Below, in pieces: positions 1 to 64,000 of a stretch of 64,000 nucleotides of DNA. The DNA is from Lepisosteus oculatus. Lineage: Eukaryota > Chordata > Actinopteri > Semionotiformes > Lepisosteidae. The DNA is taken from NCBI RefSeq assembly GCF_040954835.1, contig NC_090712.1:1373284-1437283 (forward strand), read 5' to 3'. The translations under genes were made by a program, and so were the position numbers. Each line of letters starts with the position of its first letter. Position 1 is the first letter of the stretch. The notes below the pieces were generated by a model. That model was not told the DNA's origin. It did no database searches and was given only the letters and a program-made list of their open reading frames with translations.

Positions 1-1008
1 TTTCTGATGGATTCGGTCACAAAACCAACATTGCCATTTCATCAGCGCCTTTAGTTTATGTCTGTTTAAACAGCACTAAGGATGATGTTGGAGTTCTTGA
101 AAATGCACGGGTGTATCAAGAGCAGAGGGAGACACTAATGCCTGTCTGGAGTCAACATCACTGCGGGTTTGGATAATGCCAGCTTTGCTACATTAATTAC
201 TAGCTCTTTCGCAAAAACCCCAGAACTGTCAGCTTTTTCCTCCGCAGAGTACGGTCATGGGCTTATAAATGTGTTGCTAAGCACCTTTTCTGAAGCGATT
301 CTTCTCATAGAGGAAATACTGTTGTATTGGGTTTTCCTTTCGTTTTTTGGATTTGCGGTGTCACGTGGTTTTTTAACTCAAGTTGACACGTGGAGCCATT
401 GACAGTGAGCTTTCCGAAGCCACAGAGACTCTCAGATCCCAGGAAGTATGCAGTGCACTTTAATCACTGCTGAGGAGTTCCCCAGGGGGACACCCCTTCC
501 CCGGGGCAGAGCTGGGGCGTGGTGTCCGGCGCTTGTGAGACAGAGACGTTCCGAGAGGCCAGATACCACTGCCTGCCATCTGGAGTGACTCCACGAATGG
601 ACATTTCCAGGAATAAGTGTGGGATGGGGAAAGGGATGCACTTGATTGCGTGCCGGGTATTGTGTGTTTAGGTATAAGTATAAACTACATGTGGTATACA
701 CTTGCATTGTTTAATTTTGTGTGTGTGATTGTACAAAAATGACATTTTGTTTTTGTGCAGAATTAGCTGAAGGGTAATTTGTTTCATTTGGTCCTTTATT
801 TTTGCATAATGTGCGTTGCGTAATATCCTTCCAGCCAGTGTTGTCCGTAAATCGCTGATAGATGGCACAGAATGACCTTTCACCTTTTTTATCTTGGCTC
901 AGCAGGCGGCAGACCCTGTGGGAGGGCGACAGGACTGTGACAGCCGGGCTGCAGCTTGTCGGGAGGTTGTTCTGTTACCGCTACAGGCCTGTGCCCTGTG
1001 TGTTTCAG
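1..1008 (+). other. desi2: Last intron of desi2 (partial)
   Basis: AT-rich sequence before the terminal desi2 exon. I see no exon, repeat family or RNA gene in it. It ends in the acceptor used at 1009. Confidence 0.7.
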
Positions 1009-1254
1009 ATCCTGTGCGGCAGGGAGATCCCGCGCTGGGTGAACCGGCTGGCCTACTTCAGCTCCTGCATCCCCTTCCTGCAGAGCTGCCTGCCCAAGGA
1101 GTGGCTCACGCCCGCCGCCCTGCAGACCAGCGTCAGCCAGGAGCTCCAGGGGGAGCTGGAGGAGGCGGAGGGCGTCGCCGGCGCCGCGGCCCGCCCCTCG
1201 CCCTCCAGCTCCGCGGCGGCGCAGCCCCGGCCGGGCCACCACGCCCAGCGGTAG
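1009..1254 (+). CDS. desi2: Terminal coding exon of desi2 (desumoylating isopeptidase 2)
   Basis: DESI2 is a small PPPDE-family cysteine isopeptidase/thioesterase of the cytoplasm. Only its last exon is here, 81 codons to a TAG stop; the catalytic His and Cys lie in upstream exons outside the window. The exon opens after a pyrimidine-rich acceptor (tgtgtttcag) in phase 0. It contains the very conserved stretch [20 protein letters not shown] followed by [19 protein letters not shown], which I recognise as the DESI2 C-terminus. The end is an acidic then Ala/Ser/Pro-rich tail (ELEEAEG..., ending GHHAQR) that is less conserved. The exon is much more GC-rich than its flanks. In human, DESI2 neighbours COX20, which is also in this window at 23.3 kb. 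Confidence 0.93.
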
Positions 1255-2275
1255 GCCCCGCCCCCCTGGGCGCCGCGGGCTGGACTGAGCGCGGCGCGGT
1301 GGGGGCTCGTGCCGCACATTCCCTTTTGTAACGCTGAAAACAGAAACTGTCACTTTTTTAGCTCCTTTGCCTTTCGTTTATATACTCAGGATACTGCTGT
1401 TTTAACCCTTATAATCAGTGTTTGGTTTTCTCACGTTGTTTATTTGGAGGTCGAATTCACTCGGTGGTCTGACGTTTTTCACAGCCCGAGAAGTTCAGTG
1501 TCCTTTTCTTGGAGAACTGTTGTTTACACCCGACGTATGTAAAGAAAGAAAAGCGGCCGCGCTTCCTGACACTTAACACTCTTTTCTAAAGACAAACACA
1601 ATGACATCAAACTTGGTGCCTGAAGACTTGATTTCGCTGCCCTGAGCTCTGCACTCCTTCTCTGCCCCCTGCCAGGCAGGAGAAAGACGTTTGTTCAGGT
1701 CGGCAGGTTTTTACTGACACAAAGAGCCGACTCCAGCGTTTTACACCAACCGTTTTTTAGGCCATTCTGCATAGGGACCGAACAAGATTTGTATGAGGTG
1801 CGAATTTAAAACCGTTTTGTTTTCAAAAGCGAAGGTGAGTATTGTTCACTAGTTGACCTTTTTGACTTTTTTTTTTCTACCAGCGCCAATGTGAGTGCTG
1901 TTTTTCACTTTGATACAAAGGGACACACTTTCTACACCGTGATGATGATGGGTTATGTGAACATACTTGAACATGGGCAAAGAGTGTGTGAAAGCCTTTT
2001 CGAGGCTGTAGTTTCTGAGACCGCAGTGTCTGGACGTCCACCCCAGTTTCGCGGGACCCTGACATCGCTGGACGTTTAGGGTGGCTGTTGGAGAGACAGG
2101 CTAAGGAAAGCCCAGCGGACTGTCAACAGGTTCAGTAAATAGCTGGAGGGCTACGTCTGAGTTTACAATAGTAAACCATTAGCTTTGTCCTACCACGGAC
2201 AGCACTTTGACTGATGGCGTTATCAGCCTCCCACACTTGTATTTTTGTTAAATAAAGTGTGTTGATTTACTGCAA
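1255..2275 (+). other. desi2: desi2 3' UTR with polyadenylation signal
   Basis: Downstream of the desi2 stop there is about 1 kb of non-coding sequence. The first good AATAAA (2251-2256) is followed by a GT-rich stretch (gtgtgttg), as expected at a cleavage site. Assignment as 3' UTR is inference from position. Confidence 0.5.
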
Positions 2276-5200
2276 GTCGTGCAGTGTGTCTGGCTGTTTT
2301 CTGTTCCCAGCAAGGGGTTGTTGTTTTTTTGGTGTAGCTGACCGATGCTCTTGCACTCACCCAGATCCACCTGCGCAAAGCAAAATAATTATACCATTTT
2401 TACAGTTTCTTCAGACTCCATTGCAGTTTGTCCATCACATCAGATGACGACCATGTTAAAGGCAGCTGGTCGGGACACCGCGGTGAGGGAGGCAGCTTTG
2501 TAGGCTTGTGTTGTGCCAGTGAAGCATCGACCCGGCTCAGAATACAGCAGATATGAGCCATCGAGCGTCTGTGTGTACTTGGAGCCACTTCAGGCCAGTT
2601 CCCACTTACTCAGTGTATACTGAATCAGTGGTTATGACCGATCTAAGTGACAGACTAGCGTCTTTCACTGCTGGTGCTGAGTAATGAACTAAGCGCATTT
2701 CTGCCGCACTCATCCCTCTGTAGTCACCCAGGTTCAGCTGAAGAGGTCTTGTTCTGCAGATGGCTCTGTGGGGACCAAGGCGCACCGCCAACAGATTTGT
2801 CCCGAGGCCTGTCTCCTGGCCAGCTCCTCCTCTTCCATCGCGAACGGAGAGAGTGTAGCGGATGGCAGCAGGGGGACGGGACTGAGTCTCCTCTGATCGC
2901 CCTCAACTGAACGTGTGCTTTCTGTGACGGGTGCAGCTTGGCGTTGAACACAGTGCTGGACAGAGGGATCACATGTTCTTGCTTTTACATGCACGACAGT
3001 TCGGGGTTGTATCTTCAGCCCATTAGTGCGCTGCTTACTTGGCACAGGTACCTTTGGTGCTGCAGAAAGCACTGCAGGATATAACCAGTCGCGCAAGACC
3101 AGCTTGCTCATGTTAAAAGCCGAGCAAAAACCAGCAATTGACGTCAGCAGCAGTTTTGTCAAGGCTGGTCTTCTGGCCCATTGGGGACGCAACCAGGTTC
3201 AAATAAAGGGGAGGGAGGAGACTCATTCCTCAGACGGGTTTTTCACTCATTGGAAGAGTCTGGCTCATTCCCCCTGAAAGCCTGCCTGCACCAGAGCGGC
3301 GGTAATGTCTGGCTGATAGATGGTGGTGAGATCAGCGCCTGTCTGTAGCGCATATTCTCCCTCATTGTGTCTCATGGTGATAAGTGTCAACAAAACATCG
3401 TGCTGTTTAGACTTCCGCAGAGTAATATATTTTCACCTCCTTTGCTTTTTAGTGCAGTGCCACAGCCTTGCAAAACACTGTTTTGGGTTGCACATTGTGA
3501 ACGATTTTTATATTAGCTAAATGTGCTAAAGGAACAAGTAAAGGTTTATTCCATGCTGAAAAGAGCAGAAAAAAAAACGTTTTGGCTGGGGAGCCTTCTT
3601 CGAAGAAGACAAGTTATGTTTCTTTTCTTTGTTCCTTTGCAGCCTATGCATGCTGACGCAGCTAACTACTTAAAACGTGTTTTATTCATTAGAAGGATAT
3701 ATCAAGCCGTTAGGCTTCTGGACATCACCCTATATTAAAATAATACAAATTAGCACATTCATTTTGACAACATAAAAGACATTGTGCAGTTTTCAGAGGG
3801 CCAGGTTTTTTAGGATTGTAATGGAAACCTGTGAGATTCCCTCTGTTATCCAATATCCACTCATTCCTGAATGTCAACCAGTTTTCTATGGTAAATTGAC
3901 AATAGCATTGTTTTTTACATAAAGTTACAGTTTGATCAATTGCCTGTATTGCTGTTTATCAGAGCTCCCACAGCCACGAGTGCATGAGTGTGTAACAGCC
4001 CCAGTCACACCAGCGGTGTTTCAGAGCTGAAGTGTCGGTTTCTCTGAGGTAGACTGCACTAGCCCCTCCTAAACCTCCCCCTTTTCACATTCCTAGTTCA
4101 TTTGAACTTTCTGGGTTTCCTCCTCTTTTCAGAAGGAGAGTTTGTGATCTGTGTACTTTATCTGCTTCACACCAGAAGGTCTGCAGGTTTCATCACTGAC
4201 GGAAAAGGTACCTTCAGTAGCAGGGCTGCATCCATATTGTTGGAATCTGTGTGCCAATTTAATGATGAGCCACAACATTCTCTCCAGCGCAATATTCTAC
4301 TTCTCCTGACATGAGATGTTAAATGTTAAATTTGGAAGTATTCTGCTCGTGTTTGAAGCTCTGAGAGTACAATGTGCTGTGAGTAATCACTTCTGCACCC
4401 GAGCCCTCCCAATTCTTCTCTGTTTCAAGGGCAGGTTGTCATGTGAGAGCTCTCATAAGCGTCTTTCCTTTGTTAGCCAACATAATCCTCTTCTGAGTCA
4501 TTCCTAAGCTTGTGAAAACTTACAGCGTTCACAGCTTTCCATTAAATCCCCACCTTTTCCTTCAGGAAGACATGGGAAGAAGCAGTTAGGAAGGTTCCCT
4601 GATAAGCGGGTTTTTAGCTGGAGGAGACACAGTAAGTAGTTCTGTGTCTGGGAGTGAGATGTGGGGGAAATGCTGTACCTGTCTTTAACGCAGCTAACCT
4701 CTGCACTGTAGAGAAAAACAGAGAAGGTGCTTTGAGAAAATTCTCAACATCAAACTGAGATTGTAGTGGGTTTTGAATATCTTTGGTGCACAAATACCAG
4801 CACGTGTCTCAATCAGTCTTTTCCAAGTTAACATTCTATAATGTCATTGAATTATTTACTATATTTGATTTGGACTAACATTCTATATCAGTAAATCCTA
4901 TGATATTAGAAAATTAAGAGCGGACTAATAACAGGTACATAATACTCACAAATTCTACCAAGACATTGCTCTCTATTGATAGTTTTATTCTCTAATCAGG
5001 TAGGCTGTGACAGGAGATATGTAATATGTGGTGTTTAGATTGGAAATTGGTTATTAATCAGAAAAGGGAGAGTACAGATAAGGGGTGAACATGGAATACT
5101 GCTCTTCTTAATTTATAGAAATCATCTAGATTCCACACAAGCACAGGATTTTGCAGGCCGGTGGCAAAAAGGTCAACTATAAATACTAATTAAATTAATT

Positions 5201-5280
5201 AATAAAATAGGAAACTCTGAGCTAAAAGAGGCTGCTTATGAAAAGAGCTTAGAAAGCTGTGTTTGCTCGGTCATTTACAT
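2276..5280. other. Intergenic region, no gene recognised
   Basis: About 3 kb between desi2 and a LINE remnant. Several short open frames occur on both strands, but none has a recognisable domain or convincing splice signals. No clear repeat family was recognised. Confidence 0.5.
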
Positions 5281-5284
5281 CTTC

Positions 5285-5830
5285 TAGACTTAAGTAAGGA
5301 AACTTAAAGAGGTTAACAAAACGCTAGGGTATATAGTTAAAAGTGTAACATTTCAATCAAGGGATTTTAAATTGTACAATGTGCTTGTAAGACCTCATTT
5401 AGAATATTGCGTTTTCATTTAGAATACAATTGGATCACCACATGAAAAAGATATTCTGGAATCAGTCGTGAGAAGAGCAACCAGATACATTTTGTGAAGT
5501 GATCCTGCTCTGACAGGCTGAAAGTAACGTACAGTTTTCATCTTGAAGAGAGAAGACCACGAAGGGGCCTGATACAAGTTCTCAAAGTCTTCAAAGACAC
5601 TAAGAGAGTCAGCCAGCAGAATGAACAGTGTAAAGTGAACCAGAGGACACAAGAAGCAACTACGGGGAAGAGCATTTAAACCCAAGAACAGGAGGAACTT
5701 GGTTGCCCAAAGAGTTGTGAGGTCTTGAATCAACTGCTTGGTTATATTATTGAATGTGGCGCCTAAACTCCTTTCTGGAAGCAGCTGGAATTAGATCCTG
5801 GGATCAATTAACTACTTCTAACCAAGCTGG
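5285..5830 (+). mobile_element. CR1/L3-like LINE 3' remnant
   Basis: Broken reading frames resemble the C-terminal end of a CR1-like non-LTR reverse transcriptase: a region reading like 'KLYN.LVRPHLEYC', then 'RRPRRGLIQVLKVFKDT', then a tail like 'RLNSFLEAAGIRSWDQL'. Frames are interrupted by many stops and shifts, so the copy is old and dead. Exact limits are uncertain. Confidence 0.55.
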
Positions 5831-5939
5831 CTGAATGTCCTTGTCTCACGTGTAACCGTTCCTATGCCCTTACAAATCAAGCACTACAACTACTGTACTT
5901 CAGTCCCACTACTCCCTAAAGGTCTAGCACAGTCCTGTT

Positions 5940-6097
5940 TTTTTTTTATTCAGGCTTGACATTCAACCCACATGTGCAGCATATTGTCAAAAAATCTTTC
6001 TATCACCTCAAAAACATCACTAGACTACGTCCTATGTTATCGCTAACTGTGGCTGAAAAGCAGATCAACACATTTGTCTTCTCCCAAATTGACTACT

Positions 6098-6135
<38 letters not shown>

Positions 6136-7040
6136 TGCTTACACGTATATAGCGCTTTTCTGGACACTCCACTCAAAGTGCTTTACAGGTAATGGGGATC
6201 CCCTCCACCACCACCAGTGTGCAGCCCCACCTGGATGATCCGACAGCAGCCATAGTGCACCAGTCCACTCCCCACACACCAGCTCTCAGTGGGGAGGAGA
6301 GCAGAGTAATGAAGCCAGTTCATAGATGGGGATTATTAGGAGGCCATGACTGGTAAAGGCCAAGGGGAAATTTGGCCAGGACGCCGGGGTTACACCCCTA
6401 CTCTTTTCGAGAAATGCCTTGAGATTTTTAATGAGCACAGAATCAGGACCTCGGTTTTACATCTCATCCGAAGGATGGTGCCTTTTTTACAGTATAGTGT
6501 CCCCATCACTATACATGAGGCATGAGGACCCACACAGACCGCAGGGTGAGCTCTTCCAGCAGCATCCTTAGTTTTTCCCAGGAGGTCTCCCATCCAGGTA
6601 CTGACCAGGCTCACACCTGCTGAGCTCCAGTGGGCTGCCAGCTGTGAGTTGCAGAGTGATATGGCTGCTGGTGCTCTACTGTAATGCTCTACTCGCTGGG
6701 TATCTAAATCCACATTGAACAAACTCCTAACAAGCCCGTCTACACTCTAGGGGTGACAGGGCCTTCTCCTGTTATGCCCCCAAGCTCTGGAACTTCCTCC
6801 CCAAGGATATCAGAGAGTCACCGTCTCTGAACTCCTTCAAATCCAGACTCAAAACCTTCTTCTTTAGAAGAGTCTTTACTGAACTGGTTCTGTTCTTTAC
6901 CCCTCTACACATCTACACATTCTCATTGTGTTTATCTTGTGTATGTTTTTAACTGTTGTTGTTGCTGTTGTCTTTCTCTAAAGCGCTTTGAGAAGCAACC
7001 TTTAAAGGCACTATATAAAATAAAGTTTAATTTTATTATT
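5940..7040 (+). mobile_element. L2-like LINE 3' fragment, interrupted by a 5S-derived SINE
   Basis: The sense strand encodes a decayed reverse-transcriptase tail: 'FNPHVQHIVKKSFYHLKNI', then 'RLRPMLSLTVAEKQINTFVF', then 'SQIDYCN'. The frame resumes after the nested SINE with text like 'ALLAGYLNPH'. It ends with the usual L2-type 3' end (cgctttgagaagcaacc ... ctatataaaataaagttt) and an ATT-rich tail. The nested SINE occupies 6103-6675. Confidence 0.7.
6103..6675 (-). mobile_element. 5S-rRNA-derived SINE (SINE3 type), full length, nested in L2
   Basis: On the minus strand the head contains a 5S rRNA-like promoter region (gagcctggtcagtacctgga then tgggagacctcctggga). It is followed by a body shared with four other copies in this window and a 3' end (cgctttgagtggagtgtcc, agaaaagcgctatatacgtg) closing in an (ATT)n tail, seen here as (AAT)n at 6103-6135. 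It is flanked by a perfect 10-bp target duplication, ctactgtaat, at 6093-6102 and 6676-6685, inside an L2 fragment. Confidence 0.85.
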
Positions 7041-7433
7041 ATTTATATTTTGTTTTGGAGGCCTTGTTTTCCCACCATAATCAATCTCCTAGTTTAACAA
7101 TATTATAGAGGTAGGTAGTGAGCTTTAAAAGTGTCATGGACAAAAGTTAATGTACACAGTCTTTATAAAAGGAAAAAAGCATGTTAATTAAAATGGGTCT
7201 CATATTTGTAACAAGTCACAGGTAGCTTTACAGTGCCATCTAGTGAAATATTTGCAATAGCACAAATCCTCCTCACAGATCGTTGAGTGCTGGGTACTGT
7301 TGGAGAAAGCATTTTAAACGTTTTTATTCGGCTGTGATAATTCAGTTTCTGAGAGCTGTGTTCTACATGCAAAAGCTAAAACACCAATATTTTCAGTATG
7401 GAACATAAACAACTGCAGGGACTAAAATATAGC

Positions 7434-7935
7434 CAGCATCTATTCCACCCTGGAACTCACAACTGGCAGCCAACTGAATCTCAGCAGGTGTGAGCCTGGT
7501 TAGTACCTAGATGGGAGACCTCTTGGGAAAAGCTAAGGTTGCTGGTGCTAGTGGGACCTGTAAGGGGTGCTCACCCTGGGGTCCATGTGGGTCCTAATAC
7601 CCTAGTACAGTGACGGGGACACTATACTGTAAAACGGCGCCATCCTTCAAATGAGTCATAAAAGCGAGGTCCTGGCTCTCTGTGGTCTTTAAATATTCCC
7701 AGTGTTTCTTGAAAAGAGTAGGGGTGTAACCCCGGCGTCCTGGCCAAATTTCCCCCTGGCCCTTACCAATCATGACCTCCTAATAATCCCCATCTCTGAA
7801 CTGGCTTCATCACTCTGCTCTCCTCCTCACAGAGCTGGTGTGTGTGGGGGGTGTACTGGCACACTCTGGTGGGGCTGCACACTGGCGCTTTGAGTGGAGT
7901 GTCCAGAAAAGTGAAAGGATTATTTATTATTAAAA
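7434..7935 (+). mobile_element. 5S-rRNA-derived SINE (SINE3 type)
   Basis: Second, plus-strand copy of the same family. The 5S-like head is clear (gtgagcctggttagtaccta then gatgggagacct). The body includes the shared 'gagtaggggtgtaaccccgg' block, and the end is gagtggagtgtccagaaaag followed by a short TTATTATT tail. It is diverged from the copy at 6103. Confidence 0.8.
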
Positions 7936-9340
7936 TATACAAAAATCCTGGAAAGACATTTTAAAAGGCAGTAAAAAATAAGGGTAGAGTAAAAAATAAG
8001 GGTATCAAAAATTCCTAAATAACATCAAGGTATGAATTCTAGATTATCACTGCGGATCCCTCGGCTGTTGATGCTATTTTCAGTTTGGCAGCTGTGGACT
8101 TTACCCGTTCAATCGCAAAATGTGTGTGTGTGTTTTATTTTCAGGAGGGAGGGATTCTAAATGATCACCTCTGAAGTAGAACAAGAATTATTAATTAAAA
8201 TCACCACAAGCGGTAAACACCGATCAGTTTTGGATGACCATTTCAAAACAGATTCTGAAAGTGTCTCACACTGCACCCTGCAGCTATTGATAAATTGATG
8301 TTGATTAAGATAGTTTCTCGGGCGCAGGGTAGGTGACAAATTAACAACACAATGAACCAACTGATCATAGCATTTGTGGTTGACATTTCATAGCTGTTCT
8401 GGAATGACAGATATTATAATTTTGGCAAAAAATAAAAATGATAATAATGAAAACCTGTATCTTTCCTGTCTGTCATTAAAATAAAAAAAATAACTGCAGT
8501 ATAGGTTTGGAAGTATTTTTCCTACCTGTCTTCTGATGTCTCTGGTGAAGTTCATTTCTTGATGACCGGTGTGGGGAGATTTAAGCTGTGTTTCGTGAGC
8601 CACATTTTACAGCCTCACTTAACTTCACCTTGAACAGACCTGATCATTATTTCAAATGGAAGAGGTCTGAAAAAAGGTTTTCAAAACCTTCCGTGAGAGA
8701 GGAACCCATAGTTCAGACCTTTCTCCTATATGTCTTTATCGTTTGCTTTGTCTTCAGAAAGATCTATTGGTGAAATAAATAGGTTTAGTTTCCTATTGTT
8801 AAACCCTCAGAACACTGATGACAATTGGGAATTAAGATCATCAGATTTCATAATAACACTGTGCACTTCACCTTTGCCATGAACAGAAATGTACATTTCT
8901 TCACATTACCTTTTGCACACTCCTTGTCATGCAAAAATTCCTAAATAACATCACTTCTGCAACCGTTACGAAACCCAGCTTGGATGACCATGAACACTGT
9001 GCAAGATCGTCCACAAAACTGCTTGTTTTGGCCTCAAACTCCTGGATAAGAATAGCTGTTCTCTTGCGCTGATCTCAGATTTCCAGAAGGTGACGTCAGT
9101 CCAGTACTTTATGCTCATTCCCGATATTATAGACTTGCATGAACTGTTAGGCAATGCCATGTTCCGAGGGGCTTACAATACACTGGAAAGAGATCTGGTG
9201 TAATTACAGGTATTTACCTTTTCACCTGCTCAAATACACTAAATTATACCCTTCAACTGTTATCCCTCCCATTGAAAGATGCCCAAAGGAACTTGATCTT
9301 GTGGGCTGGCTCTATGGGGAGATGCATGCCAGGGGGTCTG
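7936..9340. other. Intergenic region upstream of the lysozyme-like gene
   Basis: AT-rich DNA with no gene or repeat recognised. The phrase 'aaaaattcctaaataacatca' (first 20 bases shared) occurs near 8008 and again near 8934, a short direct duplication of unknown meaning. Confidence 0.4.
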
Positions 9341-9344
9341 AGAG

Positions 9345-9353
9345 TATATTAAG
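9345..9353 (+). promoter_or_regulatory. TATA box of the lysozyme-like gene
   Basis: TATATTAAG lies about 60 bp upstream of the ATG at 9407. This suits a TATA-driven, tissue-restricted secreted-protein gene with a 5' UTR of some 30 bp. The start site itself is inferred. Confidence 0.5.
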
Positions 9354-9406
9354 GGTCACAAGTGACAGCGCTGTATCAATCCACAGGAAGACAACAAGGC
9401 TGCAAG

Positions 9407-12400
9407 ATGAAGTCTCTCTCTGGTGCAGTGGCACTGGCCCTCCTAGCTGCTGTGACGCTCATGTCACCCACCACCGACGCCAAGGTTTTCACCAAGTGTG
9501 AACTCCTGCAGAGGATGAAGCCTGAAATGCCCAAGACCATGCCCAACATCGAGGAGATCATGGCAAAAGGTAGGGTTTGTTTGTCTCTTAACCTACACTG
9601 GGGGCTCCCAAGCTATTTAAAACAGAAGCAAACCAATTCAGCATGCAATGATCCCAATGCATGAACTGAAAACTGAATATAAGTGGTTCTACAAGAGAAA
9701 GGTTGATAAGTTAGTGTAGCCAGAAAACTTCCACAAATGAACTTTGCTTTACTTAGGAGTCCAGATTAAAGTGTGATTGCAGAGCCTCAGAATAATCAAA
9801 TACTGTTGCAATTATTTTTAAAAGAGAAGATTCAGTAAAAAAAAACATGTTCAAGAGCTGAATGTACTGCTTTAATAAATATCTACTTGGACAACTCTTG
9901 GTATCTTTAAAAACATTATGAAGCTACATTAAAACCATAGGATGGCACAGTGAAAATGAAGATAAAAGAAAAGATACATTTCTATAAAATTCAGAAGAAA
10001 GTCAACTCAAAACAGCTGATTCACTATTGCAAACTTTCAAACCATTTACCAAGCACTGGCACTGAAGCAGCAGTCAGGCCCAGCCATGTGTCTGAAGCTG
10101 AAGGCTCTGATGCAGAACTCTCTGCCTCCCGATTCCTTCACTTCACAGCTATCTGCAAGGTGGAGAAGACCACTGGCTTCGACACCACCCGTGTCAACCC
10201 CTCCAAGACCCTGACCCTGCCTCCCGAGGTGCTGAAGCTGGTGGGCCTGGGCGGAGGACTAGGGGACGGCAGCAGGCAGAACCAGTCAGCGCCAGGCGGG
10301 CTGCCGGCCGGACCCCGACCCGGCAGCCCTAACGGGCCCCCCAATCCACCCCCCGGAAACTCCATCAATTTAGGGGACCTGTTCGGGATCTTCCAGCTCA
10401 GCAACCGTTTTGCCTGCAGCGACGGAATCACTCCCTCGCACAACGTGTGCAGCATGGACTGCAACAGTAAGTAGCACTTCGGTCCCCCAGCTGTGCCTTT
10501 CAGGGTGACCTGACACGTGCTGCAGCTCTGCTCCTGCTGTGGGGGCTGCACTGCATTGCAAGTTCCAGGTGTGGCAGCTGCTGCTGGGCAGTTAAATCTC
10601 CCAGTGATGCCTAAGCGGGGTGAAGGCAGGTGGGAGGCGGTTCCCCTCTTCGGGAGACTGGGAAGAGAGTCCGAGTCCAGGCTACAGAGGTAAAACCATC
10701 ATTAGGCCCTTATTTCAGCTGAACTCAAGGCAGAGTAGCAGAGGAGGAAGAAAACGTTTCTCTCTTTTTCTTTCTCTGTCAGTTTCCCTGGCTGAGCTCA
10801 CTTCATTCTCACAGCCCCCCCTCATCCAGCAACTGGATGACTTTCCATTCTTGCCTTTCTAAAAACGTACTGTTTTCTTTAACAGTTTGTGGCTGCCTGC
10901 AGTCTACAGGGTGTGTCGGAATTCCAAGGATATATTGTTAATAAAAGAAACACAAACAACGTTTCACAGATGTGATGTCATCAGTGTTTCGTATCACTAC
11001 TAGGCTACGCAGAAAGTGCAGGTTTGAGATTACAACTGTTATGACTATAACGATTTTGAGATTATTATGGTGTTATATACAAGATATATAAAAACAGTTT
11101 TTCAGATGAAAGTCCATCATGCTGCTCTGCAACAGCTGCAATGAATAAAGATTGTCCATATCCTCCAGTCCTGGAGAGTTATCTTCCTCACCACACAATA
11201 TGTACAAGAGTCCACTTTGTACATATTGTGTGTCCACAGTGCACAGTCCACTGTGTCAAACAGAACTTAGTTCACGAGACTTCAGATAAAGTCCACATAA
11301 TCAGTAAATGAGAAAATCTATCCCTGAAGCTTCCATCTATGATACAAAGAAAAATAAAAGAGAAAAGGTTTCATTAGAAATAAACCAAGATCTTACAGAC
11401 ACTTAAGCCCGAATTTATGATGCTCAATTACAGCCTTTAAACTTGAACTTGGATATCATCAAGCTTCCAGTTTCAGGACAAGAGTGTGGAAGGTTCTTTG
11501 CAAGTATCTGACACCACTTGTTTACCCTTCATGTCGCGCCCGTTTAATGCTACAGCAATACTTATTCTGTTTTCAGAGCTGATTGATGATGACATCACCG
11601 ACGACATCACTTGCACGAAGACGCTCATTACGCTGATGAAGCAGTAAGTATCAGAAGGGGTCAAAGGTCAAGATTGAGTGAAGCAGGCAAGCTAGCACAG
11701 ACTGGTGTTAATATTGCATGCTGTGAATGATAAGAGGTTACTGCATGTATATTTGCAAACAAGATCACCACGGTAAATTGTTTTTTTTTTAATTTTATTT
11801 AGGAAACTACCTAATACTCCCGAGGCCATGAAGACTATGCAGACAATGTAAGTGAACATGCAACAATAGCAGGAAACTTTAGAAAACAGTCTTGTCAAGA
11901 GTGAACTCTCCTGAATTTTAACAGTAACAGTAACAGTGTACTGATTTGTCCTCCAGGGCCGGATTTTGGTGTTCGTAGGCCCTAGACACTTTCACTCTGA
12001 AATGTGCAAAACGAGGGGTAAAGGCCAATTGAATGACGTCGATTGACATGATGCACTTTAAACTATTCTAATGCTGAACCACGTGATTGATGGAGGGGAG
12101 TCGAGCGACCATCACTTTGATACTTCTAGTTTCTAGAACAGCCACTAGAGAGCGTATGAATATTGATTTGGAGCTCCTAGAGTCGATCACAAGCATGTTG
12201 TTTCAGCTCGTTTTTTGTCAGTCACTAATGTTTCCCTCCTTCATTGGCCCTAAAAATATTGTAGGCCCTAGGCACTGTGCCAGCAGTGCCTAATGGGAAA
12301 TCCGGCACTGCTCATAACACTTCATTAGACCCATCTGGAAGGATCTGGCCCACTGAGAAAACAGCGTGGCTTTCCCTTATAATCTCACATCCAGTGTTGT

Positions 12401-12617
12401 GCACATGTTGGTGGCATTTTGCATTGTTCTGCTTGTCTCATTTAATCATTTCCCTTCTTTGTGTGGAAGCATTATAGTGACTACTATCATTACAGGCATT
12501 TTGTTTTAAACTAATAAACACACCTGTACACGGTTTTTCTCTTCCAGGATGGAGTCGATGTTCAGCGAAATTGACTGCCTTACTAAGGACCCGGCTGTCT
12601 ATTTCGCCGGCTGTTAA
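9407..12617 (+). CDS. Secreted c-type-lysozyme/alpha-lactalbumin-like protein, non-catalytic, with calcium loop
   Basis: Five exons join in frame: 9407-9569, 10149-10466, 11577-11643, 11803-11847, 12548-12617. All introns are GT-AG, and the protein is 220 aa. Residues 1-25 look like a signal peptide cut after TDA. The mature protein begins KVFTKCEL, as in c-type lysozymes and alpha-lactalbumin. Eight cysteines (31, 57, 144, 155, 159, 173, 208, 220) match the family pattern. The core 'FGIFQLSNRFAC' (133-144) corresponds to the lysozyme 'YGIFQI' strand. Residues 161-170, KLIDDDITDD, carry Lys and Asp at the spacing of the alpha-lactalbumin calcium loop. The lysozyme catalytic Glu aligns with Thr62 and the catalytic Asp with Leu132, so muramidase activity is unlikely. 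Two insertions are present: about 52 Pro/Gly-rich residues before 'FGIFQ', and a 15-codon exon 4. Intron 1 is in phase 1, as in vertebrate lysozyme genes. The function is not known to me. Confidence 0.9.
11192..11232. repeat. Perfect 16-bp inverted repeat (hairpin) in intron 2
   Basis: cacacaatatgtacaa (11192-11207) and its exact reverse complement (11217-11232) surround a 9-base loop. It lies in intron 2 of the lysozyme-like gene. A function is not evident. Confidence 0.8.
11803..11847 (+). CDS. Exon 4 of the lysozyme-like gene: 45-nt symmetric extra exon
   Basis: This small exon lies between good splice sites (tttatttag before it, gtaagtg after it). Both flanking introns are phase 2, so it can be skipped without changing frame. 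It adds residues 183-198 in part (KLPNTPEAMKTMQT). Typical lysozyme/alpha-lactalbumin genes have four exons. Without this exon the spacing between Cys173 and Cys208 falls from 34 to 19 residues, the alpha-lactalbumin value. Confidence 0.8.
11957..12307. mobile_element. Possible non-autonomous DNA element (MITE-like) in intron 4
   Basis: A 350-bp block begins with ggccggattt and ends with aaatccggca, giving short terminal inverted repeats of about 9 bp. A 'gtaggcccta' word occurs near each end in the same orientation. No transposase is present and no clear target duplication is seen, so the call is tentative. Confidence 0.3.
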
Positions 12618-12944
12618 GTCAGCCCTCCAAGCAGAGAGGACCCGTAGAAATACAGAGAGAATCAGTAGCGTCCATCTTTATCTCTAATCATACTTATTAT
12701 GTCTGGGCAAATGCTGTCACTATGTTATGAAAGTATCATACTCAATGAAAACCATTAATATGTCGCGTCACCTTTTTGCCCTGAAGAGAAGACGGACGGA
12801 GAAGCCATCATTTCCAACTGCTTTTACCTCACTTAATCACCTCCTTCCATTGTGTTCAAATCAGGTCTGTTCCGTGTTTCATTATAAAGTGACAGCTTCA
12901 AGCCTTTCTGCTATAGCCTTTGATGGGACTTTTCTATTTCTTTC

Positions 12945-12950
12945 AATAAA
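12945..12950 (+). promoter_or_regulatory. Polyadenylation signal of the lysozyme-like gene
   Basis: AATAAA about 330 bp after the stop codon, followed by a T-rich stretch. It is the first such signal downstream of the last exon. Confidence 0.6.
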
Positions 12951-13239
12951 CATTATGTTTAAACATTACACCAGTTGTCTGATTTTTTTTTAATTCTCAA
13001 AAGATGGAATTTTCTTCTTTTTGGGGGGAGGGGGGAGAGATTAATCGGGGTTTTTTTCTTGGGAATGAGCAAAAAACAGACTGAAGGTAAAATCGCCTGA
13101 AAAGGGTGTGTACACATTTTGTATTTTTGTTTTTAGATTTACGTAACCTTGTACTTTGTAACCTTGGACATTAGAAACTTGTTGAAAAGAGAAAGGCGAA
13201 CAGGTCAAAAGCGAAAAAGCGCAGAGCGCCGTCAGTCAA

Positions 13240-13540
13240 AGCCGTAATCTGTTGTGATGCGTCGGTTACTCGGCGGCCGGGTGCCTACAAGGGAGCGGCG
13301 GCAGCCTGGGCCGGGAAAAGCCAAGCGAGCGGGGCCACAGCGCACCTCTGCAGGGGTCAGTGTCGCGGACCGATCCCGGACCTCCGTGCGCTTCCCCCGG
13401 GCGGAGGAAGTACAAGAGCGTCCCGGCCTGGCCGGCCCAGCCAATGGAAATCCGGAGGGGCGGGCCGTGTCTGAAGTCGCCCGCATCTTTGTTGCTGTTT
13501 CCTGAGGCCGGCGGAACATGAACGGATTAAAAGAGGGTGA
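13240..13540 (+). promoter_or_regulatory. CpG-rich promoter of the zinc-finger gene
   Basis: A dense CpG block sits in otherwise AT-rich DNA immediately upstream of, and including, the first coding exon at 13518. A CCAAT word (13441-13445) and a GC box (ggggcgggcc, 13457-13466) lie 50-80 bp before the ATG. No TATA box is seen. Confidence 0.65.
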
Positions 13541-16082
13541 GTAAATGATATTAAAACCAGATCATTCATGTCGCGGCGCTAATTGGGGGGGAAAAAAAAG
13601 AGATGGTTTTACCCGAACCGAACGTAGTGCCGTCGACCCTGTTTGTACCGTTTAGGTTCGGTTCGGCAAAGGGTGAAGAATGCATCGGTGTTGTGTTCTG
13701 TTGTCATGAATTGCACACTTTTTTTGAGCCATAAATCAGAAATGTTAGGATTACGATTTTGTAATGCCCCCCACAAAAATACACACATAATGCGCTTTTG
13801 TCCGAAATCAGTAACTCGTTTTCTTAAAATAGACACAGTGGATTGGACCTATTCAGGTTTTACGTTTGACTCGCAAATATACTGAATACTTTTCATTTGT
13901 GCTCCAAAGTCTGTTCGATTACTGCATGGTAGCAGATGTGCCGACGGACAGACACAGGACCTAAAGCAACAGCGCTTTCGCACAGTTTTGATTGAGGTGA
14001 ATGACCGCTGCCTCGCCGAGTACTGGCAGCTATTGTTTTAATTCAGGTTGCTTTGAGTGTGAAACAGTCGGAGCATTAGAGAGTATTACCCGTAATCCCC
14101 CTGCCAGTCCAAGCGCTTCAATCGTGTGCGAAGTGCCATCCTGTGGAAGATGGCACCTAGAAACGATATTCCCTGGGCACGCCAGATCCTACAGATCAGA
14201 GACAGGTCGCCGCAGCAGAAGCTCACAGGGACTGTATCGCAATGGGCGGTTTTAACCGCATGCCCATTCGCTGTTTTGGCACCACAGCCTTCGGTTACAC
14301 CTGTAACCCTCCGGCTAGCCAGAGCCGGGAGCCGGGAGTCGTGAGTTTGAACGGCGGCTCTCTTGAGCTAATGCGAGGTGCAGGGTGTGTAATTCTTGAT
14401 CGCCATGGCGTGCTTCTGCCCTTTCACGGACCTGCCTGTGATTTTTAGCTAAACCTCAGTATGTGTTGTGAGGCAGCAGAGGTGTGCCTAGATGTGATCA
14501 GGCTCTGCGCCTTGTTTGTGGTTCTGTCTCTTGCAGCGTGTGCAGGTGTTTTCTCTCCTGTGATTCACGCTTCGTGGTGACTGGGGCAGTTTCCTGGAGA
14601 TGATGAGAATGATCTATTCTTATAAGCAGTCTGTGTGCCTGTGGTGGTTCTTGTAGTGTGAACGGCTTGTTTTTCTTTGTAGGAGAGCAGAGGAGTAAGG
14701 AGGAGGCTGGACGTTTGGATAGTATTGGGCCTGCTGGCTGTAAAGAACCGGGCCAGCAGCCGAACGGCACGCCCGTGTCTGTGAAACAGGAGGCGCCGGA
14801 GCCGGAGGAACTGGGGTGGAACGGCACCGTGACGGATCGGTGGCACCCTGAGCCGGCCGCGGCTCCCGACCGCCTGCCGATCACGGGCGCCAGGGGGCGG
14901 GCCGAGACGCCGCGGGCAGATTCGGGGTCAGGCGGCCCGGCTGAGGCCGAGCTCGGTGTGTCCGTGTCCGAGGGGGAGCCGGGCGACGACTCGGATTCTG
15001 GGGCCGAGTCCTCGGACGCCGCGGAGAACGTCTCGGACCTGAGGCTCGTCCTCGTCAAGGAGGAAGAGAGGGGGGACGCCCCCGAGCCCGGCGGGGAGGG
15101 CCGGGGGTCGGAGGCTGAGCCGCGGGCCGCGCGCCGGACGCACCCCTGCCAGGACTGCGGCAAGGAGTACCTGCGGTCGGGGGCGCTGGCCGTCCACAGG
15201 CGCACCCACACCGGGGAGAAGCCCTACTGCTGCCCCGTCTGCGGCCGGGCCTTCGCCCGCTCCGGAGACCTCACCGCGCACCGCCGCAGGCACACGGGGG
15301 AGAAGCCCTACTCCTGCGCCCGCTGCCCCAAGACCTTCAGCCAGCTGGGCACCCTGCAGAAGCACCAGAAGGTGCACGAGGAGAAGCGCTACGCGTGCGA
15401 GGCCTGCGGGGAGGCCTTCGACCAGCGCGGCCAGCTGAAGGAGCACCTGGAGGCCCGGCACGGCGGCAGGGAGTACCCTTGCGGGGAGTGCGCCGCCGTC
15501 TTCCCGCACCCCACCAACCTGAGGCGGCACCAGAAGAACGCCCACAGCCCCGAGGCGAAGCCCCACGGCTGCCCGGACTGCGGCAAGACCTTCCGGCAGC
15601 TGAGCGACCTGAAGAAGCACCGGCGCGTGCACACGGGCGAGAAGCCCTACGCCTGCGGCGAGTGCGGGAAGAGCTTCTGCTGGCTGGAGACGCTGAAGCA
15701 GCACCGGCGCACGCACACAGGCGAGACGCCCTTCGAGTGCGCCCACTGCGGCAAGAGCTTCTCCCAGCTGGGCCACCTGCGGCAGCACGAGCTCATCCAC
15801 TCCGACCAGCGGCCGCACCCCTGCGGCGAGTGCCCCAAGCGCTTCCGCCTGCTGAGCGACCTGAAGAAGCACCTGCGGGTGCACAGCGGCGAGAGGCCCT
15901 ACCGCTGCCCCCACTGCCCCAAGAGCTTCACCCAGAACGGGGGCCTGAGGCAGCACCAGCGGGCCGCCCACTCCGGGGAGAGGCCCTACATCTGCAAGGA
16001 GTGCGGGCGGACCTTCAACATCCTGGGGGACCTGAGGAGACACTTCAAGGGCCAGCACGCCGCGGGGCAGGCTGCGAGCTGA
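13518..16082 (+). CDS. C2H2 zinc-finger protein, 11 fingers, two coding exons
   Basis: Exon 1 (13518-13536) encodes MNGLKE plus one base and ends at a gtgagt donor. Exon 2 (14683-16082) follows a pyrimidine-rich acceptor and restores frame as GEQRSKEEAG. The protein is about 472 aa. The N-terminal third is acidic and Pro/Gly/Ser-rich with no KRAB, SCAN or BTB domain visible. It has two short motifs resembling SUMO-acceptor sites (VKQEAPE, LVKEEERG). Eleven C2H2 fingers follow almost without gaps, many joined by TGEKP-type linkers, ending just before the C-terminus (AAGQAAS). It is likely a nuclear DNA-binding transcription factor. I cannot assign an orthologue. The coding exon is extremely GC-rich at third positions. 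It converges on lhb. Confidence 0.9.
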
Positions 16083-16695
16083 GCCCCCCCACCGAGAGAC
16101 ACGAGTCACGGGTCTCCCTCGCTTGTCGGTTGTTTTGTCCTCGATGTTCTGAGCTGGACACCCGCTGGAAGTCCTGTCCTCATCAGCCCCGCTTGGGGGG
16201 CCTGTGAAATAACGGGGAAGGCTCCTTCGGTCCAGGCCGTTCGAACGCATCTTGTTAGCGGGGCTGGAAGTGTCCCAGCCAAGCAGCAGAACTCGGGTGG
16301 CTTTTTAAAACAGTGTCTTTGTTGATTTACAAAGCTGAATGAATCAAATGGGTGATGTTTTAATTGATACACTGGACATGTAGTGACTCGTGAAACGACA
16401 CAAAGAACCACTGGAAAGACACGAGACTGAAATGCAAGTCTAGAAACGTTTTGAAACTGTTTTTATTCACATTGATTAGCAAGGCAGAGGGTCTGCTGAC
16501 ATCAGTAAGACAGAAGGAAAGGTTACAAGTGACAAGAGGCTGTTTGGCCCATCTAACTCGAATGGATGCTGGTGGTGAATCGATCCGATCTGTGACTGCG
16601 TGTTTGTGTTGTCAAGGAGATCGCCGGGGAAGGATACAGGAGAGGAGGCCGGGCTGTGCGGGGATCCCACCTGTGGGCGTTGGCGTCCGTCTGCC
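16083..16695. other. Convergent 3' ends of the zinc-finger gene (+) and lhb (-)
   Basis: Only 613 bp separate the two stop codons. The lhb 3' UTR occupies most of 16462-16695. No AATAAA for the zinc-finger transcript was seen before the lhb coding exon, so the two mRNAs may overlap in antisense. Confidence 0.5.
16462..16467 (-). promoter_or_regulatory. lhb: Polyadenylation signal of lhb
   Basis: AATAAA on the minus strand about 230 bp after the lhb stop, a normal distance for gonadotropin beta genes. Confidence 0.65.
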
Positions 16696-19430
16696 TCAGT
16701 AGGCGGGGAGGCTCGCTCGCTGGCTCATGCAGAAGTCGGGGCTCAGGCTCTCGATGGTGCAGTCGGACGTGTCCATCGTGCACAGGCTGCAGTCGCAGCT
16801 CAGGGCCACCGGGTAGGTCACGTGGGGGTCCACGCCAGGGGCGCAGCCCGGCAGCCGGATGGTCTCGTACTTGACGTCCCGGTACGTGCAGACGTGCTGG
16901 TAGATCATGGCCAGGGGGCTCTTGTAGACGGGCTCCTGGAAGGCAGGCAGGTGAGGATCATGAGTGTACCCACGCGAATCGGGACAGGCCTTTATAAACC
17001 CGCCGTGTGGTTGTGATGTTGATTTTTTTTTCTGGTGGAAAAACAAGTTTCACACTGGTTGCAGACAACAGCCAGGTCTCCTGTAGTTAGAAAGGGTCAT
17101 AATATTGAGGTTTTCGAAAATTCCGTATTCAGATCCCATGCCAAGTTTGAGTTAGAGATGCAGTTTTGGAACCACGCTTTGATAACACTGCATATGTGTG
17201 GCCTTTAGATTTAAGCTTTACCCCGAGCATCTCAGAATTGCAATGACACAATTCTTCCAATGAATGCTGACCTCGCCTGCAGTCATGACATGGATGTTGC
17301 CTTTTGTTCTGCCAGGTATGAATTTCTACTGCTGTTCATGCTGCTTATGTGACTGAATTCATAGCTACAATGAGACCTCACTCACAGTTAGCTTCTTGCA
17401 TGCAGACTGAACCTTCTTACACTTCCCTAAGACAAGACCGAGCTTCTGCTCTTACCCTGCCTTTGAAAAGCTGCTGAGTTTGCTGTTGTTGTCAAAGGTA
17501 TTGAAATCAGACCTTGATGGAAGAAGCCTTGGTTTTACTTCTGACCTTGTGTCATTTGAAGATCACAAGGTTGTATTTTTTCCACCTGCACAACATTGTT
17601 CTGATGTTGAAATATTGATAAAGTCTCTTATTTTGTCACGATTTAACTGCTGCAATGCCTTACTAACTGAGGTATCCTCACAGGTATGAAACGGGCTTCA
17701 GTATTTCCAGAATACCGAAGCTCATGCTAACTGGAAGTACTCTGCATCAGCAGATTACTCCCATCCTCTGTAAATTGCACTGGCTGCCTGTAAAATTCAG
17801 AAGCTCTCCTGCTCGTGCATAAGACACCGGTGTCCTGTCTTCTAACATGGGTGCAAAGCAGGCTCCACACAGTGGGTGGTAGAGCCTTCTCTTGTGAAGC
17901 TCCATGTTATAAGTATAAATAAGGAAATTTCCTTGTACATCTTTTTACTGTAGGCTTTGAGGTTCGTATAATTTACTTTTCATGTTGATTTCACTGGGTC
18001 AATTTGCTGTACCTTTTTCTCTTTTACTTTTGCTATGTGTACTATGTGTGGCGGGTGTTTTGAAAAGCGCTCATTAATAAAATTATTATTATTTTATTGT
18101 AAAGTTTACTTTTCAACATGTTAAAAACAAGCTTAAGTTTCCTGTGTTTGACGATGCAAGCATCATCAAAATGAATAATAGACAATCTCTCATGTTCCAT
18201 TTACTGTCACAGTGCTGTTTTCACTCAAGAATCTATTCAAATTGTTCCGGATGACAGACTCGTTCAGCTGCCTGCGCTGTGACAGCGTACTTCCTCACAT
18301 CGTTTGTGCAGATCAGTCTGTCACCCCTCGTGCCTGAGAACCCCCCTTTCTGTCGGTTTTTGTCATGTATGAGCCTTCTGTCAATTAATAATAACAAGAT
18401 TGCTAATAAATTCCATGCAATTGTGTTTTGTATCCCAGAGTGCTTCACATGTAAGAGGGAACCCATTTCATCCCCCGCTGTAGTGCAGCCCCACCTGGGT
18501 GACACCAGGTGAGGTCTGAACAGCAGATCAGGGGGAGGAGTGAGGCATTGTGTTGTACTATATTCTAGAGAAATGTAACCAGAACCATGCCTTGGGATCT
18601 GCAATGACCGAGTAATCAGGACGTTGGTTTGCCCTAATCCAAAACACATCTATGATCATCACACTGGTGGCATTGGTTGGAAAATCCAGTCTAGGGGGAA
18701 GAACACCCGGATACTGGAGCCTTAATTAAAATCTTGATGTGCTTAATTAGTCCTTGTTAATGAATGTTCAGTTGCTTGAACAGTTATTAGCAATACATTT
18801 CATATATATAAAATGTATGGGGCGGAGTGGTGGCACTGTGGCGCCTGTGGCTGGAAGGTTGCCGGTTCGAATCCTGCTGCCGGCAGAGGAATCCTACTCC
18901 GTTGGGCCCCTGAGCAAGGCCCTTCACCCCAACTGCTCCAGGGGCGCCGTATAAATGGCTGACCCTGCACTCTGACCCCCAGCTTCTCTCCCTGTCTGTG
19001 TCTCTCAAGGAGAGCAAGATGGGGTATGGGAAAAGACAAATTCCTAATACAAGAAATTGTATATGGCCGATAAAGTGATCTTCTCTTATCGTATATCAAG
19101 CATCTCTCTGGGAATTTAGAATAGCTACAAGAATAGGTCAAAGTCAGGAACTGTCATGCGGGAGCTTCCTGAGATGGAGTCCAGCAGGGACTGGGGTCAC
19201 GTCAGGCGAACGCGCCTGTGGCACTCAGGAAGGCGAGACGCTACCTTGGTGAGGCAGTGGCCGCTGCAGATGGAGGTCCGAAACACCAGGCACTGCGGGC
19301 AGCCGTCTTTCTCCACGGAGACGGTCTCGTTCACGGGCTCGCAGGAGCGGAGGGGGGAGGTGGCGGCTGGGCTCGGGAGGCCACACAGGCCCAGCCCCAG
19401 GAGCGCGATGCATGCTGGGAAAGCCCTCAT
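16696..19430 (-). CDS. lhb: Luteinizing hormone beta subunit
   Basis: LH beta pairs with the common glycoprotein alpha chain and is secreted by pituitary gonadotropes to drive gonadal steroid production, ovulation and sperm release. Two coding exons (minus strand) join in phase 0: 19430-19245 (62 codons, MRAFPAC...CLTK) and 16935-16696 (79 codons plus TGA), giving 141 aa. There is a hydrophobic signal peptide, then 12 cysteines at 30, 44, 47, 55, 59, 78, 93, 109, 111, 114, 121 and 131, the cystine-knot and seat-belt pattern. One N-glycosylation site is at Asn34 (NET). Diagnostic stretches are [18 protein letters not shown] and [14 protein letters not shown], and the tail DFCMSQ is of fish LH-beta type rather than FSH-beta. 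The intron after 'HCLTK' is at the standard gonadotropin-beta position. The start was chosen at the Met opening the signal peptide. Confidence 0.96.
17480..18095 (+). mobile_element. Degenerate L2-like LINE fragment in the lhb intron
   Basis: A decayed reverse-transcriptase tail (text like [20 protein letters not shown]) is followed by the 'ggctccacacagtgggtggt' block and a 3' end near 18060 (gaaaagcgctcattaataaa then ATT repeats). It is heavily mutated. Confidence 0.5.
18440..18640 (-). mobile_element. Old SINE-like remnant
   Basis: The words gtgcagccccacctgggtga and, further right, text resembling the middle of the 5S-derived SINE body suggest an ancient minus-strand copy. Similarity is weak, so the limits and family are uncertain. 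Confidence 0.3.
18819..19090 (+). mobile_element. tRNA-derived SINE, copy 1
   Basis: The head carries an RNA polymerase III B-box-like motif (ggttcgaatcc) in a tRNA-like context. It is followed by a conserved body (gttgggcccctgagcaaggc, gtataaatggctgaccctgc) and a 3' end reading ggccgataaagtgatctt. Three further copies occur in this window. It lies in the lhb intron. Confidence 0.75.
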
Positions 19431-20522
19431 CCTTCTGGGAGCAGCAGAGGGTTCGTTCGATTCTTGCGGTTTCATACGAGTGGAACTTTCTTTCCACCTG
19501 AACTGAAACACAATCATTGAATATTTCCATAAGATTGTCATTTCGCTTCTCCGAAAGATTGGATGTTTCAGCAGTCCTTAAATCAGAATTTCTAAGCCCA
19601 ACACCATTTTTATTCAAGGAATCTGGTCTTCCCTTAGAATAATAAATACAGGTTGCATGGATTTACCTGGTCACCAAACTTTGTAAAATAATTAAACTTT
19701 ATTACCTCTACATATATTAAAGTCCTGTAATCATAAATTGCACATTTTACTCTATTATTGTTTAAATGACCTGTATGTTTCAGTGCACACCCTGCTGCAG
19801 GAGAATTCAGAACTGTTCTGAGGGGTGACTGCACATCTTCTTTCAGGCTCGGTGCTCCCTATTATGTTTAGCGTCACAATGTAAATGAGTGTTATGTTAG
19901 CAATTGCAGACTAATCCTGAGGTACTTGTGTTAACACTGTTACAAGCATCAGCATTACTGAAGTTCAGATGGGACATTGCTCAGAATGCCTAATGGGATA
20001 TTTTTTTTTTAATCGTTGCTTTCATTTCACTTATTAATAGTGCATACTGTTATAATCAGATGGCAATTGGCAGTTAAACAGCCACAATGTATTGAGGCAT
20101 CATATTCCTTATGCAAGTGATCCAAAATGAATATCTGACAACTTTGATATTGTTGTCAAGGTAAATTAACAAAACTTATAAAATGATTCTGACAACATAT
20201 AGTGAGAGGGGATTAAAATATGCCCCAGACCGTTACTGCAGTAGCTCTCAACAGGGCTTGGTTTTCTGTTTAATAAAGTACAAAGAGCTTCCTTGTTTAG
20301 ACACTTTTAGTTTTATTCTAATCCTTTGACCACCTGATGACTCATTAATACAGCTGAGTGCTGTTCTTACAAATGTTCTTGCAAATGTCTTAATTACAGG
20401 TAATTACACCTGGAATATTAACCTTAAAAATATACAAGTACAAAGAGCTGTCCATCATGCAGCTCAGCTGGATGTTCCTCTGGGTTGCACTGCGATGGAC
20501 TTTAATAAAAGTTCTGACCTAC

Positions 20523-20572
20523 CTGACTTGACTCTTCAGTTTCGGCTCAGCAGGTTTCGGTGAAGTATTGGT
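20523..20572 (-). other. lhb: Probable non-coding exon 1 of lhb
   Basis: Gonadotropin beta genes usually have a short untranslated first exon. On the minus strand a CAG|GTAGGT donor lies at 20523/20522, about 70 bp downstream of a TATAAAAG box. Exon 1 would run from about 20570 to 20523. The start site is inferred from the TATA box. Confidence 0.6.
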
Positions 20573-20591
20573 CTACACCGATCACAGCGGG

Positions 20592-20599
20592 CTTTTATA
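20592..20599 (-). promoter_or_regulatory. lhb: TATA box of lhb
   Basis: TATAAAAG on the minus strand, upstream of the predicted non-coding first exon. I do not see an unambiguous Egr1 or SF-1 element close by. Confidence 0.7.
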
Positions 20600-21189
20600 G
20601 CGCAGCAGTGCGATGCCATGGCAGTAGAGCTCAGCCCACTCACTAGTCTTTGCTGGTTGCTCTGAACGTAGCACTAATCCTGGAGTGGATTATTAAAAAG
20701 CACTTTGACTCGATAGTGTTCTTGATTCCTGAACAATGCTTGTCTATTTTTATTTAGGGACCTTGTAAGAAAAAACCCATCCCTTGGAATAAATAAAGAT
20801 AAAGTATATCTCATAATAAAATGAACCATTTTGTACATGTGTTGTACATTCAGGAAGTAACTAAATGTAGGATTTTGATTCGGGTTTTTCGTCCTTTGTA
20901 TTCTACTAATATTACAATTGTGCTTAAGAGGCAATAATGTGACTGTGCATAAAAGCAGCTTTTATTGTGTTTTTTTTTTGGAACCAGAAAGCATAAACTT
21001 GGAAAAGAACAGTTGTCCTACTAAAAAAATACAAGCTAAATTGTTTTTAAAAATCACAAAAAATGAGGTATGTGATTTTTTTTATTTCCACCAGCAAATA
21101 AAAATGAATATCCTTCCATTCCGATACATCCATATCACAAAGCTTGATGGGATTATGGTGCATCCACATCGGAAAGTCGCTTATTCCTG

Positions 21190-21425
21190 GTAAGGGTCCC
21201 AGCGGCCTAGAGTCCTGACCCAGGGCACAGGGGCCATGAAGAGGAGCAGGGTGCCTGTCTGCCTCTGGACACCAGCGCACACAGACATAGTTCGGACACA
21301 GTGAAGCCAGCCGGCCTGTCTTCGGAATCACCTGGTGGAGGTGCTCCAATCCAGAATCAAACCAGGACCCGAGAGCTGTGAGGCAGCAGAACTAAACACC
21401 ACTCCTCTACCTCTCTAGTATCCAT
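21190..21425 (-). mobile_element. tRNA-derived SINE of a second family
   Basis: On the minus strand a tRNA-like head is visible (ctgctgcctcacagctctcg, then ggtttgattctgg as B box). A body follows with phrases typical of fish tRNA-SINEs. It is different from the family at 18819. Confidence 0.5.
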
Positions 21426-22705
21426 TTATCTAAAAGGTTTATTTACCCCCAATACTCTGATTCAGACATTGCAGGCAAAGCACTGCTGTTAATTCAGGGT
21501 TCTTTATCTTCTACAGTATTACAATGGGTCCTACTAGACTGGACCCAGACAGAACAGATTTAAATACAGTCTTACTGCTTTTCAGGGTTTCATTTCAGCT
21601 GGGCTCCCTGGAGTAACTCCTGAGCCACACTTTACCTTTGCTACTCTCAACATTAAGTCTTCTTAAAGCTCTGGTCTTTGTGTAATTTTGACCGGTTTAG
21701 AATGCCTACTGGGCACCTACAGGGGAAATCATTTTTCTTTTGGTGTCTTTTATTAATGTTAAATTCCGAAGTGGAGCCTTGTGGTACTCTCTTATTCCAG
21801 TGGATACACAATGTGTACTCGTATGTTAGGTACTCACATTTCATGATATTGAGTTTAGCAGCTTTTTTCCTTGAACTGACATCATGCAGAGTTTTAGAAG
21901 AAGAGAAAATTAAAATCTGTATGTTGCTTTCAGTAATCCTCAGCGATGTCCAAGGCCTTCACCTCCAGGAAGATGAGAAGGAGCTGAGGTGCTCAGGAAG
22001 GACATGCTGGTTTTTCCACTGATCCTGCGCCTCAAGGCTGGAGGGATGGGTACATGCTATCTGATGTCCTCAAGGACTGAGCCAGCACGGCTGAACTGTA
22101 TTTTGCACAAGTCAACTAGATTTCAGGTCCCTGTGATGAAGGGCTGATGCATGACCTCTGATGAGGTCTGTCATAATCTCCCAGATTAATTATTCACTTA
22201 CCTGCTTCATCTTTGTCATTATTCCGAGAAATGTGGAAAGGTCAGACATTTAATCCTTGTATATACACTCACTGTTATTATTAATATCACTATTTTTATT
22301 TGTTTGTCAGTCCTTTGCATCTGTCCTTCCTGTTGTGGATCCTCAGTGCTGTCCTTGTCTGTCTGTTCCACCAGTGTGTGTCAGGATACAGTGTGTGTCA
22401 GCCTCTGGTTACAACGGAGGCTCACCTGTCCATCCGCTGTACTTGAAGCAGTTATCTGTCCTTAGCTGACTGTTGTTAAACCGAAAAAAAAAAAAGTTAA
22501 AGCTGGCGAAGATGAAACTCGAAATACGACTGTTTGCTTCTGAAAAAAATCTTTTCTGTTTGTTAAAGGTGCTGTTAGCATTTTTAAAACAATCTAGGAG
22601 ACGGATCGCTTTTGTTCATTTAAGAGTTTGTTGACTCTGCTAAACACCACTTTCTTTAGATGATGCTTTCACAGAATCTGAAGCTCACTGCCCTGCTTAT
22701 TTCAA

Positions 22706-22759
<54 letters not shown>

Positions 22760-22856
22760 TGCTTACACTTATATAGCGCTTTTCTGGACACTCCACTCAA
22801 AGCGCTTTACAGGTAATGGGGATCCCCTCCATCACCACCAATGTGCAGCATCCACC
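22706..22856 (-). mobile_element. 5'-truncated 5S-derived SINE tail
   Basis: Only the 3' part of the SINE3 family is present: an (AAT)n run at about 22706-22759, then tgcttacacttatatagcgc and actcaaagcgctttacaggt, as in the other copies. The 5S-like head is missing. Confidence 0.75.
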
Positions 22857-23057
22857 TGCATTAACACACTGTTAGGCTATCTGGCGTTCTGCAAGATCTG
22901 CGGTTTTTTATTGTAGTGCTATACACTGTAAACCCGAAACTGATTAATGGACTGACTGCCTTTTGAAGGCGAGTAGAGCGTTTTAGAGTCAGATTTCCGA
23001 ACAAAACATTCCACACAATACTGCAGTTGCAACTCTTAAAAATCCTGTGTTATTTTT

Positions 23058-23098
<41 letters not shown>
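23058..23098. repeat. (AAC)n microsatellite
   Basis: About 13 uninterrupted AAC/ACA units lie some 200 bp upstream of the cox20 start codon. Confidence 0.9.
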
Positions 23099-23099
<1 letters not shown>

Positions 23100-23294
23100 A
23101 TAGTTGTTGTTCTGATTCTTTAAATACGTTGGAATTTGCGATAGCATCGAAAAGGGAGGAACTGTATGACCGCAGATAACGTCAAACCCGGTTGATATTG
23201 ACTGACGGACCGCTGCGGTATATTCGTGTGAGTGGAGGTTATGAAAGAGGACAAGAGAGAAAAGTAACAGAAATTCGCGCAGAAAAATAAAACT

Positions 23295-25299
23295 ATGGCA
23301 GGTGAGGGAGAGGAAGAAAAACAAAAAGTAAGTCTGAATTCTTTGACAATTCCCATGCTTAAGGGCCAGCTTGATTTAACAGCTGCCAAGGTTAGGGCTA
23401 ACTTGCTTAGGAAGGTAGAATTGTGTTTTCTAATTTCCCACTGTTAAACCTTCTTTTTTTACACGATTATTGAAATACCATTTTTACTGCGCGTTTCTCT
23501 TAATGGCGCCACTATATGCTTATCGTAATCGTATATATATATATTATCCTGATGTAATATATGTCTACCAGATTCTGTATACTCGGTAGATTCAGTAAAC
23601 TAAGTAATTAAGTAATTAAAACTGCCTCTGTCTGGTTATGGGTTAGCTAACTTTGTTGTTGCTTGTTATGGTTTATTGATGAGTTGTTATTGGAGAACCC
23701 GAGTAATCCTATGATGCTTTCTGTGGTGGCAGATGGGGATTTGTGCACGGTTAGGTGCCGAGACTGAACGTCTCGGTCTCAGCTCACTCCTGGCTATTCC
23801 CAAGGATTCCCATACTGTTCCCTCCCTCTCCCGGCAGTCCTTCAAGCTCCTGGGGATCCTGGACATCCAGAACACTCCGTGTGCTCGGGAAGCAGTCCTG
23901 CATGGCTCAGTCGGCTCACTCTTCTCTGGGTTGTCCCACTTTTTAGCAACAAGTAAGCCTTTTCTTCTGTTACTTCTTCTGATCGGGATGTGAATCGTGT
24001 TCCTCAGAATAGCAACCCGCTGTGCTAAACTGTTACTTCTTCCGGGTGGACAAGCAGCCCGAGTGGTGAAGTAAACAGAAACTCCAGCTGCAGGCTGTAC
24101 TCCTGCGCCCGGCGCTCGAGTTTGTTACCTTGCTTCAAGGGTGATGGACGGGTCCATCAACAGTCCACAATGAACTCTTTAGGCACCGGTGCACATCAGT
24201 CACTTCAGCTTTGATACTGTCAAATCGTGAAGATGTCGGTGAAATTCCTTATTGGTTGGATTGGATTCATATCCTGTTTCAAGCACTAAAAATACTACTG
24301 AGGTATTTCCCCCCTTTAAAATTCCTTGGCTTTCCTTTGCAGGCAGAGTCAGGAGATCCTTTGACATTGGCGTAGCTGGCTTCATGCTGATAACTCTAGG
24401 ATCTTGGTGAGTGAGTGAGTGTGCTTTGTTTCACTTGAACCCAGGGCCTTTCTGACAATGACTTGGTATTACTGTTATTATTATTTTTATTGTTGTCATT
24501 TTGTGAAGCTCTTTTTGAGACACTACCTTTAAATGCGCTATATAAAATAAAGTTTTTATTATTATTATTATTACTGGTAAAATTCAGTGTCCAAACACAT
24601 TCATATCATGAGTGAAAGCAGGTAATTGAAATAACAAATGAATGTAAAGAATATAGTTTTTTAGATAGTAATGGAAAGAAAGGTTTTTGAATGTTTCAGA
24701 AATATTCAGGATATACTACGTCGCAAGCTGCTGAGGTGTACAGTTTAATGAATACTGGACCGTGTGCAGTTAACGAGATGTATTATCACATTGTAGTCTT
24801 GCATATTGTACACCGCATCCATATTCATTTACATACTAATTACACATACTAATTTAGCTTTAAACTGTTATTAATTGAGCATGTCGTAACTGTTATAACA
24901 GTTTATGGGTTATAAACACATCCAGTTTCAGGGCCTCCCTACAATTCTCCTTTAATTGAGCTTCTCTCATCTCCACCTGATCTGCCTCTAAAGTGGAAGC
25001 AGCACTTGGGTGCACCTCCTGTGTTAAAGCATTCTGGGATGGAACATGCTCTACAAGTACGGAGAAGTATTATAGCAGTGTTAAGGCCAGGTATTACTAC
25101 TGCTGTTAGAAAGTGCCTGCTGAAGAGGCGGCTGACTGTTGCTCTGGGCCTGTAAAGGTTCTACTGCAGGTACAGCAACGCGAAGCTTCGTGTACAGCAG
25201 AGGCTCATCCAGGATGGCATGAAGAACAAGGTCATGTACGAAGGCACGAGCCTGGACCCGACCCGGAAGCAGAACGGCGAGGACAGGCGCAGCTCCTGA
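23295..25299 (+). CDS. cox20: Cytochrome c oxidase assembly factor COX20
   Basis: COX20 (FAM36A) is a mitochondrial inner-membrane chaperone that holds newly made COX2 for copper insertion during complex IV assembly. Four exons join in frame: 23295-23327 (MAGEGEEEKQK), 23838-23952, 24343-24406, 25158-25299, giving 117 aa against 118 in human. The diagnostic stretch is SFKLLGILDIQNTPCAR (12-28). Two membrane segments are visible, about residues 30-49 (VLHGSVGSLFSGLSHFLAT) and 57-74 (DIGVAGFMLITLGSWFYC), with basic residues RVRRS between them. The C-terminal tail is charged (KNKVMYEGTSLDPTRKQNGE). All introns are GT-AG, phases 0, 1 and 2. DESI2 and COX20 are neighbours in human, supporting orthology. 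Confidence 0.96.
24490..24575 (+). mobile_element. L2-like 3' tail in cox20 intron 3
   Basis: A short fragment reads tttgagacactacctttaaa, then tgcgctatataaaataaagt, then an ATT tail, matching the end of the L2-like element at 5940-7040. Confidence 0.55.
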
Positions 25300-27539
25300 C
25301 CTGGCCCCCACCCCTCTCGCACTGCCCGGAGAGCAGTTCCTGGTCCTCAACAAGCACAAGAGCCGCATGGAGACGTGAGGTCCATCTGCCACTAATGTTC
25401 GGCAAAATTTATTTATATTGTGTCCGCAGACGTCAATCGTGAGACAAAGCATGTGGTATTAAATCCATTTCAGGGGAACAATTTCTTAACTTTTTTGGGC
25501 TGTTTTATTGTCAGGTTTTAAGTGATGTGTTTTCCTTCTAAATTTGAAGGGCGATGTTTAAAAATAAAAAGACAATTCTGTGACCATAAATCCAAGTCCT
25601 GTGGCAGTAAATTGCTGCTCAGTAGTACGAGATCAGGGGGTTCTGTAAAAGACAGTGGGTGACATGAAAGGATAACCAATGTTTTATATTTCTTCTTCAT
25701 ATTTTGGAAAAGAAAGAGTGGTGTACCTGTAGATCCTCATGGGAAATTAGTCAGAATTTGAATATATTATTCTACCACTAGGTGACACTCTTGTCCATGA
25801 TTGACATTGTTCTTCTGAAAAGGTCTTTGACACGTAAAAACCAGTGCCAAACAGTTTTTGCCAAAGTGCCAAACAGTTTTTGCCAAAGTGCCAAACAGTG
25901 CCCTCACACCTGAAGAGGCTCCATGGCCGAAACGTTGTGTTCTCTTTCTTCTTCTTTTCAGCATGGAATAAACCTATTATTTGTTCCTTTGCACGTAAAA
26001 CAGTACTGCTGAGATACGTTCAGATATTCTTTTGTGTTTTCGATTGTATCGTTTTATTTGAAAGAAAGAAACAACTCAGAATCCTAATGTTAACACGATC
26101 ACGTCTCTGGAAAGTGGCTTGTGACTGACTGCCGTAAGAGTGTACTGGCAGACAGTTCTCACCTGAAAGCTGGGACCCCCTGCAGAACAGCACCCTGCTG
26201 TCTTCATGGTGCGGCGCTGATTTGTGATTTCTAGTGAAGGAGGAAGAGTGCTACTTATTAGCTCAACAGCTGCAGGATCACCACTGGCTCTCTATCAGAC
26301 CCCAGCTGTGCTGTCTGAGGTCAGCAGAGATCATGCTTCAGGGAGAGCTGACGGCTTGTGCATTACTGCTGAGGTTAGAAATACTACAGTATAGAGGAGA
26401 TGCATTGCAACATGGTTTACAGTGAGGAAAATCTTATTTTATTAAAAACCATATTTATATTACAGTAGATATAAACATAGACCAGAAACGAACATACACA
26501 CAGACAGTATATTACATATATCGTTTTTAAAGTACAGTATAAATACAAAAGGAATAGCACTGGAAGAGAGAAGCCAAAGCACTGAAAGAAAGCTCAGCCA
26601 AAAGAGTGCCTTCTGCTGGCAGCCTTTTCAGTTTGTATGTCATTTTGATGCAGTCAGTGTGGTTTGATACCATACGTTTTTAACACGTAATTAGATCTTA
26701 GTTCCACCTTTCTGCTGGTGACGAGTACGCCAGCGACTCCTGTGTTAAGTGCTGCTGTGCAGCAGGGTGGGTCAGTTGTGTTGCTCACACCAGTCCCTGG
26801 GCTGTTATGTTGATGGTGTGTCTAGCACGTGCTGCCCTGTGGACAACAGGTAACCTTTCAGAGATTCCTTGCACCTGTGTGCTGTTAGAACCTGTGACCG
26901 GTGGTTGTAAAGGATTTTTGAAGAGGAGTTTGTCTATATATATATATGTATCTCACAATAATAAAGTTTATTTAAACTTGAATACAAGTGTGTCTTTTTG
27001 TAAAAACATACTTCTCTTTCTGAGTGTGATAACACTGGAAAGCTTTATGTTGGTATACTGAGGGTAGCTATGGAACTAAGATAATCATTTGACGTGTGAG
27101 TATTACTACTGATTACATGTTATATATGCAGTGTGTCTATTAATTTAACTAACCTAAATTACCTAATGCATATAACATTTTATAGCGACCTATTCATTCA
27201 AATAGTTGTATGCAGGGACCTGACAATCAGAAAGTACTTCCTGCAAAGAATTCACAATTTGGTTATGAGTAGTATTTTGCCCCTAGGTTAGGCTAAAGTA
27301 ACTGGAGTTGCCTGCAAGGCTTTCAGATAGGAGATCTGTTCCTTGACATGGCTTGTAATGAGCAAGCAGGGGAATTCAGAGCTGTGGATTTCTCAGATCT
27401 CTCGTTGAGAAGCTTTCCTGGCCCAAATCCGCAGCGCCTGAGCAGCCACGCAGGTCCGGTGGGTGTCGAAGAGGTGGGTGTGGCCCTTGGTCGTTGCGCC
27501 TGTTGTTCAAAGTCTGTGGTTCCCTCCAGCAGACCCCCG
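25300..27539. other. cox20 3' flank and intergenic region before the smim28-like gene
   Basis: A candidate cox20 polyadenylation signal, AATAAA, is at 25563-25568. A minus-strand AATAAA at 26972-26967 could serve the smim28-like gene. A small tandem repeat is at about 25846. Nothing else was recognised. Confidence 0.4.
25846..25906 (+). repeat. 22-bp tandem repeat, about 2.7 copies
   Basis: The unit gtgccaaacagtttttgcca plus aa is repeated twice exactly and a third time in part. The following text (cctgaagaggctccatggcc, then gaaacgttgtgt) resembles a dispersed fish repeat, but I cannot assign it. Confidence 0.6.
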
Positions 27540-30259
27540 CTAGGATGTCGCCCCCCCCTCCTCGGCGCTGGCGCGGCTGGCCGCGTCCGCGTCGCGAGAG
27601 CTGGAGGAGCTCGCGGCCCGCGTGATCTTGGTCAGGGTCTCCTCGTAGGGGGGCGGCAGGTACACCATCAGGAAAACGCCGTCCGAAAGGTCGGAGCTGG
27701 GGGTGGGAAACTGTTCTGCGTCCCAGGTCAGGGAGGAGAGGATCTCGGCGTTACTTTCGGCATCCTGGAAGTCCAGTGTGATGACGTTGGCTGAGCTCAG
27801 TTTGCCGCGGGAGTATCTCTTGTACACCAGGAAAGCCAGGATGCCGATGCAGAGAAGGGAGGCTGTGGGGAGGATGATGTAGAATACAGCCTCGGGCTCA
27901 GGGTCGTTGACTGAGTTCAGTTCATTCCAGTGATAACTCTGTAGGGGAAAAAAAGAATGCAGTAAACTTTGTGCTCTTTAAGTGTCTGTTAGTACAGGAG
28001 GACTTCTCAAAGATTAGGAAAGCGAGAAGGCCATTCTAAACAATCGCACACGTTCGTGTTGCCAATCGCCACGTGGAGCAAAATGGTTCTGCACCCAGGC
28101 TATGAGCCTCACTGTTGTGTGTGACCTTCAGCGTCAGGCCCTGCAGGTTCCTCGGGGCCCTGCTTCTAGATGTGTTTTGTGTTTGTGTCTGTCTTAATGA
28201 GCCATTTGTCCCTTTGACCACTGCAGTACCCCAGCTTGGAATTCAACCCACAATCCTAGAGCTGCTGATATGAGCACTGTTTTCACTCAAGAAGAACTAT
28301 TATATTAGCAAGCAACAGTTAAGAAAAATAGCTGACAGATGCATCTGCCAGCCTCTGTAGAAATCATATAATGCTCTTTCTCAGTCATTAAATGCGATTG
28401 GATTGGAACGGCTGTGCACTGCCTAGCCCCAGCTCTGTGCCCCTGGTGTGAACTACACACGCAGATTCTCTTTAAGAAACACCATTGAAGCTCTGCTTAT
28501 TTATTCTTATTACAGCAGCTTCAGCCAAATAATATCCGCCAGCCCTTAGTGATTAAGTATTTATTTTCTTTTTGTCTTTGTGCTCCGAAGAAATCCGTAA
28601 CACTGTCAACAGAATAAGTTGGATCTTAAGAATGTAACATATCTAACCTGCCAGTAGTAGTCGGCTGGCTAATTTTGAGGAGAAAAATCGATGTCTTTTA
28701 AGCTTTGGCTGTGTCGTGCATTAGGAGACCCAATGTACACTGCAGTCAGAGAGCATTCAAGAGGACCCAAAGTAAGTGTAACACATCAATGGATTGTGCT
28801 TACTTTTAGCCATATAAGGGCATCAGCAGGTTACAATGGTGAATGGTCTACTGTAACATACAACTTCAGGCAAAGTTCAGAATTTCTCTCTGCCTTGACT
28901 TTGGTACAACATAACATGTTAACATCAACTGGAAATATTTTTACATGTGTCATTATTACAGATTCCTGGCATATCCCCATACAGCTGGCTTTAGAGGTCG
29001 GGATCTTTAATTTCTCAAAGACCTGGGACGACTTAATTTACGCAGAGATTATTTTATACAAAAATCAGCCCTCAAGGACCAGAGCTGCCTTAACTGAACA
29101 AATGACCACCCTGTGTTCCAGATCTGTAAAGAACAAGTCTCTTGTGTTACTACAATCTTCTGAGTCCTTTAAAGAGTCCGTGTCTGTCTATTTAGTGTGA
29201 ATACAGCATGACTTCCCTAAACATTAGTAGTTCTTCTATATTTAATATATTTATATCAGGAGGATAATTCGATCAGAAAGATCATGAAATAGGAAAACAC
29301 AGCATCTTCCCAGTGCAGATCTCCTGACTCTCTCGATATTTTGACTCTCTTCATTTAATATTTATATTATATATATTTAATATATAGTGTTTTATTGTTG
29401 GGAAAGTCCAGCAGCATGTAAACGATAATAAATAGTTTAACAGAAACACTTCACTGTATTTTAATCATAAACCCAAGAGTCAAAATTTTTGTTTCAAAGT
29501 TAAGACTCGGTTTATGGGATGCAGTGATGCTCTTTGTTGGTCAGCAGAATTAACATGCTAATATCGTCACTTGCACGGCATTGCTCCCTGATGCAAAAAC
29601 CTGATAAACGTCTGCTCTTACCGCCAATATGAAATGCTGAAAGAGCATCCTTACACCCTACCAAAGCACCTGCGACACCCCTCTCTCATGAATAGTCTTA
29701 TAGATGAGCTGTCGCCATGAGCTGTCTGTTAGTCACAAAGCAAACTAAAACCATGATGTCTCCGACTGGCCTGTCTGAATTGCGCAGCATCAAAAACACA
29801 CGAAGAAGAGTTCATGTACTGACACGTCAACCGCTGGAAAAAACGAGCAGGTGTAGGTGAAAGAGAGAAAAGCAAGAACAGCAAGAAAGAAGGCTTAAGG
29901 ATATTAAATGACTGAAAAAAGCATCAATGACTTTTTTAAACTTCCTGAAATAATCTTCTTAAATCTTAATGTAATTTTTGAAAAGTCTTTCAGGTGGTAA
30001 GGTATATGCAAAAGTATTCTTACCATGTTCCGATTCACGTTTCAGTCGAAATTAAGAACCTTCCTAGTAGTGAGCTGTAACAGTGTGAGACATCTGGCAG
30101 GTCCTGCTGCTGCGTGCTGGCAGATACAGTAGCTGGCCCTGGTGAACTCACCTGTAATTGTTTCTCTATGGAAGTGGGCGGCGCCCCAGTCACCCAGTCA
30201 TAGGTTCCTCTGCCAGCTGGTCCGAACTTCATCCAGCTGCTCTCCAACAGCCTCCGCAT
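27540..30259 (-). CDS. smim28: Small integral membrane protein 28-like (SMIM28)
   Basis: Two coding exons on the minus strand join in phase 0: 30259-30152 (36 codons) and 27938-27540 (132 codons plus TAG), giving 168 aa. The N-terminus MRRLLESSWMKFGPAGRGTY closely matches what I remember of SMIM28. One membrane segment, about residues 54-76 (FYIILPTASLLCIGILAFLV), is followed by basic YKRYSRGK. The cytoplasmic tail is acidic with 'SSLTW...FP' and ends near a PPPYEE motif, a PPxY signal of the kind bound by WW domains of HECT ubiquitin ligases. The extreme C-terminus is Ser/Ala-rich and probably poorly conserved. The molecular function is unknown. Splice sites are tccccctacag on the acceptor side and CAG|gtgagt on the donor side. 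In human, SMIM28 and ARFGEF3 are both in 6q23. Confidence 0.85.
27939..30151 (-). other. smim28: Intron of the smim28-like gene
   Basis: 2.2 kb of AT-rich sequence. A 170-codon open frame on the plus strand (28691-29200) has no recognisable domain and is probably chance. No repeat family was recognised. Confidence 0.6.
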
Positions 30260-33200
30260 TTTGGGGCGTGTGGCGTGCGCTGGGGCAGCGAAGAGGCGTG
30301 GGGGTTCGGAGCCTGGCGACAGCTTTAGAGGTGCCGATTTCCTCCCGCTCCCCGGCTGAGCGCTTCAAGCAGAGTGCTGGCGTGTCCGCGGGGAGGTGGC
30401 GATAAACACCCACACGCCGGCCATCCCTGAGCCAATCACAGCGCCGGGCTCGCAAGTGAAAGGCAGTCTCTTTGGGATTTACTGCAGCTGGCCTGTATCA
30501 GAGGGAGAGGCAGCAGGGCAGGTGCCAGAGCCCTGCTTTAGTCGGGCGCGCATTGGTTTATAAGGACTGAGCGCAGGGATTCGGCACGCGATGCTGGGAG
30601 CACATGGACTCCAGTGAAGGAGGATAATGAAATAGGAAAACACAGCCCCTCCCCAGTGCTGATCCTCTCCTGGCTCTCTCGGTATTTTCTGTCATTTCCT
30701 CAAGTGGATTGAGCTCCGCACAGCAAGCAGCTGAATGAAACACCTTGCTGTGAGTTAATAAACAGCTGTGAGTGGGGAAGGGGAAGGGGCTGGGGTGGGG
30801 ATGAGTTTGTATTATCCCAAGCTCCTAGTCCTGGAGTCTCTTCGCTTCAGTAGGGTTGGATGAGATCAGGTTTGAGACATGGAGAATACAAGCTAGACAA
30901 AGGGAACAACGTAGTTCTGAAACCTGTTTTTTTGTAAATTTGCGTTGGGTTTCACATGTTCGCAGAAAGGCCCATTTTTTAAGACCGGTAACTATTGTGG
31001 ACTTGCATTAACGGCATTTCTCAATTTTTCTGATGCCTGTTGAAATCTTGCTTTTCTTACCACTAAAGGCAAGAGAAAGGTGTGTGTTGTTGGAAAGTTA
31101 AAAGAACATCACAAAAAGATTTTTTGTTGGAGCTATGTCACCATTCAATACGACGAGACATGAAGAGGTGATCCTGGCAGGATTACATGTAAGAAATTTT
31201 CATTCGCCCAGGATGAAAAGGGGTGGGTGTGACACCAGACTGACAGGAAGTCCTTGCCAGTGTGGGGCGTTATTATAAGAAAGACAGGGAGAGGCTGGCT
31301 TTTCAGCAGGGGAGCCAAACAGCATGTCCTCAGCATCGTGCCAGACAAATCCTAATGCGAGCTATAAATGACAATCCCTACTATGATATGCAAGCAAAGG
31401 AAGGAAGATTCACAGATTTTACACATCAGACAAATAATAAGTGCTGCACTTCCTAAATCCATCCAGAGATAAGTGATTCCAGGATAAAGTCCCTGTCCTC
31501 CTTTCCCCTTCCCAGCTTTCCTCTGATGGAAAGTTATGAGAAGTGATTGGCACATGGACAGGTTGCATGGCAGGGAGTGTTAAAGGCACTCGTCTCTGGT
31601 CTTCGTGTGCGGTAGTGCAGAGTCCTTGAACAATCAAGCAATGCCTTAACTGCAGCTTGTCGGTGCACTGTGTTGCCCAGAGATGACAAGGCTACAGTAA
31701 AAGAGCCTTAGGCTCATCTCCTTGTGAAATGAAAAGCCCTTCGATGCAATTCCATGCACAAGTAATAAAGTGTTACCCTTTCAAACCTGGAAGGAGAGTA
31801 AGAGTGTTCTATCCCAACCCCTGTTGAGGCTGCTTGAGACTTTCCCCGGATACAAACATACACAAAGTAACACAAAAATCAGATCTGATGGGTAAATTGA
31901 ATAGATCGGTGTTTGGGCATTTCTGAAGGGTAACTGCAACCTAAACACGGGGATTCGCAAAAAATGCTCTTCCTGTTGCAGAAGGATTATTTCAATACTG
32001 TATAACCTGGTCTGTCTTGAGGCAGTGACGTTAACTGGGGACAAGGATCCGATCTGCCAAAAATGAAAATGTTGAGGGTGTTTTTGTAGAAAGTGTTGAA
32101 TCTGTTCCTAATCAGGGTTGCAGGACTGAGTTCTGTAGACAGGTAAGCAGACAGTATACAGTGAGGGACTATGACTATTGACTGTTGACTCTGGGCTGGC
32201 TGTTTAATTTTCCTAACGGATCACATGGCAGATTTAATCATGATCCTTCGTGGAGTTGCTGGTAAATTAAATGAGATGCAAACCTGGATGTGTATTTACA
32301 TTCTGTGACATCACTGGATTGTTATACAGCATGAATCTCTGTCTTTAATGTATTTCTAATTACCCCTGGAGACGATACCCTGGAATGTAATGATGATATA
32401 GGGCTGAAAAGTCAAAATAAAAAGAAGAGTGAAAAACGTTGAGGAAGACCTCTGCCTGGTGCTGCTGTGAGTTACAGAGCAGATTCCTCGGTGCTTGCAG
32501 GGCTTTGCAAAACTCACCCAGGACCCAGATGGGTTTTCCAGCCACGCTGAGATCAGACATTGTGCTCCATCTCCTTCTTTGCATCTTTGTATGGAATCCT
32601 CAAAAACAGTGCGTACCAACTATTAATAGCCATAACCCGGTTTATTAATGTTCACAGGCTGTAATCCTGGGGGACTGTCAAACAGGGTCAGGAAGCACTG
32701 TCTGAGAATGGGCTTTGGTGTGTGTCTTCTCCGTGAAATTGCCACTAATTCCAGTCTGAGCAGCCTTTGCAGTTTTTAGGTCAGATAAAACACCACAGAA
32801 ACAAAAAATAGTTAAGGATGTTTCCCATGCTGGGAAAATTTACAGGCTGGGAAAGTACAGGACATTCATAAGAACGTACAGTAAGAAAGTTTTAAAAGTA
32901 AAGGAAGCCAATCACTCCACCTAGCCTGTTTGGTCAAATATTGTCCCTGTCTGATTCAGGTGACTTCTGGTTCTGTGTAATGATGTTCATATATTGCTGC
33001 CAAAACAGGCTACAGTTCATGCTCAGGTCCTGGAGGTCTGCTTGCTCTTTATTGTTGCCTAAACTCCCACTTGCTCTAGTTTTTCAAATAACTAGATTAA
33101 ACACAGATCTGGGTCGGTTTTAAGATGCACCTGAATCAAGCATGTCTGTTATGTTACATTTTAGATGGACTTTTAATTATGTCTAGTTAAACACATAATT

Positions 33201-35819
33201 AGATCATTTAAGCTGATTGAGACCTAAATTTACTACTTAAAAGGGATTTATAATGTATCATATACTGTATTATTGTGTGAGGTCATTTAACTATTTACAT
33301 GAGAGCTCAGCCAAAGCTAAGCTGAGAACTCAAGTCCGGGTCTGAACTGCTTAGAGACCAGAGGGAGTCTGGCAGAAGTGTGTTTCCTTTTCCAGCAGGG
33401 CGGCGCCCTGGAGCTACCAGAGAAGCATCCAGTTCTGCACCTGTTGTCCACCTGCAGCCCCAGGGTGTGTCTGTTGTAAACGCCCAGCTGGGAAAAGGCA
33501 GCTGCTTCAATGTGCACTGTGTCTCCCTGTGTGCCTCTGGAAACACAGCTAACCATGGTGCTTGCTGGGCGTCCCTGTTTGACTTGATGCTTACTGCCTC
33601 TGGGGAAATCCTGGTATAATGTTCCACGTCCAAACCAGCCATCTCCGTCTAGTGTTTGAGCTGCTCAGGACCTCCTAAACCTCTTTTGATTTCAGCCTGA
33701 TCCCAAACCCTGAGGCCCCGCACAGCTGTGCCATGGATCTGTTCCATAAAAGCCACGAGTGGCACGCAAGGGAATTCTGACTGGAATGAGCAAAGGAAGT
33801 CTAAATAATGGTGATCTTTTTGTCAGAAAAAGGCAAAAACCGTCTGCTAACTAGACAATGACGAACGCGTTAATGCAATTAATATTAATATTGGTGGCTG
33901 ACATCACTGCATCTAAACAACCTCAGCCTCCATCTGCAGGGTGAATGCCCTGGGTATAAAAATATAAAATACAGTTTTTGTGAAACCTGCGATTTTTTAT
34001 TTGGGACATTGACACCTTGACTACTGACAATTTGCAGCATCTTCCTGCCATCAAACCATCGCACGGCCAGTGTTGCCGAGTTGGAATTTATGGGTAAGAT
34101 CTTGCAGTAGAATTTTCTGTAAGATTTTCGAGATTTCCGGTATTTTGGTCTCATGTTTTTCATTTCTTATCCAGACGGGCAACTTTGCTACCTGCGAGAT
34201 GGAATTGATGGTTTTTCAGAAGATGGGTGCTGAGGATTTTGAAATGCGGCTTGTTGGATTACAGTGCTCTGGCTTGTGGACCTCAGTGTTTAGAGATCTG
34301 TGGTGCCCACTTGAGGCACTGGAGAAAGGTCACAGGTCTTTATTGTGACTGGTTGGAAGTCCCAGCCTGTGAAATCTGTTCGAAGAAAGTGGCTCTCTAT
34401 AATTACCTCTAGTAACAGATATCTTCATGTGTGGAAGGCAGTTCTTTGTCCCTCCCAGTGCCAGTTAATGACAGAGCTCTCAGAGGCTTGTGTACTGCTT
34501 TCACTATCAAACTACGAGCCCGGGGCTGGAGAACTCAGCAGGGGGACGCAGAGGAAAGCAGGAGCAGGGCCACACTCAGCGGTAAGATTACATCTTTATT
34601 AAAGAAGCTGATAAAATTGAAGTAGGATTATTATCGATGGTAGGCAGGTTGAATAAGTTAATTCTTGTCCATAGCTGAAAGGCTGCCAGCCCCTGGTCTT
34701 TGCGTTAAGTCAGGGCAGTTAGTTTCGTTGTCCAAACTAGTAAACATTTCTCTTGCCAGTGCCTGTGCAAATCTCTACTAATGACAAATCTGCAGATGTT
34801 CTAAAAACTGTGACTTGGGGCTGTTACACGTGATTTTCCCCCAGCTGCAGGGTATTTGTTTAATTTTGATTAAAGGGAATAATATCAGTAGCCCAGTGTG
34901 TGTGGCTGTGGCCACACTCCGTCTCTTTCTGATTAAATCTGTCTGCAGCCTATATTACCCGGAACGAGGCAGGCACATTTAATCCACCTGCTGTGGCATG
35001 CTTGGTCTCTGTTGGAGGTCACTGGGAGATTAAGAAAATAACACAACCATCTGTCTTTTGATTGAGGGTACCGTCCAATAGCATCAACAACTTTATTTCT
35101 GAGTGTTGAACAGCTATACGCATATTTAAAAAAAAAACTTTCAGGGATTTTTTTCAAGGTCTTATTAGTTCCAATTTTACCACTCAGTCATTTTAACTGC
35201 TTATTAATTTATATTTTTTTGGGCTAAACTAGACTTTTCTAGTTGTTGATAAAAGGAACCTCATCTCAAGATACAGCTGCTATAAAACTCTTCCAGAAAT
35301 GTACATTTGTTTTTCCAGTGAAATACATAGACTAGTTAATGAAGGTGAATAGGATCTGGGTGGTACAAGACTGTGAAACACATCATACATAGACAGACAG
35401 GACTGTCCAATCGAGGGCCAGTGTTCAAATTTTCATTCAATCCATTACTTAAATCACATAATTACTGTATCAATTGGTCTGAGTCTTCAGGCTTGAATAG
35501 ACCTGGCTATTCCATTGGACTTCACCCTGCCTGCCAGGAACCGTGGACCAGGGGAACAGAGGTCTCTGTATCCTGCAGCAATCTCAAGAAAAAAAAAAAA
35601 CGACCAGAAATGTGTTGAAATGGAGGATGGGAATTCACATGCAATTCACATGCATATTTCTGCTTGCAGGATTGTTTTTCGTGATCCTGAACCTTGTGTG
35701 AGTGGTGATAATGTATCTGCTCTCAAAACACTGATGTGATTGGAAGCTGATTGTAAATCAAATACTGTATGTGTGCAACCTTAAACGTAGTAAATGAGGA
35801 TTTAGACTTGAGATTATAG
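30260..35819. other. Upstream region of the smim28-like gene and intergenic DNA
   Basis: The first ~200 bp (30260-30460) are CpG-rich and are the likely smim28 promoter or 5' UTR. A phrase close to 'gataatgaaataggaaaaca' occurs near 29280 and again near 30623, a short duplicated block. No gene or clear transposon was recognised in the remainder. Confidence 0.45.
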
Positions 35820-35821
35820 AA

Positions 35822-36095
35822 GATCACTTTATTAGCCACATACAGTTTCTTGCATTAGGAATTTGTCTTTTCGCAGACCCCAGCTTGCTCTCCATGAGAC
35901 ACACAGACGGGGGAGAGAAGCTTGGGGGTCAGAGTGCAGGGTTAGCCATTGTACAGCACCCCTGAAGCAGCTGGGGTTAAGGGCCTTGCTCAGGGGCCCA
36001 ACGGAGTAGGATTCCTCTGCTGGTCGTGGGATTTGAACCGGCAACCTTCATCCCACAGGCACAGATCCTGAGCCACAGAGCCACCGCTCTGCCCC
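35822..36095 (-). mobile_element. tRNA-derived SINE, copy 2
   Basis: Minus-strand, near full-length copy of the family at 18819, with the same body (caaggcccttaaccccagct) and 3' end (gtggctaataaagtgatctt). The head B-box region reads ggttcaaatcc. Confidence 0.75.
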
Positions 36096-36679
36096 AGAGA
36101 GTAGAAATGATGGTGAAAGGCAGTGACATCATGCAGCTCTGCTTGACTGCTGGACTGTATTGTCTGGGTTAACAGTCTTGGGCTCCTTGAGATTGTTTCA
36201 AGATGTCCAGTAGGTTAGGGTGAAGAATACCATATCCAGGTCTCTTGAGGCACAAAGAGCTCGGAGAAGGTGTGAAAGTTTTGATACGCATGAATAAAAT
36301 GGATATCAGTCTTTTATCTAAAAAATCTTCCATGAGACCTGAAACTGCCCACCTTCGTAACTGAGGATGTGTTCAGGCGAGTACATGTGCTAACACCGTT
36401 CAGGCATTTGTGTTTTATTGACTCTTCCTTTCTTTCCTTCACCTGCTTGTTCTCTGTGCCACAGTGGCATGAGTCTGCTGAGGAGATCGCCACTGGAAAT
36501 CAGAATACTCTGAACGGACTTGGCTGATTAAATAAAGGCCCATCACTACTAGTCCTGGCACAGTGAGAAGGTACAGTAGGTGTAATGACTAATTCCAGCT
36601 CTTGTTCTGTATCCTTACAAGAGCTTATCTTGAGAACGTGCACCTACCCATTAAACCAGACGGACACAGAGAGCTTCTT

Positions 36680-39600
36680 TTGCTTCTTTATTCTACAACA
36701 CATTCAACATAAATTACAATCAGGACACACTTTGGATTATACAGAATATATTATATTTTTTATTATTTTTTAAACAAAGTACATCAGCCACACAAATGCC
36801 TCATTTTCAGCAGCAACAAAACAAAATATTACAAAATAATTAAGTCCCTAGAGCGATCAATGGCAGAAGCTTTGAAATCAGTCCACATGGTTATTGGCCT
36901 CTCAGTTATGAAGAAAATGTGTCTCTGTATTGCGCCAGTTTTGCGTGTCATTTTGAGTGTGAGCTGTGGACTGTTACTGTTAAATCTCCTCACAGAATTA
37001 GGCAATATGTACATCTTGCTATATTGTATATTTGGTCATATTAAGTGGTAGCGCACAACCAATAGACATGGTTAATGCACCATTTCGAAATACAAATTTC
37101 AGTCATTAAAAAGATTCCTGTGGAAAACATTTTTCCATTTCCTAAAGAACACTGGTAATTGTGGAGTGGCAGATGACTCATTTTGGCTGTACACATCCAT
37201 TGGGCTAAATTTGGAAAAAAAAACTTAACTATCTTTACATATGGTAGATATCAATTTGAAACATGGATATATGGGCTATAAATCAGTGCACATTTCTTTC
37301 GGGGGCCTGATCAACAAACCGAGTATTCTATATCCAATCTTATGATACTGCTGCTGAAAATCAACAATCTAGAGGTTAAGCACATTACAAGGTAAATAAA
37401 TTACTATTTGTTGCGTCCCATATGTCATTTGGTGGTCTTTCAGAAAAAAAACAAGATAATAGTATTGGTCTACAAGACCAATTTTGCTTGACCACAATCA
37501 AAACAAAATCAAATAATTAAGCCCTTTTGCACTGTCAAGTCACTAAATTATGAAGGAGATATGGCCGGGGGCCTGACCAATAATTAGTTGTAACGTGGGA
37601 CAATTAAAAGGAGTTTGGATTTAGAATAAGACAACTTTCCATGTGCCATATCCACATTTATCTTTTAAGAAACCAACGTTTAAAAAGATCGTATTAATTA
37701 GCATGCAATATGGTTTAAACACTATCAAAGGCTTTCATGTTTTTTGTAACAGCCAGCAAATTTGTAAAGTACACGTACTGTAGATGACCTCTGTCTAATA
37801 ATTCAGTTTAGACTTTCTGCATCCTTCTTTAGAACTGTCATTAGCCCCTGTATTTGTCCTTTGTGAAGGAAACCATCCTAGACTATGGCATTACTAGAGA
37901 ATGAAAAAATAAATCTAGCCTTTTACTAGTACTCCTGAAAATCGAAATAGAAAAATAACCAAGCATATTCAATCCTACAGCAGAGAGAAAGGCTCCTGGA
38001 TAAGGGCACTGGTCAGTTTGGACCAGCAGGGTTTGACACTCATACAAACCCTGTGCTTGACCAGATCAGCTAGCTGGGCACCAAACCTGAACATGAAGAG
38101 CACGTTCTGGGTCATCATCAGTATATGACAGCAGCCGTAGAGCAAAGCCATTGTTTTCATAAGAGGATTGTTCCAGTACAACTGAATGAATGTGCATCAA
38201 CAGCCACTGCAACAATGACCCCTTGCACTAAAGAAATGTTCTGATATCAATTCAGATGAATGTCCAGGAGACATTGTCATTTCCATCAAAGAAATCAATG
38301 GCAGACTTGTGAAACAAACAAAATGTCACTGACCAGAACAGTACCTCAGTGCTAGATCCTTCGCCAGCAGGATTAAGGGTCAGTGGATCTGAGGAGCACT
38401 AAGGCTTCAGTGAAAGAACAGGCAGTGCCTGCTCTCGCAAGGCCTTCAGAGAGGAAGAGGAGACACAGGAGTAACCCTTCTGGCTTTGCTAACACCCTCT
38501 CTGTTCCCCAAGCCAACGGCTAACCTGTTTTGACCTTTTCTTAACTACAACTCCGAACGCGACTTGGGATTTAAAGAGCAAAATTAAAAAAAAAAACGTA
38601 CAACAGGACTACTTACACCAACGGCCAAATCTTTGGTCTTTTTTTTCCCCTAACGGATGAGCAAACGAAGGCTAGCCGGAGAATAAAAGGATGCTGGCAC
38701 AACTGATACAGGTGGGGTAAATACTGAAAACAAGGAATAAAATGTATTTGGACACTGCACGTAAGAAAATATTTACATTGTTTCTCAGGAAAAAAAACAG
38801 CTTTACATCCATGTCTCAAATGCAAAAAAGTTCTACTGAGGTCCACACTCATCTTTAAGGGACAACCCCAACAGGCCAGGTTGTGATCGAAGACTTCTGA
38901 CATCACATCTATGCTGCTGTCGGTGATGCAGTGTTGCTGTGGTAACACACGGTTTAATCACGCAAGCTGCTGTCTTCATCCTTAAGGGTTTCACAGCACG
39001 TGAGTAAGCAAGAGCACAATGCTGGCTATCTAACGTTAAAAAAAACTTTAGCAAGATAGACCACCCTCTTCTCTCATATTTGCTTTCAGTTTCACAGAAT
39101 ATGAATGAGGAGATGAATTCACCTGCAGGAAGCCGGACCCACGCTGTTGTAGTAAAGTAAGAGGGTGGTTTGGATCTGCAGAGATTGAAGGGGTGCTAAC
39201 AAATAGAACTACAGGGGCCAGAGCAGCTCCATTGCCAGACCTGAACCAAGCCTCCTGCTGGTAATTAAAATGACCTTTTTTTGTAGGTAACCTGTGCAAA
39301 ACTGTGCTGCTATTTTAATCCACCATCAGCCCCTCAAAGGGGTGGTGTGATTCCACTCAGCCTCCAGATGTTGGTGTTGGCCTGGAGCAGCAGGACCGGG
39401 CATAAGGGCACTGACTGAGACACAAACAGCGGGACACAGATGGTGTGTCAGGGGCAATGGTCTTTGCTGGGTCGAGCAAGCTCCTGTGTGGAGAATATGA
39501 TAGACACAAAAGGTTGCTCAAAAACAATACTCACAAAAATTCCCCAATTTAGGTAATTAGATGTAATCAAAAGTATCCAAAAAGCAAGTACTATATGGTA

Positions 39601-42406
39601 TTACTAAAATATTTACCTTTTAATTCTTCTTTATTAAATAAAATGCATTCGTTCCATGTTTCAAATCTGAACTATTTAAAAGGCTTTGGTAATCCCGCAA
39701 TTAAACAACAGCTGATAAAAATACCACCCCAGCCAAAACCTTCCTGTCAAGTGTAAGTCTTTGTCATTCATCAAAATGTGGCAATAAAGAATGGGACCTG
39801 CTGTCTCTGTTGTGTTAGGTTTTGCACTTGCTTCTGCAAAACCTAAATACAGGAGGAGTTATTCCTAATATAGTTCTTATTCTGGCTTTTGCTCTCCATC
39901 ACAATACTATAGGAATGCATGATGTAATTTCCCCCTCCACTTTTAAAAATGTTTCTACAGATCTACTCTGTAGCATAAACCTTCGAGGTGTTTTAGTTTG
40001 GGGAAACTTAGATGGCAAAGCCTCACAATCTAATCTCCCAAAGCTAACTTTCTTGAACTGAAATATCAGCACTGGGCGCTAGACAGTGTTGTAGCGGGCA
40101 CAGTGCGCGGATGACATACAAGAGGAAAGTGCTTCATAGGCCATGTGAGCAGAAGAGGATTTTAAAACATGCACCGCAAAGCTGTGTAGTTAGTCACAGG
40201 AAAGAGGAAGCTGTCCAGCCTGCTGCGATAAACTCTGGGCTGTCTCCTGATCCTGACATTTGCCACTGGCTGATGGGGATGAGGATGAGTCGGGACAAGG
40301 AGAAAGTCTTTAATACTTATGAACATGGTTTTAATCCGAAAGCACTGGGGAGCGTGAATCTGTAGTTTTATCAAAGCTTTCAATTTATATGGGACAAAGC
40401 AGAGGGTGATCTGATAGAAAGTGGGTTAAGATCATTTGAAGGGGATCTTGTCTGTACAAACAGCTGCACGAACATGCTGAGAAGGAGTGACAGTCTTCTC
40501 GCACTGTGACGCTCTGCATGGAGGAAAACAGACCCATGCTGCATCTGGAACGCTGGTGGATTAGCACAAACGCGCACAATAACAGGAACAAACACGCGCA
40601 AGGCAGGACAGAAAGTGGACAAGCCCCACACTCTCACGGTCGATGTGTTAACTGAACACTTTCCTGTACCATGACTGCCCACAGGGGGCTGAATAAGAAA
40701 CTCTAAAATGACTGTGATTATACATGTTCCTCTTACAATAGCAAGTAGTGCACAGTGTCACTCACATGCTGCTGATGATCTCTCCTGACGTTGTCAAATA
40801 TATACCACAAAATATCGGTGCAGTTTTCAATAATTTAGACAATAAAGGGTTGAATAAGCACAAATTAAAACACTGGTATTTATCAGGTATCATTCATTTT
40901 GAAAACAAATGCTCCACCTGGACAAATTTTTGGCGTTTTCACTACTTTTTGCCACCGTGCTCCTGAATGAGATGAAAGCTTTCTCAAACCGTCACACAGT
41001 CACAGAGTGAGCTGCAGTTCGACTCCCTTTGTGTTCAGTGTGACATGTTGCCAAGAAATGGTCTTTGCATGCAGGTCTCCGATGTCTTGAGCATTATGTT
41101 CAGGCATAACACAATACGTGCTTTGCCTGTAAGAGATTACGAGTCCAGTTTAAAATATTAATCTTTTAAAATGTTTTCAGAGAAAAATATATTAGGTTAG
41201 GGTTACCAAGCAAATCTGGCACTGCCACATAAATAAACTGTGCAAATCTGTTAGAAAAAACAATATTAATCTCTCTTATTATTAAGTAGAAAATTCAGTT
41301 GCTTTTCAAAACACTGAACATGGACCCAATTTAAAACCAGTAACAGTTTGATATTTCTTAGAAGAATGTATGGGGTCTGTTTGTTGGCTCATGAAATTCT
41401 GCCTAATCAGCTTTTTCCCAGATGGAACAGCAATTGGACAGAAATACAGGAGCACCTATACTGATCCCCAGGAGTCCTTTGGATTTTACCAGGCTACTCT
41501 TGACTCCTTTTATATATTTAATACTATTAATATGAATCATAATAGAATAGTTACTTTTGCTATACCCTGCCCCTTTGGAAGAGCCAGTTGTGCGTTTTTG
41601 CCATTTGGGCTCACCTGTGAACTGTGTGATCACACACGGGGAGAGTGGGGGCCCACAGCAGAGGACCGGCGCTGATTGGAATAGAGGCGCGTCCTTCACT
41701 GACAGCACTGCATGCCTGCAGGTCCTCGGGAGGCCACAGGGGGCGCTGTGTCACTGAGAGCTGACCCCACCCTACCCTTGGCAGCACACAGTTCCGCTGC
41801 TGCTTGGGGGATCCTGGTCCCAGTCGGTGGGTGACACGACCTAGACCTGAATCTGTGTTCATGGGTCAATCTATGCTTAGCCAAACACCATTAGGGCATT
41901 GGGCATGTGTGAGTTGCAGTCAATCAAATTTGCTAACTGCAACCACCTGCTCGGGTTTTCAGGTACAAGGGCTTGGTGTCATGTGCACAACTAATCCAAA
42001 CTATAGATGAAATGGGAACTTCTCATAAATCTGCACAATATGGTGTGGGAGTCTAAGGGAATTCATTACAGTTTCAAGAAAATATTAAGGTATCCCCTGT
42101 CTTTGGCAGGAACACACTTTACTCCATGCAAATGAACATGCCATCCGAGGACCGCAGGGTTCCTTAAAAAATAAACCTCTGATCGAATCAAGCATTGGCA
42201 CGGCTGTTGGCTGTTTTAGATCCTCTTTAATGGCGTATGATCTCTTGGATTTAGAATCACGGACGTTCCTCCAAAATGGGGAATGACTTTCCAAAGGCCT
42301 ACGAAGTCACAAGCTCACACCTGAGTCAAAGCTACACACCCAAACCGCTTTCCAAACCCTGGCGAGGTGGAGCTCCAGGTCTCCGCCCTTCAAAGCAGCT
42401 CAGGTC
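36680..42406 (-). other. arfgef3: Candidate very long 3' UTR of arfgef3
   Basis: These 5.7 kb downstream of the arfgef3 stop contain no recognisable SINE or LINE, unlike the rest of the window, and no other gene. On the minus strand an AATAAA lies near 36683, and a Pumilio-like TGTAAATA word lies near 38778. The human ARFGEF3 mRNA has a 3' UTR of several kilobases, so a single long UTR is plausible, but this is inference. Confidence 0.4.
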
Positions 42407-42598
42407 TCATGGAATGATCTCGTAGACCCTGCCCAGGCGCCCCAGCCATTCGCGGACGGCCTGGCGGACTCGGGCGTCAGTCACGTGGCAGGTGAGCTGG
42501 CTGACGCACGGGAAGACCGCAGGCTGCAGGGCCGTGAACGTGGGGTCCGGCAGGAGCTGGATCTGGTTGAGAATGGTCAACACCATGTTGGTCCACGC
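42407..42598 (-). CDS. arfgef3: arfgef3 terminal coding exon
   Basis: 63 codons plus [23 protein letters not shown] through [16 protein letters not shown], the conserved C-terminus of ARFGEF3. Phase 0 acceptor (ctgccctag). Confidence 0.95.
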   Translation of the reverse strand, partial: AWTNMVLTILNQIQLLPDPTFTALQPAVFPCVSQLTCHVTDARVRQAVREWLGRLGRVYEIIP

Positions 42599-45500
42599 CT
42601 AGGGCAGAAACACAGGTAAACTCCAGCTGCCAACCGCGCCACCCTGGACAGACTCGGAAACTCTCCTGCACGTTAAAGGACATTTCAGGAAGAGGCTGGA
42701 TCATGTTTAGACCACACAGCGATGCAGCCGCTGCTGTTCAAAGTGCATAATCAGTGCAGGAAGTTTTGATGACATCTTTATGGTGCAATGAGAAGATTCA
42801 AGGTAATGTTCAATCTTAAATATCTTTCCCGAAAAAAATAACAGTGGTAAATCCTGTGCCTACCCATCCATCTATCCTATACAGAGTATTGAAATAAATT
42901 TAGAAATTTACAGTATATTAATATTCTGTTTCGCCAGCACTGACCCCTCCACGCCTCCACACTCATGTGCACACAGGGTACCTGTATCTGCACCTCGGAG
43001 TCGCGCAGGGAGATGTTGTGAGAGCCGGCGGTGGACCCTGAGCGGGGACGCTTGTCCTGCCTCAGAACCTCGGGCCCGGCGCTGAAGGAGTGCCTCATTG
43101 GACCCTGGTCCACCAGCTGCTGGGGCCTCTGTGGGATGGGGGAGTCGGGGCCCCGCAGCGTGACGGGCTCCCCCTTCTTGTCGCATTTGGACTCCTTCAC
43201 GAAGGTGGTCAGGTTGTGCTGCTGCTTCCTCTTCTTGTACTCGATCATCAGCTTGGTGATGGTCTTATCGGTGGCGATGGTGTACAGCTTGTTTCCGGCG
43301 CTCTCCCACCACTCCCTCTTCTTGCTGGGGTCCCTCCGGTCCCCCTTCAAGGGCGGCAGGCAGCCGGCACTCTGCCCGATGCTCGGGGTCTCGTCGGAGG
43401 GCGTCTCGGCCGCATGGCACCGGAACCCGTCTTCTGACGGGGTGCCCTTGCCCGAGACGCCCCCCGTGGAAGGCGTCGAGGTCTCAGAAGGGAAGAGTGG
43501 GAGGAAGAAGAGGGGGTCCCCCTTGAGCACAGGGGGCTCGTCGCTGTTGCACTCCAGATCCAAGTGCATCTGGATGTAGTTGTTGCAGAGGTCCATGCAG
43601 AGCTTGTGCAGACGCTTGACCAGCCAGGCCCAGTCCACGCTGCTCACAGGCTGGCTGCTAAGGGAGGGGATCTTGGCCCTCCACTGCCTCTTCTCCTTGC
43701 CCCGCGGGGGGCTGACCTGGGCTGTCTCCTCAAATATGTCTTCATCCTCCGAGGAGCACTGCTGGGAGGAGTCCGAGCTACCCTCCTCTTCCTCGTAGAG
43801 GATCTTCTTCACCTGCTCTGCGGTGATGTTCTCCTGATTGGTCAAAATGGCACAGACCAAGGCCTGGAAGTAGATGTTGAAGCTCATGGCAGACTGCCGG
43901 TACAGGTTGGCTGCACCACAGACACCAGACACTTTCATCAGCAGGTACTTCAGCCCCGGCCTGGTGTCGAAGTCGCGCGCAGTCCGGTAGGAGTCCAGCA
44001 GCAGGTCAAAGATGATGGCCAAGTTCTGCATGGAAATGTAACGCAGGAAGCCAGCTGGCTTGGGCTCTGACACGGGGGTGGCCTTCTCCTGATTGTCCGG
44101 CTGGGCAGAGCCCTTCACAGACTCCTCCAGCAGGATGTCATAGAGATTCTGAAGCAGCACTTGATGGGACAACAGGCTCACCACGATGGTGCGGAATGGG
44201 ATCCTGCACAGAAAATGGTTTTTCTTTTTCAAATAAAGACAATTTGTGATTTCACTTCATATCACAGCGTGATTCTGTGTATCAAGTCAACCAGTGGTGA
44301 CTAACAACAGCTAATCTAAGCAAGCAAACATCAATATCCAACATGTTCCACAGTCGACCTTTCAAAGAATAAAATCTTATATTTGTTTTTCTTCACTACG
44401 CCAAAGTGTGCTTCTTGAATATCATTCTGTTAAAGTAGTTTTAAAAAGTAAAACACTCTTTGTATGGAAACATCAGCACTGACTCAGGAGATATTAGCCA
44501 TCATGTAAAAGAAGCAGAAATAAGATCTAGATGAAGGATTAGGATTCTCGGATTATCCTTGACCACGGATTTGACAGCGTTGAATGTATTTTGATGCACA
44601 TGTGAGCATATTTGTCTGACATGAACAAAGATGCAAGAGATGTTTCTTAAGCTAAGACATGATGAAGCAGAGATTATACATACTGGCTCCCCACAGCACC
44701 TACGCAAAGCACAGTGAGTGACCTCAGTGTTGGTGTAAATGGTGTTGAAATGCAACCCTGGATGGAAATTAAAAACCATGCTGTTGCGTTTGAATCTTTT
44801 TTCCATCTTCCTAACATTTCCAGGTTAGCAGAAATTGCTGCATAGATCGTTATTTCATCATGATCAGGCTACTATAACATCTTGGTTACTGAGGTATCGT
44901 TACTAAACAGACTTGAGAACAGTCTCTCCCTTAATCTGGGATCTGCTAATCAAACCTTCACACCTGGCCTAACACAAGGCTCCACACAGTGGGCAGCAAC
45001 AAGACCTTTGGGGTTTTCCTCTATTTACTTGTTTTGGTTTATTTCTAAGAATACATGCTTCCCCAAGTACAATATTCAAAACGTGCTGATTACAGTCATT
45101 TCTTTTTCTTTTTTTGGGTCTGTATGGTATCAGGCCTCACACTTCCAGATGAGTCACACACAACAGCCTGGTTTTCTGTGTAGGGAGAGATTTCAAACTC
45201 ATGCTCGATCAAAATGGCTAAAAATCAAATTTTTGTGGTCCCAGCTGATCCGTATTTTTAATCCTGGTAAAGATATCTACAAGATGGCCTGGAAAAACAA
45301 ATTCAAATCAGAGACCTTACCCCACTTTCCTGTTGCATGTTCCGCATGATTGGAAAAAAACAACAACACAACAAATGGTGAAATATTGCGTCGTGAAGGA
45401 TAAACAACTGTCATCCTATACAACTAACCTTGAGCTACAGGTGTCAAGACAGAGTGATGTAAAAATCCAGTATTTTAAAACACGGATTAAAGGCGATGTG

Positions 45501-48500
45501 CTCAGTATCTTTATTAAACGCTCCTATGACCTCTTGCATGATGGCAGGAGGTGGCAGCAGTTTCTCCCGCAGCGAAATGATTAACTAGTTTCTCACAGCA
45601 AAACTGGAACAGATTCTCCTCTGGGAATCATAAAAAGGAAATGAAAATCTCACAAGATGGAGATAGCCCAGCCTTGAACCACTGAGAGAGCACTTCGCAG
45701 AAGAGAACACGCGGCCCCCCGCAGTGCCCTGCAGCCCCCCCACCTGCGTGTGTGCGCTCACCTCTTCTGCGTGTGCCCGTTGGACTGCTGATCTGGGGGC
45801 AGCTCGATGATGAGCACGCAGGACTGGGCGTGCTCAAATCCCTCCTTGTTGTTGGGAGTTTTCGGGGAACACTGTGTATCCAGCATGAAGACCTACTCAG
45901 CGAGATAAGGAGAAAGCATGGTGAAAACACAGACCCCACACATGCAGTGCACATGCAGGGAAATGATATCGTCACTTAATTAACGCCCGTATCTATCTAT
46001 TTATGTTCTCTGAAATATTAACTGTTACTGTGCAACTTGAAACTCTGGCCAATAACCCATGACAACCTCTCCAGACACCCTCACTGTATCTACAAATCTA
46101 CAACAAAACTGAAAGTTGCAGAATATTCATTACTCCTGTGACCGCACACGAGGAGAAGGGGGGAGATTGTAGAGCACAAGGTTGTTTCTGAAAGCAGAAA
46201 AGGAAACCGTGAGATATGTGCACCAATCTTCCATGACTGCAAACTGTGAACCTTGGTATATGGGAAGACAGACAAAATCAAATATGCAGGAACTGTCCAA
46301 AATGCCCAGACAAAATTCTGTGCTTAAGGAGATTCCCTCAAAGGGTCAGTTGTGTGTCTGAACACAGCCCTGGTGTCCACCTGCTGAGCCCTGGCCTGTA
46401 TCCTCCAGTACTGAGTGTCTGAACACAGCCCCGGTGTCTACCTGCTGAGCCCTGGCCTGTATCCTCCAGTACTGAGTGTCTGAACACAGCCCTGGTGTCT
46501 ACCTGCTGAGCCCTGGCCTGTATCCTCCAGTACTGAGTGTCTGAACACAGCCCCGGTGTCTACCTGCTGAGCCCTGGCCTGTATTCTCCAGTACTGAGTG
46601 TCTGAACACAGCCCCGGTGTCTACCTGCTGAGCCCTGGCCTGTATCCTCCAGTACTGAGTGTCTGAACACAGCCCCGGTGTCTACCTGCTGAGCCCTGGC
46701 CTGTATCCTCCAGTACTGAGTGTCTGAACACAGCCCCGGTGTCTACCTGCTGAGCCCTGGCCTGTATTCTCCAGTACTGGGTGTCTGAACACAGCCCCGG
46801 TGTCTACCTGCTGAGCCCTGGCCTGTATCCTCCAGTACTGAGTGTCTGAACACAGCCCTGGTGTCTACCTGCTGGGCCATGGCTCGTATTCTCCAGTACT
46901 GAGTGTCTGAACACAGCCCTGGTGTCTACCTGCTGGGCCATGGCTTGTATTCTCCAGTACTGAGTGTCTGAACACAGCCCCGGTGTCTACCTGCTGAGCC
47001 CTGGCCTGTATCCTCCAGTACTGAGTGTCTGAACACAGCCCCGGTGTCTACCTGCTGAGCCCTGGCCTGTATCCTCCAGTACTGAGTGTCTGAACACAGC
47101 CCCGGTGTCTACCTGCTGAGCCCTGGCCTGTATCCTCCAGTACTGAGTGTCTGAACACAGCCCCGGTGTCTACCTGCTGAGCCCTGGCCTGTATCCTCCA
47201 GTACTGAGTGTCTGAACACAGCCCTGGTGTCTACCTGCTGAGCCCTGGCCTGTATCCTCCACTACTGAGTGTCTGAACACAGCCCTGGTGTCTACCTGCT
47301 GAGCCCTGGCCTGTATCCTCCAGTACTGAGTGTCTGAACACAGCCCTGGTGTCTACCTGCTGAGCCATGGCTCGTATTCTCCAGTACTGGGTGTCTGAAC
47401 ACAGCCCCGGTGTCTACCTGCTGGGCCATGGCCTGTATCCTCCAGTACTGAGTGTCTGAACACAGCCCCGGTGTCTACCTGCTGAGCCATGGCCTGTATC
47501 CTCCAGTACTGAGTGTCTGAACACAGCCCCGGTGTCTACCTGCTGAGCCCTGGCCTGTATCCTCCAGTACTGAGTGTCTGAACACAGCCCCGGTGTCTAC
47601 CTGCTGGGCCATGGCCTGTATCCTCCAGTACTGAGTGTCTGAACACAGCCCCGGTGTCTACCTGCTGAGCCATGGCCTGTATCCTCCAGTACTGAGTGTC
47701 TGAACACAGCCCTGGTGTCTACCTGCTGAGCCATGGCTCGTATTCTCCAGTACTGAGTGTCTGAACACAGCCCCGGTGTCTACCTGCTGAGCCATGGCCT
47801 GTATCCTCCAGTACTGAGTGTCTGAACACAGCCCCGGTGTCTACCTGCTGAGCCCTGGCCTGTATCCTCCAGTACTGAGTGTCTGAACACAGCCCCGGTG
47901 TCTACCTGTTGAGCCCTGGCCTGTATTCTCCAGTACTGAGTGTCTGAACACAGCCCCGGTGTCTACCTGCTGAGCCCTGGCCTGTATTCTCCAGTACTGA
48001 GTGTCTGAACACAGCCCTGGTGTCTACCTGCTGAGCCCTGGCCTGTATCCTCCAGTACTGAGTGTCTGAACACAGCCCTGGTGTCTACCTGCTGAGCCAT
48101 GGCTCGTATTCTCCAGTACTGAGTGTCTGAACACAGCCCTGGTGTCTACCTGCTGAGCCCTGGCCTGTATCCTCCAGTACTGAGTGTCTGAACACAGCCC
48201 CGGTGTCTACCTGCTGGGCCATGGCTCGTATTCTCCAGTACTGAGTGTCTGAACACAGCCCTGGTGTCTACCTGCTGGGCCATGGCTCGTATTCTCCAGT
48301 ACTGAGTGTCTGAACAAAGCCCTGGTGTCTACCTGCTGAGCCATGGCTCGTATTCTCCAGTACTGAGTGTCTGAACACAGCCCTGGTGTCTACCTGCTGA
48401 GCCATGGCTCGTATTCTCCAGTACTGAGTGCCTGAACACAGCCCCGGTGTCTACCTGCTGAGCCCTGGCCTGTATCCTCCAGTACTGAGTGTCTGAACAC

Positions 48501-51500
48501 AGCCCCGGTGTCTACCTGCTGGGCCATGGCTCGTATTCTCCAGTACTGAGTGTCTGAACACAGCCCTGGTGTCTACCTGCTGAGCCCTGGCCTGTATCCT
48601 CCAGTACTGAGTGTCTGAACACAGCCCCGGTGTCTACCTGCTGAGCCATGGCTCGTATTCTCCAGTACTCGGCCTCTGCGGAGGCAGAGTGGGATGGAGC
48701 CGCCACCTTGACCTCGCAGGCGTCCCCTGTGAAGCTGTCTGAGCCGCTGAGGAAACAGGCCAGCAGGTTCTGCAAGACACAAGCGAGGAGGAGACGCTGA
48801 GACTGCGCTGCAGGTCAACCAGCACAGACTGCGACTGGGAACTCTACTTCTCTCCCAAGAGAATCTGTGTAACGGCTCTGCACAGTGATCATGTTCCCAA
48901 AGTAATGTCACCCTCTTGAAAAAGGTGAAATACCCTTTGTATTTCGCACTCACTTGCCCTTGTTGCCCCTCACTAGATTCATAGCCATGTACAAAAACTC
49001 AGTTTGTACCTTGAACTTTTACGATTAGCGTTCAGGTCCTATTGAAAACTGCCAGCAGTCCTGCTCGTGTATCTCCCTGTCCAGGAAGTAGTGTTCTTTT
49101 TCTTAATTTGTTCACATTTAGGAGATGGATATAAATCTGGTATGTTTATTAGAGCATCATATTGTTTTTATTCCGGATGGGCATTTTTTGTCCTGTTGCT
49201 AGAGAAACAGCTGCGGGATTAAGATTATAAAAGGATTAGTTTTCACTCACTTCCATTTACCTGGGTGGTGTAGAAAAATACAGGTGCACTTCAAGCAGCA
49301 CACGAAAAGTATAAGCATTCCCTGCATCTATATAACATTTTGCACCTCAGGGGATCTCAAAACGCTTAACATATAGAAGGCAGAGCATTTAGAATTTATT
49401 TCTCTGAAATAAGGAGAATGAGGGAGACCAGATCATAAAAACCTAGAGTTGAATTTAGCTGTTTCATGTTAAATGGCCAGTACTGAAGACCTGGGTTCAA
49501 TTCCTGGCTGAGACAGCTCCTGTGTAGTCTGCATGTTCTCTGGATCTGCTGGCTGTGCTAACTTGCATTTCTAAATGTTCCCTGTGTGCAAGCCCTGTGA
49601 TGGGTTAAGTACCCTGTCCAGGGTGTGGGACTCCTTTAAGCCCTATATCAGACCTGGGCAGTCCTACTCCTGCTGGCTGTCAAGGTCTCATCGAAGTACC
49701 AGCAATAGTGAAGCCGAAGCTGTTAAACTGATCCCATTAAGCCAATAATAAAAGTGTGCATCGTTAAGTGCCGAGCTGGAATGAAAACCTGCAGACACAT
49801 TGGTCCTCCAGGATTTTGGTTGCTCATCCCTGCCCTACGCCTCTGGATTAGACTCCGAGCTGCTGGTGTCCTAGCCAGGAATATGTGTTTTTTTGATAAG
49901 GGATAGACTCACAATCTCTTCAGCTTCCCCTCTATGGTTCAATATTTACATGTTTCCACTTGTGTCTAAATTACATTCTACGCTGATGACACTCAAATCT
50001 ATGTCCATACTAAAACTGACACTAAAGTGGCTGTCTCTAACTGCATCTTTGACATAAAAACATGGATGACTCACAATTTCCTTCATTTAAAGTGACAAGA
50101 CTTGCTTCTCACCACCCTCCATCAACTATGTAAAGCCAATGCAATAATCGTATCTGTGGATGATACTGCACTTGAGTTTCAATCTAAATTGAATAGCTTG
50201 CAGGTGATATTTGATCCAGGCTTGACGTTGGACCCCTCTGTGCAATATATTGTAAAAACATCATTCTTCCACCTCAGAAATATTGTCAGACTACATCCGA
50301 TGCTGTAGCTAACTGTCGCTGAAAAGCTGGACAATACTTTTGTTTTCTCTTGAATTTATTATTGTAATGCTCTACACTCTGGATATCTAAATCCACACTG
50401 AACAAACTACAGTATGAGCAGAATTCATCAGCCAGAATCCTGACCAGGTCTAGTGCAAATGATCACAATACTCCTGTCCGGGAGTCCTTACACTGGCTTC
50501 CTGTAAGGTTTTATGTCGACTTCAAAATCCTCATGCTCACCTATAAGGCTCTGTATGGCTTGGCACCACAGTTACTGTCTGAGCTACTATCGTCCTACTC
50601 CCCACATCACAACTTCTTATTCCAGTATGCCCCAAAGCTCTGGAATTCAATCCCTAAGGATATCAGAGAGTCACCTGCCCTGAGCTCTTCCAATTTAGAC
50701 TAAAAAAACCTCTTTAGAGGGGCTTTTACTTAACTGGTTCTGTGTCTGCACCTTTGCTTTTCTTCTGGATTCAAACCCTCATTTTCAACTGAGTAACTCT
50801 GTTACCTCCTCTCGGGAGCTATATAAAATTACAATGTATTATTAGTATTGAGGGAAACCCATGGGTATAACAGGACTCTTTACCTTGACGGGCTCCAGGG
50901 TAGCTGAAAAGGCATCTTGCAGTGCGCAGCAGGCCAGCCTCCACATCTCCTCGGTGAAGACCGGGCCAGCAGTCACCAGGACATACCTGCCACGACACCA
51001 CAGCTCACCTCTCACACGCACGGGCAGCACCACACACAGGCTTCAGGAAAGAGCTCTTACTACAACAGAAAAAGTCCCTTCCGCTCATTCTGAGCCCTCG
51101 TGACATGGCAGAAGAGGCACTTGGGGACTGAGCTTTCTTTTTACAGTATAGACTGTACCCGCTGAAGCAAGAGTGACAAAGCCTCTTTTCTGGGTACACT
51201 GGACAATAGCCTTGTTTAAATTTGCTCAAGTACCTAAAAAAAGCAGCACAGCCCTAAAGTGGAGAGACTGAAATGAACTGTCATAATGGCAGAGTGTCCT
51301 TCTGGAAGCTCTGCCCATGGTTCTCTTGAGTGGAGAAGCCCATGATGGCTCAGTTTGAGGACGAGCGGTGCTCACAGCACCTGGGTGCTGGTCCTGTGAA
51401 GAACTCTGCAAGGCCTGGAGGCAGTAAACTGCTGGTGAACCAGGACATACGCTCACCTGATGCAGGAGCAGCCCACTCTGGAGATGGTCTCTGCTGGCTC

Positions 51501-54500
51501 AGCCACACAGGCCACCAAGAGCTTGAAGAGGTCCTTCAGCATCAGATTGATCGTGCTTTCATAGCCGATATCTGCGGCGAAAGGAGAGGAGCAGCTCAGG
51601 CTAGGCATTGAAAGGCTAATTTCATAATTATTTCCAGTAAATTGGCATTGTGCTAATATTATTTACTCTAGATTCACACTGTTGTGCTTTCCTGCTTCAT
51701 CAATCTGTATCAAAACCTGCAGTTTTGAAAACTTCAGTTGTGTGCAACTCCTTAGGGCTTTGTTTCTCCTCCAGGTAGGTCAGGAACAAGCTACCCAGGC
51801 ATGCTGTCAAAGCCAAAAGCACTGTTTCTTTTAACAAACAGCTGGATAAGATTGTCAGATCAGTTAGCTACTAGCAATCAATCAGATGGGCAGAATAGTA
51901 ACCTTTGTAGTCTTTGGCATGCCGAGTAAGATACAGGGCACACCTGTCAAGAGGCACAATCCTGGGGAGAATATGGATCATATTACATCCTGGAGGAGCT
52001 CCTTACCAGAGTGGATGAAGCTGTGAATGTGCTCCACCACCAGCTCGCAGGACAAGCCAATAGCATGCTTGAAGTTGGAGGCAGCCACATCCCAGTAGGA
52101 ATGGTCGCCGTGGCTACGCTGCAGCCAGAGTGACATCACAGGTAGGAGCAGCTGGATAACTGAGAATATGGCAAACCCTGGTCCTGGAAACAGAACAGAA
52201 TAGACTTCCGTTCAGAAAACATCTGAAACAGCAAACAGGGCAAGGAAGGGAAAAAAGGCAGCCAGGAGTCGCTCAGCTCCATACTTACAGCTATGAATCA
52301 CTTGGCTGTTTTTTGTTAACCTATATGATACTGTAATTTTGGAAATCATGCATTGTGCTGTTAATTGCACATTGAATCCTGCACTTGATGGCTGCACTAT
52401 GCATTTAGCCAATGTAACTATGTACATGTAGCTTCGCGTACGTAATGTGCTGCATCTATAATTTTACAGCCAAGCCAAATGATCTAATTCAAATGAATAA
52501 TTCTACCTTAAAACTTAACACCTGAGGTAATAAAGAGTGAAAAAAGTTTTTAGCATGTTAAGTCTGAGTTTCTAGTTCAGTAAATACCGTGGCCTTGACG
52601 TCCTGGGCGTTCTGCCCTGATCCCGTGTGCGCGACACCTGCACTCTTGTGCGTCTCATTCTTGTACTCGTCCTCTCACGGATCGAGCTCTGCTGCTTAGC
52701 AACCCTCACGACAAGAACTTTGTAACCAGCTCGTTATACTATATACATGCTGGGAAGATCCACTGCCGTTTGAGCTCCACTTTGCTATCCCGCCAAGTGC
52801 TTGCTCCTACACAATAAACACTCCCGACGGAACCCGAGTCAATTTGCTGATTCTACAATATCCACATCACACTCTGCTTGGCTCGTGATCTCCGAAAGTC
52901 ATCCGCTGGCCAGAGACGCCCGCCCATTCCCGCAGGTCGCCGAACGCACGACGGGCCCAAGCCCGTTTCCCGACCGGGAAACGACGGGGCACGTCTTGAA
53001 AAGCGCCGCCCGCTGAGCCGCGCGGGAGGGCGGCCTGTCCGCTCCCTCGGCCGACACTCGCCTGGGGTCTTGGTCACCTCCCTGAGGAGCTCGAAGAGCA
53101 GCTCCAGGGTGGGCGGCTGGTGCTGGCGCGGGCAGTGGGACACCGTGGCCGTCAGCTGCTCCAGCAGGAGGATCCAGACCTGGATCAGCCCTGCAGAGCA
53201 AAGCAGGTTCTGTTCAACGTCCCCGTTTCGGGCTGATCGGGTGCTCAGGCGGGAATGAATTCAAAACCGTCCCGCTCTTTCTTGCTGAGACTTTTTCTGG
53301 CCCCACCAGAGCCCTGCAGGTGTTAAAATTGCCGAACGGGCAGCTGTGTGTTTCCACACCTGTTTCGTCATCGAACTCCGCGAGGATGGAGTCCATGCCG
53401 TCGTCGCTGCCGGCGCATCTCTCCTGCGCCCTCGTAGGGAGGCTGGCCAGCCGGGCGCCCAGGAACACCGGCTTAGAAGGCATCTTGTAGATCTTGGCCA
53501 GCAGCTGCAATATTTATTTTTAGTTTTTATTTTTTTCTGGGATTTATTGGGATGGTGAATATCCCTAAGAAATGTCATTCGTGTTTTGTGTTTTAAGGGA
53601 TGGGTTAGCTGTCCTGGCAGCTGCCTGGCACCCTGCTGATGCGCCCTGCTTGGCGTACTACTGCCTGGTCACACTGCAGGAGCAGGGATCGCAGATCTCG
53701 CAGGAGATCTCGGTGGAGGTCACAAAATACAACCCCCCCTTTCAGGTAGGGTCCACGGTGCACGGATTTCAGCTGGACAGCTCCCATGTCGAAAGATATT
53801 CATTACGTAGAGCAGAGGTTGAAATAAATCTGCTGGCAAAAAACAGGGTCAGATTTTCCTTGGCTCCGTTATTTTTTTATTTTGGATTTGGAAAATAGAG
53901 TTTAGCGCTGATGTGCAATATTTTATTGCCAGGCATTTGCCCTTACAGTTTGCATAGCGGATGCCACGAGGCTCACTGCAGCGAGACCTAGCCAGGTGAC
54001 CCCTCTCGCCTCCCACTGCCCCCGGTACCCGTCGGGGCGGTTTTCGTCAAAATAAGTGAGTGAGAGAGACCGGCCGTCTGGAAACAGAACTCATCCCGCC
54101 ACGCCCGGGCCTCCCTCCCCCAATCCCTGGGAGAGCGGTTCACCCTTGCTGCTGGGATCAGGATTACTGCCGTCCGAATCCGCCACAGTGCCGACGGTTC
54201 TGCCCGTCTCTCTCAGCTTTCCCCAGATGTGCCGGCGCACACAAATGAAAGGACCCTCTGCCCTTACCTGGGAGCACTTCCGTAAGTAATCCAGCGCCGG
54301 AAGGCACAGGTCGGTGGAGCTGTACCCTGAGGCCTGGACACAGTCTCCAATCTCCTTATAGTCCACTTCTCCTGGGAAAAGGGGGGGAACTGGGATTAAG
54401 TCAAGTGTCACGTCAGGTATGAAAATCTGCCTGAGCGAATTAGAGCCTGAAGCTATAAATCAGCATTCCTGACAACTGTCACAATTCTCTAACAGTACAC

Positions 54501-56421
54501 CCATCCCTTGATTTAGGAACGCCTGGTATAGACATTTTCACTGTAGCAGGGAATGCATTATCATACCTGTTATTCAGTTACAAAGCTTGCTATAACAAAG
54601 GTGTCTCCATTGCAGTCCAACATTAGATACAGTACTCATAGCATGACCACCCACCACACAGTTCCTCAATGTGGTGACTGTGTTCTTAGAATTGTTCCAC
54701 ATTTTATATGTGCTTTCTAGTTATCTTTTTAACCGCTGTACTGGGGTAAACAGAGTAACTACCATAAACCAGCTGTGCTGATCTTTCTTCGATGATTCAG
54801 TGCTCTGTTATTGTAAAAGAGATTCTCTAGACCTCACGAATGATCTGGAAAATTTTACATATAAAGTAATGGGAATTTTGGTTGGGTTTAGGAATTTTTT
54901 ACCTTCCAAACTGCTTTCGAGGAACAAATTACGCTTGTAAAACCGAAGGATGGGTGTACTATCAAGAGCCGTCTCCTTGACAGCTGTGCGTCACATCGAG
55001 AGAAGGACAGAAGGTAAATTACTCAGAACTCATCAGAGTGCAGCTACACGGGGACTGTCCTGGACTGGAGTCTCTTTTCCCAGGAGATGGGCCTATCAAT
55101 TCACAGATAGGATGTGATCCTATCTGTGACTCCAGCTGATCAACAGGCTGGTTGCACTGCATGGTTCTGAACTCCTCTGGGAGCCAGAACATTAAAAGCA
55201 GATAAAGAAGTTGTGGACTCTATTATAGGCGATATAAACTAGACAATTCCCTTTTTACAGATGTGGGGGCTCAACACAAGAAACCGCGATCTGCACAGGC
55301 CAGGAGGCAGAAACCCTGTGTGCCACCTTGCACGCGTGCACTCATCTTGCTCACCTAAACCTTTGACGAACTTCATAAGGCACATGATATAATCCGTAGC
55401 AGCGTTGGCGAACACCTGAATGTTGTCTGTGTTGATGAAAGCTTCAAAGACGTCGAACACTGGAGCCTGGCATTTTCCTGCGAGACAAGAAAGAGGCGTC
55501 TGGACAACACGGGCAAAACACAACTGTTGTGAGGATTCATGTCCAGCTAGGTTGCGTGCGGCGATGAGACAGCTGTCGTCCTGTCCCGTTTGTCCAAGTC
55601 TTCCACTGGGCGAGACCGGGCGCTCGTTAACCTTACCCATGGAGTACTCTCCCACCAGGTAGTCCTTGATGTCCGTCTTGCTCCCGTGCACAGTCCTCAG
55701 CGCGCTGAAGAGGGGCCGCCACCCCGACTGGATCTGGGGGGAGCACACTTCCACCAGCTCGCCTATGGATGTGATCACCTGCCGCAAGATAACAACCCAG
55801 GCGTAAGGAAGCTCGTTTATTAAAAATTCATTATTTAAGAGCTTTACTAATGGGACAGACTCCTAAAACATACTGCGTGCAAAAGCAATGTCCAGCTGAA
55901 TGTGAATGAGCTGAAAAAGAGAAATACAATGCAAAACTAATGCAGCAGCAAAGCCAGTATAACAGACTAAATGAATGGGAGCATTTTACAAAGCTCGTTT
56001 TTCCGAACCGAAAAACAACCACAACCGGAGCTTCCTCTCCCCAAGCTTTAAGACTAATGGCTTCTATAAACTGAGGCTCCCTGCCCAGATGTTGATTCCA
56101 GGTTTTGGTATTTTGGATGAAAACCTGACCTGAGGTCCTGTTAGCACTGCTGCTACTACAGACCACCTGGTATTTTTCACACGAGCAAGTTGGAGCTAGC
56201 CAGCCTCTTTCACAACCACATCCACCACATCTATGAATTGGCTACATTACTCTGCTCTCCTCCCCACTGAGAGCTGGTGTGTGGGGAGCGTTCTGGCGCA
56301 CTATGGCTGCCGTCGCATCATCCAGGTGGGGCTGCACATTGGTGGTGGTGGAGGAGAGTCCCCATTACCTGTAAAGCGCTTTGAGTGGAGTGTCCAGAAA
56401 AGTGCTATATAAGTGTAAGCA

Positions 56422-56459
<38 letters not shown>

Positions 56460-59400
56460 ATCCCCAAACGGGAAATAGTCTCGTCTTCCTCTGCCGCGCT
56501 CGGATCCTACCTGCCCACCTCCCTTTCGGACAGACAGTCCAGCCAGGCAGGTGTGCAGACGGGCGGGGGATTTACCTGGTCCTGCACGTCCTCGTCGCAC
56601 AGCTCCAGCTGCATGATGTGCTCAAAGGGCCGGAACAGGGCCTCGTTGAAGTGGAAGTGGGGCAGCTCGGCCCAGGTGGTCAGCACCTCCGTGAGCACGT
56701 CGTGGATGAAGGAGACTGCCTTCTGAGAGGCGTGCCTCTCCTTGTGGCACGCGGCCTGCAGTCCAATCACAGGACAGCGACGTGACGCAAACCGAACCCG
56801 GAACTGGAAGACCCGTTATTTCAGCAGTGTAAAGCCATGCCAATGGTGCTCTCAACCCAGGAAGAGCTAAGAACTCTAAGAACAGGGCATTATCACATGA
56901 ATGAAACGGGAAAATGTAAGGAACAGCTGGTGCTGATTTCCACACAGCGATACACTAACAGCACTTGCAGTTTTAGAGCATTTGTCATTTTCATAACAGA
57001 GGATGACTGTCGTTGCTCGGGGTAGCATCTCCTGAATACATATGGAGTGACTTAGACAGGCGTCAGCTTTTTTACAGTCTGAAATTGTCTGCTGGTTTCA
57101 TGGGGTGGTGTGGTGGATCTGCGCCTGTGGCTGGCAGGTTGCCGGTTCAAATCCTGCGGCAGGCAGAGGAATCCTACTTTGTTGGGCCCTTGAGCAAGGC
57201 CCTGAACCCCAACTGCTCCAGGGGTGCTGTATGAATGGCTGACCCTGCGCTCTGACCCCAAGCTTCTCTCTCCCTGTTTGTGTCTCTCACTCTTTTTGAA
57301 CAGTACTGCAATGCATTACAGACTTTATAAGCTGCACGTTTAGAGTAGATCGGCACAGGACTTAAATTCTGAAAAATGGAAGAAATTCTACATTGTAATG
57401 CTGATTTTTTTTTTTGCAAAGATCCTACCACTCAAGCAGTCTGAAATAGATCAAACTGTAGTGCAATGAGAGTTGTATCTGAGGGACAATCCTCTGGGGC
57501 AGAGTACTGTTGCCAGTCAGCTATCGTACCTCCACCAGGTGTGGCGCCACCACGCTCCAGGCCCTCATCATGTGCAGCAGGGGGCGCGTCTTGTTCCTGA
57601 CGATCCTCAGCATCGCCTCCCCCAGGCGGAACAGGTGCAGCGCGCTCCGGCGGTCCTGAGTGGACTTGGCCTCCCCTTGAGGGAGAGAGAGCAGCAGACA
57701 CAGGTGAGAGTCCTGCTCCTGGGTCTAAATGAGGCAGACAGGGATAAACAGACAGGGTGGGCAGAACACCCATTCTATCGCTAAATCCCCTCCAGGGAAA
57801 GAAGCACAAGGGTACAGTACCAGGCATGGCTAAGGAGTAGTCCCCTGTCTCTGTGGCCGATTTGAAGAGCTGCGACTGGGAGGCCTTTCTCAGCTGATGA
57901 AGAAACCCCACCAGAGCCACGAGGTTAAGCTTGTTTGCAGCATCTTCAAACAACCTAACAAACAAACACAAAGAGATCATCTGTCAGCATCTCCAGCAGG
58001 CAGGGACGGGAACGTTCCTTCAAGAAGTCTTGCGTCTGCATTTCAGTGTTGGGTGGGCAGAAAAATTCTGTGTCTTTGAACCTCATGTGGATTGGTTCTC
58101 TTATCCCACTACGTCTCCTTATTACATCCCACGAAACACCGGGCAGCGCGGTGGCTCTGTGGCTAAAGATCTGTGCCTGTAGCTGGAAGGCTTCCGGTTT
58201 GTATCCTACTCTGTTGGGCCCCTGAGCAAGGCCCTTAACCCCAACTTCTCCAGGGGTGCCGTATAAATGGCTGACCCTGCGATCTGACCCCAAGCTTCTC
58301 TCCCTGTCTGTGTGTCTCATGGAGAGCAAGCTGGGGTCTGCGAAAAAGACACATTCCTAATACAAGAAAATTATATATGGCCAATAAAGTGAGCTGATCT
58401 TATCTACAGTATAAGTGACTTTATGTTTCTGGCCAGGGCTGAAAGCACGCCAGACCGCAGCTCTGGAGGACCAGAGGTCCCCTCCTGCTCAGCTACAAAA
58501 TTATTACAAAAGGAAGCACAGTGCCCAGAGCCCAGGGCTCTGCGCTATAGAAGAAAGGGAGAGTCTCCAAATAGGTATTTATGCAGCTTTCACCTCGACA
58601 AACGAGCTACAAAATAAACCGAAGCACAAGGCAGCTTGAGAGAGGGCCATTAAACCCCTTCATATTCCAGTAAGTAGTTTAAAATATAAGCCTCAGCAAG
58701 GAGCATTATGAGCTCTGGGCTTAACAGAAATGGGCTCTGGCCTAGAATGCCCTGTGTCAATTGCTACCATACCTTACGGTAGATGTGCAGCCATTTATTT
58801 ACAATAGTCCAAACTGGAGTCGTGGTGAGAAATAATGTGCCTGTGCTACTGTTGCAGAAATATTATGCGTTTGCATTAACTTATCTAAAATCACCCCCTT
58901 TCTTCAGTATCTGTGTCGTGTCGGGCAGATGTCAGAGAGATTTCTTTTTGACAGCTGTGTGTGAAGCACAGGCATTCCATCCCAGAAAATGCACAAGCTA
59001 ATTTAACTCACTAACATAAATCATCCATTTAACATAAATCCAATTTTTCAGATATATATGAAGCTCATTCAGAAGAAATGGTACTGGGTTCCAGTGAAAG
59101 AAAATGCTTTGCTGCTACTGGATATTGAAGTCATGTGCCTATTAGCTTGCCCATCAACATGAGAGACTGAAACTGCAAATTCAAGTTACTGTGCTTGGGA
59201 AAAGCACACAAAATGAGATCATGTTCCAGTTTCTCGCTTTGTTTTTCCCGTGCCATCGCCTCTGCTTTCCCGTGTTGAGGAGAGAAGCCTGGGGGAAGCC
59301 AGTAGTGATGTCTGGGGAGCAGGCCTGGAGGCCCGGGGGATCACCTGTCTGCCTGGGTGGAGAGGGTGCACACGGCCTTGGCAGCGCTGGGCCCGCTCAG

Positions 59401-62400
59401 CAGGCTGCCCCCCCTCAGCTCGAACACCTTGCCCCTGCTGTTCTCCTTCAGCAGCTCCTGGATGGAGGGGGGCTGGATGACGGGGTGGCCCAGGGGGAGC
59501 TCCTGCTCGGGGCTGTGGTCTGCGCCGAGCTCCAGGCCCAGGTCCACGGCCTGCTGGGCCTGCGTGATGGCCAGGGGCGGCTGGCAGGCGCCGTCGCTGA
59601 AGTGGCTGTGCTCCAGGGAGCTCACGTACTCACACACTCTGGGGGAGAAACACAGGGCCTCGTCACGCACAACAACCGAGCCTGGCGTTCGTAGAGAGGA
59701 GCCCCCTGTCTGTCCCTCCAGAAGCATCACCTGAGTTCTTTCCGTCTTATCTGGAACCTGCTGCCCTGACTAGTACTGCACCACTGCAGAGGCGATGGCT
59801 GCAGCTTTCTGCCCCTGCTGGGGCTCGATCCCGGTCACTCCCGGGTTTAGAGCCACACAGCCCCCCTCCCGAGACAACAGCAAACTCTCCTGAGCCAAAA
59901 GACTGGCTCTTCCACCGCGGGAGAAACCCGCACCGCCCAGGGTTCAAGGGGGCGGTGTCACTTCGTTGCCCACCGTTCTGTCTACGCTGGACGTAATTGA
60001 TGCTTCAAAGTTTTGAGAATTTGGGTGAAACGCTGCGAAAGAATGTACCGTAACTGAATTGTAGATCTTGCGGATGAAGCAAACTGATTTTTTTAAGCGC
60101 TGTTTTACTGAAGGAAGCGGACCGGGCCGATTGGCGTTCGAGATCGGAGATCGAGATCACGTGTGGCAAAGTGGAGCCACGGGTCAGTACAGCCTCGCAA
60201 CCCAGCGGCAGTGCTGCTGCTGCACTGCTGCACCCTGAGGCCCGGCCCGGGACAGGGACTGGAGGTACCTGAAGACGTGAGGCCAGCAGTCCGGGTTGTG
60301 GCTGCCCATCTCCAGCCCCACGTTGAGGATGGCGTCCATGCAGAGGACGTGAGCCGTGTGCAGCCGGATCCCTGGCGCCCGTCCCATCTGCTCCAGCTTC
60401 TGCTCCACCTTCTGCTTCACTGTGTGGAGCCAGAGCCAGACACGGGCCAGTCAGCACTCTCCAGCCCTTCACGAGCACACGCACTGCACACCTGAGAAAC
60501 GCACTAGGGGGCTCGTTTCTCACTCACAGAGTCATGATTGGATCCATGGATAGAAAATCCGACTCTGGCCTGGGGTCATTACTCCTTGAGGGAATTTCTA
60601 AACAGACACCTGCTCTGTTGCACGGGACACCTCTGGAATAGCTGAAAGGTGGGATAACATCATCAGGAATAGCCACTGAGCCATAAGTGGGAGTGTAATG
60701 GTCACTCAAACACCCACTCATGGCAATAATATAGGGTGGCCATGGCTGAACCCGGACTATAAGCCCTCTGCAACACTGTTATAATTTGGGGCATTGTGGG
60801 AAATAATATCTCTTCCCAGTGTTCTCCAGAAGTGGCCGTTTTCATCACAGTTTAACTCATCTCAAACCTTCACCGGACTGCGCTGCGACTCCTTGCATCC
60901 CCACACATTTTATTGGACCCACCTACTCCTCAGCAACACTCCATCAAACAACATCTGGTCCTTGGTCTGTAATGTGCTGCATCCCCCCAGATCAAGACTA
61001 CATCCCAACACAATCAGGCTAACTGGGACGGAGTTGGGAAAAATAAATCGCGGTTCCCTTCATTGTCGCTTTGTCAGATTGCCTGCTCAGGTCATCCCGG
61101 GACAATACCTTGTGCTATTGTGTCTCCGGATTCGGGAACCTCCCGCTCCTCCTTCTCCTCCTGGACGCAGGAGGCGGCTGCCATCTGGGCCAGAGCGGAG
61201 GCACAGTTTGCAGCCACTCCTGTGGGCGGCAGAAGGAGGGAGGGTTACGTCAGAGATGGCTCGTGGACACGGGACCTCTCCAGCCAACACAGCCCACAGT
61301 GCAACACAACCGGAGAATCGCTTTGCACCCTCCTCTTCCAGCAGGTTTAAAGGGCAGAGCTGGGCCTGGTCAGTCTTGGGACGGGAGACCTCTAAGGAAA
61401 TCCAGGTTGCTGCTGCAAGTGTTGTCGGTGGACCAGTAGGGGGCGATCTTCCCTCTAAATCAGAATTTTCTTAGCCGCCATATCACCCTGCAACTCACAA
61501 CTGGCAGCCCACTGAAGCTCAGTGGGTGTGAGCCTGGTCAGTACCAGGATGGGAGACCTCCTGGGAAAAACTAAGGTTGCTGCCGGAAGAGATGTTAGTT
61601 GGGACAGCTCGCCATGTGGTCTATGTGGGTCCTAATGCCCCAGTATAGTGACGGGACACTATACTGTAAAAATTGCGCTGTCCTTCGGATGAGACATAGA
61701 ACCGAGGTCCTGACTTTAAAAATTAAAAATCCCAGGGCGTTTCTCGAAAAGAGTAGGGGTGTAACCCCGGCGTCCTGGCCAAATTTCCCATTGGCCCTTA
61801 CCAATCATGGCCTCCTAATAATCCCCATCTCTGTACTGGCTTCATTACTCTGCTCTCCTCCCCACTGAGAGCTGGTGTGTGGGGAGCGTTCTGGCGCACT
61901 ATGGCAGCCGTCGCATCATCCAGGTTGGGCTGCACACTGGTGGTGGAGGGGATCCCCATTACCTGTAAAGCACTTTGAGTGGAGTGTCCAGAAAAGCGCT
62001 ATATAAGGTGTAAGCAAGTATTAATTATTATTATTATTATTGATTTCCAAACCAGTGCCTCAGTGTGTGACCCCACCTTGCTGTAGAGAGTGCCACCCTT
62101 TGGATGAGATGTTGAACTGAGCTCCGAACTACTTGATCTCTGAAAAGTTTTCCGTTAATTCAAACGGTAAAGTAATCTCTCACTTCTGCACCTATTGTAC
62201 CACCCAGAACAAAATCTCAGTTAGTTTAACAGAACTGAAGACTGTCAGCTGCATCACAGTGCACAGTGTGTGGCTCTACAACTGTAAAACCCCCATGTGC
62301 TCAGTGTCTGTGTTCTACAGGTCCAGGAAAGGAGGGAGACGCAATTTAACAGCAAATGGTGAAGAGGAACTGCTCCACCTACTGGTTGTAATAAACTAGT

Positions 62401-64000
62401 GCAGGGAGACGGAAACATGCAGCGGACAGATTTCGTTACCCCTGAAGAAGTGTCAGCCAATAGGTAAACCCTCTGTACATCTTCATTTAGACAACTGGTC
62501 TGGGGCTAACTGGGAAAATACATGCTCATTTCTATAGTAGTGCTTTTTCCCCCAGTACGGACCAGGTATAAATGATTCATTTGAACCTCTGCATGAGCTC
62601 CTTTGCCATGTGCCAGTAGCTTTCAGTAGATAAGACTGATCACTCATCTGTTTTGTCCAGTCGATTACAACATGAAGATCTTACAAAGACCTATCTTGAC
62701 AAATTAATTAGGCAGAATATTACATCTATTTTCAGCGGAGCATAAATATTTAATCATATCATTAGAGTGCTTTGACATCACGGCTTCTCAGATTTTTATC
62801 TGTGCAGAGAACTACTTAACTAGCTGAGATACCAGAACCCAAGCAGTTTTAACTATTAGTGGGAATTTCGTGCTCATGAAAGGTGAGTGATATCACACTG
62901 GCTTCTCTCAGATTTCTACATTAGGAAATGTCCCAGCCTCCTGCATCACAAGGCTGCAGATCAGACAATTTTTTTCCCCAAAGTTAACTTGCAATTTCTG
63001 ACCTTTAGAAAACTCCAGATAAAAAAACTGGACAGAATATTTTAGGAGAGTGGTGCAGTGGAGGTGGTGATCATGGCACACCCTGAGATGGACTGGTCTG
63101 TCTCATCCTGAGTGTACTCTCACTTTCCACCCTGTGCCTGCTGGGTTCAGCTGTATCTCCCAGTGACTCCCAGTGGACCGAGTCAAAAACACACCGATTG
63201 AAGACCCTGTGTTCAGAACCGCATGGTGCTTTAAACATGTTTTACAAGTGCAAAGGCAGAAATGTTCCATCCATTAAGGCAGAATGAACCTTATTCCACC
63301 TTAATAAGGGCTTAGAAGGCAAAGAATGGGGTTTTTTCACAGGAGTGTTCACAGCTCAAGACAGATCCCTTGGTGCCTCCAGAAGATGTTCACTCTCTCT
63401 GCTGGCAGGGAACACCCCCCTGCGCCCCACAGGCTCTCCCCGCCCGGACTGCCACCCTCCGCAGGGGGGTATTCACAGCTGCCCCTGCCCCTGCCCTGTT
63501 ACCTAGGGCACAGCTGAGTCCCGCTGCCTTCCTCAGGCCATCCAGACTCAGGCAGATGGTGTCCCTCTCCTTCTGGTTCTGCTCCTTCACCCCCTCGGCA
63601 CCCAGGATGAAGGCCAGGCCCTTGGAGCTGCCAGCCATGCGGCCCGTGAGGGGGGTGGACAGGGTGTCAATCAGGTTCTTCCAGCAGCCAATCAGGATGT
63701 AGCGTGCGAAGACCACACCTACAAGAAGAAGCAGGGCCCGAGGCCCTGAGGTCAAGCGCAGGTCTGTGCTACAGCCCTTCCCAGAAGGGTATTTTGCTCT
63801 CTATGAGAAAAACAATTCCCACGAGTCACATTTAAAAAACCGAATTACATCCGGTACACGTGAAACTGAACTGATGAAACAAGGGATTCCTCATTACAAG
63901 GGTACCAGATAAAAAAAGCATTTATAAGAAGGCCCTTTGTCCCGTCTGCAACAAAACAGCTCAATGAATGTGTGTAAATGTAGTCCCCCCCACTGCCTGT
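42407..64000 (-). CDS. arfgef3: ARFGEF3 (BIG3), 3' part of the gene, 19 coding exons
   Basis: ARFGEF3 is a large (about 2,180 aa in human) BIG-family protein with a degenerate Sec7 region. It is a scaffold at secretory granules/Golgi, known for binding PKA, PP1 and prohibitin-2 and for restraining insulin granule formation. Nineteen exons on the minus strand join with consistent phases from 63718 to the TGA at 42407-42409, giving 3,947 nt and the C-terminal ~1,314 residues. The Sec7-like region and N-terminus lie to the right of the window. The encoded helical-repeat C-terminal half matches ARFGEF3 throughout, for example [60 protein letters not shown] and [20 protein letters not shown]. All introns are GT-AG except one GC-AG. 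A minisatellite overlaps one splice donor. Confidence 0.96.
42982..44203 (-). CDS. arfgef3: arfgef3 large penultimate exon
   Basis: 1,222 nt, encoding [20 protein letters not shown] through [10 protein letters not shown]. It includes conserved [20 protein letters not shown] and [20 protein letters not shown], an acidic serine-rich patch ([18 protein letters not shown]), WVKRLHKLC-like text, and a basic '[12 protein letters not shown]' segment. The acceptor is ttttctgtgcag. Confidence 0.95.
44870..45015 (+). mobile_element. Old L2-like remnant in an arfgef3 intron
   Basis: The words ttactgaggtatc and aaggctccacacagtgggca are shared with the L2-like fragment at 17650-17870. It is short and decayed. 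Confidence 0.35.
45762..45892 (-). CDS. arfgef3: arfgef3 exon
   Basis: Encodes [20 protein letters not shown] through [11 protein letters not shown] plus AG, ending in phase 2 before gtgagc. Confidence 0.94.
46353..48668 (-). repeat. arfgef3: 61-bp minisatellite, 38 copies, built from an exon-intron junction
   Basis: The core 'ctgctgagcc' recurs at exact 61-bp spacing from 46381 to 48638, that is 37 intervals (2,257 bp) with no net length change. Read on the minus strand, each unit is 30 bases of the end of the arfgef3 exon (TACTGGAG...GCTCAGCAG) followed by 31 bases of intron (GTAGACACC...). Nearly every copy thus holds a CAG|GTAGAC donor. Two main unit types alternate: one identical to the exon (gccatggctcgtattctcc on the plus strand) and one diverged (gccctggcctgtatcctcc). 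Confidence 0.97.
48638..48769 (-). CDS. arfgef3: arfgef3 exon whose 3' end seeded a minisatellite
   Basis: 44 codons, [20 protein letters not shown] through [13 protein letters not shown], phase 0 at both ends. The last 30 bases and the first 31 bases of the next intron form the 61-bp unit repeated through the adjacent 2.3 kb. Confidence 0.95.
49470..49645 (+). mobile_element. Old tRNA-derived SINE remnant in an arfgef3 intron
   Basis: A B-box-like gggttcaattcctgg is followed by phrases such as gtctgcatgttctct, ccctgtgatgggtt and gtaccctgtccagggtgt, usual in fish tRNA-SINEs. Confidence 0.5.
49900..50850 (+). mobile_element. L2-like LINE fragment in an arfgef3 intron
   Basis: It carries the reverse-transcriptase active-site region as [13 protein letters not shown] (about 49980), then [20 protein letters not shown] (about 50240) and the 3' UTR-like end near 50815 (gctatataaaattacaatg). 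Internal stops show it is dead. Its right end is about 30 bp from an arfgef3 exon. Confidence 0.7.
50884..50986 (-). CDS. arfgef3: arfgef3 exon
   Basis: Encodes [20 protein letters not shown] through SATLEPVK, ending in phase 0 at a gtaaag donor. Confidence 0.94.
51457..51571 (-). CDS. arfgef3: arfgef3 exon
   Basis: Encodes [20 protein letters not shown] through ISRVGCSCI, ending in phase 2. Confidence 0.94.
52007..52183 (-). CDS. arfgef3: arfgef3 exon
   Basis: Encodes [20 protein letters not shown] through [15 protein letters not shown], ending in phase 1. Confidence 0.94.
53062..53190 (-). CDS. arfgef3: arfgef3 exon with GC donor
   Basis: Encodes [20 protein letters not shown] through LLREVTKTP. 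Frame and family continuity ([10 protein letters not shown]) require the exon to end at 53062. The intron therefore begins GCGAGT instead of GT; no in-frame GT alternative is present nearby. Confidence 0.88.
53360..53504 (-). CDS. arfgef3: arfgef3 exon
   Basis: Encodes [20 protein letters not shown] through [12 protein letters not shown], ending in phase 1. The middle is a variable linker. Confidence 0.94.
53598..53745 (+). other. Orphan exon-like sequence antisense to arfgef3
   Basis: Plus-strand open stretch of 49 codons with text [20 protein letters not shown] then [20 protein letters not shown] then VTKYNPPFQ. It is bounded by an acceptor-like ttttgtgttttaag and a perfect CAG|GTAGGG donor, and looks like a real internal coding exon. 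No partner exons were found nearby and I do not recognise the family. It may be a stray duplicated exon, a nested gene's exon, or chance. Confidence 0.35.
54268..54371 (-). CDS. arfgef3: arfgef3 exon
   Basis: Encodes [20 protein letters not shown] through [11 protein letters not shown], ending in phase 0. Confidence 0.94.
55355..55477 (-). CDS. arfgef3: arfgef3 exon
   Basis: Encodes [20 protein letters not shown] through [10 protein letters not shown], ending in phase 1. Confidence 0.95.
55637..55778 (-). CDS. arfgef3: arfgef3 exon
   Basis: Encodes [20 protein letters not shown] through [10 protein letters not shown], ending in phase 1. Confidence 0.95.
56230..56459 (+). mobile_element. 5'-truncated 5S-derived SINE in an arfgef3 intron
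   Basis: Contains the 3' two fifths of the SINE3 family (actctgctctcctccccact, gctttgagtggagtgtccag) with an (ATT)n tail at about 56426-56457. The 5S-like head is absent. It ends about 120 bp from an arfgef3 exon. Confidence 0.8.
56576..56755 (-). CDS. arfgef3: arfgef3 exon
   Basis: Exactly 60 codons, [20 protein letters not shown] through CDEDVQDQ, phase 0 at both ends. Confidence 0.95.
57102..57292 (+). mobile_element. tRNA-derived SINE, copy 3 (3'-truncated)
   Basis: Head with ggttcaaatcctgc and body gttgggcccttgagcaaggc, stopping before the usual 3' end. Confidence 0.75.
57530..57675 (-). CDS. arfgef3: arfgef3 exon
   Basis: Encodes [20 protein letters not shown] through [12 protein letters not shown] in phase 0. 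The acceptor is the less common 'aag'. Confidence 0.9.
57821..57954 (-). CDS. arfgef3: arfgef3 exon
   Basis: Encodes [20 protein letters not shown] and ends DYSLAMP in phase 1. The acceptor is ttgttag and the donor gtactg. Confidence 0.93.
58139..58408 (+). mobile_element. tRNA-derived SINE, copy 4
   Basis: Near full length with a clean head (gggcagcgcggtggctctgt) and 3' end (ggccaataaagtgagctgat). About 20 bases around the B box are missing relative to copies 1 and 3 (ccggtttgtatcctactctg). Confidence 0.8.
59345..59638 (-). CDS. arfgef3: arfgef3 exon
   Basis: Encodes [20 protein letters not shown], a variable linker, then [19 protein letters not shown]. The linker is where family members usually diverge. 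Confidence 0.93.
60269..60419 (-). CDS. arfgef3: arfgef3 exon
   Basis: Encodes [13 protein letters not shown] through [19 protein letters not shown], highly conserved. It ends in phase 2 at a gtacct donor. Confidence 0.93.
61109..61219 (-). CDS. arfgef3: arfgef3 exon
   Basis: Encodes [18 protein letters not shown] and an acidic EEKEERE stretch, ending DTIAQ in phase 1. The donor is gtattg. Confidence 0.92.
61344..61455 (+). mobile_element. 5S-derived SINE head (older copy, split by insertion)
   Basis: A 5S-like segment (gctgggcctggtcagtcttg then ggacgggagacctct) with a different following sequence (ggaccagtagggggcgatct). A matching continuation (cctttggatgagatgttgaa) appears at about 62095-62120, after the younger element. 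Confidence 0.55.
61473..62041 (+). mobile_element. 5S-rRNA-derived SINE (SINE3 type), full length
   Basis: Complete plus-strand copy: 5S-like head (gtgagcctggtcagtaccag then gatgggagacct), shared body (gagtaggggtgtaaccccgg), 3' end (gagtggagtgtccagaaaag) and an ATT tail. It appears inserted into the older copy listed at 61344. Confidence 0.85.
62042..63502 (-). other. arfgef3: arfgef3 intron sequence
   Basis: Apart from the SINE continuation near 62100, I see no exon or clear element. A block near 63060-63180 has SINE-like wording but could not be assigned. Confidence 0.5.
63503..63718 (-). CDS. arfgef3: arfgef3 exon (first in window)
   Basis: Encodes [20 protein letters not shown] through [14 protein letters not shown]. 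It starts with two bases completing a codon and ends in phase 1 before a gtaaca donor. Confidence 0.92.

Follow-up and report, generated by a model that had tools for sequence, protein, structure and literature searches.

When the end of an exon and its splice donor have been copied many times in tandem, it is of interest to know how one donor might be selected among so many and what the use of another would cost. This question is raised by a minisatellite in Lepisosteus oculatus, which begins within a coding exon and continues into the following intron. Here, we describe the array and its host exon, the reading frames that alternative donors would produce and the factors that may determine donor choice. 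The window refers to the whole 64-kb stretch of DNA analysed.

The array and its host exon

The main features, all on the minus strand, are as follows.

46352 to 48669, minus strand: minisatellite array of 38 head-to-tail units of 61 bp (TRF, unit cutting and probe search)
48638 to 48769, minus strand: coding exon of 132 nt, with a single open frame, an AG acceptor upstream and an in-frame join to the next exon
48632 to 48640, minus strand: authentic donor CAG/GTAGAC (exon end at 48638), a 9-mer shared, at 61-bp intervals, by 36 of 37 other units
46375 to 46383, minus strand: last decoy donor, CAG/GTGGAC, at the distal array edge (unit cutting)
45893 to 48637, minus strand: host intron of 2,745 nt, filled by the array from 48637 to 46352
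45762 to 45892, minus strand: next coding exon, ending GAG/GTGAGC, joined in frame from 48769-48638

TRF reported a single 61-bp array at 46354-48669 with 38.0 copies, 95% matches and 0% indels. Cutting the array into units yielded 38 donors, and all 37 spacings between them were exactly 61; the unit search required CAGGT, and this constant spacing indicates that no unit was overlooked. A 17-base junction probe (up to three mismatches, 64-kb window) had 38 matches, each of them a minus-strand match within the array; in 100 shuffles the matches averaged 0.21 and never exceeded 2. Scans for other elements returned no tRNAs in the window and no Rfam family at gathering score in 42000-52500.

An earlier, sequence-only reading had proposed a minisatellite built from a real exon/intron junction, and this was borne out: the array starts inside the coding exon, taking in its last 32 bases (48669-48638) as part of unit 1, and spans its donor. 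Unit 1 thus carries both the end of the exon and its real donor, and units 2-38 are intronic. The count of about 38 copies was also correct, and the proposed span of 46353 to 48668 has to be extended by one base at each end. Direct reading of the unit assigned 32 bases to the exon and 27 to the intron, with a TC filler (two bases without match to either flank), which replaces the earlier division into 30 exon and 31 intron bases. There are indeed 37 decoy donors, but CAG/GTAGAC is not found in all of them, since the last one reads CAG/GTGGAC; over the whole array, CAG/GT is kept in 38 of 38 units and CAG/GTAGAC in 37.

The exon at 48769-48638 is open and joins 45892-45762 in frame, and the donor at 48638/48637 is therefore the expected one, in agreement with the earlier assignment. 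It should be noted that exon ends were chosen by eye from open frames and donor and acceptor motifs, a procedure that favours good motifs. The host is probably arfgef3, a gene of the ARFGEF/BIG family. The BIG-family C-terminal domain (BIG2_C, PF20252) was found in the gene (E 9e-09, 36.1 bits, cut-off 27), and the HDS domain (PF09324) gave a weak match under the cut-off of 23.5 (E 0.0015, 18.8 bits). No domain match was obtained for three other frames of the gene (48512-48814, which contains the array exon, 59341-59769 and 60184-60450), and the frame of the largest exon had no match in the PDB at E up to 1. The gene is presumably ARFGEF3 rather than ARFGEF1/2, an assignment that follows the sequence-only reading and the human protein.

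Reading frame beyond the first donor

We translated the products of all 37 alternative donors, and the products for +0 (donor 1), +61, +122, +183 and +2257 were also translated with revised exon ends. In silico, a premature stop was encountered with every one of the 37 alternatives. At +61 and +122 the frame is shifted and the stop falls in a downstream exon (at nt 408 of the +122 product, with the revised exon ends), whereas from +183 onwards a TAG is supplied by the third added unit; these latter stops sit inside added units and are independent of the downstream exon ends. The earlier claims that one or two units shift the frame, that the third brings a TAG and that misuse truncates the protein were thus reproduced for the complete series. 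The accompanying suggestion that the choice might not matter finds no support, because none of the alternative donors leaves the frame open. A working gene would therefore need donor 1 to be dominant.

The human IFI6 minisatellite has a much shorter unit, and its in-frame products are viable isoforms. It provides a precedent for this kind of array: reports on IFI6 (6-16, G1P3) describe a minisatellite giving multiple splice donors (Turri, Cuin and Porter 1995, NAR 23:1854) and three mRNA species with different isoforms (PMC4526556). As in IFI6, the tandem repeat studied here lies across an authentic exon/intron junction with a donor-like sequence in each unit, so that one transcript would carry several potential splice donors supplied by a minisatellite. 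The differences are the 61-bp unit, the 38 copies and the lack of any harmless alternative in silico.

By analogy with IFI6, several early donors might be used here, and the misspliced share bound for decay would then set the protein level and vary with array length. In humans, two IFI6 repeat units located downstream provide additional donors (PMC4526556), and donors 2-4 of the present array would give exons of 193, 254 and 315 nt, which are ordinary sizes. However, the closed frames described above separate this locus from IFI6, and we regard such use as unlikely, if the best placed of the alternatives.

Unit variants and the choice of donor

Among the 61 columns of the unit, 12 are variable. 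The 38 units comprise 17 distinct sequences, ten of them singletons, and the variants are interspersed. Two types, exon-like and derived, are mixed in the array and separated by four sites; unit 29 is of intermediate form, which fits a stepwise change beginning with CpG decay. All four combinations are present for 9 of the 15 pairs among six variable sites. Variants thus reassort between units, as expected of exchange, and recurrent mutation is also possible. Identical neighbouring units were not in excess (4 versus 3.2 expected). Units 2-38 become slightly less exon-like the farther they lie from the exon (Spearman -0.34, with p 0.038 two-sided and 0.019 by one-sided permutation), and omission of the last unit gave -0.32 and p 0.054; such a gradient is suggestive only. 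By a simple count, the 9-nt donor core contains one of the 12 variable columns versus 1.8 expected from an even spread. The core is not more conserved than the rest of the unit, and nothing points to selection acting on the decoys in either direction.

These data also bear on whether the real array could be far shorter or missing. Copy-number errors are common in assemblies of long tandem arrays, but the window contains no N and the longest exact internal repeat at a multiple of 61 is 212 nt within 2.3 kb. Together with the interspersed variants, this speaks against a mistakenly duplicated block, and an assembly artefact appears very unlikely.

We consider it probable that the junction was amplified in tandem, that donor 1 is picked by position and that later donors are noise. 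The process would have begun with tandem duplication of a short segment across the exon's 3' end and the first part of the intron; amplification and reshuffling, through unequal exchange or gene conversion, would then have produced the 38-copy minisatellite. Selection on the protein would keep the coding end of the exon in its original form, whereas many intronic units may have drifted to the second form in an array that is perhaps nearly neutral. In the pre-mRNA, U1 could in principle bind any of the 38 near-identical donors. Through exon definition, the upstream acceptor would be paired with the donor closest to it, which is donor 1 (giving the 132-nt exon), and donor 1 would also be favoured as the first to be transcribed. 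Use of a later donor would then represent noise bound for nonsense-mediated decay.

Strength and structure were both examined as possible discriminators. Among 15 donors of the gene that were scored (the sixteenth, of the exon near 50.9 kb, was left out), the authentic donor came 14th by matrix score, a weak position, and 9th, or mid-ranked, by U1 pairing energy. No local mark thus sets donor 1 apart, a point against its selection. RNA structure was rejected as a discriminator, as neither folds of the exon with 1-10 units nor opening at the 38 donors showed a preference for donor 1. With a base-pair span of at most 150 nt, its 9-nt opening probability was 0.013 (range for the 38 donors, 0.008-0.092). 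Across the predicted folds, later donors were for the most part more open than donor 1; those that were not were donor 3 in the three-unit fold (0.36 versus 0.38 for donor 1) and, in the 527-nt fold, donor 4 (0.24 versus 0.38). The stability of the three-unit fold was unremarkable (z -1.33; 16 of 200 shuffles as low). Because the donor core is not extra-conserved and RNA structure does not favour donor 1, position through exon definition would be the likeliest discriminator. hnRNP A1 is reported to prefer the intron-distal of two donors, which here corresponds to donor 1 and counts for the positional reading; in the same source, SRSF1 is reported to promote the intron-proximal one when two donors compete, the reverse of the required preference, and this counts against it (PMC5585400).

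It is also conceivable that the cluster assists the exon, in that serial weak U1 sites might raise U1 occupancy, help exon definition or block premature polyadenylation. The low matrix rank of the authentic donor and the exact 9-mer in 36 of 37 copies would suit such a role. On the other hand, the core shows no additional conservation and the donor is average by U1 pairing energy, and we find this very improbable.

A further proposal concerns complementarity between the exon start and the derived units, for which two segments are relevant.

48749 to 48763, minus strand: exon bases 7-21, CTGGCCTGTTTCCTC, 14/15 complementary to derived-type units
48587 to 48601, minus strand: nearest derived-type arm, GAGGATACAGGCCAG, in unit 2 (complementarity score)

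The exon start could pair with the derived arm of some unit, loop the exon end and thereby steer donor use. A full-score arm is present in 18 of the 37 intronic units. A score this high arose once in 600 shuffles of the unit and twice in 600 of the exon, figures that overstate the case because the 14/15 complementarity was noticed after the fact. Among 81 ways of altering all four form-separating sites, the observed one alone scores so high, and pairing with unit 2 was predicted at about 0.8-0.95 at most bases in 466- and 527-nt folds. In contrast, duplex energy between the whole unit and the first 100 exon bases, calculated by a program that permits long loops, was unsupportive: 875 of 1000 derived-unit shuffles and 75 of 81 substitution combinations were as low as observed, and for the exon-like unit 525 of 1000 shuffles were as low. 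The ungapped complementarity score, which supports pairing, replaced duplex energy after this negative result, and the measure was thus changed post hoc. Moreover, in the 2-10-unit folds the real units left donor 1 less accessible than all-exon-like units did (opening of 0.38 versus 0.60 for six units, for example), in addition to its general position below later donors, and the intermediate unit 29 fits stepwise change. Steering by these arms is therefore extremely improbable, and a splicing role of the complementarity may be kept as a low-probability lead. An extended version, a regulatory donor battery in which the exon would dock on at least 18 arms, with docking and array length tuning decoy use towards decay, likewise has minimal probability. 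If true, it would be a tandem-repeat form of docking/selector splicing control, fed by a minisatellite possibly variable between individuals.

Recursive or intra-array splicing, in which the AG of a unit would serve as acceptor and an identical junction be restored, is formally possible, but both candidate acceptors are pyrimidine-poor. Pyrimidines make up 35% of positions -23 to -4 before the unit CAG and 45% before the second candidate, TTCAG, compared with 80% at the acceptor of the exon itself. By this crude measure the values over 14 acceptor rows of the gene were 30-90%, low ones occurring at the predicted acceptors at 53504 (30%) and 44203 (45%); one listed exon was skipped, the list did not take in every exon, and the rows at 57.6, 56.7 and 50.98 were misplaced by 1-2 bases.

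Related repeats and significance

Other repeats at or near splice junctions have been described. PMC2812944 describes minisatellites of segmentally duplicated human genes that lie at exon-intron boundaries and change the extent of exons or introns. The present array shares the location at an exon-intron boundary, and differs from those repeats (on average, 30-bp units in four copies, in recent paralogs) in its size, with 38 copies of a 61-bp unit, and in that no new intron was found. Intron gain by AGGT tandem duplication is covered in PMC4974935 (the Rogers model, ATP2A1 and 24-bp AGGT repeats in fission yeast). Like such duplications, each unit here contains CAG/GT, so that two units together would in formal terms supply both a donor and an acceptor AG; unlike them, the units arise at an existing junction and not inside an exon. 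Among the matches listed in a literature search, no title pointed to the present array. Set against these reports, the array is of a known kind, and its unit size, copy number and lack of a harmless alternative are what differ.

Work on the rules of donor choice has mostly relied on minigenes carrying two or three duplicated donors. In the present array, 38 donors share a nearly equal context, with 32 bases before and 29 after each, so that differences in their use would hardly be local and would instead reflect position, order of synthesis or distance from the acceptor. Since each wrong donor leads to a stop codon, long-read cDNA from material in which decay is blocked could give a direct reading of how often a positional rule fails. 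The array also exposes a coding hazard, because the exon end forms part of it: as read off the codons, conversion from intronic units could bring missense (-17, -16 and -11) and also nonsense (-28) variants into the exon.

Host gene and the junction array

Judged from its domain matches, the host gene is a member of the BIG/ARFGEF family, since the frame of its largest exon gave a Pfam BIG2_C match over the cut-off, and HDS was matched below threshold in an exon upstream. Pfam search of the frame of the 132-nt exon bearing the array returned no match. Following the sequence-only reading and by comparison with the human protein, the gene is probably arfgef3. The relevant features are:

48769-48638, minus strand: 132-nt exon holding the array start, open in one frame
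48637 to 45893, minus strand: host intron, between this exon and the next
45892 to 45762, minus strand: next exon, which joins in frame

These two exons and two further coding stretches keep the frame open until a stop in the last stretch. An upstream exon seems to end at 53062 with a GC donor, CAG|GCGAGT.

The tandem array of about 38 splice-junction copies described from the sequence alone was recovered by every approach used. In the window, TRF found a single strong array (46354-48669; period 61, 38.0 copies, 95% matches, 0 indels). When the minus strand was cut at every CAG|GT(A/G)GACAC, 38 units resulted, and each of the 37 spacings was exactly 61. A 17-base junction probe, allowing up to 3 mismatches, had 38 matches, all inside the array (0.21 expected). 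The array is thus genuine at the sequence level, and chance is ruled out. The unit, previously read as 30 exon and 31 intron bases, was nearly right; direct reading gives the final 32 bases of the exon, 27 intron bases and a TC pair without match in either flank.

Other features observed in the window are:

16696-17049 and 19197-19577, minus strand: cystine-knot domain in both of two frames (PF00007, E 3.9e-23 and 2.4e-10), presumably resembling gonadotropin beta subunits, for example lhb
14613-16082, plus strand: 489-aa open frame with nine C2H2 zinc-finger stretches (PF00096)
9353-10474, plus strand: possible lysozyme/alpha-lactalbumin family exons (PF00062, 19.5 bits, below the cut-off of 27); no Pfam match in the second frame
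6099-6135 (TAA), 22706-22759 (AAT), 23058-23098 (AAC) and 56422-56458 (ATT): four perfect trinucleotide arrays of 12 to 18 copies each (TRF)

Variation among units

Twelve of the 61 columns vary across units, whose mean pairwise identity is 95.0%; 17 distinct sequences occur among the 38, the commonest nine times, and the longest exact repeat at any multiple of 61 is 212 nt. Two principal forms occur, together with intermediates (positions counted back from the exon end):

Exon-like form: A, G, A, T at -22, -17, -16, -11
Second form: G, A, G, G at the same positions

The second form is probably the derived one, because the coding exon carries the exon-like form. Unit 29 (46961-46901) combines A at -17 with A at -16, the single change that CpG decay of the exon-like form would produce, which fits stepwise change. 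All four combinations were seen in 9 of the 15 pairs of six variable sites, as expected under segment exchange between units, to which recurrent mutation could contribute. Conversion into the exon would make missense changes of the -17/-16 and -11 variants; unit 24 (47206-47266) carries C to G at -28, which, on such conversion, would turn TAC into TAG. The 9-nt donor core holds one variable column (1.8 expected under even spread), a count that gives no sign that decoys, the intronic donor copies, are being retained or purged, but is too small to rule out weak selection.

The derived form includes GAGGATACAGGCCAG, which matches the complement of exon bases 7-21 (48749-48763) at 14 of 15 positions. 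The full complementarity score is reached in 18 of the 37 intronic units (46352-48608), and one less in five more. In shuffles (600 of each), one unit and two exon bodies attained the full score, as did the observed combination alone among 81 ways to alter all four separating sites; these figures overstate significance, as the complementarity was found by looking. Whole-unit duplex energy, the measure used earlier, did not support exon-start pairing. When the exon and six units were folded, pairing with unit 2 was predicted at ~0.8-0.95 for most positions, and opening of donor 1, the authentic site (CAG|GTAGAC), was lower with real units than with exon-like units only (0.38 vs 0.60). The complementarity may have arisen by chance or reflect templated mutation.

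Donor choice and its consequences

Use of a decoy was predicted to truncate the protein, as the sequence-only reading had proposed: all 37 alternative donors, 36 of them identical to the authentic 9-mer and one GTGGAC, introduce a premature stop in silico. Donor 2 (+61 nt) leads to a stop 39 codons on, within the next exon, and donor 3 (+122 nt) to one after 92 codons, in the second exon downstream; with any of donors 4-38, a TAG at the beginning of the third added unit ends the frame after 41 codons (corrected exon ends were applied to +0, +61, +122, +183 and +2257 only). Decay of such transcripts would be expected by the standard rule, because every stop lies, in predicted coordinates, >50 nt ahead of a later exon junction. 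With all donors equal, only ~1 in 38 transcripts would be right; therefore, a working gene would need donor 1 to be strongly favored.

Local sequence does not mark donor 1, as the copies share nearly all of it. Nor is its strength unusual: it ranked 14th of 15 scored donors of the gene by a donor matrix and 9th of 15 by the energy of pairing to the U1 5' end, two discordant ranks. Its predicted 9-mer opening probability (0.013, base-pair span capped at 150 nt) falls within the range over the 38 donors (0.008 to 0.092), which argues against RNA structure. Since these three fail, position appears to be the best explanation: donor 1 lies closest to the upstream acceptor, is transcribed before the others and gives an exon of ordinary length. 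Trans-acting factors may push either way. According to PMC5585400, when two donors compete, SRSF1 promotes the intron-proximal one and hnRNP A1 the intron-distal one; of these factors, only hnRNP A1 would favor donor 1.

Precedents and significance

Splice-junction minisatellites are a kind already known. The nearest precedent is a minisatellite of human IFI6 (6-16); variable tandem repeats have also been described at exon-intron boundaries of human duplicated genes (PMC2812944), as have tandem AGGT repeats that became introns, among them the 24-bp repeats of fission yeast (PMC4974935). As far as these sources show, the unit size, the number of donors and the lack of a frame-sparing alternative are new in the gar array. 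It is of moderate interest, chiefly as a natural system in which positional selection between near-identical donors could be tested.
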